From contig NZ_BAABIA010000012.1 in the NCBI RefSeq assembly GCF_039542385.1, positions 1 through 64,000 of the forward strand: DNA of 64,000 bases, given 5' to 3'. Made by a program: the position numbers and the translations under genes. The DNA comes from Prosthecobacter algae (GTDB lineage Bacteria > Verrucomicrobiota > Verrucomicrobiia > Verrucomicrobiales > Verrucomicrobiaceae). Under the pieces are notes generated by a model. It ran no database searches. It was given only the letters and a program-made list of their open reading frames with translations, and was not told the DNA's origin. Shown here piece after piece: positions 1 through 64,000 of this stretch (the first letter of the stretch is position 1; each line of letters opens with the position of its first letter).

Positions 1-1
1 T

Positions 2-3000
2 GTCATCGAGGAAGGGCGAATTGAAGAACAGAATGTTACCCACCACATCTTCGGTGAAGCTCATCGTCGGAGGAACGAAATTGTTCTCGATGTAGATCTG
101 CATTCTCCAGGCATTGGTGCCCGTGTTGGTGAAGGTCCAGTCCGGATGGATCCCGATCGTCGCATTGCCAAAGCCGACATCAGGGATCACACCCGCGGCG
201 TGGTTGTTCCAGGCAAACACCGTCTCCGGCACGGTGGCCGAAAGGTTGTGCAACTGGAAGCTGCCATAACCGATGATCGGCCCGCCAGGAGTATCGTCAT
301 AGTCAAAAAGGGTGGCAGATCCCCCGATGATCCCTGGCGGGGAGTAATTACTGGTCCAGAGTTCCAGCCTGCCCTGTTCCGTGTTGCTATTGACCACCCG
401 TGGATGGTTGGAGCGGATGGAAACATTCGTCACATTCCGCTGCGTCGTCAGGATGTTCCCCGCGTCTGGCACTTTCAGTCCATCCACCGTCAGACCCGAC
501 CAAGCATCGAAAGAGGCATCGGCATAGTAGGCCACCCCGCCCGTGGTGTTATCCATGCGATAACGCACACGGTTGAAGGGGAGACCGGCCAGAGTCGCCG
601 CGTTGTTCGTCGTATAGACAATGAGGCCTGCCCCATCGCGAGACGGGTTCACCGTTTCATAAGCGAGGTAAGATGAGGAAGGTTTGATAGCCGGACCTTC
701 ATTAACATCCGTCACGATGACAGAGATGGCTTGAGTGTCCGTTAAACCTGGCGTTCCACTGTCTGTCACGGTCACAGTGACCTCGTAGATGTTGTTCAGG
801 CCACTATCTGCAGGAGCTTCAAAGTTAGGCGCCGAAGTAAAACTCAAGGCCCCGGAGGTAGGATTGAGCGTGAAGAAGCCCGCATCCGCACCGCTCTTGG
901 TGTAGGTCAGCGTTTGTGCAGGAGTGTTGGTATCTGTCGCTGTCACCGTCGTCACCGCCGTGCTGTTTTCGGCGACATCGATGGAGGCCGTGGCATCACC
1001 ACCATTGCTGGTGATCGTCGGGGCAAAGTTAGGCACCACATAGGTGTAGAGGCTATTTGCCGCGTTGCTGCCACCGGACGTGGTGACGATGACACTGGCG
1101 GGGCCTGCACTGCCTGCCGGAGTGACGGCGGTGATGCTGGTATCGCTCACCACAGTCACACTCGTAGCGGCTGTGCCGCCGATGGTCACCGCCGAAGCAC
1201 CCGTCAAGTTTGTGCCTGTGATTGTCACCGGAGTGCCGCCGAGTGTGCTGCCCGTCGCAGGGCTGACATTGGTCACGGTAGGCGGCGTCACATAAGTGTA
1301 TAGCGTGTTCGCCGCGTTCGTTCCGATTGGCGTCGTCACCAACACACTCACCGCGCCTGCCGCACGAGCCGGAGTGGTGGCCGTGATCTGCGTGTCACTG
1401 TCCACGGTGTAGCTCGCTGCATTCATGCCGCCAAACGTGACTGCTGTGGCACCCATGAAGTCCATGCCTGTGATCGTCACCACCGTGCCACCGGCTGTGC
1501 TGCCTGCCGCCGGGGCCACATTCGTCACCGTCGGTGCAAGCAGTGTGACCTGGATCGTGAAAGTGAATGCAGCACTGCGGTCCACACCACCGTCTGCCGT
1601 GCCTCCATTGTCCACCGCGACCACACTCACCGTCGCTGAGCCATAAGCACTCGGTGCGGAAGTAAAGGTAAGCGTGCCAGCGCTGGAGATCACTGGCTGC
1701 ACGCTGAAGAGCGCATTGTTGTTATTCGTTACCGTGAAGCTTACCGCCTGCCCAGACTCACCTGAAGGGCCTGGGGAGATGTTTGTCGCCACATTGGGCA
1801 CCGTTTGGGGGCCCGCGTTTTCGGCTACCGTTACCAAGTAAGGCGCGGCAGTGACGGTCGAGGTGTAGATCTGACCCCCGATGACGATACCCACGACTTT
1901 GGTCCCATCGGCCGAGCATGCCAAGCTTCTCCATAGACGGCTGCCACTGCCAGCCTGAGGGACCCACGTCACTCCAGAGTCCGTCGAAGTGTAGATCAGC
2001 CCGCCCGAAACGGCTGCAAACAATTTCGTGCCATCTGCCGATGAAGCCAGGGCAGACCAGGCCAACTGGCTGGCTCGCGAAGTCCATGTCGAGCCTGAGT
2101 TTGTCGAGGTCCAAATGGTGCTGTGCTGGCTCGCCGCAGTCACCAGCTTCGTGCCATCCGACGATCCAGCGATCGGCACCAGATTGCCTGCGGTTCCATA
2201 ATTCGGTGTCCAGGTCTGCCCCGAATCAGACGAGGTCCAAACCGGGCCTCCGCCACCTTCCACAAAGGCCAGCTTCGTGCCGTCTGCCGAGGAAGTGGCA
2301 TACGCCCACTGCCTCGCACTGTCACGCGGCGTCCACGTCACACCGTAATCGGAGGAGGTGTAGAGGCGGGTAAAGTAGCCACCTGCCACCAGCTTGCTGC
2401 CATCTTCAGAACAAGCAATGCCACTCCAATTGCGCGTCCCTGCACCAGCCTGCAACGTCCACGTCACCCCGGAATCTGCGGAAGTGTAGATGCCACCATT
2501 CTCCACGGTGGCGGCAAGCCGAGTCCCATCCGCAGAGGAAGCAACGCTGGTCCAAGCGCGAGAACCCGAATTCTGCGCCGTCCATGTCGCTCCAGAATCC
2601 GTCGAGGTGTAAATTTGGCCGCCATTGGCCACCGCAGCCAGCTTGGTACCATCCGTCGAGGAGACCACCGACTGCCAGGCGCGGCTGCTGTCGCGAGCGA
2701 CCCATACGGTCCCTGGAGCTAGCAACTCACCCGACCCCAGAGTAAAGCTTGGCGCATCATTCACCGGCGTCACGGTGAGGGTGAAGGTCTGCACCGGGGT
2801 GGAGCTCGCACCGCCGCTGTCCACCGCTGTCACAGAGACCGTCGCGGTTCCGTGGGCATCGTCCGCAGGTGTGAAAGTCAGCGTGCCACTGGCATCCATC
2901 GCAGGCTGCATGCTGAAGAGCGCATTGTTGTTGTTCGTCACCGTGAAGCTCAGCGTCTGCGCAGATTCATCCACAGGGCCGAACGAGAGATTGGTCGCCG

Positions 3001-6000
3001 CATTGAGGATGGACTGGGCTCCAGCGTCTTCCATCACCGAAACGGAGAACGGAACCAACACTTCTGCCGAGGTATAAATTCGGTTAAAAAACGCCACCGC
3101 CGCCAGCTTGCCACCATCCGCCGAAGAGGTGATGGAGCGCCAGTTCCGGTTGTTCTCCCGCGCCGTCCAGCTCACACCGCTGTCTGTCGAAGTGTAAATC
3201 TGCCCGCCCACGGCCACCGCCGCTAGCTTGCCACCATCGGCTGAGGAGGCGATGGAAAACCAAGAGCGATCGCTTTCTCGCGGCGTCCAGGTCACCCCAC
3301 TGTCTGTGGACGTGTAAATTTGCCCGCTGTCCACCGCCGACACCAGCTTGTTACCATCCGCCGAGGAGCTGATGGCACTCCATAAGCGGCTGCTTTCACG
3401 CGCCGTCCAGGTCACACCGCTATCCGTGGAGGTATAAATCTGGCCACTATACACCACCGCCGCCAGCTTGCTGCCATCCGCCGAGGACGTGATCGAAATC
3501 CAAGAGCGATTGCTGTCTCGCGGCGTCCAGGTCACACCGCTGTCGGTGGAGGTGTAAATCCGTCCTTCTTGCTCCACCGCTGCCAGCTTGCTACCATCGG
3601 CTGAAGATGTGATGGAACTCCAATTGCGGCTGCTTTCTCGCGGCGTCCAGGTCACACCGCTGTCGGTGGAGGTGTAAATCTGGCCTGATTGCACCACCGC
3701 AGCCAGCTTGTTGCCATCCGCTGAGGACGTGATGGAAAACCAGTTGCGGTCGCTCTCCCGTGCCGTCCAGTTGATCCCGCTGTCAGTGGAGGTGTAAATC
3801 TGGCCGCTTTGCGCCACTGCCGCTAGCTTGCTGCCATCGGCTGAGGAGGTGATGGACCGCCAGGTGCGATTGGTTTCCCGTGCTGTCCATGAAGCTCCAG
3901 CGGGGGAACTCACAGTGGAAGCCAGCGCAAAGGTCGGTGCATCATTCACCGCCATCAGCGTCATCGTCACGGTCGTTGCTGGAGATGAAGAAGCAGCGCC
4001 GTCAGACGCCGTCACCGTGAAGGTCTTGGCTCCGTTCTCATTCGCCGCAGGCACGTAGGTTAAGTTCGCGAGATTCGCCGCCAGGATCACTTGGCTCGCC
4101 GTCACGTCCGAGCCGGACAGCTTCAACACGCCCGTCGCAGGCAGGCTAGCAATCGTGATGCTGGCCAGCGGGCTGCTTTCAAAATCACTGTAAGCATCTG
4201 TAAAGTCCGCTGCCGTGAAGGTCACCGTTGTATCCTCCGTGCCCCCCTTGCTGATGGATGCCAGCGTTGGAGGTGTATTGAGGTAAGTGTACAACGTGTT
4301 CGCCGCATTGGTGCCACCAGGAGTGGTGACCAGGACGCTAACCGCGCCTGCCGCACGGGCCGGGGTTGTCGCCGTGATCTGCGTGGCGCTATTCACCGTG
4401 AAGCTCGTCGCATTCGTGCCGCCAAAGGTCACCGCCGAGGCTCCTGTGAAGCCTGTGCCCGTGATCATCACACTTGTGCCGCCTGCCGTGCTGCCCGTCG
4501 CCGGGGCTACATTGGTTACCGTCGGGGCGGGGATCGGAGGAGTTGCTGGCGCGGCGGCCAGGGCCAGTGAATGTTGACTCTCGGCACTGCCCAATAACAG
4601 CTTGTTGAAGCGCTCTCCAGCCGCGAGCACGCTGCTATCGACCACCACCGGGACGGAGCTGTTCGTCAGGGTGTTGTCACCCAACTGACCCAAGTTGTTC
4701 CGGCCCCAGGAGGTCACCGTGCCATCCGAGCAAAGGGCAAATGCCTGGTAACCGCCGCCTTTGACGGCGACCACCGTCTTGCCACTGAGCACACCAGTTT
4801 GCGTGACTAGCACCGGCACGTTGCTGTTCGTCAGCGTATTGTTGCCGAGCTGACCGTACGTGTTGAAGCCCCACGCGGCCAGGGTCCCATCGGTGCACAG
4901 CACCACGCTGTGATAAGCGCCCGTCGCGAGGGCGGACACCGTCTTGCCGCTGAGCACACCCGTCCGGGTCACCGCCACAGGGACTGTAGTGCCCGTATTC
5001 AGGCCATGGCCGAGCCGACCGACAGCACCATTTCCCCAGGAAGCCAACGTGCCGTCCGAGCACAGCACCACATTGTGGACATAGCCTGCCGTGATCGCAG
5101 TCACTGTCTTGCCGCTGAGCACGCCCGTCTGCGTCACGGCCACTGGCACGAGGCTGTTTGTCGTCGAGTTGTTACCAAGCTGGCCATCCGTGTTCAAGCC
5201 CCAGGCCGCGAGTGTGCCGTCTGAGCACAGCACCAGGTTATGAGAGGCACCCGCCGCGATGGCGACCACCGTCTTGCCACTGAGCACACCCGTCATCGTC
5301 ACCGCCACCGGCACCGTGCTCTGAGTCGTCGAGTTGTTGCCGAGTCGGCCTTCACCATTGCTGCCCCAGGCTGCCAGCGTGCCGTCCGAGCAGAGCGCCA
5401 GGCTGTGGGCGATTCCCACCGTCACGGCGATCACCGTCTTGCCACTGAGCACGCCCGTCTGCGTCACCGCCACTGGCACCGAGCTGTCCGTCGTCGAGTT
5501 GTTGCCGAGCTGGCCGTTGTTGTTTCGGCCCCAGGTCAGCACGGTCCCGTCTGAGCAGAGCACGATGCTGTGGGAATCTCCAGCCGCGCCCGCGATCACG
5601 GTCTTGCCATTGAGCACACCCGTCTGCGTCACCGCCACCGGCACCGGACTGTCCGCCGTCGAGCTGTTGCCCAACTTGCCAAAGCTGCCATTGCCCCAGG
5701 CCAGGACACGATTGTTCTTCCACACGAGCACCAGGTCATTGCCAGTGCCACCATAGTAGTTGGCCACGAATTCATAATCCTCCCCGCCAAAGCTCAGCGT
5801 CACCGTTTGACCCTGCGCGAGATTGTCAAAGACGCCGTTGATGAAAGCCAAGCCCGTGTTGTTCACCACTGTCAGTTGAGTGCCCGCCGTCGGTGCAAAG
5901 CCGAGGCTCAAATTCACGGTCTTGCCGCTGGCCGTGTAACCCACCGCAGTCACCGGCACATCCGTGGCGCTGCTGTAGGCAGCGGTCAGAATCGGATCAA

Positions 6001-9000
6001 AATAAGTGAATAGCGTGTTCGCCACATTCGTGCCGCTGGGTGTCGTCACCAGCACACTCACCGTGCCCGCACTGCGGGCCGGAGTCGTCGCCGTGATCTG
6101 AGTCGCGCTTTCCACCGTGAAGCTCGTCGCATTCGTGCCACCAAAGGTGACTGCTGAAGCATTTGTGAAATCCGTACCGGTGATCGTCACCACCGTGCCG
6201 CCCGCATTGCTGCCGTTTGCTGGGGAGACATTCGTGACAGTCGGCGCAGCCACCTCTGGGCCGAGGCCGGAGAAAATATAGGCCGCACCGGAATTGTCGG
6301 CCCCCTCATCGGGCGTGCTATTGATACTCGTGGCGCCGCCGTCCTCCAAATTCGCCCCGACGACCACCGTGTCACCGCTCACTGCCACCGACCAGCCGAA
6401 GTAGTCATTTTCCGTAACCTGGCTGGCCTTCAGGTAGGCCTGCTGGGTCCAGTCACCGCTGTTGCGCACAAACACATACGCCGCCCCAGCATTGTAGGAG
6501 AACTCATCCGGCGTGCTGTTGATGCCCGTGGTGCTGCTGGCCTCACCCGTCGCCCCGACGACCACCGTGTCCCCACTCGTTGCCACCGACCAGCCGAAGT
6601 TGTCAGATTCCGAGACCTGGCTGGCCTTCAGATAGGCCTGCTGGCTCCAGTCACCGCCGCTACGCACAAACACATACGCCGCCCCGGCATAGTAAATCAT
6701 CTCATCTGGCGTGCTGTTGATGCCCGTGGTGCTGCTGGCCTCACCCGGTGCCCCGACGACCACCGTATCACCGCTTACTGCCACCGACCAGCCAAACTGG
6801 TCACTCGCCGAGACCTCGCTAGCCTTCAGGTAGGCCTGCTGGCTCCAGATGCCGCTGCTCTGCACAAACACGTAGGCTGCACCGGAATTGGGGCTCCCCT
6901 CATCCGGCGTGCTGTTGATCCCAGTCGTGCTGCTAGCCTCATTCAACGCCCCGACGACCACCGTATCCTCACTCACGCCCACCGACCAGCCAAACTGGTC
7001 ACCCGTCGAGACCTCGCTAGCCTTCAGGTAGGCCTGCTGGCTCCAGGCACCGCTGCTGCGCACAAACACGTAGGCCGCCCCGGCACCGCTGGCATTCTCA
7101 TCCGGCGTGCTGTTGATCCCCGTCGTGCTGCTGGCCTCACCCGACGCTCCGACGACCACCGTGTCTCCACTTATTGCCACCGAGATACCGAATTCATCGA
7201 ATTCCGAGACCTGGCTAGCCTTCAGGTAGGCCTGCTGGCTCCAGGTTCCGCTGCTGCGCACAAACACATAGGCAGCTCCGGCAGCGTTGGCCAGCTCATC
7301 CGGTGTGCTGTTGATGCCCGTGCTGCTGCTGTCATCACCCCTCACCCCGATGACCACCGTGTTCCCGCTCACCGCCACCGAAAAGCCGAAGAAGTCATTT
7401 GGCGAGACCTCGCTAGCCTTCAGGTAGGCCTGCTGGGTCCACACCCCACTGCTGCGCACAAACACGTACGCTGCCCCAGAATCGAAGGACCCCTCATTGG
7501 GCGTGCTGTTGATCCCCGTCGTGCTGCTGTCCTCAAAATGCGCACCGACGACCACCGTGTCTCCACTCACTGCCACCGAGTTGCCGAACAGGTCAGTCGT
7601 CCCAGCGTGACCGAGCGGCCCTGTCGGCTTCACATACGCCTGCTGGGTCCAGGTGCCGCCGCTGCGCACAAAAACATACGCCGCCCCGGCAGAGCCGGCC
7701 AACTCATTGGCCGTGCCGTTGATGGCTGTGGTGTCGCCATCCTCTAAATACGCTCCGACGACCACCGTGTCTCCACTCACTGCCACCGAGTAGCCGAAGA
7801 AGTCCAACCCCGAGACTTGGCTGGCCTTGAGGTAGGCCTGCTGGGTCCATACCCCGCTGCTGCGCACAAAAACATACGCTGCTCCGGCAGAGTCGGCGAA
7901 CTCATTGGCCGTGCTATTGATACCCGGGGAGCTGCTGTCTTCCCGATACGACCCGACGACCACCGTGTCCCCGCTCACCGCCACCGACCTGCCGAACAGG
8001 TCATTCCCCGTGACTTGGCTGGCTTTCAGGTAAGCCTGCTGACTCCAGGTTCCGCTGCTGCGCACAAACACGTAGGCTGCCCCGGCATCAGCGGCAGCCT
8101 CATTCGGCGTGCTATTGATGCCCGTGCTGCTGTCCTCATAAATGGACCCGACGACCACCGTGTCCCCACTCACCGCCACCGAGTAGCCGAACCAGTCAAA
8201 CCCCGAGACCTGGCTGGCCTTCAGGTAGGCCTGCTGGCTCCACGTGCTGCCGCTGCGCACAAACACATAGGCCGCCCCGGCAGCGTTGACGAGCTCATTG
8301 GGCGTGCTGTTGACGCCCGTTGTGCTGCTGTCTTCAAAAATAGACCCGACGACCACCGTATCCCCGTCCACCGCCACCGAAAAGCCGAAGTTGTCACCCA
8401 CCGTGATCTGGCTGGCCTTCAGGTAGGCCTGCTGACTCCAGGTTCCGCTGCTGCGCACAAACACGTAGGCCGCTCCAGCAGCGTTGGCACCCTCATTCGG
8501 CGTGCTGTTGATGCCCGTCGTGCTGCTGTCCTCTAAATTCGCCCCGACCACCACCGTGTCCCCGCTCACTGCCACCGAGTGGCCGAAGTTATCTTGCATA
8601 GTGACCTCGCTGGCCTTCAGGTAGGCTTGCTGGCTCCAGGTGCCACTGCTGCGCACAAACACATACGCCGCCCCAGAGTTGTAGACACCCTCGTTGGGCG
8701 TGCTGTTGATGCCCGTGCTGCCGCTGTCCTCCTCATTCGCCCCGACCACTACCGTGTCCCCGCTCACTGCCACCGAAAAGCCGAAGTTGTCACCCGCCGT
8801 GATCTGGCTGGCCTTCAGGTAGGCCTGCTGGCTCCACGTCCCAGCGCTGCGAACAAACACGTAGGCCGCCCCGGCATTGGGGCTCCCCTCATCCGGTGTG
8901 CTGTTGATGCCCGTGCTGCTGCTGTTCTCATATATTGCCCCAACCACCACTGTATCACCGCTCACCGCCACCGAGTAGCCGAACTGGTCGCCCACCCCAG

Positions 9001-9811
9001 CATAGCCGAGCGACTCTGCCAAGGGCTTCAAATACGCCTGCTGGGCGATCGGGTCGATGGTGATGGGGTAGCGCGCTGCGCTCTCGTCCACTCTCAGGAT
9101 GATACCCCCCTCAGGCCCGGCCACGAAACGGGAAGGCAGCACCTGCCCATCCGCATCCCACACCTTCAGTCCAGCATAGGTCACCACCGGTGCGCCCACT
9201 CCGTCACGGAAATAAATCGTCTGCGCATCTGCCGCCACACTGGCCTTCAGCGTGCCGCGTGTGCCCAGCACCACCTCCAGCGCCGCATCCGCCGCCGCCC
9301 CCGCAGGACGACGAGCCACCGTGAAACCATGCTCCAGCCCGCGCTGGTCATTGACGAACCACTCCTGCACATCCGCATCCCACTGGTAGCTCAGGCGCTG
9401 CCCCTCGGCCTTCACCACAGGCTTCCCCTGCACCGCACGCTGCTGCTGGCCGAAGCCGTAACTGCGCAGCTCCAGCCCCCACTGCCACTCCGCCGCCTTT
9501 GGCTTGGCCAAAAAGCCACGCCCATCAAACTGCGTGGTCCACTGCTGCCCGGCATTGCGCGCCTGCCAGCCATCCTTTGTGGGCAGAAAGCTGTGCTCCC
9601 AGGCCTTGTGTGCCGCGCGGATGCTCTGCCAGTCTGACTTCGCCAGTCCCTCAGGCACCTGATCTGGCGAGCTGAGCTGCTGGGATTTTCCCGCTACGCC
9701 GCCCCGATCTTCCGACGTTACAGGTGACTCAGCCTGGAGCTGCGGGAAACTGAAGATCAGAGCGGCAAACAGACCACGCAGGGCATGAGGGGCAGACAAG
9801 TGATTCGTCAT
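2..9811 (-). CDS. Giant secreted multi-propeller protein, C-terminus cut by window edge
   Basis: The frame stays open from the ATG at 9811 to the window edge, at least 3270 codons with no stop seen. I checked the frame at several points (9811, 5203, 3142, 967 and the left edge). A signal peptide (about residues 1-27, MTNHLSAPHALRGLFAAL...) is followed by a family-unassigned region to about 250. Then come 14 FG-GAP-like repeats (about 254-1184), an IPT/TIG Ig-like domain, seven RCC1-type repeats (about 1357-1752), another IPT/TIG and a cadherin-like stretch. Seven Asp-box repeats (about 1969-2249), a linker and seven more (about 2362-2654) follow, then two or more IPT/TIG domains, a cadherin-like module and a lectin-like segment that runs off the edge. 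Most of these families bind ligands, Ca2+ or other proteins outside the cell, so a surface or secreted adhesin/scaffold is inferred. No enzyme motif was recognised. The C-terminal anchor is not visible. Confidence 0.9.
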   Translation of the reverse strand, partial: MTNHLSAPHALRGLFAALIFSFPQLQAESPVTSEDRGGVAGKSQQLSSPDQVPEGLAKSDWQSIRAAHKAWEHSFLPTKDGWQARNAGQQWTTQFDGRGFLAKPKAAEWQWGLELRSYGFGQQQRAVQGKPVVKAEGQRLSYQWDADVQEWFVNDQRGLEHGFTVARRPAGAAADAALEVVLGTRGTLKASVAADAQTIYFRDGVGAPVVTYAGLKVWDADGQVLPSRFVAGPEGGIILRVDESAARYPITIDPIAQQAYLKPLAESLGYAGVGDQFGYSVAVSGDTVVVGAIYENSSSTGINSTPDEGSPNAGAAYVFVRSAGTWSQQAYLKASQITAGDNFGFSVAVSGDTVVVGANEEDSGSTGINSTPNEGVYNSGAAYVFVRSSGTWSQQAYLKASEVTMQDNFGHSVAVSGDTVVVGANLEDSSTTGINSTPNEGANAAGAAYVFVRSSGTWSQQAYLKASQITVGDNFGFSVAVDGDTVVVGSIFEDSSTTGVNSTPNELVNAAGAAYVFVRSGSTWSQQAYLKASQVSGFDWFGYSVAVSGDTVVVGSIYEDSSTGINSTPNEAAADAGAAYVFVRSSGTWSQQAYLKASQVTGNDLFGRSVAVSGDTVVVGSYREDSSSPGINSTANEFADSAGAAYVFVRSSGVWTQQAYLKASQVSGLDFFGYSVAVSGDTVVVGAYLEDGDTTAINGTANELAGSAGAAYVFVRSGGTWTQQAYVKPTGPLGHAGTTDLFGNSVAVSGDTVVVGAHFEDSSTTGINSTPNEGSFDSGAAYVFVRSSGVWTQQAYLKASEVSPNDFFGFSVAVSGNTVVIGVRGDDSSSTGINSTPDELANAAGAAYVFVRSSGTWSQQAYLKASQVSEFDEFGISVAISGDTVVVGASGEASSTTGINSTPDENASGAGAAYVFVRSSGAWSQQAYLKASEVSTGDQFGWSVGVSEDTVVVGALNEASSTTGINSTPDEGSPNSGAAYVFVQSSGIWSQQAYLKASEVSASDQFGWSVAVSGDTVVVGAPGEASSTTGINSTPDEMIYYAGAAYVFVRSGGDWSQQAYLKASQVSESDNFGWSVATSGDTVVVGATGEASSTTGINSTPDEFSYNAGAAYVFVRNSGDWTQQAYLKASQVTENDYFGWSVAVSGDTVVVGANLEDGGATSINSTPDEGADNSGAAYIFSGLGPEVAAPTVTNVSPANGSNAGGTVVTITGTDFTNASAVTFGGTNATSFTVESATQITATTPARSAGTVSVLVTTPSGTNVANTLFTYFDPILTAAYSSATDVPVTAVGYTASGKTVNLSLGFAPTAGTQLTVVNNTGLAFINGVFDNLAQGQTVTLSFGGEDYEFVANYYGGTGNDLVLVWKNNRVLAWGNGSFGKLGNSSTADSPVPVAVTQTGVLNGKTVIAGAAGDSHSIVLCSDGTVLTWGRNNNGQLGNNSTTDSSVPVAVTQTGVLSGKTVIAVTVGIAHSLALCSDGTLAAWGSNGEGRLGNNSTTQSTVPVAVTMTGVLSGKTVVAIAAGASHNLVLCSDGTLAAWGLNTDGQLGNNSTTNSLVPVAVTQTGVLSGKTVTAITAGYVHNVVLCSDGTLASWGNGAVGRLGHGLNTGTTVPVAVTRTGVLSGKTVSALATGAYHSVVLCTDGTLAAWGFNTYGQLGNNTLTNSNVPVLVTQTGVLSGKTVVAVKGGGYQAFALCSDGTVTSWGRNNLGQLGDNTLTNSSVPVVVDSSVLAAGERFNKLLLGSAESQHSLALAAAPATPPIPAPTVTNVAPATGSTAGGTSVMITGTGFTGASAVTFGGTNATSFTVNSATQITATTPARAAGAVSVLVTTPGGTNAANTLYTYLNTPPTLASISKGGTEDTTVTFTAADFTDAYSDFESSPLASITIASLPATGVLKLSGSDVTASQVILAANLANLTYVPAANENGAKTFTVTASDGAASSSPATTVTMTLMAVNDAPTFALASTVSSPAGASWTARETNRTWRSITSSADGSKLAAVAQSGQIYTSTDSGINWTARESDRNWFSITSSADGNKLAAVVQSGQIYTSTDSGVTWTPRESSRNWSSITSSADGSKLAAVEQEGRIYTSTDSGVTWTPRDSNRSWISITSSADGSKLAAVVYSGQIYTSTDSGVTWTARESSRLWSAISSSADGNKLVSAVDSGQIYTSTDSGVTWTPRESDRSWFSIASSADGGKLAAVAVGGQIYTSTDSGVSWTARENNRNWRSITSSADGGKLAAVAFFNRIYTSAEVLVPFSVSVMEDAGAQSILNAATNLSFGPVDESAQTLSFTVTNNNNALFSMQPAMDASGTLTFTPADDAHGTATVSVTAVDSGGASSTPVQTFTLTVTPVNDAPSFTLGSGELLAPGTVWVARDSSRAWQSVVSSTDGTKLAAVANGGQIYTSTDSGATWTAQNSGSRAWTSVASSADGTRLAATVENGGIYTSADSGVTWTLQAGAGTRNWSGIACSEDGSKLVAGGYFTRLYTSSDYGVTWTPRDSARQWAYATSSADGTKLAFVEGGGGPVWTSSDSGQTWTPNYGTAGNLVPIAGSSDGTKLVTAASQHSTIWTSTNSGSTWTSRASQLAWSALASSADGTKLFAAVSGGLIYTSTDSGVTWVPQAGSGSRLWRSLACSADGTKVVGIVIGGQIYTSTVTAAPYLVTVAENAGPQTVPNVATNISPGPSGESGQAVSFTVTNNNNALFSVQPVISSAGTLTFTSAPSAYGSATVSVVAVDNGGTADGGVDRSAAFTFTIQVTLLAPTVTNVAPAAGSTAGGTVVTITGMDFMGATAVTFGGMNAASYTVDSDTQITATTPARAAGAVSVLVTTPIGTNAANTLYTYVTPPTVTNVSPATGSTLGGTPVTITGTNLTGASAVTIGGTAATSVTVVSDTSITAVTPAGSAGPASVIVTTSGGSNAANSLYTYVVPNFAPTITSNGGDATASIDVAENSTAVTTVTATDTNTPAQTLTYTKSGADAGFFTLNPTSGALSFTSAPNFEAPADSGLNNIYEVTVTVTDSGTPGLTDTQAISVIVTDVNEGPAIKPSSSYLAYETVNPSRDGAGLIVYTTNNAATLAGLPFNRVRYRMDNTTGGVAYYADASFDAWSGLTVDGLKVPDAGNILTTQRNVTNVSIRSNHPRVVNSNTEQGRLELWTSNYSPPGIIGGSATLFDYDDTPGGPIIGYGSFQLHNLSATVPETVFAWNNHAAGVIPDVGFGNATIGIHPDWTFTNTGTNAWRMQIYIENNFVPPTMSFTEDVVGNILFFNSPFLDD
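1850..2725 (-). repeat. Seven diverged Asp-box repeats, group 2 (coding)
   Basis: A second set of seven units carries the same core (SSADGTKL...IYTSTDSGVTW) but has diverged, with spacing of about 120-127 bp. Some units have substituted Asp-boxes, for example SSDYGVTW, SSDSGQTW and STNSGSTW. A cadherin/Calx-like linker (about 2725-3065) separates it from group 1. It is probably the older copy, or one under weaker homogenisation. Confidence 0.8.
3065..3905 (-). repeat. Seven 120-bp Asp-box repeats, group 1 (coding)
   Basis: Seven units read W-x-SITSSADG-x-KLAAV-x-x-x-GQIYTSTDSGVTWT. The core STDSGVTW is an Asp-box (SxDxGxxW), typical of BNR/sialidase, sortilin and HCF136-like propellers. The same codon of each unit recurs at exact 120-bp intervals (near 3121, 3241, 3361, 3481, 3601, 3721 and 3841), so no insertion or deletion has entered the array. 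Seven 40-aa blades fit one propeller. Confidence 0.85.
4560..5745 (-). repeat. Seven RCC1-type repeats (coding)
   Basis: Seven units of about 165 bp (55 aa) read LGNNSTT...VPVAVTQTGVLSGKTV...HSLALCSDGTLAAWGxNxxGQ, the RCC1/BLIP-II propeller signature. The last unit is degenerate. The segment opens with a half unit (LAWGNGSFGK) that could complete the last blade, as in the strand-swapped closure of RCC1 rings. The preceding residues DLVLVWKNN link it to the upstream IPT/TIG domain. Confidence 0.85.
6260..9060 (-). repeat. 14 tandem FG-GAP-like repeats (coding)
   Basis: Fourteen units of 193-210 bp lie head to tail inside the giant gene. Each codes for a QQAYLKAS strand, GDxFGxSVAVSGDTVVVGA, a variable acidic loop ending in TGINSTP, and GAAYVFVRS. 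The core SVAVSGDTVVVGA can be counted 14 times (near 6375, 6565, 6770, 6965, 7165, 7360, 7560, 7770, 7970, 8165, 8360, 8560, 8755 and 8955). FG-GAP repeats are blades of integrin-alpha-like seven-bladed propellers, so 14 units would make two rings; that fold is an inference. Confidence 0.85.
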
Positions 9812-10507
9812 AGAAAAAGTAGCAGAAAACACAAGAAATGCGGAGAAGAATGACCCGTAACTGTCCGACCCGGCCTCAGATCGAAAAAGTAATGTAAGGC
9901 AAAGGGAAAACAGCAGACCACAAGCCTTACACCAACACTGACTAGTGAGATCTTTACTCGCCACCTAGATTTTTAAAAAAACCAATTTAACGATCTCAAT
10001 TTCAAGAGGTTTCTTTTCTCTAAGATCTAGGATTTCAAAATAAATAAATCATTTTAACTATATTATTAACCTAGATAGAATGACTTTTAATCAACAAAAA
10101 ATTATTAATTTAATCTTATGAACTAGTATTAATTTTTGGTAATTTTTAACTTAAATTATGAAGCACAATCTCCAATGGCTTCATCTTTTATCAGAGACCT
10201 TTCAAGGACTAAGGCACGAACACCTGACTGGGTTAAGCAAGCCCCGAGGTGGAATGGAATCTACGCAGAAGAGTTTCCCAAACTCTTTTTGAAGTCTCGT
10301 GAGATTCAGCCTCGTCGCACTCAGCACACCCAAATAAATCAGCCTCCGCACAGCGGAACTCAGGTAAAGAATTCCCGTATCCGAGCCACCGCCTGGACAT
10401 CCATGTGCCCGCCCTCAAGACACGCAAGTGACTGGGCATGGACATCCACGCTGGACTGTAAACCAGTTTATTTGGCGACCTAAATTTGTGGATTCGCGCT
10501 GGGCAGA
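9812..10507. other. Gene-free gap with AT-rich core
   Basis: No convincing gene is seen. From about 9945 to 10165 the sequence is extremely AT-rich (long A/T runs), in sharp contrast to its high-GC flanks, and it lies just upstream of the minus-strand giant gene, so it probably holds that promoter. CCTAGAT at 9964-9970 and its complement ATCTAGG at 10025-10031 form a spaced inverted repeat. At 10269-10290 an AAGAGTTT-CCC-AAACTCTT hairpin followed by T residues resembles a small plus-strand terminator, but no gene precedes it. TGGACATCCA occurs twice (10394 and 10439). Confidence 0.6.
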
Positions 10508-13246
10508 CTAGCCTGTGGTGCGCAGGCCGGAAGCCAGGGCATTCACGGAGATGAGGAGATCTGGCAGCATGGCCTCGGCACCTTCATTTTCGCCAGCGGC
10601 GAGGCAGGCCCGCCATTCACGCAGGAGATTCACCTGCTGGTGATGCAGCACACGCAGGGGTTCTTCGCGGATGTCCAACGTGTAGGCGAGGCGCGGGCGG
10701 CGATTGGCAAAGGTGCCCTGGAAAATGTCCTCCAGCAGTTCACGGGTGCGTGAGTACTCGGCCAAGATGGTGCCCATGAAGGCTTCACGTACCATCGCAT
10801 CCGGGACCAGTCCTGCATACAGTTGCATGAGGTCCGGGTTGGCACTGACCAGGGAGCTTTCGATGTTCGTCAGCACGTAACGCAGGAAGGCGGAACCTCG
10901 AAGCTGCGTGCGCAGTTCTTCAAAGGCGGCGCTGTCTTCGTTGCGCAACTTTTCTAGGGCGGAGCCTGCCCCAAACCAGCCGGGAAGGTAAAAGCGGGAC
11001 TGAGTCCAGGAAAAGACCCAGGGGATGGCGCGAAGGTCATCCAGCGTGGCCTGGCCCGTACGGCGGCTGGGGCGGGAGCCGATGCGAGCGTGCTCCAGGG
11101 CATCAATAGGCGTAGCGGCGCGGTAGAAGCGCATGAAATCCGGCGCGTGCAGGAGACCGCGATAGGCATCGCGGCTCCAGTCGGCCAGGCGATCCATGGT
11201 GGAATGAATGGCGAGCGGGGCGGTGGTGGCATGGCGATGCCGGGCCGTGGCAGCAGCGGCGGAGGCCATAAGAAGCTCCGTATTATAAACGGCGGAGCCT
11301 AAGTGAGCATACTTCTGGGCAATGGTTTCCCCCTGCTCCGTCATGCGCAGCCAGCCGCCAAGGGAACCCTGAGGCAGGGCCTCCATGAACCAATGGGTGG
11401 GGCCAGCGCCCCGTCCGACGGTGCCGCCGCGCCCGTGGAAAAAGACGGCCTTCACACCGTGAGCCTGGCAGGTGCTGGCCAGGGCGATCTGGGCCCGGTG
11501 CAGCGCCCATTGGCTGGCCAAAATCCCGCAATCTTTATTCGAATCGGAGTAGCCCACCATCATCTGAAGGGTGGGTTTCCCCTTCCCTAGGCTACGCTGG
11601 GTGACGGGATGGGAAAGGAAGGCCTCAACAATGCCAGGGCCAGCTTCCAGGTCATCCATCGTCTCAAAAAGCGGCGTGACTGGCAGCGGGCAGCGCAGAC
11701 CTTCCGCCGTCCATTCGGTGAGGCCAGCTTCGCGGGCGAGGATGTACACCGTCAGCAGGTCCTCCACATTTTTGGTCATGGAGACAATGAGGGCGCCCAG
11801 TCCGGCAGCTCCATGTTTTGCCAAATGCGTGGCGACGACGCGGTAGCAGGCCAGCACGGTATCGGCCTCCGGCCCGGCGGACATGCCGGGAGCCAGGAAG
11901 GGGCGCGGGGAAAGGAGTTCCTTTTCCAACAGAGCCCGTTTTTCCTGCAAAGACCATTCGCTGAGAGGGCGCTCATCCAGCAGCCCTGCGGTGCGCAGAA
12001 GCTGATCCAGCGCCTTTTCATGAAAGCTAGAGTTTTGCCGAATGTCGAGAATGGCCGAGTGGAAACCAAAGGCCAGCAACTGCCGACGCAGGGGCACGAT
12101 GAACTCCTGCACCAGGGTACTGGCGCCCACGGCGGTCAGAGACTCCGCATAGGCGGCCAGATCAGCATCCAGTTGGGTGGCCTCTGTGTAGGCGGCGGGG
12201 GAGTCGGGCTTGTCCGTGGCCAGGACGACCTTGGCGCGCATCAGGTAGATAGCGGCGCGCCAGGGCTCTTCCTTGTTGCGTTCCAGGATGTAGGCCAGGT
12301 CCACCGCTGGCTCGGCCTGCAGGCTGGTGGTGAGCTGGGCAATGAGGTTTTCCAACACCTCGGGCGTTTTCTGAAACAGCGAGCTGAGGGGCGACTGGAA
12401 AGCCAAGGCCTCCAAGGACCGGCGTTGGATGCGCAGGGCATTCGCCCGCAGGGCCGTGAGAGAACGGGCGGTGACTTCGGCTGTCACAAAAGGGTGTCCA
12501 TCCCGGTCCCCGCCGATCCAGGTGCCAAAGCGCAGCAGGGGCGGGAGTGAATCCACCGCCGCAGGCTCATACCCAGCAGCCACCCAAGCCTCGCGCAGGT
12601 GGATATGGGCGCGGGAAAGCGCTTCGGGGAAGACTTCGCGCAGGTAGTGCAGCGCATTTTGCAGCTCGGCATCAATGGTGGGGCGGGTGACGTGGATCTC
12701 CCCCGTGCGCCAGAGGTTTTCCAGCCGTGTTTCCAGGTGACTCTGTAGCCGCACCTGCTCACGCGGGGTGTAGGAGGGGTTCTCATGACGATTCATGAGA
12801 CTGTAGATTTCCAGGTGCAGCTCGCGCACGGTTTCGCGCTTCGCCTCCGTCGGGTGGGCGGTCAAAACGGGCTCCACCAGCACCTCACGCAGCACTTCCA
12901 GCAGCTCGTCCTGGCTGAGGCCCAGGGACTGCATTTCCCGCAGATTGTCAGGCCACAGGCCTTTTTCCGCCAGGGGGCCTTTCTCCTTTTCCCGCAGGCG
13001 GCGCACCTGGGCGGCGGCACGCTCTTCCACGATGTTCAGCATCTGGAAAGCGATCGAATACGCCTGGCCCAGTGCGCGATCTGGCGCATCGCCGATGCCT
13101 TCGCACTTGCCTGCCCAGGGCAGCTTTTCTGCCAGTGCAGGCTCGCCCAGACGGCGCAGCACGTTGGCAAAAGCATCCATCAGAAACTTCAGTTCATCTT
13201 CGAGAAGGCGGAAGCCATGCTCCCGCAGCGGGTTGGTCGGTGTCAT
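10508..13246 (-). CDS. ppc: Phosphoenolpyruvate carboxylase
   Basis: The 912-aa protein adds bicarbonate to phosphoenolpyruvate to form oxaloacetate, the anaplerotic step feeding the TCA cycle; it is cytoplasmic. The length matches bacterial PEPC (about 880-940 aa). Visible signatures are VLTAHPTEAKRE around the catalytic His131, FHGRGGTVGRGAGP (mobile loop and PEP/bicarbonate site) and GYSDSNKDCGILASQW. The C-terminus reads LRTTG where nearly all PEPCs end in (R/Q)NTG, so the usual terminal Asn is a Thr. The ATG at 13246 starts a normal N-terminus. The sugar kinase is transcribed divergently and the upstream giant gene lies beyond the 9812-10507 gap, so this is probably a single-gene unit. 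Confidence 0.97.
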   Translation of the reverse strand: MTPTNPLREHGFRLLEDELKFLMDAFANVLRRLGEPALAEKLPWAGKCEGIGDAPDRALGQAYSIAFQMLNIVEERAAAQVRRLREKEKGPLAEKGLWPDNLREMQSLGLSQDELLEVLREVLVEPVLTAHPTEAKRETVRELHLEIYSLMNRHENPSYTPREQVRLQSHLETRLENLWRTGEIHVTRPTIDAELQNALHYLREVFPEALSRAHIHLREAWVAAGYEPAAVDSLPPLLRFGTWIGGDRDGHPFVTAEVTARSLTALRANALRIQRRSLEALAFQSPLSSLFQKTPEVLENLIAQLTTSLQAEPAVDLAYILERNKEEPWRAAIYLMRAKVVLATDKPDSPAAYTEATQLDADLAAYAESLTAVGASTLVQEFIVPLRRQLLAFGFHSAILDIRQNSSFHEKALDQLLRTAGLLDERPLSEWSLQEKRALLEKELLSPRPFLAPGMSAGPEADTVLACYRVVATHLAKHGAAGLGALIVSMTKNVEDLLTVYILAREAGLTEWTAEGLRCPLPVTPLFETMDDLEAGPGIVEAFLSHPVTQRSLGKGKPTLQMMVGYSDSNKDCGILASQWALHRAQIALASTCQAHGVKAVFFHGRGGTVGRGAGPTHWFMEALPQGSLGGWLRMTEQGETIAQKYAHLGSAVYNTELLMASAAAATARHRHATTAPLAIHSTMDRLADWSRDAYRGLLHAPDFMRFYRAATPIDALEHARIGSRPSRRTGQATLDDLRAIPWVFSWTQSRFYLPGWFGAGSALEKLRNEDSAAFEELRTQLRGSAFLRYVLTNIESSLVSANPDLMQLYAGLVPDAMVREAFMGTILAEYSRTRELLEDIFQGTFANRRPRLAYTLDIREEPLRVLHHQQVNLLREWRACLAAGENEGAEAMLPDLLISVNALASGLRTTG

Positions 13247-13381
13247 TCACGGCCACATTTAGCAGGAAGGATGCCGGGTGCCAGTGATCTCATTGGGGGA
13301 CTTTTATGTTTGGCGGAAAACCGTCCCCTGCCCTACTCGCCCCTTGCTCCCGCCTGAGTGCGCTACATATCTACCGCCCTC
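13247..13381. promoter_or_regulatory. Divergent promoter region ppc / sugar kinase
   Basis: About 135 bp separate the two divergent start codons, so both promoters must lie here or just inside the genes. No clear -35/-10 pair, operator or ribosome binding site could be picked out with confidence. Confidence 0.4.
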
Positions 13382-14458
13382 ATGTCCCGCCAACCGTTCT
13401 ACGATGTTCTCTCCCTCGGTGAAGTTCTTTTGCGCCTGGATCCCGGTGAGGGGAGGGTACGCACCTCCCGCCAGTTCACGACCTGGGAAGGCGGCGGCGA
13501 GTACAATGTGGCCCGCGGGGCGCGGCGCTGCTTTGGCTTGCGCACGGGTATCCTGACGGCCTTCGCCGACAATGAGATCGGTCGCCTGATTGAGGATCTC
13601 ATCCTCCAGGGCGGGGTGGATACGAACCTCATCAAATGGGTGCCCTATGACGGCATGGGCAAGCGCGTGCGCAACCCCATCAATTTCACCGAGCGCGGCT
13701 TTGGCGTGCGCGGGGCCAAGGGCAGTGTGGACCGTGGCCACAGCGCGGCCTCCCAGCTCAAGCCGGGCGACTTTGACTTTGACCACCTCTTTGGCACCCT
13801 GGGCTGCCGCTGGCTGCACACGGGCGGCATTTTCGCCGGGCTTTCCGAGTCCACGGCCGAGCTGACCATCCAGGCCTGCGAGGCAGCCAAACGCCACGGC
13901 GTGACCGTGAGCTATGACCTGAACTACCGCCCGTCCCTCTGGCAGGAGCGTGGCGGCTTCCCGGCGGCGCAGGCGCTGAACCGCCAACTAGCCCCTTACA
14001 TTGATGTGATGTTCGGCGTGCTGAGTGATGAACCGCCAGTCGCCAGCGCAGTGCCTACCGACCCGAACGACATCTTCGCCGGGGAAGAGGCCAAGCTGCG
14101 CCCCGCCATCCTGAAACTGGTGGCCGAGTATCCAAATCTCAAAACCGTGGCCGCCACCCTACGCCGCGTGCACACCGCCAGCATCAATGACTGGGGTTCT
14201 CTCTGCTACCACGAAGGCAACTTTTACCGCAGCCGCAACTACCCCCGCTTCGACATCTTGGACCGCATCGGTGCCGGGGACAGTTTTGTCGCAGGTCTCG
14301 TCGCGGGGATGCTATTAGAAAACGATGCGCAGAAGGCCACCGACTACGGTGCCGCCCACGGTGCGCTGGCCATGACCACCCCTGGAGACACCAGCATGGC
14401 CACCCTCATTGAAGTGCAGAAGCTGGCCGAAGGTGGCGATGCGAAGGTGCAACGATAA
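13382..14458 (+). CDS. PfkB-family sugar kinase, probably 2-keto-3-deoxygluconate kinase
   Basis: A ribokinase-fold kinase of 358 aa from the ATG at 13382; a GTG eight codons upstream is possible but adds nothing typical of the family. Near the N-terminus are SLGEVLLRLDPGEG and an EGGGEYNVARGA substrate-site segment. DLNYRPSLW, seen in KDG kinases, lies mid-protein, and the PfkB signature DRIGAGDSFVAG contains the catalytic Asp at about residue 300. KDG kinases phosphorylate 2-keto-3-deoxygluconate with ATP in uronate/Entner-Doudoroff degradation. Family membership is clear; the exact substrate is inferred, since no uronate genes are adjacent. The gene ends at a strong terminator and appears monocistronic. 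Confidence 0.85.
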   Translation: MSRQPFYDVLSLGEVLLRLDPGEGRVRTSRQFTTWEGGGEYNVARGARRCFGLRTGILTAFADNEIGRLIEDLILQGGVDTNLIKWVPYDGMGKRVRNPINFTERGFGVRGAKGSVDRGHSAASQLKPGDFDFDHLFGTLGCRWLHTGGIFAGLSESTAELTIQACEAAKRHGVTVSYDLNYRPSLWQERGGFPAAQALNRQLAPYIDVMFGVLSDEPPVASAVPTDPNDIFAGEEAKLRPAILKLVAEYPNLKTVAATLRRVHTASINDWGSLCYHEGNFYRSRNYPRFDILDRIGAGDSFVAGLVAGMLLENDAQKATDYGAAHGALAMTTPGDTSMATLIEVQKLAEGGDAKVQR

Positions 14459-14484
14459 GCGACATACTCCCACAAGCTGATTCC

Positions 14485-14517
14485 AAGGGGCGCGGTGCCA
14501 TCACCGCGCCCCTTTTT
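14485..14517 (+). terminator. Rho-independent terminator after sugar kinase
   Basis: A perfect 13-bp stem (AAGGGGCGCGGTG at 14485-14497 with CACCGCGCCCCTT at 14502-14514), a CCAT loop and a T5 tract to 14517. The stem also lies 6 bp beyond the stop codon of the converging giant gene, so it may end that transcript too, though the minus-strand T tract is only two bases. Confidence 0.9.
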
Positions 14518-14522
14518 GTGGA

Positions 14523-17500
14523 TCAGGGTTCCCGATACCCTGGCACGGCCACCGGGGAGACGAGGAAGAAGGCGCGGGTCGGCTCCAGAAGGGTCTGGGT
14601 GCTGGCATCGCTGCCGTCTGCCTCATCCAGCCAAAGGGAGGCCGGATTGTGCAAGTAGAGGTGGCGGTAGGTGGATTCGCCAGGGGCGACATCGCCCTTC
14701 CACAGGCGCAGGCGGGTGGCCTCATCGGGAGTTGTCGAGGCCGTGAAGCCCGCCTCAGTCCGCAAGCCAAGGGTCTGCACGGTGTGAGCCACAGGGAAAC
14801 CACTGCCGATGAACTGGGCCCCGGCCTGCAATGGCTGGGCAAACAGGGTGCTGCGGACCGCCCCGGTGAAGGTGAGGGAAACAGTGCCCGTGCGAGCATG
14901 GACCAGCAGCCCTTCGCCAGGGGCCACGAGGCGGTCTCCTGCGCTATCCCCCGTCCATCCGTCGACGGAGAGCCAGCTCGTGCGGAAGCTGCCCGAGGCT
15001 GCGTCAAAGAACAGCAGGCGATCTGCATTCGCCGCCTCAGTCCCCGTGGCAAACGCATCCGCTGGGAACAGGCCATTCACCGTCCAATGCGGACGCACCG
15101 CAAGGCGTGTGCTGGCAAGGTCTGGAGTGGCAGTCTCAAAGGCCAAAGCCTCATCGGTCGTCGCGGCTTCATCCAGTTCATAACGCTGGCCTTCATGCGC
15201 ACCGACGAGGACTTCCACGTAATAGGACTGACCGGCAACGAGCTTCGACTTCACTCCGGTGGCGCGGATGCCGTTGAACACATCCGTCCGCAAAAGTGGC
15301 ATGGAGAAGCTCTGCTGGCCGCTGATGTCACGGCGCACCCAGGCCTGGATTCCGGAGACCACCGTGGCTTCGGCGCGGCCGTTGAGATCTGCATCCAGGT
15401 TCACCTTCAGGCGCAGGAAGCCCATTTCGCCGAGGGAGGCGACATCGGTATAACGAAGCGTTTCGCTGCCATTGTTATTCTGAGTGATGACAGGCACCAC
15501 CGTGACTGGCGACCATTCGCCCAACCGCAGGTCGCTGCTGGTTTCCAGCAGATGCCGCACATCTGCACGGCCACCGCTGGGGCGGATGACCACGGCATCT
15601 ACACGGCCCGTGGCGGCATCCGTTTGCAGGAAGAAACGCTGGGTTTGCAGGCCGGATGTCGCATCGGTACCCAGGGCATATTCCAGCAGATTGGCAGCGC
15701 CGTCAGCATCCAGATCAGCCGTCGGTTCACCCAGTGTCCGGGCCAGACTTTGCCAGGTGCTGGAGGCAGAGGCTGGGACAGGAGCCGGTGCAGCCGACTG
15801 CGGCGGTGGAGCCAGACCGAGGCCGAGAAGGCCCCCGGTGATCCTGAAACCAAAGTCCACCGTCAGGTCATAATCCGCGTCCGAATCATCATCCGATGTG
15901 CCTTCAAACCCGCCTTCAGCACTGCCAGTAGGGGCAGTCCCAGATTGCAGCGTGATGGCGCGGCTGGAGATGCCCAGCGTGGTGAGATTCAGCACGTCGA
16001 TGCCGTCTTCGCCCGTATTGTCATCACCGCTGGCGGTCTGGTAACCGGGCAGAGACGAGGCCTTGAACAACGGTCCCTCCGTGATGACCCCTAGGAGGCC
16101 CGCCTGGAAATTAGCAGCCGGGATGTGGACCACATAACTGTCAGCAGCAAGATCGCTGAAGAGATAGCGGCCAGCACTGTCGGTGGTGGTGGTTTTCAGC
16201 GGTCCGAGAAGGGCCAGAAGATCCGCACTGCGATAAAGATACACCGTCACGCCGGCCACACCTTCGCCTGCGTTGTAGCGGCCGTTACCATTGGCATCCA
16301 TAAAGACCATGTTGCCGATGCCCAGGCCAGGAAGCCCGGTGTCTGGAGCAGCAATCACCGGCACAAAACCGAAGTCCACCGTCAGATTGCTGTCAGAATC
16401 CCAGTCATCGTCCGTGCTGCCATCAAAGCCGCTTTCAGCCGCACCCACGGGAGCCGTGCCAGCCTGCAGGACGATGACTTCACTGGAGATGCCCGTCACC
16501 AGCGGCAACAGGGAGTCCACCCCGTCCTCGCCCTGGTCATCATCCCCTGCCCCGGCCTGGTGGGAGGCGATGGAGAGATGGTTGTAAAGAGCGCCCTCAG
16601 CGATCAAACCGGCCACGCCGATGCCAAAGTTCTGGGCCGGGATATGGACGAAGTAACTGCCCGCCTGCAACCCGCTGAAGAGGTAGCGCCCGGCGGCATC
16701 CGTGGTGACTGTTTTCAGCGGCGCGATGACGCCCACGAGGTCAGTGCTGCGATAGAGCTGCACCGTGACTCCAGGGGTGCCTTCCCCAGCATCGTAGCGG
16801 CCGTTGCGGTTGGTGTCCTTGAAGACGACATTGCCGATGGCCAGGTTTTCTGGAACCGGGGTCATATCCACAAAACCAAAGTCCACGGTCAGGTTGCCAT
16901 CGGCATCCCGTGCGTCATCCGCCGTGCCTTCGAAGCCAGCTTCAGCGGCCCCGGTAGGCGAGAGCCCCGGCTGCAGGCTGATGATGCCGCTGGAGATACC
17001 CGTGATGGCGGGAGCAGGCGCATCCACGCCATCTTCGCCCAGATTATCATCCAGCATTCCGTCCTGATGCCCGCTGACAGAAAGATGGTTATACAGCGGA
17101 CCTGCCGAGATGGCGGCCAGGATCGGCGCACGGAAGTTATCCGCCGGGATATGCACATAATAGCTGCCGGAGTAGAGTCCACCGAAGAGGTAACGCCCTT
17201 CGTTATCCGTGGTCGTGGTCTTCACAGGCACGGCCACTCCCAGCACGTCCGTGCTGCGATAGAGATGCACCGTCACGCCTGCCGCACCTTCACCCGCATC
17301 GTAGCGGCCATTGGTGTTCAGGTCCTTGAAGACGAGGTTGCCCAGGCTGAGATCTTCAACGGCGACAAACGGCACAAAGCCAAAGTCCACTGTGAGGTTC
17401 GTATCGGCATCTCTGGCATCGTCTGAGGATGCATCAAAACCGCCTTCAGCCGCGCCAGCCGGGGCCGTACCCACCTGCAGATTGATTCCCAGGCTCGAGA

Positions 17501-20500
17501 TACCCGTCACCAGCGGAGTCGCGGAATCCACACCGTCTTCTCCCTGGTTATCGTCCCCCACCGAGGTCTGATGGCCGGCGACTGAAATGCAACTGAAGAG
17601 AGGCCCTGCCGTGACAAACCCATCCACCCCTGGGCGGAAGTTTTCTGCCGCGATGTGCACCACATAGATGCCAGCGGCCAGCCCGGTAAAGGCATACCGG
17701 CCTTCACTGTCCGTCACCACCGTCTTTAGGGCGGCGGAGATGCCAGGCACATCCGTGTTCCGGTAAAGCTGCACCGCCACACCGGCGATGCCTTCACCCG
17801 CATCATAGTGGCCATTGGTGTTGGCGTCCCTGAAGACCACGTTGCCGAGGCCTAGATCATCCGGCAGTGGTTCAACCGCCACGGCGACAAAGCCGAAGTC
17901 CACCGTCAGATTGCTGTCTGCATCGTAGGCATCGTCAGAGCCTCCATCGAAGCCACCTTCCACCGTCCCGACAGGTGCCGCACCCGCCTGCAGGCTGATG
18001 AGCGTGCTGGACACACCTGTGACTTCCGGCAGCAGGGCATCCACCCCGTCTTCACCCAGATGGTCATCCAAAATTTGAGTCTGGTAACCGGTGACGGAAC
18101 GATGACGGTGCAATGGCCCCTCCACTGTCAGGCCCAGGACACCCGGGGCAAAGTTCAGCGCCGGGATGTGCACGATGTAGTTGCCCGCCGTGAGCTGGCT
18201 GAAGAGGTAGCGCCCGTTGCTGGTCGTGGTGGTGATGGCCACAGGCAGGGACACCGCAGGAATGTCCGTGCTGCGATAAAGCTGCACGATCACACCAGAC
18301 ACGCCTTCACCGGAGTCATAACGACCGTTGCCATTGGCATCCTTGAACACCAAATTACCGATTTGCAGCCCCTCGGGATCCGTGCCGGAACCATTGTCGG
18401 GTTCCACAAAACCGAAGTCCACTGTCAGGTCGAAGTCACCGTCGAACTCATTGTCCGAGCTGCCGTCAAAACCGTTCTCGGCACTGCCAACGGGGCTTTG
18501 GCCCGGCTGCAAAATCACGACCTGGCTGCTGATGCCAGAGATGGCCGGAGCCAGCGCATCCACGCCATTTTCACCGACGAGATCATCCCCTTCGGTTTCA
18601 CCCGTCACGGACACCCGATTGAAGAGAGGCCCCGGTTGCAGGCCCGGCAGCGCATTGCCACCGAGGGAGGTCAGGTTCGGCTTAAAGTTATCCGCCGCCA
18701 CATGCACGATGTAGCCACCAGGTGGCAAGCTGCTGAAGAGATAGCGGCCCGCTGCATCCGTGAAGGTGCTGGCGTAGGGCGTGGAAAGCCCCGGCACATC
18801 CGTGCTGCGATAGAGCAGCATCCACACCCCGCCCACGCCTTCGTTCGCGTCATAGCGACCGTTGGCATTGGCGTCGTTGAAGACCACGTTGCCCACGCCC
18901 AGATTCGCCGGAGCTGGCACATTCAGGAAGCCAAGGTCAATGGTCAGGTCGGCATCGGCATCATAGCCCACATCCTGATTGCCTTTGAAACCGGTCTCCA
19001 TCTCGTCGGTCGGCTCCGTGCCAAAGTCGAGATCGAAGAGCGTGGAGCTGATCCCGGTGGAGGTAGGCTGTGGTTGATCCAGCGTATCCTCATTGCCCGA
19101 GTCATCCGTGCCATCATCGCTGCCAAAACCAGGCACGGCCGAGGCACCGGAGAGAGGCTTGCCCTCACCAAACTGGGAGGCCGGGATATGGACAAAGTAA
19201 GAGCCTGCCCCGGGTGCCTTCAGTTCATAGCCGCCATCGATTCCCGTGTAGGTCTCGGCTAGCGGTGTGGAGGTCTGCGGGATATCGCCAATGGCAAAGA
19301 GCTGCACCAGCACGCCAGGGATGCCAAAGTCGGTCGTGGTGGAGAATCGGCCATCACCGTTCACATCGGCAAACACCAGGTTGCCCACCCGCAGCGGTTT
19401 CGGCGCAAAGCCAAGGTCCACCGTCAGGTCGGAATCCTGATCGTACAAGTCATCTTCAAAGGCTCCGTATCCCGTTTCTCCGTTGGCCGCCGTCGGGCCT
19501 TCGCCTATCTGCACACTGAAGGCAGCCGTGCGGGCACCCACCACGGTGACGTTTCCGAATTCGTAGATGTCCTGGCCGACGTTGTCGTCCACGAAGGTGC
19601 CAGCACCATTCGGTGTGGCGACGGAGGGCACGAGATTTTCCAACTGCCCACCCGAACTGAACTGGGACGCATCCACCCGCAGATGATAGGTGCCTGGGGC
19701 AATCCTGAAGCTGTACGAGCCGAGCCTGGAGGAGAACACGCTGGCAAGGGGAGAGGCCGCACCCGCTTCATTCGACCAAAGCTCAACGCTCACTCCGCCC
19801 AGCCCCGACTCGGTATCTGGGTCAAAGATGCCGTCACCGTTGGCATCGCTAAAGACGAGGTTGCCGATCTCGACGCTGGGCACAAAACCGAAGTCGCGAG
19901 TGAGGTCCACACTGGCATCGGTGAGGTCATCGGAGCCGCCATCCTGGCCGCTTTCGGCGGCCCCAACAGGGGAAGCGGAAGGACTGAGGCTAAACACTGC
20001 TGTGCTGATGCCATTGGTGTCTGGCCGCCCATCGTCCAGACCATCTTCACCCAGATTGTCGTCACCGGTGGAGCTGCCATAAACGCTGGCTTGCAGATGC
20101 AGCGGCCCTTCCTCCAAGAACATATAGTAAGGCACATGCAGGTAGTAATTGCCCGGCATCACATCCGTGAAGAGGTAACGGCCATTGGCATCCGTGGTGA
20201 GGGTGGCCACAGGCTCGTCAAAGATGGGCGAAGCATTCTCTTCATACAGTTGCACCTCCACGCCGGACAGCCCCTCGGCCTCATCGGCAGTGCCGTTGTT
20301 GTTGGAGTCCAGGAACACCAGGTTGCCCACAGAAGCGAGCTTGGAAAAACCAAAGTCCACCGTTAGGTCCATGTTGGCATCCTTGGCATCATCCATGAAG
20401 GCATCCCGGCCGAATTCGCCCAGGAAGTTTTCAGGCTCATTGCCTGGCTGCAGCTCGATCACGGTGGAGGTGATGCCCAGGGTGACAGGATCCGTATCGC

Positions 20501-23500
20501 TGCCGTTTTCATCCGAGTCATCGTCAATGCCGGAATCCAGTCCCTGGCCTGGGAGGGATGTCCAGCCGTAGAGCGGTTTACCCTCGGCAAACTCAGAGGC
20601 CGGGATGTGCAGCAGGTAGGCACCGGCGGCCAGATTGCCAAAGAAGTAGATGCCTTCATTGGTCGTGACGGCTGTGGCCAGCGGGCTGGCGGTCTGCGGA
20701 TCTGCCGTGGAGGCAAATAGCTGTACCCGAACTCCGTTGACGCCTTCGCCACTGTCATACACCCCGTTCGCATTGGCATCCTGGAAGACGAGGTTGCCTA
20801 CGCCGACAGCATTCGGATTGGTCACGGCAAAACCAAAGTCCACCGTCAGGTCAAAGTTGTTGTCATCAAAGTCATCGTCCTGCGCATAAAGGCCGGTTTC
20901 CGTCGTGCCATTGGTCGGGCAGGCATCCACCGCTAGAGAAATGAGGCGGGTGCTCACGCCGTTGAGTGCCGGGGTGGCCTCATCCACGCCGTCTTCACCG
21001 CTGCTGTCATCGGCACTGCCCGTCTGGCTGCCCTGAACCGAAAGGGTGTTGTAAAGCGGGCGGCCAGCCGCGAATTCCGAAGCCGGAATGTGGACGATGT
21101 AGGTCCCGGAACTGAGGAAATCAAAGAAGTAACGACCGCCCTCTTCCGTGGTCGTCTGCGCCAGCGGAGTCGTCGTCCCAGGAGTCTGCGTGGAGCGATA
21201 GATCTCCACCCGCACGCCGTTCACACCTTCACCCGCATCGGCCACTCCGTTGGCATTGTTGTCGAGGAAAACCAGGTTGCCCACGCCCACCGGCGTCTGG
21301 AAACCAAAGTCCACGGTCAGGTCTACTGCCGAGTCATTGTCATTGTCACTCGTTCCATCCAGGCCGGTTTCACCGCTGGAGTCCGTCGGGGCCGCGCCAG
21401 GGAACAGACGGATCTCGGCCGTGCTCACGCCGTTGACTGCGGGGGTGCCTTCATTCACCCCATCTTCACCCACGTTGTCATCCCCTGCGAGGCCTTCATT
21501 GATGCTCACCTGCTGATACAGCGGCCCGGTCTGCGCGAACATGGCGGCTGGCACGTGGACGATGTAATTGCCCGGACGGATGAAATCAAAGAGGTAACGA
21601 CCGCCATTGGCAGACACCCGCGTGGCCAGCGGTGCATCGGTGCCAGGAATCTGGCCCGAGTTATAAAGCTGCAAGGTGATGCCATTGAGCCCCTCGCCCG
21701 GATCATAGCGGCCATTGGAGTTGCCATCGGCAAATACCAGGTTCCCCAGCGCCACAGGGCGGAAGAGGCCGATGTCCACGGTCAAGTCCGTATTGGCATC
21801 GTCTGCGTCATCGTCCGTAGCATCAAAGCCGGTTTCCGAGTTGGCATTGAGCGGCGCACTGTCGCGGGTCAAAATGATGCGGCCCGAGCTGATGCCCTCC
21901 ACCGTCGGTTGAAGATTGTCCACTGAGTCTTCCCCCTGGTCATCGTCCCCGGCCTGCACGCCTTCCAGGCTGAAGAGACCACGCAGCACACCGGTGGACT
22001 GGAACTGCTGTGCCGGAAGATGGACAAAGTACTGGGCCTGCCACAGGCCGGTGAAGAGATACTTGCCCCCGTTTGCCGTCAGCGTGGTGGCCAGCGGCTG
22101 GTCAACACCGGGAGTCTGGCCCCAGTAGTAAAGCTGGACCACGGCATTGTCTATGCCCTCGCCCAGGTCAAAGCGGCGGCTGCCATTGAGGTCATTAAAG
22201 ACGAGGTTGCCGATGCCCATCACACCGGGCTCCACAAAGCCAAAATCCACCGTCATGTCGCCGTTGGCATCCACCGTGTAGTCATCCACCTCACCGCCAG
22301 AGCCGATCTCCGCGCCCGTCTGTGCATTGCCCAGAGGCTCCGTGCCAGGGGTCAGCGTGATGATGGGGCTGACCACTTCCGTGAAGTTGCCGCCCGGCTG
22401 CTGCCCGTTGTCATCGTTGTCCGTCTGGTCGTCGTTGATCGAGGTGATCGGGCTGCTGAAGCCGGAGCCTGCCAGCGGCAGTCCCTGGCCGAAGTTCAGC
22501 GCCGGAATTTTGAGCTGATAACGCCCCGGAGTCTGGCCGGAGAAGTAATAGACGCCACGCTCGTCGGTGAAGGTCCAGCCCATGCGGAACTCCGCACCAT
22601 TTGCCGTCTCGCCATCCAGGTCGCGCCACAGCTCCACACGCACACCTGGGATGCCACGCTCGCCGGCATCGCGGCGGCCATTGGCATTGAGGTCGTTCCA
22701 AACCAGGCTGCCCACGGAAACCGAATCTGGCAACTGCACAAAAGGACGACCAAAGGCGAGGTCACGCGGGCCGGACCAAATCTCATTGTTAGGCCCGGGG
22801 GGTGAAGGAATAGGCGCTTCGAAAATATGGACGGTGCCGTTAGGCGCACCAGCAGGATCAATCTCCACCACAGCCCCAGTGGCAAAGGTGCCGCCGAGCA
22901 CGGGCTTGGCCCAATTGTAACCTGCCACATAGAGCTTGCCCGTTCCGGGGTTCATCTCGATGTCGCGGGCTTCCACAGATCCCACGCCTGCGGAGCTCAT
23001 GGACGCCACCAGTTGAGGCTCGCCTGGAGCGCCGGGCTGGGTGAGGTCCACCTTGAAGATTTCATCGTCCAAACGATTCGCGCCGTAGAGGGTGCTGCCG
23101 TGGATATCGATACCCGAGATGATGGAAACTGGTTCGCCACCAGGCACCATGTTGACCAACTGGGTGTCCGTCACGATCACATTCAAGAGGCTGCCAGTGG
23201 TGGTGCTGTAACGGCGCACTTCCCGCACCGTTCCATCCAGAATGACGGCATAAAGATTCCCGTCTGGCCCAAAGTTCACATCCTGGATGCCCGCCTGGCT
23301 GATGAAGGTGTGGGGAGCCAGGCCCATGGGCATGCCCGGGCTGGCTGAGAGAGGGCCCTGGAACTTGACGATGCGGCGGCCATTGAGGTCCACCACATAG
23401 AAGTTGCCGTCTGGCCCGATGGCAAAGGCTTCGATGAAGCTGACATTCGCCGTCGTATTCAACAGCACAGCACCGAGGTCCACCCCTGCTGGGCTGATCT

Positions 23501-26500
23501 TGCGCAGATTGCTAGCGCCAAAGTGGGCGACGTACCAGTTCCCATCCGGGCCCATTTCAATGCTGTAAGGCACGTCAAAAGGATTGCCATCACCCTGGTT
23601 ATGGCTGTTGCCAAAGGGGTGATGGAAGTTGCCCTGGAACCGCCGTGCATTCGGATCATAAACCTGAATGCTGTCATCCTGCGTGGCCGAGACGTAAGCC
23701 GTCGGCAGCACATTGCAGAGGCCAAAGTCCAGTGTGCTGTCCGTGTAACCGTTGTCAGAGCTCTCACTGCCGGGGCTAAGGGTGACCACCGGGCTGTAAA
23801 GAGAACCGCCCGCAGGCTGATGGCCGTTGTCATCATTATCCACCCGATTATCTGCCAGCACGGTGCTGCTGCTGGACAGCGGGTGCGACTGAGGCGGCGT
23901 GGGGATGCGGACGTAATACTTGCCTGGAGCCAGAGAAGAGAAGGCATACAGGCCGCCACCGGCCGTCACCAGGGTGCGCAGTCGCACATCATCCGTGCCG
24001 CCGATCACCTGATCTGCACCGACGGACCAGAGCTCCAAAGTCACTCCGTCCAGCCCAGGTTCGCCAGCATCGCGCAGGCCATTGTCATTGGTGTCCTGGA
24101 AGACCAGGTTGCCCAGGCCCATGCCACGGAAGAGGCCGAAGTCGAGGGTGAAGTCCGTATCGGCATCGCCATCGTCCACAGTGGGTTCGGTACCGATGCC
24201 CAGTTGCACCACGGGGCTGAAGATCGTGGTCCCTGCGCCACCGGGTTGCGAGGCTGCGTTGTTGTCATGGTCGATGCCATTGTCCAAGGCCACTGGGCTG
24301 CCACCGGACAGCGGGCTTGTCACCGGCGGCACCAGACGCACATAGTAGTAACCAGGGGCTAGGCCATTGAAGGCATAGGCTCCGCTGGCGGGCGTCGTCA
24401 GCGTCGTACCCACCTGGGCATCCGCATTCAGGCCACTGCCGCCGATGGCACGATCCGCCCCGGCAGACCAAAGTTGCAGGCTGGCACCTTCGATACCGGG
24501 CTCACCACCATCGCGGATGCCGTTTAGGTTCACATCATTGAACACCAAGTTGCCCAAGGACAATCCACGTGCGGCCAGGCTGTAGGCCCGCAGGGTGGAG
24601 CACCCATAGGAGTCCGTGACGTTGACCGTGAACAGCGCCGTCGTGGAGGTCGTGGCCTTGCCCTGGATCGTTCCCGTGGAGGTCAGGTTCAGCCCGGGAG
24701 GCAGAGATCCCGATTCGATCACCCAGAGGTAAGGTCCCGAGCCGCCCGTGGCCGTCAGCGTCTGGGTGTAGGTCGTATCCAGGTAGGCCGCAGGCAGCGT
24801 CTCTGGAGTCACCGTGATCGTTGGGCAGGTGCTGCGGATGACAAAAGCCCGCGTGGTGGAGCAGCCGCAGGAGTCCGTGACACGGGCGGTGAAGGAGCTG
24901 TCCACCGAAGCCGACGGCACGCCAGAAAGGCTGCCTGAGGCCGAAAGGGACACGCCCGGAGGCAGGGCACCGGCAGCCACCGTCCAGGTGTAAGGAGCCA
25001 GACCGTCAGAGGCCTCAAGCACCTGCAAGTAGCTCTGCCCCACCGCCGCATCCTGCAGGGTGGTGGTCACAATGGAAACCGGGGCACAAGTGACCGGGAT
25101 GGAGTAATTGGCGACAGCGGCACACCCGCTGGCATCCGTGGCCTTCAGGGTAAAGCTCTGGGAATTGTTCCCGCACAAAGGCGTGCCGATGATCTTGGCC
25201 TGCGGGCTAGTGCTGCCATTGGTGGAGATGACCTGGAGGTTGCGGATGGATGCAACGGTCGTTCCCAGTCCCAGCACCGTGGTATTCAGCACCGCAGTGG
25301 CCTTGATGCGCAGCTTGGCCGCACCCGTCACCACAGTGCCGGGGGTGTTAAAGGTCAGGTTCACCGTGCCACTCGTCACGCCCGTGCCCAGGAGGCCCAG
25401 AAGGTTGACCAGCGTGCCGGACGATTGCGAAGCGATGGCGTTCCCTGCCCCGTCGAGCAACTCTATGGTAAATGTGGGCAGGATGCCCAGGCCAGACTGT
25501 AGGAGGCCATTGCTGCCATCCACCAGGAAGCTCACCGTGTAGCGGGTGTTGGGTTCGAGCTCAATCGCTGCGCCCGGCTTGTTAAAGTTGGCTGTGGCCT
25601 CCCAGCTCGATGTGATCGCCGTGCCCACGCCCAGCCAACCCAGCAGGCTAGAGGAATTGTTGCTCACCTGGAATTTCAGGGCTGAACCATCCAGGCTCAC
25701 TCTGGAACCACTTTCAGTTAGGCCAATGCCCAGCAGGCCAATGCTCACCCCGCCCGTGGCCTTCAAATTCCAGAAGCCCACATCCACAGGCCCCGCTGTA
25801 CCACCGAGAGCCAGAGTCAGCAGGCCACCGTTCGGGGGATCCACCGTCACCGAACCAGCGGGAGAAAAGATGCTTTCATAGGCGGTGCCAGATCCCACGA
25901 TCTTGTTGTCCCCGTGCACCAGTTGCAGGCCCTGCGGCAGGCTGCCATTCACCACGCTCCAGTTATAGGAACCGCTGCCGCCCGAGGCGGTCAAAGTCGT
26001 GTCATAAGCTGCCGCCACCGTGCCCGGAGGCAAGGTGGAAGGACTCATGGTAATGACCGGGCAACTGATGGCCAAAGTCAGGTTGGTTTCCTGCACGCAA
26101 GCCCCGGAATCCGTGATGCGAACGGTGAAAGTATAACTGCCGGAGCTGCCCGCAGCCGGGGTGCCCGCCAGGGTGCCATCCGCAGCCAAAGTGACGCCCG
26201 AGGGCAGAGCACCACCGGCCAGCACCCAAGTATACGGGGCCGTGCCTCCGCTCGCCGTCAGCATCTGTGAATAAGGCACATTCGCCGTGCCTGTGGGCAG
26301 CGAAGCCGGGGCCACCTGTAGCACCGGGCAGGCCACGGGAACGGTGTAGCTGCGGGTGGCGACACAACTGCGGCCATCGGTGGCGGTGATGGTGAAGGAG
26401 TAACTACCTGAAGAGGCCGTGACCGTGCCGGAAAGCTGGCCGGAAGGAGAAAGCACCATACCTGGAGGCAGGGCACCCGCCGTCACCGCCCAGGAGTAGG

Positions 26501-29500
26501 GGATATTGCCGTTGGTCGCCGTCAGCGTCTGGGCATAGGCGGAACCCTGCCCTGCCGCAGGCAGGCTAGCAGGGGAAATGGCGATGGAGGGGCAGGTCAC
26601 CGCCAGGACGTAGGCACGGGTGCTGGTGCAGCCCACATTGTCCGTCGCACGCAGGACCACTGCGTAGTTTCCAGGCACCGCTGCTGGCGTGCCGCTGAGG
26701 CTGCCATCTGCAGACAAGGCCATCCCGGCGGGCAGACTGCCTGTGGAAATCGAGAACCGATAAGGTCCCGTGCCACCCACAGCCGTGATCGTCTGGGCTG
26801 GGTAAGCGGCGAACTGTTGAGCGGCGGGCAGGACCGAAGGCGAGATCGTCAACGCGGCACATTGCACCGTAAAATTGTAGGACCGTGCACCCACGCAGCC
26901 TGCGGAATCTACCACGCTGACGGTCACATTGGTCGTGCCAGCATTTGCGGTCGTCGTGCCGCTGATGACCCCTGCTGGAGAGAGGTTCAAGCCCGCTGGC
27001 AAGCTGCCGGAGGTGAGGCTCCAGGTGTAAGGGGCCGTGCCACCTGTGGCGGTGAGAGTCTGGCTCGGATAAGCCACCAAACGTGTGGCAGCAGGAAGCG
27101 TCACCGGCGCAATGGCCAGCGTGCCGCAAGTCACGGTGAGCTGATAAGCACGGCCACCGATGGTGCCCGATGAGTCGCTGGCCCGAACATGGAACGTGTA
27201 GTTTCCGGGGGCTGATGTGGGCGTGCCAACCAGGGCACCCGTGGCTGCATCCACACTCAGCCCCTGCGGCAGGCCTTGATTGCCCGTCTGCGTCGCCTGG
27301 TAGCGGGCCTGGATTTCAGCCAGCGACAACGCACGACCATAGATGAGAACCTCGTCCACCCCGCCCTTCCAGGCCCCATCGGAGGCGCCACCACCGATCA
27401 GCAGCGAAGTGCTGCTGTGCGTGATGCTGCCCACAAAGCTGCTGCTGGCCTGCAACACACCGTTCACATAGATCCGCATCTGGCTGCCATCAAAGGTGGC
27501 CACCACATGCTGCCAGACACCGGCGGTCAGCGTGGTCGTCACCCGGTTGCTGCTGCGGTTGTTCAGCCAGAAGCCAAAGGTGTTATCCGCCCCTAGCTGC
27601 CCCAGGCCGTAACCGTCCGTCCCGAGGGCGGAGGTCGTTTTGGAAATCACGCTGCCATTGGCGTTCATCGGGTAGGTCGGGTTCACCCAGGCCTCCAGCG
27701 TCAGCAGCGCCGGGCGCAGCGTTTCAGAGTCGGCCACGGCCACCACATCATCCACCCCGTCAAAGACAAAGGCCTTGCCGATGCGCCCGGTCCCGTAGCT
27801 GGTGCCGGCAAGGGCCGAGCCAGCATCGGTCCCGATGATCGTGCCGGAACTCGCTTCCGCAGGCCACCAGGCCAGCACTCCGGAAGGCACCGCCGGAGAC
27901 ACGCTCCAGGCGTAAGGGGCACTGCCGCCGCTGGCGACCAAGCTCTGCGTGTAAGGCAGATATTGGGTGGCGGATGGCAGCGTCTCGGGGCTGATGGCGA
28001 TGACCCCCTGGGTCACCTTCAAGGTGTAGCTGCGGACGCCGAAGCAGCCCGTGGCATCCGTAGCGCGCACGACAAAACTATAGTCACCCAGGAAGGCCCC
28101 GGACGATATCGTGCCGGACAGCAGACCGGCTGGCGAAAGCGTGAGCCCCTCTGGCAGGCTGCCCATGCTCAGAGTATAATTGTAGGGGGTGCTGCCACCG
28201 GTGGCGCTCAGATTCACCGAATAGGCGACGTTTCGCGTCGCGGCCCCCAGCACGCCAGGATTCACTACAATGGAAGGGCAGGCACGGAAGCCAAAGTCCA
28301 GCGTGTTCTCCGCATTCGTGCTGCCCGCACTGCCGGGCTCCGTGGCAGCGGTGAGCGTGAACTCAGGGCTGAAAACCGCCGTGCCCACACCGCCGGGCTG
28401 CAGGCCATTGCTGTCATTGTCTTCGCCATTGTCATTCTGGTCCGCCACCGGACTGGCCAGGGGATAGGTGGAGCTCGGAGTCGGGATGCGCAGGCGATAA
28501 ATACCGGGGCGGTAGGCCAGCAGGTTGTAAACACCACTGCCGTTGGTCGTCGTGGTCGCCACGACTTCATCCGCCTGGTTCAGCAACTGCACGGTGAGAC
28601 CGCTGATGCCGATTTCAGCCGTGCTATCATACACACCGTCGTTGTTTGTATCGGCCCAGACCTGATTACCGACGGTGATGCCGCTGAAGAGACCGAAGTC
28701 CACACTGAGATCCGAGTCCGCACTGTCATCACCATCGTTCACCGGCTCCAGGCCCGAGGTCAGCGTGACGACGGGACTGAACAGAGGTGTCCCCTGCCCA
28801 CCGGGCTGGCTGCCGTTGTTGTCATTGTTCACCTGGTTGTCGAGCGCCACCGGAGTCCCCCCGGTCAGGGGCAGTCCGGAGGGCGGCGTCACCTTCACCA
28901 CATAGCGTCCTTCGGCGAGATTGGAGAATTGGTAGTTGCCCGTCGTCGAGGTCGTGGTGCTGGTGATAAAGACGTCGTCCTCATTGCCTGCCGTGAGATC
29001 CACACTGCTGTAAAGCTGCACCGTGACGCCGCTGCGGCCGAGTTCGTTGCCGTCCTTGAGGCCGTTGTTGTTGGCATCCGTCCACACCTGGTTGCCGATG
29101 GCCAGATTGTTGGCGGAGGAAAGCTGGCAGAGGGACACAAAATCCGCCACCACCGGTCCGCTGCTGGAGCCGCCGCTGAGCACAAAATTCGCCGTATCCA
29201 ATTGGGAAGCCGTGGCCGCTGCCGCCACACGGAAACGCCAGGTGAACTGCCGCCACTGCGGCTGGGCCCCGTTCGCCACAGCCTCGGACCAGCTATTGTA
29301 ATCGGCCGATGTGAACTTGCTCAGAGAGGTGCCCGTCACCGGGAATCCGCAGCATTGCAGTTCACCGACGGCTGAGGCCGTCATCTCCGCCTGGGAGACT
29401 GTGTATTGCTGGTAGATGCCAGGAGTGCTGCCCGTGATGACCTGGAAGACCGGAGCATTGGCACCCAGGTTCCAGATGATGGAGGCATCCGCCGCGCTGG

Positions 29501-32500
29501 CATTCGCCGCCCAGACGGAAAGCTGGTACTCACGGCCCGGCTGCAGCACCGTGCCCCAGCCTGCGCCGCCTGCCGCACGCACACTGACGCCTGAGCTGGT
29601 GCCCTGGAGCAGCATGTGACGGCTGCCATGGCGTGACTTGAAGCTTTCCACCCAGGACACCCGGGACCCGCTGCCTGCTGCCTGGATCTGCACTCGCTGC
29701 ACCGGCTCGCCCAGGCCACTGCTCCCATTGACGCCGTTCACCCACTGGTAGGCATTGATGCCCGTCCCCAGTCCGGTGCCCGCGCCATTGTAACCCTGCA
29801 CGCTGAGGGCCGTGCCTGTGCTGTTGGGTTGCTGCTGAAACTCGAAGCTCGGATTGTCAATCAGGTTGGTGACATAGCAGGCATCCAGGTTGGCAAAGCC
29901 AAAGTCCACGGTGGAATCCATGTCAGGGCCATCGCCATCGGCTGCCGTATCCGGCTCGCCCGCAGGAGTCAGCACAATGATGGGGCTCACCACCTGGGTG
30001 CCGCTGCCCGCCGGCTGGATGGCATTGCTGTCATTGTTCACGCCGTTGTCCAGATTCACACCGCCCGTGCTCACCGCCGGAAAGTGCAGCGGTGCCGTCG
30101 GCATGCGCACATAGTAGCTGCCAGGCACCAGCAGGGTGAACTGGTAGAAGCCGTTGGCATCGGTAAAGACATCCACGGCCGCCTTCACGTCGTCGCCGCT
30201 GCCGTTGTTGCGGACGCCATCGTTGCCGACCGACCACAGCTCCATGCGCAGGCCAGCGATGCCGCTTTCGCCCGCCTGGCGCAGGCCGTCATTGTTCATG
30301 TCTGCCCACACCTGATTGCCCAGCGCCAGGCTGCGTGCCGACATGGCAAAGCTGCGAGTCACCTGGCATCCGGCCGCATCCACAGCCCGCACCGTGAAGC
30401 TGGCACTACCCGTGAGTGAAGGAGTGCCAGTGATGACACCCGCAGGGCTGAGGTTCAGCCCCGTTGGCAGGCTTCCTGAAGAAAGGGCCCAGGTCAGCGT
30501 GCTGCTGGCACCGCTGGCCGTCAGCGTCTGGTTATAAGCCACGCCCAGATAGGCATCTGGAAGGCTGCTGGTGGTGATGGCCAACGGTGGGCAAACAGGC
30601 CCCAGGGTGTAAGCCCGTGTGCCTGCGCAGCCGGAAGAATCGCTGGCACGGATGGTGAAGTTGGAAGTGACATTGCTGGTGGGCGTACCGCTGATCACAC
30701 CCGTGGCCGTGTTCAGGCTCAGGCCCGCAGGCAGGCTGCCGCTGGCCACCGCCCAGGTGTAGGTCTGCCACTCGGTGACAGCCTTCGATGCGAAGCCCGG
30801 GCCCGACCAATACAGCCGCGCCACTGCACCACCGCCGTTTTCATAGAACTCGAATTTGACAGGCACCTCTGCCCCACCGGTGAGATTCACGGCTGCCGCA
30901 TAATTGGTTGGGGACTGGTCCCGCCACTGGTCGATCACCAGCACATTGTTCACCCACAGGCGGATGCCGTCATCACTCGTCGTCCTGAAGGTGTAAGAGC
31001 CGGTGGATGGCGGCACCAGCTTGCCTGTCCAGCGCACGGAGAAGACATTGTTAGGCAGCAGCGGGTCCGGCGAGCCGCTGCCCCAGTCAAAGTCGATCGC
31101 CGCATCCTTGCGGGTCAGCAGCAGGGTATTGAAGTTCAGCCCAGAGTAATATTCGCCCGTCAGCCCGATCACAGGCAGGGCGGTCAATGCCTGGCTATAG
31201 GCAGTGCCGACCGTGGCACTCGCCAGAGTCTCGGGGTTCACCGTCACAGCCGAGCAGCCGGCATTGAGGGTGTAGGCACGGGTGCCTTCGCAGCCCTTCC
31301 AGTCCACCGCACGGACGGTAAAGGTGGCAGTGCTGGAATTGGCCAGAATGCCGCTGATGACACCCGTGGTGGCATTCAAAGACAGCCCGGTAGGCAGTGA
31401 CCCACTGGCCACCGTCCATTGATACGATGTCCACTCCGTGACCGATTTCATCGCGAAGGATGGGCCGGACCAGTCCAGCGCAGCCACGGCATCGCCGCCG
31501 CGCTCATAGTACTCCATGCGCACATTCACCGGCATACCGCCCGTCAGGCTCACCGTGGCCGTGTAAGCCGTCGCACCCTGGTCGATCCAACGGTCAATCA
31601 CCAACACGTTGTTCACCCACAGGCGCACCCCGTCATCTGCCGTGGCGCGGAAGGTGTAGCTGCCCGTCGAAGGTGGCAGAACGGCACCCGTCCAGCGAAT
31701 CGAAAATCCGTCCACGGAAATGACCGGATCTGGCGAACCGCCACCCCACGCAAAGTTCACCGCCGCATCCTGACGAGTCAGCGCCAGGGTCTCAAAGTTC
31801 ATGCCCAGGAAATACTCGCCCTTCAACCCGCTGGGCAGATCGCTCGTCAAGGTCTGGCTGTAAGAAGTCCCCGCCATGCCTGGAGACAGCGTCGTCGGGG
31901 AAATAGTAACCGGTGAGCATCCGACCGCCACGCTGTAATTCTTCGTCCCCACACAACCATTCGCATCGGTGGCCGCAACGACGATGCTGGCTGGAGCCGT
32001 CACCGTGGTGGTGCCACTGATGACACCGCCTGGACTCAAGGTCAGCCCCGCAGGAAGTTCACCCGAGACCAACGCATAAGTATAACTAGAAGCACCGCCA
32101 GAAGCCGTCAGCGTTTGCGAATAAGGGCTGCCCACGATCACCGGCGCCAGGATCGCGGGCGAGATCGTAATGACCGGGCAGACTTTGAACGTCATCGTGG
32201 CGGTGCCCAGGCAGCCATTCGCATCGGTCGCACGGAAGGTGATGGCCGTGCCTGCACCATTGCCCGTTGTTGGCAGGCCGCTTAACACCCCGGTTTCGGC
32301 ATTCAGTGTTAGGCCAGCCGGCAGAGTGCCCACGCTGACAGCCCAGGTGTAAGGCGCGGTGCCGTTGGTGGCCGTCAGCGTTTGGTTATACTCCACGCCC
32401 ACAGCAGCAGCAGGCAGGCTGCCCGGAGTCACCGTCAGGGTTGGGCAGACCGGTGTGAGCACGTAGGCACGGGTGCCGCGACAGCCGTTCGTATCCGTTG

Positions 32501-35500
32501 CTGTCAGGGTAAAGCTGGCAGGCGCGAGGCTCGTCGCCACCCCGGTGATCCTGCCCGTGCTGACATTCAGCGTCAGCCCGGCAGGCAGGTTCCCCGTTCC
32601 CACGGCATAAAGATAAGGAGCCGCCCCGCTGCTGGCGGTGACAGTCTGGTCATAGGCAGCACCCAGCACAGGAGCAGGGAGCGTGCTCGGGCTCAGATTG
32701 ATCACCGGGCAAACACGCAGCACCAGAGTGCGGGAAACCTGACAGCCATTCGCATCCGTGGCACGGAAGACCAGGGAAACTCCAGCTCCGTTCCCAGTCG
32801 TGGGAGTTCCGCTGAGACGGCCTGTGGCTGGAACCAGGGTCAGGCCAGTAGGCAGCGTGCCCGAAGTGATGTCCCAGATGTAGGGGCCCGTACCTCCGCT
32901 AGCGGCCAGCGTTTGGTCATAGAAAGCCCCCACCGAGGCGGCGGGCAACGTGCTGGTGCTAACCGTCAAAGCGGGACAGGAGGGCGTGAGGGTGTAGGCC
33001 CGGCTGCCCAGGCAACCACTTGCATCCGTCGCCCGGATGGTAAACGAAGCTGCCGTGGTGCTGTTCGGGATACCCGTGAGCACGCCGCTGTCGGCATTCA
33101 GCGTCGCCCAGGCGGGCAGCGCACCCGCCGAAACGGCAAAGATGTAGGGGGCTGTGCCGCCGCTGGCCGTAAAGGTCTGCGTGTAACTTGCACCCGTCAC
33201 CGCAGAAGCAGCCGTGACCGGATTCACCGTGATGGATGGGCACTGCACCGTGATCTGGTAGTCTTCCACCTCGCCCTGCCCATGGGAACCTACGGACGGG
33301 ATGCCAGGGAGTGAGCTGAGGCGCAGGCGCAGCCCCAGGGGCGTGCCACGCACGGCTGTGCCCGGAACATTCACAGTGAAGGTGCGGGACTGCACGCTGC
33401 TGCTTGTCGTCACCATCGTCTCTGCGATGACCTGCTCATTGCTGCCATTCAGCGCCCCATCATTATTCCAATCCACCCAGGCTGAAAAATAAGCCGTCGC
33501 ACCGGTGTTGTTAAAGAGGTTCAACGTCACGGAGCTGCTGGCACCGGAGGCAAAGGCAGGCAGCGCCGAGTCTTCATCGTCTGTTCCCACGGCATCGTCT
33601 CCCGTGGCCGTTGCATTGGCCGGATTGGCCGTTTCGGAATCCGTCGCGTTGGTGCCGATGCGCAGGCCGGCACTCACCACACTGCTGGCGCTGCCCAGCA
33701 CGGACAAATCGCCAAAGTCCACAGGTGCGGCCAGCAGGGCCACCAGATAGTCTTCCACTTCACCGATACCGGCGCTGCCCGTCGGGGCCACACTGCTGAC
33801 GGTGGACAAGCGAAAGCGCATCCCGGCCATCCCCGGCGTCAGTCCCGCTGGCACCGTGATGCTGATGTTCTGCGTCACCCCGTTGGTGCCGTTGGCGACG
33901 ATGCGGTTGGTGATCACCTGCTCCCCAGCATCGGTGAGGTCGCCATCCAGATCTGCATCCAGCCAGGCATTCAGGAAAACCGTGCCGCCTGAAGTGTTGA
34001 GAAGCTTGACCGGAATCGTGACCGTGCTGCCCGCCGTTAAGCTCGCTGGCATGGTCACGCCGTCTTCGTCATCAATGTCATCAATGTCGTCTCCGTTCGC
34101 GTAAAGATTGCTGCGGGGACGGGATTCGGTGTCCACTTCGTTGCCCAGGCGCACCGTGGTACTCCAGGTGCTGCTGGCAGCACCAAAGCCGACATAGTCA
34201 CCAAAGTCCTGCGTGGAGGCTTCGCAGTCGGAAAAGGCCACGGCATGGGGGCCGTCCAGGCTGGTGGTCAGCTTCCGCAGCAGGCTGCCTGCGGCCGAAA
34301 AGACATCCAGCTCATTCTCGCCATAGTCCACCACATACAGGTTGCCATCCGGGCCCCATTTGATCCCCGTGTAGGGATTGGAGCCTGAATCCAGCGTCAC
34401 AAACGTGCTGCGGGTTCCGCCTGGCAGGCTGATCGCATCCACCCGCCCATTGCTGGCGTTGTTGTTGCGCACGTTGACATAAAGGCGGCCGTCCGGGCCC
34501 CAGGCCAGCCCGCGCGGATACTCACCGGCAGGCCAGGTGGCGATGACTGAAAGCAGGGTGCCACTGCTGTTGTACTGGCGCAGCGAGCCGCCGGAAATGT
34601 TTTGCGTGACGTAAAGATTCCCTTCCTCATCGAACACCAGACCCGCCGGGCTGCTGGTGCTGAGGACGGTGCCCAGCACCTCGCCGGTCGTCTGGTTAAA
34701 CCGCAGCACATTGCCCGCATTTTGGTTCGCAATGTAAATGCTGGAGTCCAGCGCCACTGCCATCTGATACGGAAAGTTCAACCCACGACCCGCAGGCACC
34801 AGCGTGCTGATGAGGGCTCCGGTAAATGGATTGTGCTTGGTGATGGTGTTGCTGGATCCATTGGCCACCAGCAGGGTGTTGTCGCTCACGCGATACCCAT
34901 AGTTAGGCGAACCGAGACCTGAGGGCGTCCAGGTCGCCAGATGCGAACCGTCCGTCCCGCTGAAGCGGCTGATGGTGTTATTGTTGTAGTTCACCACCAC
35001 GACGGCAAATTCCGGACAGGCGCTGGTGACGCTCACCAGATGGTCCTCTACCTCGCCGATGCCACTGGCGCTGGCGCTGCCGGGGCTCGAAGTGGAAGTC
35101 AGCCGCACACGCGCACCGACCATGCCTTCCATCGCAGCCACAGGCACGGTGAAGTTGATCACGCGGTTCACGTTGTTCGTTCCATTCGCAATGGAGACAT
35201 TGGTAGCCACCTGCTCGGTGCTACTCAGCGTGCCGTCGCCGTTCCAGTCCATCCACATGTTCAGGTAGGCGGTGGATCCACGGGTGTTGGTCACACGCAC
35301 CGTCGCCGTTCCCGCCTTGCCCTGCACCAGGGAACTGAAGGTGACGCCGTCTTCATCGTCACTGCCGAAGGTGTCGTCCCCGCTGGCAATGTTGTCGGCG
35401 ATGCTGCTGCCTTCCGCATCGACCAAGGTGCCAATGCGAAGGCGGCTGTTCACGGTGCTGCTGGCATTGCTAAACAGGCTGTAGTCACCAAAGTCCGAGG

Positions 35501-37496
35501 TCGCCGCATTGATGGTGAAGGAGTAGTCACGGGTGCCAAAACAGCCACTGGCATCCACGGCCCGGAGGGTCACGCTGCTGGTGCCCGCCGTGGTGGGCAG
35601 CCCAGATATGGCCCCCGTCTCTTCATTGAGCACAAGACCCGCAGGCAGGCTGCCGCTGCTGACCGAAAAGGCATACGGAGGCGTGCCCGAAGAGGCGGTG
35701 ACCGTGGCGTTGTAGTTTAAGCCCAGCGTGCCATTGGCCATGGTGGCGGGGGACAGAGTGATCACCGGGCACACCACCAGGCGCACCGTCTGGCTGCCGC
35801 TACAGCCGATGCTGTCTGTGGCTGTCAGGGTCACTTCCACACCTGCGCCATTCGCACTCGTTGCTTTGCCACCCAATGCTCCGGTGGAGGGGTTCAGCGT
35901 CAGCCCTGTGGGCAGGCTACCACTGGTCACCGTCCAGTTGTAGGGGGTGTTGCCGCCAGTGGCCGTGAAGCTCTGGCTGTAGGTGACATTGATCATCGCA
36001 TTCGCCGGAACGGTGGGAGAGATCACGATCGGCGTGCACAGCGCATTGATGGTGTAGGTTCGCTGGCCTATGCAGCCGCTGGCATCCATCACCCGCACGG
36101 TAAAGGTGGCCGCTGCCGGGCTGGACCGGGTGCCGGAAAGGACGCCGGTGCTGGCATTCAGAGAAAGGCCTGCGGGCAGGCTGCCGCTGGCGAGGCTGTA
36201 AACATAGGAGCCGCTGCCGCCGCTGGCCGTGAGTGTCTGCGTATAAAAGGTCCCCAGGCTCCCCGCAGGTAGGCTGGCAGGATTCAGCGTGATGGCAGGA
36301 CAATTTTGCTTGAAGAGCATCGAGTCTTCCAGCGAGGAAAGATTCCTTCCGTAGATGGCCATCGTCATGCCATCCGCAGAGATGCCGTCGCCACCGTTGT
36401 AGAGGTTCCAGCCGTAGTAGGTGGAGTCCTGGCTGGCGTGCCCATCCGTGGCCAACAGGTCCAGAAACGTCGTGTAACTGCTGATAGGCGAAAGCCACAT
36501 CACCGCGAAGCTGCCATTGCTGCCCGCCGTATGCACGGAGCCCAGCACACGCCCCGTATCGCTCACCGCACCCACCTTGCCACCCAAGGTGTCTCCGGCC
36601 CGCAGAGGCAGGTTCATGCGGAGTCCCTGCACGGTATCAAAAACAAAAGGGCCTAACAAATAGTCATTCTCAATCTCTGAGGTGGCCACATAACGGCCAT
36701 CCGGGCTCACCTTGCCACCGCTGATGAAGCCAAAGCTGGCCACCGTCGTTGTCCACCCACTGGCCACGCTGCCACGCAAAATTTTTCCGTAGCCCGTGCT
36801 GCTGTCCACCACCAGGAGGATGGAGCCATCGGCCGAGGCATCCAGCACTTCGCGCACACCAGGGATGCTGGTGCGCGCACGTGTGCTGAGATTCCAATAC
36901 ACCCCCTGGCTGGGATTGGCCCCCAGCGGGCCGTCCGTATCCGCCATGCCAAAGGCATAAGTGCTGCCTGCGGTGATGGCGGTGGGGATCGCCGTCAGGG
37001 TGGGATTCGCCGAATTGTAAAGGGAAGTGACGGTGCCCGCGCTGCGGTCATAGAACCAAGGGATGATGTTCACCACATTTCCCACGCTCCATTTTTCATA
37101 ACCGACGACATCGCCTTCATCGTTCACATCCTTACCGTGGGCATACGGATGAGAGGAGGCCACCTTGGGGATGTCCAGCAGTACGGGCGTCGTGCCCGTC
37201 GTCATGAGAAAGCCGCGTGTGCTGCTGCCAAAACGCACCCCCGTGGCATAGCGCCCATCTGGAGAGAGGGCCATGACATCCTGCGACTGCGCATAGCCCT
37301 GGCCACCCAGCACATCCCGACCGACACGGGTCACCCTGTATTGGGAGCCCACAGTCTGGGCCAAGCCCTGGCTGGCCAACCCCATCAATGCGGCGCACAG
37401 CCCGCCCTGAATGAAGCGCCATCTTACGGGCAGTATCTTAGGCGCAACAGAAAAAGTGTCGCCCAGAAAGTGCCAGAAGCCGCGGAGAGTGCCCAT
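14523..37496 (-). CDS. Giant surface protein, about 7660 aa (putative-Ig, GEVED, PA14, LamG and SdrD-B repeats)
   Basis: One uninterrupted frame. ATG 37496 is preferred over the TTG three codons upstream; residue numbers below count from that TTG. A long signal peptide (to about residue 50, ending GLASQGLAQ) precedes a propeller-like region (about 55-400). Then come many He_PIG putative-Ig domains (motif SGSLPAGLTLNxxTGVLSGTP), three GEVED domains (GIGEVEDYLV; about 735-840 and 1110-1400), an NHL-like propeller (about 845-1110), two PA14 domains, five SdrD-B-like domains, a jelly-roll segment and LamG (about 3205-3400). A second propeller (about 4600-4920) and 14 more SdrD-B domains lead to a 440-aa tail with a DLDADGAANLLEYALG Ca-loop element. 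There is no PEP-CTERM, LPxTG or beta-barrel. PA14 and LamG usually bind carbohydrate and SdrD-B domains are Ca2+-stiffened rods, so a polysaccharide- or cell-binding surface fibre is inferred. No catalytic site was seen. Confidence 0.95.
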   Translation of the reverse strand: MGTLRGFWHFLGDTFSVAPKILPVRWRFIQGGLCAALMGLASQGLAQTVGSQYRVTRVGRDVLGGQGYAQSQDVMALSPDGRYATGVRFGSSTRGFLMTTGTTPVLLDIPKVASSHPYAHGKDVNDEGDVVGYEKWSVGNVVNIIPWFYDRSAGTVTSLYNSANPTLTAIPTAITAGSTYAFGMADTDGPLGANPSQGVYWNLSTRARTSIPGVREVLDASADGSILLVVDSSTGYGKILRGSVASGWTTTVASFGFISGGKVSPDGRYVATSEIENDYLLGPFVFDTVQGLRMNLPLRAGDTLGGKVGAVSDTGRVLGSVHTAGSNGSFAVMWLSPISSYTTFLDLLATDGHASQDSTYYGWNLYNGGDGISADGMTMAIYGRNLSSLEDSMLFKQNCPAITLNPASLPAGSLGTFYTQTLTASGGSGSYVYSLASGSLPAGLSLNASTGVLSGTRSSPAAATFTVRVMDASGCIGQRTYTINALCTPIVISPTVPANAMINVTYSQSFTATGGNTPYNWTVTSGSLPTGLTLNPSTGALGGKATSANGAGVEVTLTATDSIGCSGSQTVRLVVCPVITLSPATMANGTLGLNYNATVTASSGTPPYAFSVSSGSLPAGLVLNEETGAISGLPTTAGTSSVTLRAVDASGCFGTRDYSFTINAATSDFGDYSLFSNASSTVNSRLRIGTLVDAEGSSIADNIASGDDTFGSDDEDGVTFSSLVQGKAGTATVRVTNTRGSTAYLNMWMDWNGDGTLSSTEQVATNVSIANGTNNVNRVINFTVPVAAMEGMVGARVRLTSTSSPGSASASGIGEVEDHLVSVTSACPEFAVVVVNYNNNTISRFSGTDGSHLATWTPSGLGSPNYGYRVSDNTLLVANGSSNTITKHNPFTGALISTLVPAGRGLNFPYQMAVALDSSIYIANQNAGNVLRFNQTTGEVLGTVLSTSSPAGLVFDEEGNLYVTQNISGGSLRQYNSSGTLLSVIATWPAGEYPRGLAWGPDGRLYVNVRNNNASNGRVDAISLPGGTRSTFVTLDSGSNPYTGIKWGPDGNLYVVDYGENELDVFSAAGSLLRKLTTSLDGPHAVAFSDCEASTQDFGDYVGFGAASSTWSTTVRLGNEVDTESRPRSNLYANGDDIDDIDDEDGVTMPASLTAGSTVTIPVKLLNTSGGTVFLNAWLDADLDGDLTDAGEQVITNRIVANGTNGVTQNISITVPAGLTPGMAGMRFRLSTVSSVAPTGSAGIGEVEDYLVALLAAPVDFGDLSVLGSASSVVSAGLRIGTNATDSETANPANATATGDDAVGTDDEDSALPAFASGASSSVTLNLFNNTGATAYFSAWVDWNNDGALNGSNEQVIAETMVTTSSSVQSRTFTVNVPGTAVRGTPLGLRLRLSSLPGIPSVGSHGQGEVEDYQITVQCPSITVNPVTAASAVTGASYTQTFTASGGTAPYIFAVSAGALPAWATLNADSGVLTGIPNSTTAASFTIRATDASGCLGSRAYTLTPSCPALTVSTSTLPAASVGAFYDQTLAASGGTGPYIWDITSGTLPTGLTLVPATGRLSGTPTTGNGAGVSLVFRATDANGCQVSRTLVLRVCPVINLSPSTLPAPVLGAAYDQTVTASSGAAPYLYAVGTGNLPAGLTLNVSTGRITGVATSLAPASFTLTATDTNGCRGTRAYVLTPVCPTLTVTPGSLPAAAVGVEYNQTLTATNGTAPYTWAVSVGTLPAGLTLNAETGVLSGLPTTGNGAGTAITFRATDANGCLGTATMTFKVCPVITISPAILAPVIVGSPYSQTLTASGGASSYTYALVSGELPAGLTLSPGGVISGTTTVTAPASIVVAATDANGCVGTKNYSVAVGCSPVTISPTTLSPGMAGTSYSQTLTSDLPSGLKGEYFLGMNFETLALTRQDAAVNFAWGGGSPDPVISVDGFSIRWTGAVLPPSTGSYTFRATADDGVRLWVNNVLVIDRWIDQGATAYTATVSLTGGMPVNVRMEYYERGGDAVAALDWSGPSFAMKSVTEWTSYQWTVASGSLPTGLSLNATTGVISGILANSSTATFTVRAVDWKGCEGTRAYTLNAGCSAVTVNPETLASATVGTAYSQALTALPVIGLTGEYYSGLNFNTLLLTRKDAAIDFDWGSGSPDPLLPNNVFSVRWTGKLVPPSTGSYTFRTTSDDGIRLWVNNVLVIDQWRDQSPTNYAAAVNLTGGAEVPVKFEFYENGGGAVARLYWSGPGFASKAVTEWQTYTWAVASGSLPAGLSLNTATGVISGTPTSNVTSNFTIRASDSSGCAGTRAYTLGPVCPPLAITTSSLPDAYLGVAYNQTLTASGASSTLTWALSSGSLPTGLNLSPAGVITGTPSLTGSASFTVRAVDAAGCQVTRSFAMSARSLALGNQVWADMNNDGLRQAGESGIAGLRMELWSVGNDGVRNNGSGDDVKAAVDVFTDANGFYQFTLLVPGSYYVRMPTAPLHFPAVSTGGVNLDNGVNNDSNAIQPAGSGTQVVSPIIVLTPAGEPDTAADGDGPDMDSTVDFGFANLDACYVTNLIDNPSFEFQQQPNSTGTALSVQGYNGAGTGLGTGINAYQWVNGVNGSSGLGEPVQRVQIQAAGSGSRVSWVESFKSRHGSRHMLLQGTSSGVSVRAAGGAGWGTVLQPGREYQLSVWAANASAADASIIWNLGANAPVFQVITGSTPGIYQQYTVSQAEMTASAVGELQCCGFPVTGTSLSKFTSADYNSWSEAVANGAQPQWRQFTWRFRVAAAATASQLDTANFVLSGGSSSGPVVADFVSLCQLSSANNLAIGNQVWTDANNNGLKDGNELGRSGVTVQLYSSVDLTAGNEDDVFITSTTTSTTGNYQFSNLAEGRYVVKVTPPSGLPLTGGTPVALDNQVNNDNNGSQPGGQGTPLFSPVVTLTSGLEPVNDGDDSADSDLSVDFGLFSGITVGNQVWADTNNDGVYDSTAEIGISGLTVQLLNQADEVVATTTTNGSGVYNLLAYRPGIYRLRIPTPSSTYPLASPVADQNDNGEDNDSNGLQPGGVGTAVFSPEFTLTAATEPGSAGSTNAENTLDFGFRACPSIVVNPGVLGAATRNVAYSVNLSATGGSTPYNYTLSMGSLPEGLTLSPAGLLSGTISSGAFLGDYSFVVRATDATGCFGVRSYTLKVTQGVIAISPETLPSATQYLPYTQSLVASGGSAPYAWSVSPAVPSGVLAWWPAEASSGTIIGTDAGSALAGTSYGTGRIGKAFVFDGVDDVVAVADSETLRPALLTLEAWVNPTYPMNANGSVISKTTSALGTDGYGLGQLGADNTFGFWLNNRSSNRVTTTLTAGVWQHVVATFDGSQMRIYVNGVLQASSSFVGSITHSSTSLLIGGGASDGAWKGGVDEVLIYGRALSLAEIQARYQATQTGNQGLPQGLSVDAATGALVGTPTSAPGNYTFHVRASDSSGTIGGRAYQLTVTCGTLAIAPVTLPAATRLVAYPSQTLTATGGTAPYTWSLTSGSLPAGLNLSPAGVISGTTTANAGTTNVTVSVVDSAGCVGARSYNFTVQCAALTISPSVLPAAQQFAAYPAQTITAVGGTGPYRFSISTGSLPAGMALSADGSLSGTPAAVPGNYAVVLRATDNVGCTSTRAYVLAVTCPSIAISPASLPAAGQGSAYAQTLTATNGNIPYSWAVTAGALPPGMVLSPSGQLSGTVTASSGSYSFTITATDGRSCVATRSYTVPVACPVLQVAPASLPTGTANVPYSQMLTASGGTAPYTWVLAGGALPSGVTLAADGTLAGTPAAGSSGSYTFTVRITDSGACVQETNLTLAISCPVITMSPSTLPPGTVAAAYDTTLTASGGSGSYNWSVVNGSLPQGLQLVHGDNKIVGSGTAYESIFSPAGSVTVDPPNGGLLTLALGGTAGPVDVGFWNLKATGGVSIGLLGIGLTESGSRVSLDGSALKFQVSNNSSSLLGWLGVGTAITSSWEATANFNKPGAAIELEPNTRYTVSFLVDGSNGLLQSGLGILPTFTIELLDGAGNAIASQSSGTLVNLLGLLGTGVTSGTVNLTFNTPGTVVTGAAKLRIKATAVLNTTVLGLGTTVASIRNLQVISTNGSTSPQAKIIGTPLCGNNSQSFTLKATDASGCAAVANYSIPVTCAPVSIVTTTLQDAAVGQSYLQVLEASDGLAPYTWTVAAGALPPGVSLSASGSLSGVPSASVDSSFTARVTDSCGCSTTRAFVIRSTCPTITVTPETLPAAYLDTTYTQTLTATGGSGPYLWVIESGSLPPGLNLTSTGTIQGKATTSTTALFTVNVTDSYGCSTLRAYSLAARGLSLGNLVFNDVNLNGIRDGGEPGIEGASLQLWSAGADRAIGGSGLNADAQVGTTLTTPASGAYAFNGLAPGYYYVRLVPPVTSPLSGGSPVALDNGIDHDNNAASQPGGAGTTIFSPVVQLGIGTEPTVDDGDADTDFTLDFGLFRGMGLGNLVFQDTNDNGLRDAGEPGLDGVTLELWSVGADQVIGGTDDVRLRTLVTAGGGLYAFSSLAPGKYYVRIPTPPQSHPLSSSSTVLADNRVDNDDNGHQPAGGSLYSPVVTLSPGSESSDNGYTDSTLDFGLCNVLPTAYVSATQDDSIQVYDPNARRFQGNFHHPFGNSHNQGDGNPFDVPYSIEMGPDGNWYVAHFGASNLRKISPAGVDLGAVLLNTTANVSFIEAFAIGPDGNFYVVDLNGRRIVKFQGPLSASPGMPMGLAPHTFISQAGIQDVNFGPDGNLYAVILDGTVREVRRYSTTTGSLLNVIVTDTQLVNMVPGGEPVSIISGIDIHGSTLYGANRLDDEIFKVDLTQPGAPGEPQLVASMSSAGVGSVEARDIEMNPGTGKLYVAGYNWAKPVLGGTFATGAVVEIDPAGAPNGTVHIFEAPIPSPPGPNNEIWSGPRDLAFGRPFVQLPDSVSVGSLVWNDLNANGRRDAGERGIPGVRVELWRDLDGETANGAEFRMGWTFTDERGVYYFSGQTPGRYQLKIPALNFGQGLPLAGSGFSSPITSINDDQTDNDDNGQQPGGNFTEVVSPIITLTPGTEPLGNAQTGAEIGSGGEVDDYTVDANGDMTVDFGFVEPGVMGIGNLVFNDLNGSRRFDLGEGIDNAVVQLYYWGQTPGVDQPLATTLTANGGKYLFTGLWQAQYFVHLPAQQFQSTGVLRGLFSLEGVQAGDDDQGEDSVDNLQPTVEGISSGRIILTRDSAPLNANSETGFDATDDDADDANTDLTVDIGLFRPVALGNLVFADGNSNGRYDPGEGLNGITLQLYNSGQIPGTDAPLATRVSANGGRYLFDFIRPGNYIVHVPAAMFAQTGPLYQQVSINEGLAGDDNVGEDGVNEGTPAVNGVSTAEIRLFPGAAPTDSSGETGLDGTSDNDNDSAVDLTVDFGFQTPVGVGNLVFLDNNANGVADAGEGVNGVRVEIYRSTQTPGTTTPLAQTTTEEGGRYFFDFLSSGTYIVHIPASEFAAGRPLYNTLSVQGSQTGSADDSSGEDGVDEATPALNGVSTRLISLAVDACPTNGTTETGLYAQDDDFDDNNFDLTVDFGFAVTNPNAVGVGNLVFQDANANGVYDSGEGVNGVRVQLFASTADPQTASPLATAVTTNEGIYFFGNLAAGAYLLHIPASEFAEGKPLYGWTSLPGQGLDSGIDDDSDENGSDTDPVTLGITSTVIELQPGNEPENFLGEFGRDAFMDDAKDANMDLTVDFGFSKLASVGNLVFLDSNNNGTADEAEGLSGVEVQLYEENASPIFDEPVATLTTDANGRYLFTDVMPGNYYLHVPYYMFLEEGPLHLQASVYGSSTGDDNLGEDGLDDGRPDTNGISTAVFSLSPSASPVGAAESGQDGGSDDLTDASVDLTRDFGFVPSVEIGNLVFSDANGDGIFDPDTESGLGGVSVELWSNEAGAASPLASVFSSRLGSYSFRIAPGTYHLRVDASQFSSGGQLENLVPSVATPNGAGTFVDDNVGQDIYEFGNVTVVGARTAAFSVQIGEGPTAANGETGYGAFEDDLYDQDSDLTVDLGFAPKPLRVGNLVFADVNGDGRFSTTTDFGIPGVLVQLFAIGDIPQTSTPLAETYTGIDGGYELKAPGAGSYFVHIPASQFGEGKPLSGASAVPGFGSDDGTDDSGNEDTLDQPQPTSTGISSTLFDLDFGTEPTDEMETGFKGNQDVGYDADADLTIDLGFLNVPAPANLGVGNVVFNDANANGRYDANEGVGGVWMLLYRSTDVPGLSTPYASTFTDAAGRYLFSSLPPGGYIVHVAADNFKPNLTSLGGNALPGLQPGPLFNRVSVTGETEGDDLVGENGVDALAPAISGISSQVVILQPGQSPVGSAENGFDGSSDNEFDGDFDLTVDFGFVEPDNGSGTDPEGLQIGNLVFKDANGNGRYDSGEGVSGVIVQLYRSTDIPAVSLPVAITTTTSNGRYLFSQLTAGNYIVHIPALNFAPGVLGLTVEGPLHRHRSVTGYQTQILDDHLGEDGVDALLPEVTGVSSTLISLQAGAAPVGTVEGGFDGGSDDAYDADSNLTVDFGFVAVAVEPLPDDLGLGNVVFRDANTNGHYDAGEGIAGVAVQLYRNTDVPGISAALKTVVTDSEGRYAFTGLAAGIYVVHIAAENFRPGVDGFVTAGPLFSCISVAGHQTSVGDDNQGEDGVDSATPLVTGISSLGINLQVGTAPAGAAEGGFDASSDDARDADTNLTVDFGFVPFVAVEDLSLGNLVFKDLNTNGRYDAGEGAAGVTVHLYRSTDVLGVAVPVKTTTTDNEGRYLFGGLYSGSYYVHIPADNFRAPILAAISAGPLYNHLSVSGHQDGMLDDNLGEDGVDAPAPAITGISSGIISLQPGLSPTGAAEAGFEGTADDARDADGNLTVDFGFVDMTPVPENLAIGNVVFKDTNRNGRYDAGEGTPGVTVQLYRSTDLVGVIAPLKTVTTDAAGRYLFSGLQAGSYFVHIPAQNFGIGVAGLIAEGALYNHLSIASHQAGAGDDDQGEDGVDSLLPLVTGISSEVIVLQAGTAPVGAAESGFDGSTDDDWDSDSNLTVDFGFVPVIAAPDTGLPGLGIGNMVFMDANGNGRYNAGEGVAGVTVYLYRSADLLALLGPLKTTTTDSAGRYLFSDLAADSYVVHIPAANFQAGLLGVITEGPLFKASSLPGYQTASGDDNTGEDGIDVLNLTTLGISSRAITLQSGTAPTGSAEGGFEGTSDDDSDADYDLTVDFGFRITGGLLGLGLAPPPQSAAPAPVPASASSTWQSLARTLGEPTADLDADGAANLLEYALGTDATSGLQTQRFFLQTDAATGRVDAVVIRPSGGRADVRHLLETSSDLRLGEWSPVTVVPVITQNNNGSETLRYTDVASLGEMGFLRLKVNLDADLNGRAEATVVSGIQAWVRRDISGQQSFSMPLLRTDVFNGIRATGVKSKLVAGQSYYVEVLVGAHEGQRYELDEAATTDEALAFETATPDLASTRLAVRPHWTVNGLFPADAFATGTEAANADRLLFFDAASGSFRTSWLSVDGWTGDSAGDRLVAPGEGLLVHARTGTVSLTFTGAVRSTLFAQPLQAGAQFIGSGFPVAHTVQTLGLRTEAGFTASTTPDEATRLRLWKGDVAPGESTYRHLYLHNPASLWLDEADGSDASTQTLLEPTRAFFLVSPVAVPGYREP
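15850..22725 (-). repeat. 14 tandem SdrD-B-like repeats (coding), unit about 450-550 bp
   Basis: Fourteen units each start with (I/V/L)GN(L/V)VFxDxNxNGxYDxGEG, a Ca-binding-type acidic loop, followed by GVxVQLYRSTDxPG, a YLFSxLxxGxYxVHIPA core and an acidic DDNxGEDGVD...DLTVDFGF end. Units begin near 22720, 22225, 21770, 21300, 20820, 20340, 19890, 19415, 18930, 18380, 17870, 17360, 16850 and 16340. The last four intervals are close to 510 bp and these copies are the most alike, which suggests recent duplication at the C-terminal end. Five similar units occur earlier in the gene (near 30330, 29110, 28680, 24570 and 24120). Confidence 0.85.
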
Positions 37497-37631
37497 TGTG
37501 ATCAAGAATCACCGCATTCTAACCACACTCAATATAATTTCAATAATTTTTGATCCTAATAATCAAGTTTCCTTAAATTTTATAAAACCACAAAATGTAG
37601 GATTTGCAGAAGCCTGCCCTTCCCTAAAAAC
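37497..37631. promoter_or_regulatory. AT-rich upstream region of the giant gene
   Basis: This short gap (core 37515-37605) is strikingly AT-rich, like the region upstream of the other giant gene, and must hold the promoter for the minus-strand giant gene. No ribosome binding site is evident before the start codon. No precise promoter boxes are claimed. Confidence 0.4.
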
Positions 37632-37663
37632 AAAAAGCGGCGATGACCGAAGCCATCGCCGCT
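37632..37663 (-). terminator. Rho-independent terminator after truB
   Basis: Read on the minus strand, a perfect 10-bp stem (37636-37645 with 37654-37663, sequence AGCGGCGATG) with an 8-base loop is followed by a T5 tract at 37632-37636. It lies about 30 bp beyond the truB stop codon and closes the nrnA-truB transcript. Confidence 0.88.
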
Positions 37664-37692
37664 GAATCGGGGGCCTATATCGGCCAAAAAAG

Positions 37693-38421
37693 TTACGCTC
37701 CGCGCAGTTTGGACACGTCGTAGAGGCTCATCATGGCGGAAATCACCTCGTCCCTGCGGCCTTCTTTGAGGGCGGAAAAGGTGGTGTGATTCCCCGGCTG
37801 GAACTTGAAGTGACCGCTACGGCTGCGGCGGAGAGCCGTGAGGTGCGCCCCACAGCCCAGCTTTTGGCCGATGTCATGCGCGTAGGTGCGGACGTAGAAC
37901 CCCTTGCTACAGACCACCCGGAAATCCACATCCGGCACCGCCACATTGTTGAGCTGGTAGTCATAGACGCGGACAAAGCGAGGCTTGCGCTCCACTTCTA
38001 TGCCCTGGCGCGCGAGCTTGTACAGAGGCACCCCATCAATCTTGATGGCGCTGACCATGGGTGGCGTCTGGTAAAAATCGCCCCGGAAGCCGTCGAAGGC
38101 CTCGCGGATCTGCTCCTCGGTGAAGGCAGGCACGGGCTTTTCCTCCAGCACCTCCCCTTCCCGGTCCTGGGTGCTGGTGGTGGCCCCCAGGCGCAGACTG
38201 CCGATGTATTCTTTGTCCTCGCTCATTAGCAGGTCCTGCAGCTTCGTGCCGGTGCCGATGACCAGGATGAGCATCCCTGTAGCCATGGGATCAAGCGTAC
38301 CGCAATGGCCGATCTTCTTGGTGTTCAGGCAGCGGCGGGCCACGGCCACCACATCGTGGGAGGTCATGTCCGGGTCTTTGTCCACTAGGAGGACACCGTT
38401 AAGCGAGTCGTCTGACTTCAT
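37693..38421 (-). CDS. truB: tRNA pseudouridine-55 synthase TruB
   Basis: Converts uridine 55 of the tRNA T-loop to pseudouridine in the cytoplasm. The N-terminal GVLLVDKDPDMTSHDVV and the catalytic motif KIGHCGTLDPMATG (nucleophile Asp44) are canonical. At 242 aa the protein matches the catalytic domain only; the C-terminal PUA extension that makes many TruBs about 300 aa is absent, which is common in short TruBs. Its start overlaps the end of nrnA by 23 bp, implying translational coupling, and a strong terminator follows. nrnA and truB are neighbours in many bacteria (rbfA-nrnA-truB cluster). Confidence 0.96.
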   Translation of the reverse strand: MKSDDSLNGVLLVDKDPDMTSHDVVAVARRCLNTKKIGHCGTLDPMATGMLILVIGTGTKLQDLLMSEDKEYIGSLRLGATTSTQDREGEVLEEKPVPAFTEEQIREAFDGFRGDFYQTPPMVSAIKIDGVPLYKLARQGIEVERKPRFVRVYDYQLNNVAVPDVDFRVVCSKGFYVRTYAHDIGQKLGCGAHLTALRRSRSGHFKFQPGNHTTFSALKEGRRDEVISAMMSLYDVSKLRGA

Positions 38422-39388
38422 GTTCTAAAGCTGTCAAAAAGGTTTCTGCGGCCTCTTGAATGGGGCCTTTCATACGGGCACCGGAAGCGAGGCGATGACC
38501 GCCGCCGCCAAACTGCCCGCACACCGCGGAGATATCCAGTCGCTGGTCTTTCGACCGGGCACTGACGCGAATTTTGCCATCGGCCGTCTCTTCGAAGATC
38601 ACGGCCGCGACCACACTGTCAATCATCCGCAGGGTATCGATCATGCCCTCGGTATCTCCCGGTTGCACCTGCACCTCGTCCATCAGGGCGCGGGTGAACT
38701 GCCAACTGGCGATGCGGCCTTCCGCCCGGAAATCCATCTCATTGAGCATGGCCCGCAGCAGTTGCAGACGGCGGGCTGGGTAGGTCTGGTAAAGCAACTG
38801 TGCCAGACGGGAGGAATTCAATCCGGCAGCCAGCATTTCCCCGGCGATGTGGTGCGTGCGGGCATTGGTGCTGGAATACTGGAAGGAGCCCGTATCCGTG
38901 CTGATGGCCGTGTAGAGATGTTGCATCACCGCATCGGTGATGGGAAAACCACCCACTTTCAGCAATTCATAGATGATCTGGCCCACGGCAGGCTGGGTGC
39001 CATCCACATGGTTCAGATGGCCATAGCCCGGATTGGTGGGGTGGTGGTCAATGTCAATGAGCAGGGGTGCACGGGCCAGGGCGGCCTTCGTGTGCTCCCC
39101 CACGCGCTCATGAGTCGCCGTATCCAGGGCCAGGGCGACATCCACCTCAAAATCCGCATAGGGAGGGGTGAGGATGGTCACTGTGTCCGGCAGAAAGGCC
39201 AGATTCAGCGGCACCCCATCTTCCAGCAAGGCGTAAACCGTCTTACCCATCGCCCGCAGGCTGAGCGCCAGGCCCATCACCGAACCGAGGGCATCCCCAT
39301 CCGGCCGCACATGCGCGGCGATGGCGATGCGCTGGGCAGGACGCAGGGCGTCAGCGATCTCGGAAAGGGATGTCTGGATGGTGGACAT
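38399..39388 (-). CDS. nrnA: DHH/DHHA1 phosphoesterase, NrnA-type oligoribonuclease / pAp phosphatase
   Basis: NrnA-type enzymes degrade nano-RNA (2-5 nt) and 3'-phosphoadenosine 5'-phosphate with Mn2+. Visible DHH-family motifs are HVRPDGDALGS (about residues 26-36), ALDTATHE, DIDHHPTN (the DHH motif proper) and STDTGSFQYSSTN. The C-terminal DHHA1 glycine motif is FGGGGHRLASGA. The ATG at 39388 gives 329 aa, close to the usual 310-330; a GTG at 39412 would add eight untypical residues. The gene is coupled to truB downstream. Assignment to NrnA rather than another DHH subfamily rests on length and the truB neighbourhood. Confidence 0.92.
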   Translation of the reverse strand: MSTIQTSLSEIADALRPAQRIAIAAHVRPDGDALGSVMGLALSLRAMGKTVYALLEDGVPLNLAFLPDTVTILTPPYADFEVDVALALDTATHERVGEHTKAALARAPLLIDIDHHPTNPGYGHLNHVDGTQPAVGQIIYELLKVGGFPITDAVMQHLYTAISTDTGSFQYSSTNARTHHIAGEMLAAGLNSSRLAQLLYQTYPARRLQLLRAMLNEMDFRAEGRIASWQFTRALMDEVQVQPGDTEGMIDTLRMIDSVVAAVIFEETADGKIRVSARSKDQRLDISAVCGQFGGGGHRLASGARMKGPIQEAAETFLTALEHEVRRLA

Positions 39389-39524
39389 TTTGGGCGGGTG
39401 TTCACAAAGCACTCACCGCGAAAGCTGCAAGGGGAAGATGCGTTTGGCCAGAGGCACTTTGCACCCAGCTTTCTGGGATTCTATGGCCACATCCCCTATT
39501 CGGGCGTAACATCTCTACTTTGTC

Positions 39525-40103
39525 ATGAACTGGCTGGCCCACCTTTTTCTTTCCGAGCCCTGCCCTGCTTTCCGCATTGGCAATGTGCTGCCGGACCTGG
39601 TGCGGCAGTCGAAACTGGAATGCCTGCCGGAGGCCTACCAGCGCGGCATCCGCCAGCATCGCCGGATTGATGCGTTTACGGATACGCACCCGGTCGTCCG
39701 GCGCAGCATTCTGCGGCTGGGACCGGAGTACCGCCGCTTTGGCGGCATCCTGACAGACATGTTTTATGACCATTTTCTCAGCCGGGCCTGGGCCTCGTTT
39801 TCAGCACAGCCGCTGCCAGTCTTCACGGCCGAGGTTTACGCCTCCTTCGACCATCATCGGGAAATCATTCCCGCTGAGGCCCATCCGCCGCTGGACGGCA
39901 TGAAGGACGAAAACTGGCTGGGCAACTATGGGGAGATGGAGGGGCTGGCGGACACCCTGCGCCGGATCGGTCTGCGCTTTCGCCGCCCCGTGAATCTAGC
40001 GGCGGCGATGGGGGTGTTTCAGCAGGAATACACAGGCCTCGAGGATGACTTTCACGAGTTCTTCCCTACTCTGGTGAAACACGTGGCCGCAGAAAATCGC
40101 TGA
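39525..40103 (+). CDS. acpH: Acyl-carrier-protein phosphodiesterase-like protein (DUF479/AcpH family)
   Basis: The 192-aa protein has the family hallmarks: MNWLAHLFLS at the N-terminus, GNVLPD (19-24), the HRRIDAFTDTHPVVRRS metal-site block (45-61) and GGILTDMFYDHFL, an HD-like metal-binding helix. AcpH removes 4'-phosphopantetheine from acyl carrier protein in Escherichia coli; activity in distant homologues is less certain. It is a single gene between divergent nrnA and the converging beta-helix gene, whose stop is only 3 bp away, leaving no room for a separate terminator. Confidence 0.88.
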   Translation: MNWLAHLFLSEPCPAFRIGNVLPDLVRQSKLECLPEAYQRGIRQHRRIDAFTDTHPVVRRSILRLGPEYRRFGGILTDMFYDHFLSRAWASFSAQPLPVFTAEVYASFDHHREIIPAEAHPPLDGMKDENWLGNYGEMEGLADTLRRIGLRFRRPVNLAAAMGVFQQEYTGLEDDFHEFFPTLVKHVAAENR

Positions 40104-40106
40104 CGC

Positions 40107-41495
40107 TTACTGCACCTTCTTGCCGTTGCCGAGCAGATTGGAGCCGATCTGATTGTCATTGCCGTCCGTAACGACCAGAGAAGGTTCCTTGGACTTCACA
40201 TCTGCAGCGCGGTCATCGCGGATGATGTTGTCGCTGACAAGGCTGCCCTCCACACCTTCCAGCAGGAGGCCAATGCTGTCACAGTCCAGGATGCTGTTGT
40301 TGGTGATCATGAGGCGGCGGCCGCCCTGGATCTCCACAGCCGCACGCTTGCGCATGACCCCGGCAATGATGTTACCAGTGATGGAGCTGTCGGCGCAGTT
40401 TTTGAAAACCAGGCCGTTGTTTTCGGAGTTCTGAAAGCCGTTCACCAAGTAGCGCGGATTGCGGTCGAAATTGTTGCTGCTGACGATGAGGTGCTCGCAG
40501 TTTTCCGCAATAATGTCGTGTTCAAAACCTTCCCAAAAAGTGTTGCCGCTGATGACCACGCCACGGGACTCTTTGACCTCAATATTCACCCGCACGTCGC
40601 TGAAGACATTGGCGCTGATGGTGACATTGCCCTCGCGGGTATGGGCACGGCCCATCTTGCGCTCCAGGCTGGGATCGGTGCCAGCCCCCAGGATACGGAT
40701 GTTGGCGGAGCCGGGGGCCTTGCTTGTGTGTTGGAGGGTGCAGCCGACGATGGCCACTTCGCCGATGGAGCCGCCGGTGGAGTCCAGTTCCACATTCGCA
40801 GAGGCTGGGGAATCGGCATGGTGGTTGCCCTCGATGTCGCAGGTGCCGATGTGCAGGTTGCGCACGTTGCCTCCGCGTGACACCACACCGCCACCTCGGT
40901 TGTAGCTGATGTGGCTGCCCACGATGTTGATCTGGTGCAGGTTCAGATTATCCAAAAACACGCCGATACCGGAGTTGTCATAGAGATGGCAATCGCTGAT
41001 GAGCACGTTGCGGTTGCGCGGTGTCAGGCGGATGCCGTGGCGGCATTTGCTGACCACCAACCGATGAAAGGTGACCTGCATGGTGCCCCCCACTTCCACG
41101 CCATCGGCCTCAGGATGGCCGCCGAAGATTTCAAAGCCGCTGATCATCGGCGTACGCTCCTGGGCCCAGACTTCCGGCTTCAGTGAAGACGGGGCCGCCG
41201 TGCCTTCATGGTGGCCCGTCACGCGAAAGGCGGGGCCCGCACCCGTCATGATGAATCGGGCCGTGCCGTCGCTGGACAGTCCAATCAGGCCAGTCTTGGA
41301 AAGATCCACCTCAATGGTCTGGCTCAGCTTGTAGGTGCCCTTGGGGAAAACTAGGCTGCCTTTTTCCAGCACGGCTTTCTGAATGGCGGCCGTATCGTCT
41401 GCCTGTCCATCGCCCTTGACTCCCAGGGTCAGAACATTGGTCTGGGCAACGGCGAAGGAAGTAGTGGCAAGGAGCAGAAAAAGACAGCGTAACAT
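40107..41495 (-). CDS. Secreted right-handed beta-helix (pectate-lyase-like) protein
   Basis: From ATG 41495 the 462-aa protein begins with a signal peptide (MLRCLFLLLATTSFAVAQ). It continues with NVLTLGVKGDGQADDTAAIQKAV, the opening of the pectate-lyase-3/glycosyl-hydrolase-28-type beta-helix. The body is built of parallel beta-helix (PbH1-like) coils with repeats such as NVLISDCHLYDNSGIGVFL and VISGNTFWEGFEHDI. Such proteins bind or cleave polysaccharides outside the cell; no catalytic Asp triad could be assigned, so the activity is unknown. A 14-codon-longer start would place charged residues before the signal peptide and is disfavoured. Confidence 0.87.
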   Translation of the reverse strand: MLRCLFLLLATTSFAVAQTNVLTLGVKGDGQADDTAAIQKAVLEKGSLVFPKGTYKLSQTIEVDLSKTGLIGLSSDGTARFIMTGAGPAFRVTGHHEGTAAPSSLKPEVWAQERTPMISGFEIFGGHPEADGVEVGGTMQVTFHRLVVSKCRHGIRLTPRNRNVLISDCHLYDNSGIGVFLDNLNLHQINIVGSHISYNRGGGVVSRGGNVRNLHIGTCDIEGNHHADSPASANVELDSTGGSIGEVAIVGCTLQHTSKAPGSANIRILGAGTDPSLERKMGRAHTREGNVTISANVFSDVRVNIEVKESRGVVISGNTFWEGFEHDIIAENCEHLIVSSNNFDRNPRYLVNGFQNSENNGLVFKNCADSSITGNIIAGVMRKRAAVEIQGGRRLMITNNSILDCDSIGLLLEGVEGSLVSDNIIRDDRAADVKSKEPSLVVTDGNDNQIGSNLLGNGKKVQ

Positions 41496-41537
41496 CTGAC
41501 TTAAACGCGGCTCATTGCCGAAATTCACATACGACAA

Positions 41538-41634
41538 TGCTGCCGACGAATGATTTTGTGAGAATTAGACATTTTACTCCATAATTAGAAATTCAATTCT
41601 AAGGATGAAGCCATTCAAAAAAAACAAATAGCAC
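41538..41634 (+). promoter_or_regulatory. AT-rich leader of the HNH gene with inverted repeat and mini-ORF
   Basis: The leader is AT-rich and contains a 6-bp inverted repeat (TTAGAA at 41585-41590, TTCTAA at 41597-41602, 6-base spacer) that could be an operator. At 41605-41631 an AGG-preceded ATG opens an eight-codon reading frame (MKPFKKNK, then TAG). It ends 3 bp before the HNH start and is in frame with it. Whether it is a leader peptide or chance is unknown. Confidence 0.35.
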
Positions 41635-42666
41635 ATGCCCACACAGCCTTCACAAACCACCATTCGGAAACTATTCGCATTATCGATGAATCGTTGCGCT
41701 TTTGATGATTGTAAGATTAGCGTAGTGGATTTTAAGACCAACACTATTCTTGCAGAAGTTTGTCATATCCATGCTCAAAATCCTGGGGGGCCGCGTTATG
41801 ATGGCACTCAAACACCAGAGCAGCGACACGGGTCTGACAATTTGATCATCCTTTGTAGTTCTCATCATAAGATCATAGATTCTCCTGAAAATGAGAAAAT
41901 CTATACCTCAGATAAACTCAAAGAAATGAAATTAAATCATGAAGCAAGATCTGCTCACACCTCTATGCAGCTCCCCAATCTAACAGAAGACTTAATTCAT
42001 AAATTAATTCATACAGTTAATACATACGAAAGCAACTCTACGCACATGGATTTTCGGAATTCAAAATTCAGTGCAGGAGGAGAAGGTGGACACTTTGGTG
42101 GAGCAGGAGGAAATGGAGGAGTTATTCAGATAATAGGTTCTACTAACATCCCTGCTAATACTGAATTTAATGCGTCGGGTGAAAAAGGTAAAACCTACGG
42201 AGGCGGAGGCGGAGGAGGCGGCAGCATCCATTTTCGAGGAAGGGAAGCCGTAGAAAAAGACATTGAATCAGGATTGAAAATTTCAAGTTTTTTCCTAGCT
42301 GATGCAGCTCGCAAAGAAGACTTAATAAACGTACTTGGTGGATGCTGGTCTCATTACAAAGTGAATAATTTGCCTTCAAGCATATTAATCAATTTAGTTT
42401 ACATAGTTGAATTTGGAAAATTGACGAAAAATTCATTAATTCAGTTCAAATTTGAATCAATTAATCCAAATGGAAATATTCAAGCTCATGGATATGAAGA
42501 CATTCCAATTCCAGGAGGCGAAAACTTAACTTCAAGGTCTCCATTTTTTAAAATCTTTCCAATAGATATAGATTCAATCGGAGTGTGGTCTCTTTTAATT
42601 AAGTCAGGGTCAATACTATTAGCCCAACATGATATTGAGTTTAGACTCTGTGAACCGGCACAGTAA
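41635..42666 (+). CDS. HNH endonuclease domain + glycine-rich linker + C-terminal beta-rich domain
   Basis: The 343-aa protein starts with an HNH nuclease domain. RCAFDDC (Cys21, Cys26), EVCHIHAQNPGGPRYD (His44) and NLIILCSSHHKIID (Cys74, His77, His78) form the usual metal-binding beta-beta-alpha framework. After a helical stretch (about 100-130) comes a glycine-rich segment (146-163 and 182-196, with a run of eight Gly). Then a predicted beta-sandwich (about 210-343) starts LKISSFFLADAARKEDLINVLGG; it reminds me of small domains of unknown function such as DUF6941, but that match is tentative. The gene is AT-rich in a high-GC region, monocistronic and converges within 14 bp on the next gene, all suggesting acquisition. 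A nucleic-acid-cutting effector with a sensor or assembly tail is an inference. Confidence 0.8.
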   Translation: MPTQPSQTTIRKLFALSMNRCAFDDCKISVVDFKTNTILAEVCHIHAQNPGGPRYDGTQTPEQRHGSDNLIILCSSHHKIIDSPENEKIYTSDKLKEMKLNHEARSAHTSMQLPNLTEDLIHKLIHTVNTYESNSTHMDFRNSKFSAGGEGGHFGGAGGNGGVIQIIGSTNIPANTEFNASGEKGKTYGGGGGGGGSIHFRGREAVEKDIESGLKISSFFLADAARKEDLINVLGGCWSHYKVNNLPSSILINLVYIVEFGKLTKNSLIQFKFESINPNGNIQAHGYEDIPIPGGENLTSRSPFFKIFPIDIDSIGVWSLLIKSGSILLAQHDIEFRLCEPAQ

Positions 42667-42679
42667 AATAAGGCTATCC

Positions 42680-45600
42680 TTAACGACGGCGACGCCCCAA
42701 AAGGGCCATCGCACCGAGCATGAGCAGCAGGACACGGCTCGGCTCGGGGATAAAGACAATGACAAGGCTGCCCGTGCTGGTGAACTGGCTGACATCCCAA
42801 ATGTAGCCCGTGCCACTGATGTCTGGAAGATTGAACTGGCCCAGATTGTCGCCCGAACCGTCGCGGTTCATCCCGACATCAAAGCCGGTGAAGTTGGTGG
42901 AGACCAGAGTCGCCCAGTCCAGCAGATTGAAGATCTGGCCTGCGACCGGGGTAAAACCAGAAGAGCTGACCGTGATGTTGCCGCTGAACGTCAGCGAGGA
43001 GCCGCTGCCGCCATTGAAAACGAGGCGGTCATGATCACCGCTGCCAGTGATGCCCTGCACGTAGGTTTGGTAACCGGGAGAACCCACGGCATTGCCACCA
43101 AAGTTGGGATCCAGCACGCCCTGGTTGGTGGCGCTGGTGATGCTGAGTTCGATGCCGGAGCTCGTGGCAAAATCATAGGTCCCCACGCCGGATGCGGGCG
43201 TGAAGGTGAGCGTGCCATTGCCCGTGGTTGAACCCGTGATGATGTTACCGCCCTGGAGACCTGCGCCCTCAAGCAAAGAGAAATTGGAAGCCTGAACGGT
43301 GCCTGTGCCGACCAACTGCGCCCCATAAGATACAAAGGTCGCCCCGGTGCCGGTGAACCCACCCGTGGCCACATCGAGGGTGCCTGCCAGCACTTCCGTC
43401 GTGCCACTGTGGGTATTCGAAGCACTGCCCAGCACCAGAGTGCCGAAGCCGGTCTTGTCAAAATCGCCCGTGCCTGTGACGGCATTCTGAACGGTCAAGG
43501 TCCGGGTGGCTTCCACTTCGATCGTGCCGCCGTTCGGACCAAAGGTGATGCCACGGTTTGCATCATCCATGACAAAGGAATTGTAGGCCGTGAGGGTGCC
43601 ACCGTTCAAAGTGAGATGGGCGGCATTGAAAGCGGCGGGATTGGAGCCCAGATTGCCTTCATTGTTCAGGCGCAGCTTGCCCGCGTTCACCGTCGTGGTG
43701 CCTGTGATGGAGCCAGCCGTGGTCGTCGCTTCTGTGCTGGTAGAACCGGTCAGGGTCAAGGTGCCCGGACCATTTTTGACGATGTTCACATCGTATTCAT
43801 TGGTGCGACGCTGGAAGTGGTTCACCGTCGTGTTGCCCGTGCCGCTGAAGATGATATCCAGGGAGGTTGTCGCGCTCCCGGAGAGCCGGTGGTACATCAT
43901 CGCGTTCGTGAAGGTCAGAGTACCATTGTTGACGATGTTGTAGGCGGGAGCGGTGCCATTGGCCAGACGGAGCTGGGCATTGAAGACCTGGGTGCCGCCC
44001 AGAACTTCCAAGGTGTCCCCATAGGAATACAACACTCCTCCGGTGCCTGTATTGACGACGAAGTTCTGTTCACCGCTGAAGTAGAGGCTGCGAACGTTTC
44101 GGTCCCCATCAATCGCAGTCGTTAAGTTGCTGGCCAAGCCTTGGAAAAAGACGTCGGTGCTGGGAGAGGGAACCGTGCCGACCTCCCAATTTTCCCCGTT
44201 CGCCCAGGAGCCATCGACATCGCCCTGCCAAGTGTGGTTGAACGCGGTTTTGTTGATCGAAATGGTCCCATCGGTGAGGAAGTTGTCGGTCACCCAGCCA
44301 TAGCCGCTGGGCAGAGTTCCGGCATTGGCAAAGTCGAAGGTAAAATTCCCCGTCTTGGTGGCGGAGCCGATGCCCGTCCAGTCAATGAGCTGCCAGATCC
44401 CATTACGCCAGGGGAGGTGGGAACCGGAAACATCCGCCACCGAAATGATGCCGCCAAGGGTGATGGTGGATGCCTGGGTGGTGAGGCTGAGCAGATCCGA
44501 CTGCCCCAGAGTGGCAGCCCCGGCGTTGCTGAAGAGATCAAACTGAAGCGTGCCCGCGAGTGTGATCGCGACATTGGTGGCCCCGCCCAGGCGGAGATTC
44601 GAAACCTGGCCCAGGTAACCCGCGCTGCCTGCCACACTATTCGCCAACTGATGCGTATTCCCCACCATCAGACGGGTACCAGAGGCGATGGTGATGCTGG
44701 CTCCCGTGCCGCCGCTGATGATGCCCGTGCCACCCAGGGTGCCGGTGCCGCTGGTGATGACATTGCCCGTACCCGTGGCGGAACCAGTGGTATTGGTAGC
44801 CAGCAGGGTGCCTGCGCTGATGAGAGTACCACGGGAATAATTATTGGCGGCAGAAAGTGCCCAGGTGCCGGTGCCCGTCTTGGTGAGCTGCAGGGCGATC
44901 GTGGCACTGGCATTTGTATTGGTTCCGCCGATGACGCCGCTCATCACACCATTGCCCACGCCGTGCAGATTAAGGCTAGAGACATGGGCTGCATCGGTGC
45001 TGGTGGAGCGGACCGTACCGCTGAGGGTCAGCGTCTGTCCGGCCACGGTGTTGTCAATGCGGGCATTACCACTGTTGGTGCCGTTGCCGTTGGAAAGGCG
45101 GATGTCGCGATCACTGGAGCCACCGTTTGCGCCGGTAAACTCAATGCGACCAATGGTGCCGCTATTTTGTCCCAGGGTGATCAGGGTACCTGCGCCCATG
45201 GCCGAATTGACCCCTTTATTGCCAAGGGTGGCAAAGCGGAACGCCCCATCGGAAATGCTGATGTTCCCCAAAAAGCTGTTGGCATTATTGTTCAGAAAGA
45301 CCGTACCGCTGTCGGTGCGGTTCAGACCGCCTGTGCCAGAGATCAACCCATCGATGATGAAGTTCTGGGAGCCACGGAAGGTCAGGGTTCCCGGCAGCAA
45401 AACGCTGCCAGTCAGAGTCAATGCCCCGGAGCCCTGATTGTAAAAGGAACCACCGCCTGTGATGGTACGATCCGTCGAGGCAGCCGCACCTGTGTATTTC
45501 ACATGAGAGTTGGCCCCGACAGTGAAGCCGCTACCCGCGCCAACGGCGCTATTAGAGCCAGCATTTGCGATGCTGGAGAAGAGAAGCGTGGCATTGGTCA

Positions 45601-46399
45601 CCACCGTATTGCCGGTATAACTGTTGGCATCGTTGATGATACGCCAGACGCCGCGCTGACCGCCGTTGACTCCATTCACAGAAACCGAAAGTCCGCCCAG
45701 GGCACCGCCATTGGAGATGAGGCCGCTCACGGTGTTCCCGGAGGCATCGTTGCTGCGGTTACCGATGGTAGTGTTCAAGTTCAGCGCGATGGTCGAGGTG
45801 GTGGTGCCACCGCTGATGTTGCCCGTGATGTTCAGCTTGTAGGTGCCAGGGTCCGCATCGGCGCTCGTCGCATTATTGGCGATGGTGTAGGTGCCTGCCG
45901 TGGTGCCGCTGGCAGCCTCCAGGATGAGGGGGGCATTGATGGTCGTCGTGGTGAGGGTCCCGGAAGACACCGTCAAGCTACCACCGCTGCTCAGACGCAG
46001 AGCTTCGCCGGCATTGGGCCCGGCACTGCCCAGGGTGTATAGCCCGGCTGTATTGGTGCCATTGAAGGTCAGGCTGCGGAGGTTTCTTCCCGCATCAATG
46101 GTGATCAGCGTTTCCGCCGTGGTGCTGCCAAAGGTGGCCGTGTCTGCACTGGTGGTCCCTGTGGTCTGGCCGGGGGCTACCCCGCCCGTCCAGTTACCCG
46201 GAACTGCCCAACTTTGAGTGCCCGTCTGGGCCGGATTCCAGGTGCCATTCACCACCTGGGCGGAAGCAGAAAGGCTGGCCAGAAAAACCAAAAGGCAAGG
46301 CAACCACCATCGGCCCACAACTCCCGCTGGGAGGGTTCGACCTAAATGCAAAGTGGAGGCATGGTCGCCCATGCTCCTGAAGAGCTGACTGATGTGCAT
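42680..46399 (-). CDS. PEP-CTERM protein with autotransporter-associated beta-strand repeats (1239 aa)
   Basis: An exported repeat protein. From ATG 46399 (another at 46372 is also plausible; a TTG at 46492 is unlikely) it has a long basic N-region and a hydrophobic signal segment ending LASLSASAQ. The body is many Gly/Thr/Ser-rich beta-strand units, for example GTWALSAANNYSRGTLISAGTLL, the autotransporter-associated repeat type that probably forms a parallel beta-helix. The C-terminus is a PEP-CTERM sorting tail: IPEPSR, a hydrophobic helix (VLLLMLGAMALLG) and RRRR. Exosortase cuts such tails and exports or anchors the protein in exopolysaccharide-producing Gram-negatives; no exosortase gene is in the window. 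No translocator barrel is present. Confidence 0.9.
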   Translation of the reverse strand: MHISQLFRSMGDHASTLHLGRTLPAGVVGRWWLPCLLVFLASLSASAQVVNGTWNPAQTGTQSWAVPGNWTGGVAPGQTTGTTSADTATFGSTTAETLITIDAGRNLRSLTFNGTNTAGLYTLGSAGPNAGEALRLSSGGSLTVSSGTLTTTTINAPLILEAASGTTAGTYTIANNATSADADPGTYKLNITGNISGGTTTSTIALNLNTTIGNRSNDASGNTVSGLISNGGALGGLSVSVNGVNGGQRGVWRIINDANSYTGNTVVTNATLLFSSIANAGSNSAVGAGSGFTVGANSHVKYTGAAASTDRTITGGGSFYNQGSGALTLTGSVLLPGTLTFRGSQNFIIDGLISGTGGLNRTDSGTVFLNNNANSFLGNISISDGAFRFATLGNKGVNSAMGAGTLITLGQNSGTIGRIEFTGANGGSSDRDIRLSNGNGTNSGNARIDNTVAGQTLTLSGTVRSTSTDAAHVSSLNLHGVGNGVMSGVIGGTNTNASATIALQLTKTGTGTWALSAANNYSRGTLISAGTLLATNTTGSATGTGNVITSGTGTLGGTGIISGGTGASITIASGTRLMVGNTHQLANSVAGSAGYLGQVSNLRLGGATNVAITLAGTLQFDLFSNAGAATLGQSDLLSLTTQASTITLGGIISVADVSGSHLPWRNGIWQLIDWTGIGSATKTGNFTFDFANAGTLPSGYGWVTDNFLTDGTISINKTAFNHTWQGDVDGSWANGENWEVGTVPSPSTDVFFQGLASNLTTAIDGDRNVRSLYFSGEQNFVVNTGTGGVLYSYGDTLEVLGGTQVFNAQLRLANGTAPAYNIVNNGTLTFTNAMMYHRLSGSATTSLDIIFSGTGNTTVNHFQRRTNEYDVNIVKNGPGTLTLTGSTSTEATTTAGSITGTTTVNAGKLRLNNEGNLGSNPAAFNAAHLTLNGGTLTAYNSFVMDDANRGITFGPNGGTIEVEATRTLTVQNAVTGTGDFDKTGFGTLVLGSASNTHSGTTEVLAGTLDVATGGFTGTGATFVSYGAQLVGTGTVQASNFSLLEGAGLQGGNIITGSTTGNGTLTFTPASGVGTYDFATSSGIELSITSATNQGVLDPNFGGNAVGSPGYQTYVQGITGSGDHDRLVFNGGSGSSLTFSGNITVSSSGFTPVAGQIFNLLDWATLVSTNFTGFDVGMNRDGSGDNLGQFNLPDISGTGYIWDVSQFTSTGSLVIVFIPEPSRVLLLMLGAMALLGRRRR

Positions 46400-46601
46400 G
46401 GTGCCGCGAGGGGGGAAGCGAACGTTTGTCTGCCCTGGCAGGGGGTTGGAAAGGCAGACGCACATGATAACGCGTCCGTTTTGGCCATGCAAAGAGGAAT
46501 TCCTTTATGTGCGCCCTGTGTCAGGCTGGCAAAAAGCACCGCAGAAACCTATTTTTAAATCATTCGGCCATCTACGGTGTCAAATCTGAGGAATTCCAAC
46601 C

Positions 46602-47438
46602 ATGCCAACTCCCAACATTCAAGACAAGGAAGGTCGTGCTGGCAGCAGTGCCGCCCCCCTTCCCCACCCCCCACCTCAGGCCCCGAGCGAAAAACAAATC
46701 CAGCAGGCTTTCTGCGGTCACTTGGTGGACCGCGCCATGTTGCAGGGGCCGAACCGACGGCTGACGGAACTGCGGTTGCTCTTTTCCGTGGTGACCGATT
46801 TTTTGCGCGGTTTTCGCGGCCTGCATTTTGTGGGCCCCTGCATCACCGTCTTTGGCTCGGCCAGGTTCAAGGATGACCATCCCCATTACCAAATGGCGCG
46901 TGAGGTCGGCGCAGCGATCACCCGCATCGGCTTTACCGTCATGACGGGTGGCGGCCCTGGCATCATGGAGGCAGCCAACCGTGGGGCCAAAGACGTGGGC
47001 GGGCGCAGTGTGGGCTGCAACATCGAGCTGCCCTTTGAGCAGAGCCACAATCCCTACCTGGACCGCTGGGTGACGATGAAATACTTCTTTGTCCGCAAGG
47101 TACTACTGATGAAGTACAGCTATGGGTTTGTCATCATGCCCGGCGGCTTTGGCACGCTGGATGAGATGTTCGAGGCCCTGACGCTGATCCAGACGAAAAA
47201 GGTGCGCAATTTCCCCATGGTGGTCATGGGCAGCCAGTTCTGGGGAGAGCTCCGCGCACTCATTGACAGCATGGTGACGAATGGCACCATCAGCCCCGAA
47301 GACCTGGACCTGATCTGCTGGACCGACAGCGTGGAAGAGGCCGTGAACCACCTGCAGGAGAAAGCCGTGAAGCAATTCGGCCTGACCTGTGAGGTGCCTC
47401 CACAAAGCAGCTCTTGGCTGGGCGAGAAGGGTCTGTGA
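46602..47438 (+). CDS. LOG-family Rossmann protein (TIGR00730; cytokinin riboside-phosphate phosphoribohydrolase-like)
   Basis: The 278-aa protein has a Rossmann fold with the two LOG signatures: GGGPGIMEAANRGA (116-129) and PGGFGTLDE (180-188), which bind the nucleoside monophosphate and supply the catalytic Glu. Known LOG enzymes hydrolyse (iso)pentenyl-adenosine monophosphate or other nucleotides to free base and ribose 5-phosphate; the bacterial role is often nucleotide salvage. An N-terminal extension of about 70 aa, rich in Pro and Ala at first, precedes the core. A GAGG ribosome binding site lies about ten bases upstream of the ATG. It is divergent from the PEP-CTERM gene. Confidence 0.9.
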   Translation: MPTPNIQDKEGRAGSSAAPLPHPPPQAPSEKQIQQAFCGHLVDRAMLQGPNRRLTELRLLFSVVTDFLRGFRGLHFVGPCITVFGSARFKDDHPHYQMAREVGAAITRIGFTVMTGGGPGIMEAANRGAKDVGGRSVGCNIELPFEQSHNPYLDRWVTMKYFFVRKVLLMKYSYGFVIMPGGFGTLDEMFEALTLIQTKKVRNFPMVVMGSQFWGELRALIDSMVTNGTISPEDLDLICWTDSVEEAVNHLQEKAVKQFGLTCEVPPQSSSWLGEKGL

Positions 47439-47449
47439 GCTATTTCATC

Positions 47450-47476
47450 GGAGTGAGGCTCATGCAGCCTCACTCC
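47450..47476. terminator. Bidirectional hairpin between converging genes
   Basis: A perfect 11-bp stem (GGAGTGAGGCT at 47450-47460, AGCCTCACTCC at 47466-47476) with a CATGC loop sits between the stops of the LOG gene and the nitrilase gene and overlaps the latter's last codons. There is no clear T tract on either strand, so it may terminate weakly or just stabilise 3' ends. Confidence 0.55.
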
Positions 47477-48786
47477 TTCACAAAGCTGGGGCGGTGACTG
47501 GGAATCTGGGCTTTAAAATCGCCCAGGCTATTCCAATGCGCACGCGCATCCAGATCCACCTCAGCGATGGCCACCGTGCCCCATTCGGTCGCCTTGGCCA
47601 GGACATCGCCGTAGTGATCAAAGATGCCGGAGATCATCCACTGATGTTGGCTTTCATCCGTGTAGGTGCTGCTGACCACATAGACGTGGTTTTCGCAGGC
47701 ACGAGCAGCGGCCAGGCGGGGATTGCAGCCCCACACGGGCCAAGCGATGACCTCGGCCCCTTTCACCGTGAGGGCACGGGCGACTTCTGGGAAAAAGCCA
47801 TCGTAGCAAATCATCATGCCCACCTTGCCAAAGCGGGTATCAAAGACGGGGTAATCCCGCCCAGGGGTGATGCCGGCCTCCACCTCACTGCGCGGCAGGC
47901 TGACTTTGCGATACTTGCCCACCAGTTCACCTTCCGGGCCGATAAGGGCGGCGGTGTTGTAGAGGGTGGCCCCCTCCCGCTCGACCAACCCAGCAACGAT
48001 GTAGAGGCTGTGCTGTTTGGCCAGCTTTCCAAAGTAGGCCGTGCTGGGTCCGGGAACAGTCTCTGCGCATTCAGCCATCTTTTTGCCCGTGCCGTAGTAG
48101 GTGAGAGTTTCCGGAAGCACCACGAGATCGGCCTTCTTTTGGGCTGCTTCAGCGATGAGCGGGGCAAATTGAGGTGGCTTGTCCGCAGGCTCTTTACCCT
48201 CCTTCGGTTGCAGATGGATGGTGGCCAGCCGCACCTTGCGAGGAGCGGGGGCAGGCACGGCCATTAAAGCCACGTCGCTAAAAGTCACGCGGGCGTTCGA
48301 TGCCCACTGGAGATAAAGCTCGATCTTTGCCTGCCGTGCGGCCTTGGGTGCCCGCAGCGTTTCCTCAAAACGGCCCCACTCCCCCGCTGCGCTGCCGAGG
48401 TCCCGTGGATACTCAGGCTCGGCCTGGGGGATAGTGCCTGCGGCGTAACCACTCGGCGCAGGCGCCTCCCAGCGGACTTGTTTGCCTGCGGCATCCTGCC
48501 AGATCACACGGGCCACCACACTGCGGCGAGGCTCAGGTACAGAGTCGAAGTTTCTCCAGCCGGTGAACTGATAATGCTGGCCACCTTGCACAGGCAGGGT
48601 CTGAGTCCAGCAGCCGATCCATTGCTCCCCCGCCCCGGTTTTGATGACGAGGCCAGGGTGGTTTTCGCGCCCACCTTTTTCTACCTGCTCATGCTCCGGG
48701 GTGGCCTCGGCGCGGGGAGATTCAAAAGTCCATGTCTGTGCCCAAACAGAGGAACAAAGGCTGAGGACAGCGAACAGGCATTTCAT
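47470..48786 (-). CDS. Secreted nitrilase-superfamily amidohydrolase with N-terminal beta-sandwich
   Basis: Starting at ATG 48786 the 438-aa protein has a signal peptide ([17 protein letters not shown]), so it acts outside the cytoplasm, unusual for this family. Residues about 20-175 look like a carbohydrate-binding-type beta-sandwich ([16 protein letters not shown]...KIELYLQW). The C-terminal CN-hydrolase domain has the full Glu-Lys-Cys triad: Glu226 (VVLPETL), Lys294 (KYRKVSLP) and Cys327 ([10 protein letters not shown]). The substrate (amide, nitrile or carbamoyl compound) cannot be predicted. It lies 44 bp after the prenyl synthase stop and may be co-transcribed with it. A longer start at 48849 would overlap the upstream gene. 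Confidence 0.88.
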
Positions 48787-48830
48787 GCCAGCTACTACGC
48801 GGTGAAACGGCGACTTTGTGCAAAGGCAGC

Positions 48831-49841
48831 TCAGAGAGAGGCGCGGCAATTATCCAGCAGCGCGTGCAGGTAATCGGCGATCTCTTCAAAGGCGCGTTTG
48901 TAGTCGGAATCTGCCAGGCAGATGAGCTCAGCACGGGCTTCGTTGAGCATGTTCTGGGCGAAGCTCACCGCACGCTCGATGGCCCCTTCATAGTCGGCGA
49001 TGCCAGCCAGGATGGAGGTGTCCATCGGCTCGCCCTTCAGAAGCATTTTGTTGAGCTTCTGCTTCTGGGCATCCGTAGCATCCATCAGCAGATAGAGGAT
49101 CGGCAGCGTCAGTTTGCCCTTCACCAGGTCGGTGCGCAGGGTCTTGCCGACTTTGGCTTCATCACCCACCAGATCCAGACAGTCATCATAGATCTGGTAA
49201 ACGGTGCCCAGCTTCATACCGTAGCTATGCAGGGCCTGTTCCACCTGCTCTGGCACGCCGTTGAGGCGGGCACCGAGACCGGCGGCAGCGGCGAAAAGCG
49301 CGGCGGTTTTCATCTCGATCATGCGCAGGTAATCCGGCACAGAGAGATTCAGGTCAAAACGGCGCTGGGTCTGCAAAATCTCGCCACTGCACACGTCACG
49401 GGAAGCCTTGGCGATGCTGCGGCAGACCTGGGTGTCTTCAAATTCGGTGGCCAGCTCCAGCGAGTAGGCAAAGATGGCATCGCCCAAAAGCACGCTGAGG
49501 GCGCTGCCCCATTTGGCCGCCGCTGTGGGCAGGCCGCGACGGGTGGCGGCACCGTCCATGATGTCGTCATGCACCAGGGAGGCGATGTGCACCATCTCCA
49601 AAATGACCGAAAGGCGTGTGTGATCCGCCGACTTGCCACCTGTGGCACCGCCTGCCAGCAGAGCCAGGGCTGGACGGATGCGCTTCCCCGCTGCCTGGCA
49701 GACATAGCTGACATAACCTTCCACGGCTGGATCAAAGGCCCGAGCTTGTTCGCGAATGGATTTCTCGACGATCTCGAGATCAGAACGAACGAGTTCGAAA
49801 GGAAAAACAGGGGTGGAAGCGCTGGCGGGGGGATTTTTCAT
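48831..49841 (-). CDS. Polyprenyl diphosphate synthase (trans-isoprenyl)
   Basis: The 336-aa enzyme condenses isopentenyl diphosphate units onto an allylic primer, giving the side chain of quinones or other isoprenoids. GKRIRP (52-57) binds IPP; the first aspartate-rich motif is VHDDIMD (Asp92, Asp93, Asp96) and the second is YDDCLD (219-223). Small residues five positions before the first motif suggest a long-chain product such as octaprenyl or heptaprenyl diphosphate; this is an inference. The ATG at 49841 gives the usual length. The secreted nitrilase follows on the same strand. Confidence 0.93.
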
Positions 49842-50048
49842 GAACAGGGCGTGGCTGGCAGCGCCGGGGGGACTGAAATCTGACTCTTACTACGTGGCGC
49901 ACCGACTTTCGTGAGTCAATTACGACCTGCATGGAATCTGTGGCTGAACTTTCAGAAAGGTTATTGCGGCTGAAAGCTGTGAAAACCGCCATTTCCCCAG
50001 CGAAACCCTGATCCCAGGCTGAAAACCGGCCTTTTTGCCTCCCTGAAT
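49842..50048. other. Intergenic region without recognised gene
   Basis: It holds the promoter for the prenyl synthase and the 3' end of the PEP-CTERM gene's transcript. No convincing terminator, repeat or RNA gene was seen. Confidence 0.4.
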
Positions 50049-53000
50049 TTAGGGACGGCGGCGGCGGGTAAACAGCGCTAGCCCACCAAAAACCAAAAAA
50101 ATAGCCCGCGACGGCTCCGGCACCAGGGTGATGCTGAGGACACCTGAGGTGAACAAATCCGAGGTATTCCACACCAGGCCATCGGGCAGTGAGGGAAGGT
50201 CAAACTGGGCCACGCTGCCAGCGATGGGTCCCGTGAGCCCCGTCCAGTCAAATAACCGCCATTGGTCATTCGCGGCCCAGGCGGTCAGGCCAGTGGGATT
50301 GGCCACTTTTAAAATCGTGGTGCTGGTCAGGTCCAGCCCGCCCAGGATGATGGCCCGGTCTGCCGCAGCGGCGATACCCGTATTGTCGCCCAAACCTGCC
50401 CCCGAAAAGAGATCGAAGTCCAGGATGGAGCCCGTCTGCAAGGTGAGTAGGCCCGTGCCCGTCGTCTGCAAAGTCAGCAGACCTGCCACTGTGGGCGTGG
50501 CCCCGGGCAGTTCCGTGCCGATCTGGAGGGTGGCCCCGGTGAGGGTGATGTTTCGGTCTGCCCCGGCGAGGATACGGCCACTGCCGCCCAGGGTGGCTCC
50601 AGCGGCGACCGTGACATTTCCTGTGCCCGTGGCGGAACCGCTACCGATGAGGTTGCTCACTAAAAGGGTGCCAGCATCCACCAGCGTGCCGCCGCTGTGG
50701 GTGCTATCTCCGGTGAGGGTCCACGTTCCCAGCCCGGCTTTTTGCAGCACGGTGCCGACGCTGCCGTTGTTTCCGATGCTGACGATCTCATTGGCTCCTT
50801 GGTTGGTTCCCGTCAGGCGCAGGGTGCGGGTGGCGGTGACGTTTGTGCCCGTGGAGGTGAAGGGGGCGGTGAACTTCACGCTGCCGACGCCGTTGTTTTC
50901 CAGCACAGCTAGCACCGTCTGCACGGTGGTGACGGAATTGGAAATCTGAATGGGCCGATCGGTGGTCGCATCACTGCTGCCCACATAACGCAACGCCCCG
51001 ATGACATGAAGGACGGTGGTATTGCCGCCACTGGCCAACTCGATGACTCCATTGCTTGTGCCTGTGCCCAGAGAACTAGCGGTGCCCTGATTGGCCAGCA
51101 CCGAGGCCTCCACCGTGGCATTGCGGATGAGGGTCTGGCCCGCATAAGTATTCGCCGGGCCCAGAGGGAGAAACATGGTGGTGGGCACCGTGGCGGTGCT
51201 GACGGTGGCGACGTCATTCACAGACAGGGAGAGGTTGTTCTCGTTCTCGCCAGCCCCGCCGAGGAATCCTGCGCGGAAGTTGTTGTTAGACGTGACGTTA
51301 TCCACCATCAGCGTGGAGATGACACTGGCTCCACCGACGATGCGGTTGTCCGTGCCAGTGCCCATGACTTGGAGCCAGTCCACGGTGGTGTTATAAGCGG
51401 TGCTGCCGATGCCGAGGATGATCTTGCCACTACGGTCACCCGAGCCCAGGAGGAACTCGGTATTGGAGCTGATGGACCCCGATTGGAAATGCAGGATGCC
51501 TTCATGCACGCGCGTGCTGCCCGTGTAGGTGCTGGCCCCGCGCATGACCAGGGTGCCCAGGCCGCCTTTGGTGACAGTAGTGCCGAAACCAGCGGCGTTG
51601 ACGATGGCAGAATTGATGACCAGCGGGGCGGCGGTGTTGTTTTGAATGATGGGCAGGTCGTTGTTCGCCCCGGCATCCGGTGACTTCAGCGTGCTGGTAG
51701 AAATGGTCTGGGTAAAGTTGCCCACAGTGCTGGAAACCAGGATGCCACCAACGGTCAAAATACGCCCCGTGACATCCTGCGCGAGAGTGGTCGTCTGGGC
51801 CTGGCCAAAGCGCAGGCTGGTGATGGCCGTGTTTGCCCCCAGTGTGGTGGTGCCCACTCCGGCAGCAATGTCTGCATTGCCCACCAAAGTGGTGGCGGTG
51901 GTGGGCGTGTAACCGCCAGAAGGCAAGGCTGAGAGGGGGACGATCTGCCGCACACCGCCGCTGAGGGCCGTGGAGCCTAACCATTCATCTCCGGCAGCGG
52001 CATCCAGCGACCACAGGTAAGGCGCACCGAGTGAGGAAGTGAAGATGGCATTGTCCGTGCCGCCCGTTGTCGTGAGGCTGCCAGTGGTGGGCCGGGTGAT
52101 GCCCACGATGCCGCCGACACCGCGAGTGAAGCTGCCAAAAGAGAGATCTACCCGGGTGGCCCCATTCTGCGCCACCGTGATGTAGCTGGAGCCTCCATGC
52201 GCGGTATTCACCCCTGTGGGCACCACTGGGCCAAAAGCTTGGCTATTGCTGGCTCCGCTCTTGCCCGTGATGAGCAGTGTACCGCTATTAAGGTTGAGTT
52301 CGTTTGGGATGGCGATGCCACTGTGCAAGATATTCGTGGTAGGGCTGGTGGCGGCGCTGAAGTCCAGGTGCAAAGCCCCGCCATTCAGCGTGGTGATGGT
52401 GTTGCCCACTGAGGAGGCCAGCATCACGGTGCCGTTGCCTTCCTTCACAATCGTCAGTGCGCCCGTGCTGGTGCGGGTGATGGGGTCCAGCACATCCATG
52501 TTCCCTGCCCCGGCCAGGACTAAGACACGTGCGGTGGTGGCCGTCTGCGTGATGGCGGCCCCGCTGGCGGTATCAAAGATGAGTTTGCCACTGTCTGACT
52601 GGATGCGGATGGTGGTGACGCCGCCCAGGGTGATGAGGCCCGTGAGGGTGTTATTGCCGCTGACATTGCGGATGCCACCATTGCTCGCGACCCCGAGGCT
52701 CGATATGGAAATGGGTTCTGCCGCGAGGGTGATGCCCCCTGCCAGTTCCAAGGCTGCGCCAGCACTGATGACGGTGGAACCAAAAGTGGTTGCTGAGACA
52801 CCGAGCGCATTGGCATGTGTGGGCCGCAGGACCCCAGCGCTGATGGTGAGAATGCCGGTGAAATTGTTATCCCCTCCCAGAGTCAGGCTGCCATTACCCG
52901 TCTTGGTCAGCAAGCCCGTCGCAATGTTGATGCGCCCATTGATGGCCGTATCTCCACGACCGCCAATGTTTAAATTCACCGTGCCTGTGATGGCATTCGT

Positions 53001-55133
53001 GGCAGGGGTCGTGGCCTGGATGGTCAGCAAACCCGCATCGGAAGTGAAGGTGGAATTCCCCACCAAGGTCATCAGCCCGGTGAGCGTATTATTGCCACTG
53101 ACATTGCGAAGAACGCCATCCACGGCCGTGCTGACCCCCACGCCAGAAAGGGTCACAGGACGACTGAAGGTGATGCCATTGGCGAAGCGCAAGGAACCCC
53201 CTTCGATGACATTGATGGTGCCACCTGTCGTGCCCAGTGCAGCCCCATTTCGCAGCTCCAGCGCCCCACTCGCCACCACAGTGCCACCCGTGTGGCTGCT
53301 GGTCCCCGTGAGGATGGTGGTGGCCCCAGCAGAGCCATTGACCAAGAGGGTCACAGCACCACCGCCGGCATTGTTGGTGATCCCTGAATGAACGGTGAGC
53401 AGGGAGCTATTTGAATGATTGGTTAGGAAAAGCTGCCCGGTGCCTGCGCTGGCACCACCCGCAGAAAGTGAACTGGCGACACCGATCTGGCCGATGGTGA
53501 GGCTTTTCGCATTCGAAGTGATCTGCACACCCCCGACCACGCCGAGGCGTAAAGTATTGCCTGCACCCGTGAGGACGGTGCGGTCCACCTGCGTATCCGT
53601 CATGGAAACGGTGGCTAAGTTCACCACCGCCCCCGTCTGGGTCAGGGGTCCGGTGGAGCTGCTATTCAGCATGAGATGTGAGGTAGCGTCGCTAGTGACA
53701 GGCGTGGCGGTCACAGCCGATGTGGTGCCGCTAAAGTTCGTCAAAACACCCCCGGAAACCTGCGCCCAAGTACCCAGACCCACACCCGACTTGTAAGTGG
53801 CCCAAGGACCTAAAACCGTATCCGCCATGCTGCTGGTGATGGCACCCGAGGCCGGAGCGGTGAAGGCGACGGTGCCTGTGGTGGTGCGGCTCAAGGTGCC
53901 AAAGCTGAGGTTCATCTCACCGCCTGCGCCGGAGGTGAGCTCAATGGAGGAACGAAACCCCTGCACGCTGATGTTGCCCAGGCGCTGGGAATTGATGGTG
54001 CCTGCCTTGCCCGTCAACATAAGGACTGAACTGCCGATGTTGCTGCCCAGGAGATCCAGCCCGCCAGGGGCGGCGAGGCCATTGTAAAGAATGTCTTGCT
54101 GAGGGGCCGTGGCGGCGGCGTAATCCAGCACGGTCATACCGCCTGTGTAGCCAGAGCTATTGCGCCCCAGCACTGTATTTCCACCATACGTGTTCGCAGC
54201 ATTGAGCGTCACCGTGCCATCACTTTTGGTTAGGGTGAAACGGTGAAAGGCATAACCGGACCCGCCATCGGTGATGGGGGCACTGATGACCATGCCTGTA
54301 TTGCCGGAGTGCATGAGCACGCCCGTGCTCCCCGTCATGGTGATGCCGCCCGAAAGGGTCACATTGTTTCCCGTCACCCGGATGGCCGCGTAAGTATTGG
54401 CAAACCCCGAGGCCGTGATGGGCATGGCGTAATTGCCGGTGCCGCCCAGGGTCAGCGTGCCATTGTTGCGGATGGTGATGCCGCTGACATTCGAGATCGT
54501 TGCCTGGGCGGCGATGCCTGCATAGACGTAACTGCCGATGGTTAACATGCCCGTCAGGTTCGGGTTGGAGAGCATGTTTAAATTCACGAACTGGGTGGCT
54601 GTGCCGCCGCTTTTCTGAAGGGTCAGATTGCTCCCCTGAAAGGCAAGATTCGTCCCAAAACTGACAAACTGGGAACCGCCCGAGGAAAAGTCTGCGAACT
54701 GGATGAGGCCACCATCACCGAAGTTCAGCACCGTATTGGCCACAGCTCCATTGAGGGCATACTGCTGGCCCGCGACAGGTGTGGCGGTACCCAGCGCCAG
54801 GAAATTCATGCCCTTCAAATTCATATTGCCGGAAATGCTCACCGTATTGGCAGACGCTGGCGTGGTGCTGCCGAACTGGGCCGTCTCCAGCCCCGTGTTA
54901 CCCCACAGCACGTTCGCATTGGTGGAGTCCAGCCAGTTCGCCACCGTGGTGTTCCAAGTACCGTTGCCATTTTGCAAACCAGGGGTGCCAGGGGTAGCAT
55001 CCCAGGTCAGCACTTGGGCCACTAGGCGAGGCGGCAGTGCCAAGTAGGTTTGGCAAAGCAGCAGAATGGCTACACTAAAGGGCCGAATCCACGCGGAGAG
55101 CTGGTGGGCAGCAGGGTGCAGGGGGGATTTCAT
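50049..55133 (-). CDS. PEP-CTERM protein with autotransporter-associated beta-strand repeats (1694 aa)
   Basis: An exported protein of 1694 aa. It has an N-terminal signal peptide after a basic N-region (hydrophobic SVAILLLCQTYLAL, then LVAQ) and a body of Gly/Thr/Asn-rich beta-strand repeats typical of autotransporter-associated families (GTWTLTGDSTHSGGTLVDAG, GNGSLTLGGDNNFTGILTIS). The PEP-CTERM tail reads VPEPSR, a hydrophobic helix (IFLVFGGLALF) and RRRRP. It resembles the 1239-aa protein at 42680-46399 in architecture and is probably a diverged paralogue. A long parallel beta-helix filament released or anchored by exosortase is inferred. No catalytic or translocator domain was seen. Confidence 0.9.
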   Translation of the reverse strand: MKSPLHPAAHQLSAWIRPFSVAILLLCQTYLALPPRLVAQVLTWDATPGTPGLQNGNGTWNTTVANWLDSTNANVLWGNTGLETAQFGSTTPASANTVSISGNMNLKGMNFLALGTATPVAGQQYALNGAVANTVLNFGDGGLIQFADFSSGGSQFVSFGTNLAFQGSNLTLQKSGGTATQFVNLNMLSNPNLTGMLTIGSYVYAGIAAQATISNVSGITIRNNGTLTLGGTGNYAMPITASGFANTYAAIRVTGNNVTLSGGITMTGSTGVLMHSGNTGMVISAPITDGGSGYAFHRFTLTKSDGTVTLNAANTYGGNTVLGRNSSGYTGGMTVLDYAAATAPQQDILYNGLAAPGGLDLLGSNIGSSVLMLTGKAGTINSQRLGNISVQGFRSSIELTSGAGGEMNLSFGTLSRTTTGTVAFTAPASGAITSSMADTVLGPWATYKSGVGLGTWAQVSGGVLTNFSGTTSAVTATPVTSDATSHLMLNSSSTGPLTQTGAVVNLATVSMTDTQVDRTVLTGAGNTLRLGVVGGVQITSNAKSLTIGQIGVASSLSAGGASAGTGQLFLTNHSNSSLLTVHSGITNNAGGGAVTLLVNGSAGATTILTGTSSHTGGTVVASGALELRNGAALGTTGGTINVIEGGSLRFANGITFSRPVTLSGVGVSTAVDGVLRNVSGNNTLTGLMTLVGNSTFTSDAGLLTIQATTPATNAITGTVNLNIGGRGDTAINGRINIATGLLTKTGNGSLTLGGDNNFTGILTISAGVLRPTHANALGVSATTFGSTVISAGAALELAGGITLAAEPISISSLGVASNGGIRNVSGNNTLTGLITLGGVTTIRIQSDSGKLIFDTASGAAITQTATTARVLVLAGAGNMDVLDPITRTSTGALTIVKEGNGTVMLASSVGNTITTLNGGALHLDFSAATSPTTNILHSGIAIPNELNLNSGTLLITGKSGASNSQAFGPVVPTGVNTAHGGSSYITVAQNGATRVDLSFGSFTRGVGGIVGITRPTTGSLTTTGGTDNAIFTSSLGAPYLWSLDAAAGDEWLGSTALSGGVRQIVPLSALPSGGYTPTTATTLVGNADIAAGVGTTTLGANTAITSLRFGQAQTTTLAQDVTGRILTVGGILVSSTVGNFTQTISTSTLKSPDAGANNDLPIIQNNTAAPLVINSAIVNAAGFGTTVTKGGLGTLVMRGASTYTGSTRVHEGILHFQSGSISSNTEFLLGSGDRSGKIILGIGSTAYNTTVDWLQVMGTGTDNRIVGGASVISTLMVDNVTSNNNFRAGFLGGAGENENNLSLSVNDVATVSTATVPTTMFLPLGPANTYAGQTLIRNATVEASVLANQGTASSLGTGTSNGVIELASGGNTTVLHVIGALRYVGSSDATTDRPIQISNSVTTVQTVLAVLENNGVGSVKFTAPFTSTGTNVTATRTLRLTGTNQGANEIVSIGNNGSVGTVLQKAGLGTWTLTGDSTHSGGTLVDAGTLLVSNLIGSGSATGTGNVTVAAGATLGGSGRILAGADRNITLTGATLQIGTELPGATPTVAGLLTLQTTGTGLLTLQTGSILDFDLFSGAGLGDNTGIAAAADRAIILGGLDLTSTTILKVANPTGLTAWAANDQWRLFDWTGLTGPIAGSVAQFDLPSLPDGLVWNTSDLFTSGVLSITLVPEPSRAIFLVFGGLALFTRRRRP

Positions 55134-55319
55134 AAGGGATGGGCCACCCCAGCGGTGACTCGCATCCGTGGACTTCCATCGGTAAGAAGAACCGGTTTTT
55201 CACAAGACGTTTGGGGGGATGCCTAACAAACCAAGCATCGGCCATGCCATGCGCTCACCTCACCGGCTAGCTGGGCACATTAATACAGGAATCGGTTCTG
55301 CCGTCACCTGCGCCCCGGA

Positions 55320-57554
55320 TCACTCCAGCCCTAACAAACGCTGTGACTCTTCCAGCAAAAATTTGGTATCGGTGAAGGGTTCCCAGCTCACGTCCCACCA
55401 GCGCAGGCGGCCCTGGGCATCCACCAAAACGGCGGCGTGGAGGGGCTCCTCCTCAAAGTCATCGTAGGCTTTGAAGGTCTTGAACATGGCGAGGCTAGGG
55501 TCGCAGTAGATGGGGAAAGGTGGCAGCTTTTTCGTCGTCATCTGCTCCGTGATGCGGCCTGCCAGAGACATGGGCTCCAGGGTAATGGCGGCCATTTGAA
55601 TCCCGGCTTTCTCAAAATCTGCGGAGACTTTAGAAAAGGCATTGATCTGGGTCATGCAGTGCGTGCAAGCGCTGCCGAGATAGAAAAGCAGGAGGTGCGG
55701 TTTGCCTGCGAGTGAGGAACTGTCCACAGCTTTGCCCTCCAGCGTCAGGGCCTCCCACTTCGGCCCCACCGGGGGCTGCCAGTGCATGGGACCCAGGGTC
55801 TCCAGCGCCGGGCGGACGCCGCTGTCCTTACGCTGAGGGGCTGCGGCCTGCCAGTTCCCCTGAATGCCCAGTGTGGGGGCCAGGGCGGTGAGGCGCTTGG
55901 CTAGGGGCAGATCTTTGTCCATGGCGAAGGCGAGTTTGCCCGCCTGCTCCAGGGCTTTTTTGGCTTCGTCTTTTTTGCCCAAGGCTGCCAGAAGTTCGGC
56001 CTTGGCGGCAAAGCCAGCGAGGTCCTGGGGAAACTCTTTGATGTCCTCCTCGGCCTTCTTTTTGTCGCCCAAGGTGAGCCACAGAAAGGCAGCCCTCTCC
56101 GGAGGCATGGAGCCGGCAGCGTCCAAGACCTTGGCGGCGTCTTTGCTTTTCGACAGGATGGCTTTCAGGGCCCGCAATTCCTTAAGCGTGCTCACGGCGG
56201 GGCCTTCATTCGGTTTGTCCTTGGTGACGACCTCGGGGGTTTTAGGCTTGGCCTCGTTGCCTTTGGTTGCCTTGACTTTGTCGGCCTCTTTGGCCTTCTC
56301 GGCTTTGGCTTTGTCCGCCGCGACCTTGGCTTTCGCGATGGCTTTGCGATTCAACTCTTCAAGCTGGGTAATGTTGGTTTCGAGAGCTTTGAGATCCCCT
56401 TTGTAATAGAAAGCCAAAGCACGAGCCTCGCGTCGGGCGATTTCGATCTGGTCATGGTCCACCGCTTTGAGAAGAGGGCCATCCGTGAGCGTCAGCACCT
56501 CGTCCCACAGTTCCCATTTTGTTAGTGTATCGATAAGGCGCAGAGGGCCATAGTTGGCGCTGCCTTTGCCCAGATGGTTATACTTCGGGTGACGTGGATT
56601 GCTGATCAGACTTTTGGCTAGGCCGATGGCGTCTTTGGCGCGACCCAGTTCATTATACGTGCGCACCAGCCACTCTTCATTGTGCGCGTAATTGTGGATC
56701 TGGTCTGGCAGGATCCGGTTTTCGATCATGTAGGCGTGATCCACACGAGTGCTGGCTTCCTGCTGCCAGGCCGCATCGTCCTGACGTTTCAGCTTGGAAA
56801 AGGTGTGCCCGGACATGTGCCACATGTGGGCGATGGCCGGAGCGATCTGGCCATTCTGCGCGGCGGATTTCAGGGCCTGTCCAGGCTTGGGGCCGTCCCA
56901 GAGGTGGATGCGGTAGTGATGCGCGGGATGCTCTGGATTGGCGGCGAAAACTTGGTCCAGCAGGGCATTGAGCGCCATGGGGCTGGAAAGAGGCGCATCG
57001 CCCTTGGCATGCCAGATTTTCCAGGCCAGGAAGGCCTTTGCTTCCACGTCATCGCCATGCTCCTGGACGATGGTTTCCAGGTCGCGAATGAAATCCAAAG
57101 CGCGCTGTTTTTTATCCCGTTTGTCCTCCTTGTAAAAGGTCTCCAGGGTGGCGATCCACAACTTCTCACGCGCACTCGCTTTCTCCTTCAGCGCGGTGGC
57201 TTTTTTGATGAACTGCTTCGCCCGTGCTTCGTTGTTCACGTTGGCCATCGTCAGGCCCCAGTAGGCCATGGCGCAGTCTTTATCCAAGAGCGCAACCTGT
57301 CGGAAGGAGCGCTCCGCCTCGTAATACCAAAAACCATGAAGCTGGCCGACTCCCTGATTGAAAAACTTCTGCGCTTCCGCGTTCTTGGTAGAGATTTTAA
57401 AGTCCACCTTCCCTGTGCCCGGCATCAATACTGCTGCCTGTCGCGGCCCCTCATTGAAGGCCTCCCCATGGAGCGAGTGCCCAGGCAGAGGATCTGCCGC
57501 TGGACAGGCCAGGGCGAAGCTGAAGGAAAGAAACAAAGAAAGGCGCGGGTGCAT
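55320..57554 (-). CDS. Exported TPR protein with C-terminal thioredoxin-fold (AhpC/TSA redoxin) domain
   Basis: The 744-aa protein has a signal peptide (LFLSFSFALACPAA), TPR-like helical repeats (about 50-380: FFNQGVGQLHGFWYYEAERSFRQ, AYWGLTMANVNNEARAKQF) and a highly charged Lys/Ala/Glu linker (about 400-450). More helical repeats follow, then a redoxin domain from about 595 with the active pair Cys630-Thr-His-Cys633 in YLGSACTHC. TPR-redoxin fusions are common in Planctomycetes and Verrucomicrobia, but their function is not established. A periplasmic thiol oxidoreductase docking on a partner is inferred. The gene stands alone on the minus strand, downstream of the ligase operon and separated from it by 56 bp. 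Confidence 0.88.
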   Translation of the reverse strand: MHPRLSLFLSFSFALACPAADPLPGHSLHGEAFNEGPRQAAVLMPGTGKVDFKISTKNAEAQKFFNQGVGQLHGFWYYEAERSFRQVALLDKDCAMAYWGLTMANVNNEARAKQFIKKATALKEKASAREKLWIATLETFYKEDKRDKKQRALDFIRDLETIVQEHGDDVEAKAFLAWKIWHAKGDAPLSSPMALNALLDQVFAANPEHPAHHYRIHLWDGPKPGQALKSAAQNGQIAPAIAHMWHMSGHTFSKLKRQDDAAWQQEASTRVDHAYMIENRILPDQIHNYAHNEEWLVRTYNELGRAKDAIGLAKSLISNPRHPKYNHLGKGSANYGPLRLIDTLTKWELWDEVLTLTDGPLLKAVDHDQIEIARREARALAFYYKGDLKALETNITQLEELNRKAIAKAKVAADKAKAEKAKEADKVKATKGNEAKPKTPEVVTKDKPNEGPAVSTLKELRALKAILSKSKDAAKVLDAAGSMPPERAAFLWLTLGDKKKAEEDIKEFPQDLAGFAAKAELLAALGKKDEAKKALEQAGKLAFAMDKDLPLAKRLTALAPTLGIQGNWQAAAPQRKDSGVRPALETLGPMHWQPPVGPKWEALTLEGKAVDSSSLAGKPHLLLFYLGSACTHCMTQINAFSKVSADFEKAGIQMAAITLEPMSLAGRITEQMTTKKLPPFPIYCDPSLAMFKTFKAYDDFEEEPLHAAVLVDAQGRLRWWDVSWEPFTDTKFLLEESQRLLGLE

Positions 57555-57610
57555 GAAGGCTGGTATGCATAACGGCTAAGCCCGCACGAATCCTTCCGCA
57601 AGGCACTGAA

Positions 57611-58885
57611 TCAGACCTTGCGCCAGCGTTTGGCCTTGAACTCATGTCGCGGCAGGCTGTCCGCCTCCACCAGCCGCACGGGAATGCGCATGGAGAAAGT
57701 ATCGCGCAGCTTGGCCTCCAGGCGTTTGATGAGGGCTTTGGAAACATTGCCCGGCACCTCGATGAGGAGTTCGATCTCGTCCATGGCATCCACCTTGCGC
57801 TGTTCCACCATGAATTCCGCGATCTCGCTAAACTGCCTCACCACGGCCTCGACCGCGCTGGGATAAACATTCACGCCCCGCACCACCACCATGTCGTCCA
57901 CGCGGCTGAGCACGCCCCCTTCCAGCGCCAATCGGCCCTGCCACAGGCGCTTTTTCACCCAGTCGCCCGTGCGGTAGCGCAGCAGTGGCCCAGCGGTGCG
58001 ATCCAGCGTAGTCAGCACCAATTCCCCACACTCACCTTCGTTCACTTCCAGGCCGGTGGCGGGATCTATGACCTCGGCCAAATAAGCCTCCTCAATGACC
58101 ACGAGCTGACCGGGAACGGCAGTAGTTTCATAACTCACGGGGCCCACCTCCGTCATGCCATGGTGATCATACACGCGAGCATTCCACAGTTTTTCAATGC
58201 GGGCGCGCACCTCAGGGATGCTGCCGCCGGGCTCACCAGCGACGATGATTTTCTGCACGCGCAGGGACAGGTGTTCCACCCCGCTGGCCTCGCCGATCAT
58301 CTCGCCCAAACGCAGGGCATAGGTAGGCGTACAGCACAGGACGGTGGCTCCGTAACGGGCCATCATTTCCAAACGAGCCTGACTGGAAAGACCGCCGCTA
58401 GGGAGGGTGAGGTAGTGGCCATTGGCCGCCTCATAGGCGGTCCAAAAACCCAGAAAAGGCCCGAAGGAAAATGCGAAGAAGATGCGGTCTTTCCCTGCCA
58501 CCAGATCCGCGCCATCATAGACATGACGCCAGCATTTCAGCATGGCCTCCCAGCTTTCTGGGGTATCCAGCCAGGCCACGGGCTGGCCACTACTGGTGCC
58601 GCTGGTCTGGCAAAAGCGCGTGTAGGACTCCAGAGGTTGAGTCAAGTGCGTGCCAAAGGGCGGGTGGGCGAGGCGGTCTGCCAGCAGCTCCTCCTTCAGG
58701 GTGAAAGGCACCTGCTGGATAAAATCCTCCACGCCATCCATCGACGAGACGACGACCTTGGCCGCCTGAAATTTGTGGGCGTAAAATCCGCCCGCGCCAT
58801 TCACGGTGACGAGAATGGAACGCAGCTTGCGCCATTGGTTGGAACGCAGGCGGTCACGATCTATGGGGGAACTCACATCAGCCAC
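57611..58885 (-). CDS. Phenylacetate-CoA ligase-like adenylate-forming enzyme
   Basis: The 424-aa protein matches the PaaK family: the AMP-binding loop FCQTSGTSSGQP (about 91-102), a GEPGGSIPEVRARIE stretch, the YDHHGMTEVGP adenylation motif, LLRYRTGDWV and a C-terminal VRGVNVYPSAVEAV ligase subdomain. These enzymes activate an aromatic or similar carboxylate to its CoA thioester via an acyl-AMP. No paa genes are adjacent, so the substrate is unknown. It begins with GTG at 58885, 59 bp after the ROK stop, in a minus-strand run SDR - ROK - ligase. Confidence 0.9.
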   Translation of the reverse strand: MADVSSPIDRDRLRSNQWRKLRSILVTVNGAGGFYAHKFQAAKVVVSSMDGVEDFIQQVPFTLKEELLADRLAHPPFGTHLTQPLESYTRFCQTSGTSSGQPVAWLDTPESWEAMLKCWRHVYDGADLVAGKDRIFFAFSFGPFLGFWTAYEAANGHYLTLPSGGLSSQARLEMMARYGATVLCCTPTYALRLGEMIGEASGVEHLSLRVQKIIVAGEPGGSIPEVRARIEKLWNARVYDHHGMTEVGPVSYETTAVPGQLVVIEEAYLAEVIDPATGLEVNEGECGELVLTTLDRTAGPLLRYRTGDWVKKRLWQGRLALEGGVLSRVDDMVVVRGVNVYPSAVEAVVRQFSEIAEFMVEQRKVDAMDEIELLIEVPGNVSKALIKRLEAKLRDTFSMRIPVRLVEADSLPRHEFKAKRWRKV

Positions 58886-58944
58886 GGTGAAGGGTTGGCG
58901 AGCAGCCTGGACGGGTCAAACAGAGATGCGTTCGCGTCGGTAGA

Positions 58945-59853
58945 TCATCCCAGGCTGCGCACGGCCCCGTAAGCTCCGGCATCATCGCCCAAAGCCGCCA
59001 GCACCAGCCGCACCTGATGGCCTCCGGGTCGCCATTCATACTGATCCAAAAAGGTGGCCAGAGGCTGCAACAGACGATCCCCTGCCCCGGTGGCGATGCC
59101 ACCGCCTAGAATGATGAGCTCAGGGTCCAGCACATTGATGAGACTGGCCAACCCCGCCGCGAGATGACGCACGGACTCCAGCCAGATTTTTTCCGCCTGG
59201 GCATCCCCCGCAGTACTGGCCGCCAGCAATGCATGGGTGGTGGCATACTGGCCTTTTCCACGCGCTTGCAGGGTCTTGTTGCCGATGGCCACCTCCAGAC
59301 TGCCCGGCGTGCCAAAGAGATCCACCGGCGCATTGAGATCTGTGGTGATGTGCCCCAGGTGCCCGGCGCGGCCCAGGGCCCCTTTCAGCAAACGTCCGCC
59401 GCTGTAAATCGCCCCGCCCACACCTGTTCCCAGCGTGATCATAAACACATCCTGGCAGCCCTGCGCCGCGCCCACCCACACCTCGCCTAACAGGGCGGCC
59501 TGCGCGTCATTGAGCACATTCACCCGCCGATCGAGAAAGCTGGGCCAGTCCAACTTTTCCAGCCCGTGCATCCGCCCTGGCATCCACTGGATGCAGTGCC
59601 CCTCAGGATGGGCCAACCCGGGCGCGGAGAGCCCCACGGGCAGCTTTTGCCCTCCAGCGAGGGTTTCCAACTCCGCCACGATGCCGCGCACGGTGAGGGC
59701 AAACAGCGGCAGGCCATCCGCGAATTCGCCATCCTGCGTGGGCCGAGAGAGATGCGTGATCTGCCTGCCCGTTCGGCTTTCGATGAGCGCGGCCTTGATA
59801 TTGGTGCCGCCGAGGTCAATGCCGATGGCGAGATCGCTGAATGATGCATTCAT
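58945..59853 (-). CDS. ROK-family sugar kinase-like protein lacking the zinc cysteines
   Basis: ATG 59853 gives 302 aa, with AIGIDLGGTNIKAALI (phosphate-1, about 9-24), NDAQAA with the catalytic base Asp116 and LGTGVGGA (141-148). ROK proteins phosphorylate hexoses such as glucose or fructose. The usual zinc site GHx9-11CxCGxxGCxE is replaced here: after Gly164-His165 come DLFGTPGSLE with no cysteines. A longer start in this frame would read through the SDR gene and is rejected. The start lies 7 bp after the SDR stop, so the genes are co-transcribed and probably translationally coupled. Confidence 0.9.
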   Translation of the reverse strand: MNASFSDLAIGIDLGGTNIKAALIESRTGRQITHLSRPTQDGEFADGLPLFALTVRGIVAELETLAGGQKLPVGLSAPGLAHPEGHCIQWMPGRMHGLEKLDWPSFLDRRVNVLNDAQAALLGEVWVGAAQGCQDVFMITLGTGVGGAIYSGGRLLKGALGRAGHLGHITTDLNAPVDLFGTPGSLEVAIGNKTLQARGKGQYATTHALLAASTAGDAQAEKIWLESVRHLAAGLASLINVLDPELIILGGGIATGAGDRLLQPLATFLDQYEWRPGGHQVRLVLAALGDDAGAYGAVRSLG

Positions 59854-59860
59854 GGTTAGG

Positions 59861-60658
59861 CTAAGATTCGCGCCCCTCCGAAACGGTCCACCCACCATCC
59901 ACCGCCAGCACCTGCCCGGTGATGAACTTTGCCGCGCGCGATAGCAGGAAAAGGGCGGCCCCTTCCACATCCTCCGGGCTGCCCACACGCCCGCCATCCA
60001 GCGGCTGCTTGGCCGCGACAAAACGGACGATAGCCTCATTTCCCACGGCCCGCTGGGACATGGGAGTCTCCACCAAAGCGGGTGCGATGACATTCACCCG
60101 GATGTTTTGCTTGGCGTAGTAACTGGCGATGGATTGGCTGAAACCGACGATGCCCGCCTTCGCCGCCGCATAGGCATGGCTGGCAAAAAACTCCGGCGAG
60201 GGCGACCAGCCGAGGACGCTGCCCATGTTGAGGATGCAGCCGCCACCGCCCTGGTGGAGAAACTGCCGCACTGCCGCGCGATTCGACAGGATGAGGGAAC
60301 CAAGATTGAGATCCAGCGTGTAGCTGAGGCCTGCATCCGTCAGCTCATGCAAAGGGCCATCTCCACGCGAGCGACCACTGCCGCCGGCGACATGATAGAG
60401 GGCATCCAACCGCCCGAAGTTTTCCACCGCGAGCGCCACCGCTTTCTCCGCCGTTTCAGGCAGGCTGGCATCTCCGGCGAACCCACAGGCCCCCCTGCCT
60501 AGGGTCTGCAAAGCCGACTGCACATTGGCCTCGCTGCGACTGGTGACGACCACGCGCGCCCCATTGGCCACCAAAGCCTGCGCCGCGGACAGCCCCAGCC
60601 CCGTGGTGCCGCCCATGACGACCACGGACATTCCTTCGACATCGTAGCGAGTGTTCAT
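59861..60658 (-). CDS. Short-chain dehydrogenase/reductase (SDR)
   Basis: A classical 265-aa SDR. The cofactor loop GGTTGLG (16-22), Asn118 and the catalytic Ser147 (NMGSVLGW), Tyr163 and Lys167 (HAYAAAKAG) are all present, as are the C-terminal GSPEDVEGAALFLLS and DGGW. It catalyses NAD(P)-dependent oxidation or reduction of a hydroxyl or keto group in the cytoplasm; sugar alcohols are likely because the next gene is a ROK kinase, but this is an inference. It is the first gene of the SDR - ROK - PaaK-like run, with starts spaced tightly enough for one transcript. Confidence 0.92.
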   Translation of the reverse strand: MNTRYDVEGMSVVVMGGTTGLGLSAAQALVANGARVVVTSRSEANVQSALQTLGRGACGFAGDASLPETAEKAVALAVENFGRLDALYHVAGGSGRSRGDGPLHELTDAGLSYTLDLNLGSLILSNRAAVRQFLHQGGGGCILNMGSVLGWSPSPEFFASHAYAAAKAGIVGFSQSIASYYAKQNIRVNVIAPALVETPMSQRAVGNEAIVRFVAAKQPLDGGRVGSPEDVEGAALFLLSRAAKFITGQVLAVDGGWTVSEGRES

Positions 60659-60842
60659 GACGGGTGACTATTCCGAGCGCATCCGCCCTGACAAGCCCCA
60701 CAGCGGATGCTCCATGAAACAAGGCCGTTTGCACCAAGGGGTGTCTGCGAGCAGTGTCGCTACGAGTTGGGGCGAATTCATCACTCGGAGAGTGATGACT
60801 ACTCTACTTGCGAGCTAAAGCTCGGGAGTACTTTGCTAGCCC
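60659..60842. repeat. Intergenic hairpin-rich element (REP-like candidate)
   Basis: No gene. The stretch holds CATCACT-CGGAG-AGTGATG (60779-60797, a perfect 7-bp stem) directly followed by a second hairpin whose core is CGAGC-TAAA-GCTCG (60811-60824), flanked by near-complementary ACTACTCTACTT and AGTACT. Two adjacent hairpins between genes resemble REP-type interspersed repeats. Only this copy was noticed in the window. Confidence 0.4.
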
Positions 60843-62249
60843 TTACGCAAGGATCTCTTTCACCACATGTCCGTGGACATCGGTGAGGCGGAAGTCACGC
60901 CCGGCATAGTTGAAGGTGAGCTTCTCATGATCCAGGCCTAACAAATGAAGGACTGTCGCATGGAGATCATGCATGTGTACTTTGCCCTCCACCGCCTGGA
61001 AGCCGATGTCATCCGTGGCCCCATGGGCAAAACCTGCTTTCACGCCGCCACCTGCCAGCCAGACGGTGAATCCGGCGGGGTTGTGGTCGCGCCCAGTGCC
61101 GTTTCTTTCAGCGTAGGGGGTGCGGCCAAATTCGCCGCCCCACCAGACGAGGGTGTCTTCCAGCAGACCACGCTGCTTGAGATCGGTGAGCAGCCCGGCG
61201 ATGGGCTTGTCCACCGCCGCCGCGTGATCGCCATGCTTGGGCAGATTGCTGTGCTGATCCCAGGCTGGATTGTTGGAGTTGTCGCCGTAATTGACCTGGA
61301 TGTAGCGTACCCCCTGCTCAGCCATTCGGCGGGCCATCAGGCACTGGCGGCCAAAGTTATCCGTGGTCTTTTCCCCGATGCCGTAGAGGTTCAACGTAGA
61401 TTCGGATTCCTGGGCGAGGTCCAGCGCATCGGGCGCTTTGTTCTGCATGCGCCAGGCGAGTTCGTAGCTCTGGATCACAGCCTCGATCTCATTATCTCCA
61501 GGGCGAAGCTGCTGAGCATTCAGAGCGCCTAACAACTCATACTGCCGCCGCTGCTGCTCCGGTGTCCAGGTGGTGTTGACGATGTTTTTGATGGTGGCCT
61601 CTTTGCTCGGCAGGCCACTGCGACCCAGGGGGGTGCCTTGATAAAGCGCAGGCAGGAAGGCATTGCCATAATTGCGCGGCCCGCCATTGCCCAGGCTAGG
61701 GCTGATGGTGACAAAACCGGGCAGATTTTCATTTTCCGTTCCCAGTCCATACATCACCCACGCGCCCATGCTGGGGCGGATGAAGCTGGTGGTTCCCGTG
61801 TGCATAAACAGCGTGGCTGGGCCATGCGCCACGCCTTCTGTATGCATGCCATGCAGGAAGCACAGGTCATCCACATGGCGATTGATGTGAGGGAAAAGAT
61901 TGGAGGCCCAGCGCCCGGATTCACCATGCTGGGCAAATTCCCACAGGGGCTGCTTTAGCCGCTGGGGAGATCCCTTGCCCGTCTTCGCCACCGTGCGTGG
62001 ATCGGCAATATCAATGATCTTTTGGTCATCCTTCAGCAGCCGAGGCTTGTAATCATAAGAGTCCACATGGCTGACCCCGCCCTGCATGAAGAGGAAGATG
62101 ACCCGCTTGGCCCTGGGTGCATGATGCGGCTGCCTTCCCATGCCAGGAGTGCCCGCCGCCCACGCCTGCCGCTGCGCCAGCGCAGACGCGGCGAGATACC
62201 CGAAACCACACCCGGTGGTCTGGAGAAAGGAACGTCGGGAGGAGAACAT
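60843..62249 (-). CDS. Tat-exported DUF1501 protein (sulfatase-like fold)
   Basis: The 468-aa protein begins SSRRSFLQTTGCGFGYLAASALA, a twin-arginine signal (Arg5, Arg6), so it is exported folded. The body has DUF1501 family features: RVIFLFMQGGVSHVDSYDYKP, a GMHTEGVAHGPATLFMHTG block and DTLVWWGGEFGRTPYAE. It ends HDLHATVLHLLGLDHEKLTFNYAGRDFRLTDVHG. DUF1501 proteins belong to the alkaline phosphatase/sulfatase superfamily and are abundant in Planctomycetes and Verrucomicrobia, usually paired with a DUF1549/DUF1553 cytochrome-like gene. Here no such partner adjoins; the biochemical role is unknown. Confidence 0.92.
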   Translation of the reverse strand: MFSSRRSFLQTTGCGFGYLAASALAQRQAWAAGTPGMGRQPHHAPRAKRVIFLFMQGGVSHVDSYDYKPRLLKDDQKIIDIADPRTVAKTGKGSPQRLKQPLWEFAQHGESGRWASNLFPHINRHVDDLCFLHGMHTEGVAHGPATLFMHTGTTSFIRPSMGAWVMYGLGTENENLPGFVTISPSLGNGGPRNYGNAFLPALYQGTPLGRSGLPSKEATIKNIVNTTWTPEQQRRQYELLGALNAQQLRPGDNEIEAVIQSYELAWRMQNKAPDALDLAQESESTLNLYGIGEKTTDNFGRQCLMARRMAEQGVRYIQVNYGDNSNNPAWDQHSNLPKHGDHAAAVDKPIAGLLTDLKQRGLLEDTLVWWGGEFGRTPYAERNGTGRDHNPAGFTVWLAGGGVKAGFAHGATDDIGFQAVEGKVHMHDLHATVLHLLGLDHEKLTFNYAGRDFRLTDVHGHVVKEILA

Positions 62250-62354
62250 GCGGTTAGAACGTAGGGAGCATGCCTTTTTTTGCGTGGCAGACCAAGATCA
62301 TATTCCGCCTTCGGCATTGAATATTAAATTCAGGTGTGGCAATCTTAAATCACG

Positions 62355-62588
62355 ATGTCAGCAGGCATTCCCACATCCGACCAACTTCTACTGGCCGAAG
62401 TGACCGAACGTTTGTCCAAAGTCGAACAAAACGAATTGGACGCGGTGAATCGTTTTCTAAAGAAGTTGGAGATGCTTAGACTGCGCCGCTCCATCGGCCA
62501 AGCAATTGACCAAGCCGATGCAGCGGGACTGATGACTCAAGTAGAAGATTCGATCCGCGAATTTCGTGAGCGTCAGCCTTACCGCTGA
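62355..62588 (+). CDS. Putative antitoxin paired with PIN toxin
   Basis: A small 77-aa acidic/basic protein predicted to be mostly helical (LLLAEVTERLSKVEQNELDAVNRFLKKLEMLRLRRSIGQAI). No DNA-binding fold was recognised. Its TGA overlaps the ATG of the PIN-domain gene by one base (TGATG at 62586-62590), the arrangement of a toxin-antitoxin operon, with the antitoxin first. The role is inferred from this context only. No clear ribosome binding site precedes the ATG. Confidence 0.7.
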   Translation: MSAGIPTSDQLLLAEVTERLSKVEQNELDAVNRFLKKLEMLRLRRSIGQAIDQADAAGLMTQVEDSIREFRERQPYR

Positions 62589-63001
62589 TGATTGTCTGCA
62601 TCGATACCAATGTGATCCTACCGATGCTCAGCCTTCGGCACCCTTTTAGCCGTATCCTCGATGCCTGGATGGACGGTCACTTTTCATTAGCCGTTTCCAA
62701 CGAGATCCTCACCGAGTATGAAGAAATCATTCGCCCTCGTATTGGAAGTGACCGGTGGTTAGATTTCCTTTCGCTGCTTCAGTTAGGGGCAGAACTGAAC
62801 GGAAATTTGGTGCGTATCCAGCCGAGCTTCAGATTTAACGTCATTCAGGTGGACCCTGACGATAACAAATTTTCTGACTGCGCAATTGCGGCTGATGCTT
62901 AATGGGTCATCACGCAGGACAAACATTTTAATGCGCTAATCAACAGTGGATACCGTCCCAGGCCTATGGCCCCAGAGGCTTTTATCGCGGTCTTGGTTTG
63001 A
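62588..63001 (+). pseudogene. PIN-domain (VapC-like) toxin interrupted by an in-frame stop
   Basis: The first 104 codons code for a PIN ribonuclease: MIVCIDTNVI (Asp6), SNEILTEYEE (Glu39/Glu43) and DDNKFSDCAIAADA (Asp97). A TAA at 62900-62902 ends this frame. The same frame continues with WVITQDKHFNALINSGYRP... and stops naturally at 62999-63001, giving a family-typical length of about 137 codons. The lost part holds the fourth acidic residue and last strand of the PIN fold. A single substitution, e.g. GAA to TAA, would explain it. The toxin is probably inactive, unless the stop is read through or is a sequencing error. Confidence 0.8.
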
Positions 63002-63084
63002 AAACTCGGCTGATAAGACGTCCAGATCGCATTCCAGTCTCGACAATCTCCTGCGCTCGTTTTTTGATCAGGAAACTCCCGCCT

Positions 63085-63825
63085 ATGACTGACGCCTCCT
63101 CCTTTCTCCGCTCTGCATTTTCCCTCTTGGCCGCAGGCTTGTTGATGAGCAGTTGCAGCTCGGCCCCGAAGGAGGAGTCCGGCCAGGCCGGACCACCCAA
63201 ACGGGACGATAGTTTCTGGATCGGTGATCAGGTGGCAGGCAGCCCCAAGCTGGTGATTGATCTATCTGAGCAGCGCCTCCGCTATTACAAAGGCGGCAAG
63301 CTGGTGGGCCTATCCCCCATTTCCTCCGGCCGAGACGGGCATGACACCCCCACGGGCAGTTTCAAGATCACCCAGAAAGATGTCTATCATCGCTCGTCCA
63401 TCTACGGAGCCTATGTGGATGCCCAGGGAAACGTGGTGGTGGAGGATGTCGATTCGCGCATTGACCCATGCCCAGCGGGAGCCCGGTTTGTTGGGGCCAA
63501 GATGCATTACTTCATGCGCGTGGTGGGGGCAGTGGGCATGCACGAAGGTCACCTGCCAGGGTATCCCGCCTCGCATGGCTGCATCCGCCTACCCACCAAG
63601 ATGGCCTCCATCTTTTATCATGCCACTCCGCACGGCACTCCCGTGCAGGTGACGGGCAATGCAGCCTTCGCCAAGTATGAACCTCCGGTGCCCCTTGCCC
63701 CTGCGACTCCCGAAAAGGTGAAGAAGCCAAAAACTAAGACTTCCAATGGCGGGATGCGCCCAGGAAGCCGCAAAAAGGCCCCTAAACGGGCGACGGTGCC
63801 ACCTGGGACCACACTTTACCTCTGA
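63085..63825 (+). CDS. L,D-transpeptidase (YkuD) lipoprotein
   Basis: The 246-aa envelope protein forms or modifies 3-3 peptidoglycan cross-links or attaches proteins to peptidoglycan. ATG 63085, with AGGA upstream, is preferred over a TTG at 62998. A signal peptide ends at LLMSSC, with Cys24 as a likely lipidated residue, though the box is not perfect (Met at -3). The YkuD domain (about 54-185) starts KLVIDLSEQRLRYYKGGKLV and carries the catalytic HEGHLPGYPASHGCIRLP (His164, Cys166). The C-terminal 60 residues are Pro/Lys-rich and may bind the wall. It follows the toxin remnant and precedes dprA. Confidence 0.92.
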   Translation: MTDASSFLRSAFSLLAAGLLMSSCSSAPKEESGQAGPPKRDDSFWIGDQVAGSPKLVIDLSEQRLRYYKGGKLVGLSPISSGRDGHDTPTGSFKITQKDVYHRSSIYGAYVDAQGNVVVEDVDSRIDPCPAGARFVGAKMHYFMRVVGAVGMHEGHLPGYPASHGCIRLPTKMASIFYHATPHGTPVQVTGNAAFAKYEPPVPLAPATPEKVKKPKTKTSNGGMRPGSRKKAPKRATVPPGTTLYL

Positions 63826-63907
63826 GGCGTGATTTCTAAACTGCCCTGCTGAGAAGAAAGACGCGCATGCAAGCTTGAGTCCGCCTGGACTTTCGCGACC
63901 ATGCTGC

Positions 63908-64000
63908 ATGACCCGCACCGAAGCCTACCTAGCCCTAAACCTGATACCCCAAGTAGGGCCGGTGCGCATCCGGAGGCTGGTGCAGGCTTTTGGTTCACCT
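63908..64000 (+). CDS. dprA: DNA-processing protein DprA, N-terminal 31 codons (cut by window edge)
   Basis: From ATG 63908 the frame reads MTRTEAYLALNLIPQVGPVR and then IRRLVQAFGSP to the window edge. This is the start of DprA: a leading helix, then a helix-hairpin-helix with (N/G)xVGPVRxRRLxxxFGSP. DprA loads RecA on incoming single-stranded DNA during natural transformation. Only the N-terminal SAM/HhH part is visible, so the call rests on this motif. Confidence 0.78.
   Translation, partial: MTRTEAYLALNLIPQVGPVRIRRLVQAFGSP

Follow-up and report, generated by a model that had tools for sequence, protein, structure and literature searches.

A gene at one end of the window, by which we mean the whole stretch of 64,000 nucleotides of Prosthecobacter algae DNA analysed here, probably encodes a giant exported train of beta-propellers, a reading to which we give a probability of about 75%. 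The 14 FG-GAP repeats of the protein would give two seven-bladed rings in succession, each like that of integrin alpha, its RCC1 septet would make a single RCC1-type ring, and each of two Asp-box septets would form one seven-bladed ring nested after the first strand of an Ig-like carrier domain. The C-terminus, which is lost at the end of the contig, would most likely add one more ring, of seven Kelch repeats, and a tail of the DUF7453/NxxGxxAF type. In the proposed history of this protein, blades are largely homogenised within the chain, while most of the rings stay complete.

Searched against the organism's own genome, the window DNA maps to contig C12, bases 1-64000, and window base 1 is the first base of that contig. 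The open reading frame of interest (2..9964, minus strand, 3321 aa) runs open into window base 1, and thus the gene is truncated by the end of the assembly. Residue 52 of this frame is an ATG at position 9811, which is also the end coordinate given in an earlier annotation made from the letters alone, hereafter the sequence-only reading. The features of the chain are collected in Table 1. The motif ARYPxTIDP closes the N-terminal region, directly ahead of the FG-GAP block, in all six relatives that we aligned.

Table 1. Predicted features of the giant protein gene, in window coordinates and in order from the N-terminus.
Feature	Position	Strand	Basis or remark
Giant protein gene	2..9811	-	3270 aa from ATG 9811; C-terminus lost at contig end
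Signal-peptide-like N-terminus (MTNHLSAP...LQA)	9731..9811	-	Judged by eye
N-terminal region ahead of propellers	9044..9730	-	Sequence, alignment with six relatives
FG-GAP ring 1, blades 1-7	7646..9043	-	Pfam, anchor pattern, model residues 26-473
FG-GAP ring 2, blades 8-14	6263..7645	-	Anchor pattern, model residues 492-944
IPT/TIG domain 1	6005..6247	-	Pfam/profile matches
RCC1 ring, 7 repeats	4556..5710	-	Pfam, anchors, PDB sequence and fold match
IPT/TIG domain 2	4286..4528	-	Pfam; ends approximate
Big_9/Cadherin_5 domain	3974..4279	-	Pfam
Split Ig-like "socket" domain 1, first strand (NDAPTF...)	3890..3946	-	Pattern, core profile
Asp-box ring 1, 7 blades, within socket 1	3065..3889	-	Anchors, model
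Socket domain 1, remainder	2756..3049	-	Profile matches
Socket domain 2, first strand (NDAPSF...)	2705..2761	-	Pattern, core profile
Asp-box ring 2, 7 blades, within socket 2	1856..2704	-	Anchors, survey; sequence only
Socket domain 2, remainder	1547..1846	-	Profile matches
IPT/TIG domains 3 and 4	1040..1534	-	Pfam
Cadherin-like stretch and start of C-terminal module	2..1030	-	By eye

Pfam searches of the frame returned 14 stretches of FG-GAP_2 (PF14312; E 4.1e-166; 539.6 bits against a curated cut-off of 23), seven of RCC1, four of TIG and a Big_9 match, with Cadherin_5 and BNR_6 (Asp-box) matches falling below the Pfam cut-offs. Anchor patterns gave 14 FG-GAP repeats spaced 65-70 aa apart, seven RCC1 repeats at a spacing of 55 aa and two Asp-box runs of seven at 40-42 aa. 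The Asp-box motif SxDxGxTW itself occurs six times in the first block; in the second it occurs five times strictly and six times if one D is allowed to be N. Relative to the line above which propellers are called "highly repetitive" (median blade identity >0.60), the FG-GAP block (0.71) and the first Asp-box block (0.74) lie above, RCC1 (0.60) lies at the line and the second Asp-box block (0.40) lies below. A Pfam match to Gly_transf_sug over the second Asp-box block (26.9 bits against a cut-off of 23) was taken as chance. Pfam stretches and anchor patterns thus bear out the blade counts of the sequence-only reading (14 FG-GAP, 7 RCC1 and two sets of 7 Asp-box), though for a truncated gene. 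Its five complete propellers are supported as predicted rings, the second Asp-box ring by its blade count, but the gene is cut short and a sixth, Kelch, ring is probable. Its three blade families are indeed distinct, but "unrelated" overstates the case, since a single ancient blade is the supposed source of most propeller families (PMC8023676); nor do all these families form only seven-bladed propellers, since passages of PMC2716378 list Asp-box rings with 5, 6, 7 and 10 blades. IPT/TIG and cadherin-like domains do occur as described, but the Asp-box rings are nested inside a cadherin-like domain rather than placed between spacers.

We compared blade numbers across 139 partly overlapping sequences, comprising the window, contig C19 of the same genome, 77 loci and 60 regions of relatives. 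The loci came from one scan of a genome collection (best 80 of 403 relatives) and the regions were hand-picked from the matches listed; the sample is non-random, and some contigs were included twice, identical blocks being counted once. Weak end matches were trimmed and blocks with fewer than three blades or a low mean score were dropped, using cut-offs chosen after the unfiltered counts were seen. We observed 7, 14 or 28 blades in 143 of the 163 complete blocks. By family, multiples of seven make up 84 of 94 FG-GAP blocks (70 with 7, 13 with 14, one with 28, and 10 others), 42 of 50 RCC1 blocks (all 42 with seven; eight others) and 17 of 19 Asp-box blocks (all 17 with seven; the others have six and eight). 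Without the filter, and for blocks of at least four blades, the fractions were 80/96, 39/55 and 17/20, respectively, weak spurious blocks included. The filter removed weak FG-GAP runs, among them those in L232 (ten), L254 (five) and L095 (six), and blocks at contig edges, such as the 11 blades in L049, were excluded from both counts. Beyond seven blades, the filtered set contains 14 complete FG-GAP blocks, each of 14 or 28 blades, the weak run of ten in L232 having been dropped. Clustering of the FG-GAP blocks at 70% leaves the preference for multiples of seven in place: of 55 clusters, 44 have 7 blades, eight have 14 and one has 28, with nine entries at other numbers (a cluster is entered once for every different blade number in it).

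Some of the 20 exceptions are split frames or missed blades. The FG-GAP exception in L093 is a frame split 4+3, and L213, scored among the RCC1 exceptions, has seven motifs by eye. Apparently real FG-GAP deviants are the second block on C19 (six blades), L047 (six), L079 (five) and L062 (four); others of this kind are the eight Asp-box blades of L202 and the nine RCC1-like repeats of L102. The expectation that relatives keep seven or fourteen units therefore describes most blocks, the 20 exceptions including one in the organism's own paralogue. Likewise, the argument that exact multiples of seven mean closed rings and not random amplification captures a strong tendency, not a law. Of 31 frames with several blocks, some of them cut by sequence ends, nine carry at least two of the three blade families, and all three occur together only in the window frame. 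Two other large frames were seen in the survey: a 2439-aa frame in L253 (6874-14190, plus strand) holds 28 FG-GAP-like blades, four times seven, in one block, and a 2477-aa frame in L238 (6696-14126, plus strand) holds four RCC1 blocks of seven.

Blade number and blade identity behave differently in these proteins. Fourteen blades as a duplicated septet that kept its blade identities left little sign: in 13 fourteen-blade proteins, the mean identity of blades i and i+7 differed from the mean for the remaining cross pairs by between -0.02 and +0.04 (0.71 versus 0.70 in the window), the excess being largest in L214 and L256. Positions were then compared between proteins in 28 pairs drawn from eight of the 13. 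In 12 pairs, the same position gave the highest identity among the 14 shifts, against a chance expectation of 2. Only the pair of the window and L036 stands well clear (0.84 at the same position versus 0.71 at other shifts), and the window gave 0.57-0.70 at the same position against six others, versus 0.57-0.67 at other shifts. Because this weak positional signal persists, the number fourteen appears to be partly inherited, at least in the closer group. The blades are largely homogenised within proteins, and their number is steadier than their identity.

Selection for complete rings would be the simplest reading of this pattern, with common descent accounting for part of it. Alternatively, the blade numbers could reflect unselected expansion and contraction of repeats, the multiples of seven being inherited from few ancestors. 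This would accommodate the blocks that are not multiples of seven, the residual positional signal and the homology of many blocks, as the FG-GAP set falls into six clusters at 50% identity. A continuum of intermediate numbers is also described in passages on a published set of propellers (PMC9218822). We nevertheless consider this alternative improbable, given that blades are largely homogenised beyond the nearest pair, and so were exchanged or re-amplified with the number unchanged, and that the longer complete FG-GAP blocks jump to 14 or 28 once the weak run in L232 is filtered out. Moreover, NHL rings in the same socket, described below, have six repeats, the number usual for their family.

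The end of the gene was sought elsewhere in the genome. Contigs C12 and C19 both end in a common module with 83% DNA identity (first 1200 window bases). C19 is 11,474 bp long and carries a paralogue in the order FG-GAP 7, TIG domains, FG-GAP 6, Asp-box 7, cut within the shared module, while its opposite end holds the tail of a similar giant gene. The tail starts on C19 and C13 have 127 identical bases in common, and L203, an uninterrupted orthologue of 2975 aa in genome G019, has a body of the C19 type connected via 47 residues to a tail of the C13 type. The C19 body therefore most likely joins the C13 tail, and by elimination we infer that the window gene continues into the C19 tail, which comprises 1213 aa with seven Kelch motifs, PKD, choice-of-anchor D and DUF7453/NxxGxxAF. 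The complete gene would then probably contain six heptads, including one Kelch ring, and not five. C19 may instead be an 11.5-kb circle rather than a contig joining C13. Across the 55 further genomes that were searched, matches to the Kelch part did not exceed 49% identity, leaving the contig join without an outside witness. A DUF7453/NxxGxxAF tail like that on C19 (L008, 7836-9700) also occurs on contigs C13, C1, C3, C2 and C14 (64-89% DNA identity, longer matches), and the DUF7453 repeats may form another propeller. The second FG-GAP block of the C19 paralogue (L008, 1-7642) has six blades where the orthologue L203 has seven; one blade was probably lost in C19, or else gained in L203. Assembly collapse is an unlikely source of the six-blade block, in which the top DNA identity between blades is 0.816 and the longest exact word shared is 29; the top blade identity in the window FG-GAP block is 0.848.

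With a signal-like start, TIG domains and cadherin-like domains on one chain, we tentatively suggest that the protein serves outside the cell as a multivalent binding scaffold or adhesin, in which the rings would present several binding faces per chain. It seems unlikely that the chain is instead a multidomain degradative enzyme in which one or more rings act as a glycoside hydrolase or oxidase. The first Asp-box block does resemble a GH74 xyloglucan hydrolase (E 4e-7) and an exo-alpha-sialidase (E 1.4e-5), and matches the NCBIfam glycosylhydrolase model NF045728 at E 3.9e-30, although its 104.9 bits are below the cut-off of 175; in the Kelch tail, Pfam Glyoxal_oxid_N scores above its cut-off (43.3 versus 37.5) and NCBIfam GlxA far below (88.8 versus 800). 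However, such matches to enzyme families are expected from shared blades, and near-uniform blades would leave little room for an active site. We likewise doubt that the protein serves in self/non-self recognition or conflict instead of in adhesion or the binding of substrates. Repetitive propellers have been linked to innate immunity and self-recognition in passages of PMC9218822, but neither the chain nor the C19 tail matches a PADLOC model, and toxin, protease and NACHT families are absent among the Pfam and NCBIfam matches listed at E 0.001. The neighbours in the window (a PEP carboxylase, a 7660-aa frame and two frames with PATR repeats) offer no direct functional clue. The 7660-aa frame, a second giant (14523-37505, minus strand, TTG start), contains many He_PIG and SdrD_B domains together with PA14, GEVED and Laminin_G_3, and the other two are large, autotransporter-like frames with passenger-associated transport repeats (PATR; 42680-46492 and 50049-55133, both minus strand).

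To what extent the repeats close into rings was judged from superpositions of predicted models on whole rings. The FG-GAP block was modelled with AlphaFold from residues 297-1262 and an alignment of seven sequences (model residue equals ORF residue minus 296), the best model reaching a mean pLDDT of 72.4 and a pTM of 0.53, with the five models spanning 56.4-72.4. In VIA-align, model residues 26-473 and 492-944 each superpose on integrin-alpha propellers, with Z of 31.4-34.6 in the matches listed and rmsd of 2.7-3.2 Å over 335-359 residues among the 50 matches listed. The gap between the superposed halves (ORF 769-788) lies at the boundary between blades 7 and 8, blade 8 starting at 774, and loop lengths mark the same boundary: blades 1 and 8 measure 71 and 70 aa versus 61-66 in the others, and their first loops have 14 and 13 residues versus 9 in the other twelve blades. 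Longer first loops at these two blades recur in L036, L044 and L057. The model and the sequence thus agree in predicting that the 14 blades make two separate seven-bladed rings of the integrin type. A pattern search of residues 308-1234 found the DxDxDG calcium loop absent, and for this reason the block, while integrin-like in its predicted fold, is not classed as an integrin-type calcium propeller; a PDB sequence search with it gave a single match, at E 0.16. That the repeats fold but into other ring sizes, or into rings shared between chains, is very unlikely in view of the split at blade 7|8 onto two seven-bladed integrin rings and the longer loops at the identical boundary, even though WD40 propeller fragments give homo-oligomers of six to nine blades (passages of PMC6805158), a 15-blade run has been predicted as 7+8 (passages of PMC9218822) and Asp-box rings vary in size as cited above.

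The RCC1 block through the first socket was modelled from residues 1395-2440 with six sequences, giving a mean pLDDT of 56.6 and a pTM of 0.39. Within this model the Asp-box ring reached 74-91 (model residues 631-900), the TIG and Ig-like parts stayed below 50 and the RCC1 part ranged from 34 to 81 in ten-residue blocks, with a low first blade. The modelled RCC1 part superposes on UVR8 with a TM score of 0.72 on the target (382 columns, rmsd 5.5 Å). By sequence, the block matches UVR8 (E 7.5e-50; query residues 62-379 of 411), and it shows the marks of RCC1-like proteins, namely seven RCC1 stretches and WD40_RLD at 392.6 bits against a cut-off of 150. The seven repeats are thus predicted to form one RCC1-type ring, with a fit looser than that of FG-GAP or the first Asp-box block. 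The latter superposes on the WD40 ring 3ow8 (Z 29.0, 274/293 residues, rmsd 2.5) and on the designed seven-bladed v13WRAP-T (Z 28.7, 276/286 residues). Model and repeat count therefore agree on a predicted seven-bladed ring for Asp-box block 1, the Asp-box block that was modelled. Since an open array should not give such cover, the whole-ring superpositions of FG-GAP and Asp-box 1 point to closed rings. Structure prediction, the check proposed along with the sequence-only reading, hence favours rings over open solenoids, more loosely for RCC1.

Several parts of this architecture are familiar. Sets of seven FG-GAP repeats in tandem were described for bacteria in a 2011 study (PMC3192720), with seven repeats per ring and blades more uniform than in integrins, as here; in contrast, our block consists of FG-GAP_2 repeats without DxDxDG and shares its chain with RCC1 and Asp-box rings. 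Passages of PMC9218822 report FG-GAP, RCC1 and Asp-box propellers of the highly repetitive kind, formed by amplification of single blades, and WD40 blade numbers peaking at 7 and 14. The high internal blade identity is common to both; the continuum of numbers there has WD40 as its example, whereas here, after filtering, no complete FG-GAP block has 8-13 or 15-27 blades, and nesting in Ig-like domains was not met in those passages. WRAP of Nostoc punctiforme, as described in passages of PMC6805158, likewise has 14 similar blades in a row, but these are near-identical WD40 blades, a different family, and identity is lower here (median 0.71). The RCC1-like UVR8 (PDB 4dnu and others) resembles our block in its seven repeats, sequence and fold, but our block has a probably exported bacterial context and no regulator function is implied. 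Asp-box hairpins are shared with YCF48 and with the tandem seven-bladed rings of GH74, a likeness that for GH74 is at the level of the family; here, unlike there, the rings are nested within an Ig-like domain.

This nesting led us to compare the Ig-like domains themselves. Each Asp-box ring in the window has NDAPxF upstream and the remainder of the Ig-like domain downstream. A strict text pattern found no empty socket, and a wider one found L062, in which the domain is whole and the distance from NDAPSF to the core is 29 residues, versus 317-332 with a ring inside. The Pfam Big_9 match begins at profile position 2 in uninterrupted L062, but at 28 and 12 behind window rings 1 and 2, at 11 behind the NHL ring of L322, at 33 behind the RCC1 ring of L321 and at 12 behind the Kelch part of C19. 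These offsets are support and not proof, because the matches behind window ring 2, L322, L321 and C19 are all below the Pfam cut-off. A core-profile search of the survey loci gave 42 distinct matches with a score of 35 or more, which we sorted by eye into 17 behind a propeller (12 Asp-box, three RCC1, two NHL), 21 uninterrupted, two at an edge and two ambiguous. The script had labelled them ASP 15, ASP+RCC 1, RCC 2, FGG 1, uninterrupted 7, other 14 and edge 2; rows were relabelled where the surrounding sequence revealed another, complete domain or where the script had overlooked a motif or a ring. Both halves of the domain are visible in 12 of the 17 ring-bearing sockets. Independent insertions are fewer than these rows, because L320 and L322, L220 and L222, and L008 and L203 resemble each other. 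Asp-box rings also occur outside this socket, for example in L042, L202, L211, L216 and L229.

The NHL rings of L320 (5708-7495, minus strand) and L322 (7332-9119, minus strand), with six motifs each, share the insertion place of the Asp-box rings, and the RCC1 ring of L321 has seven motifs. Blade number thus follows the family, and there is no universal seven. On balance we favour the view that the Ig-like (Big_9/cadherin-like) domain is a standard socket of these bacteria, in which rings of seven Asp-box, seven RCC1, six NHL or, least surely, seven Kelch repeats are exchanged after the first strand while empty copies persist, and that the size of the cassette is set by the ring closure of its family and not by blade ancestry. 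What appears to be new here is this shared insertion site accepting different rings; the parts, and tandem 7+7 FG-GAP propellers, were already known. Among the papers listed in literature searches, none dealt with propellers inserted in Ig-like domains, which does not prove their absence.

These proteins offer a natural test of the limits that a closed fold places on the evolution of repeats, as blades turn over and complete rings still predominate. Should the socket be borne out, it would provide a simple rule for building very large bacterial proteins, in which whole rings are exchanged at one site because the two ends of a ring lie side by side. The socket also suggests a tolerant scaffold for engineering.
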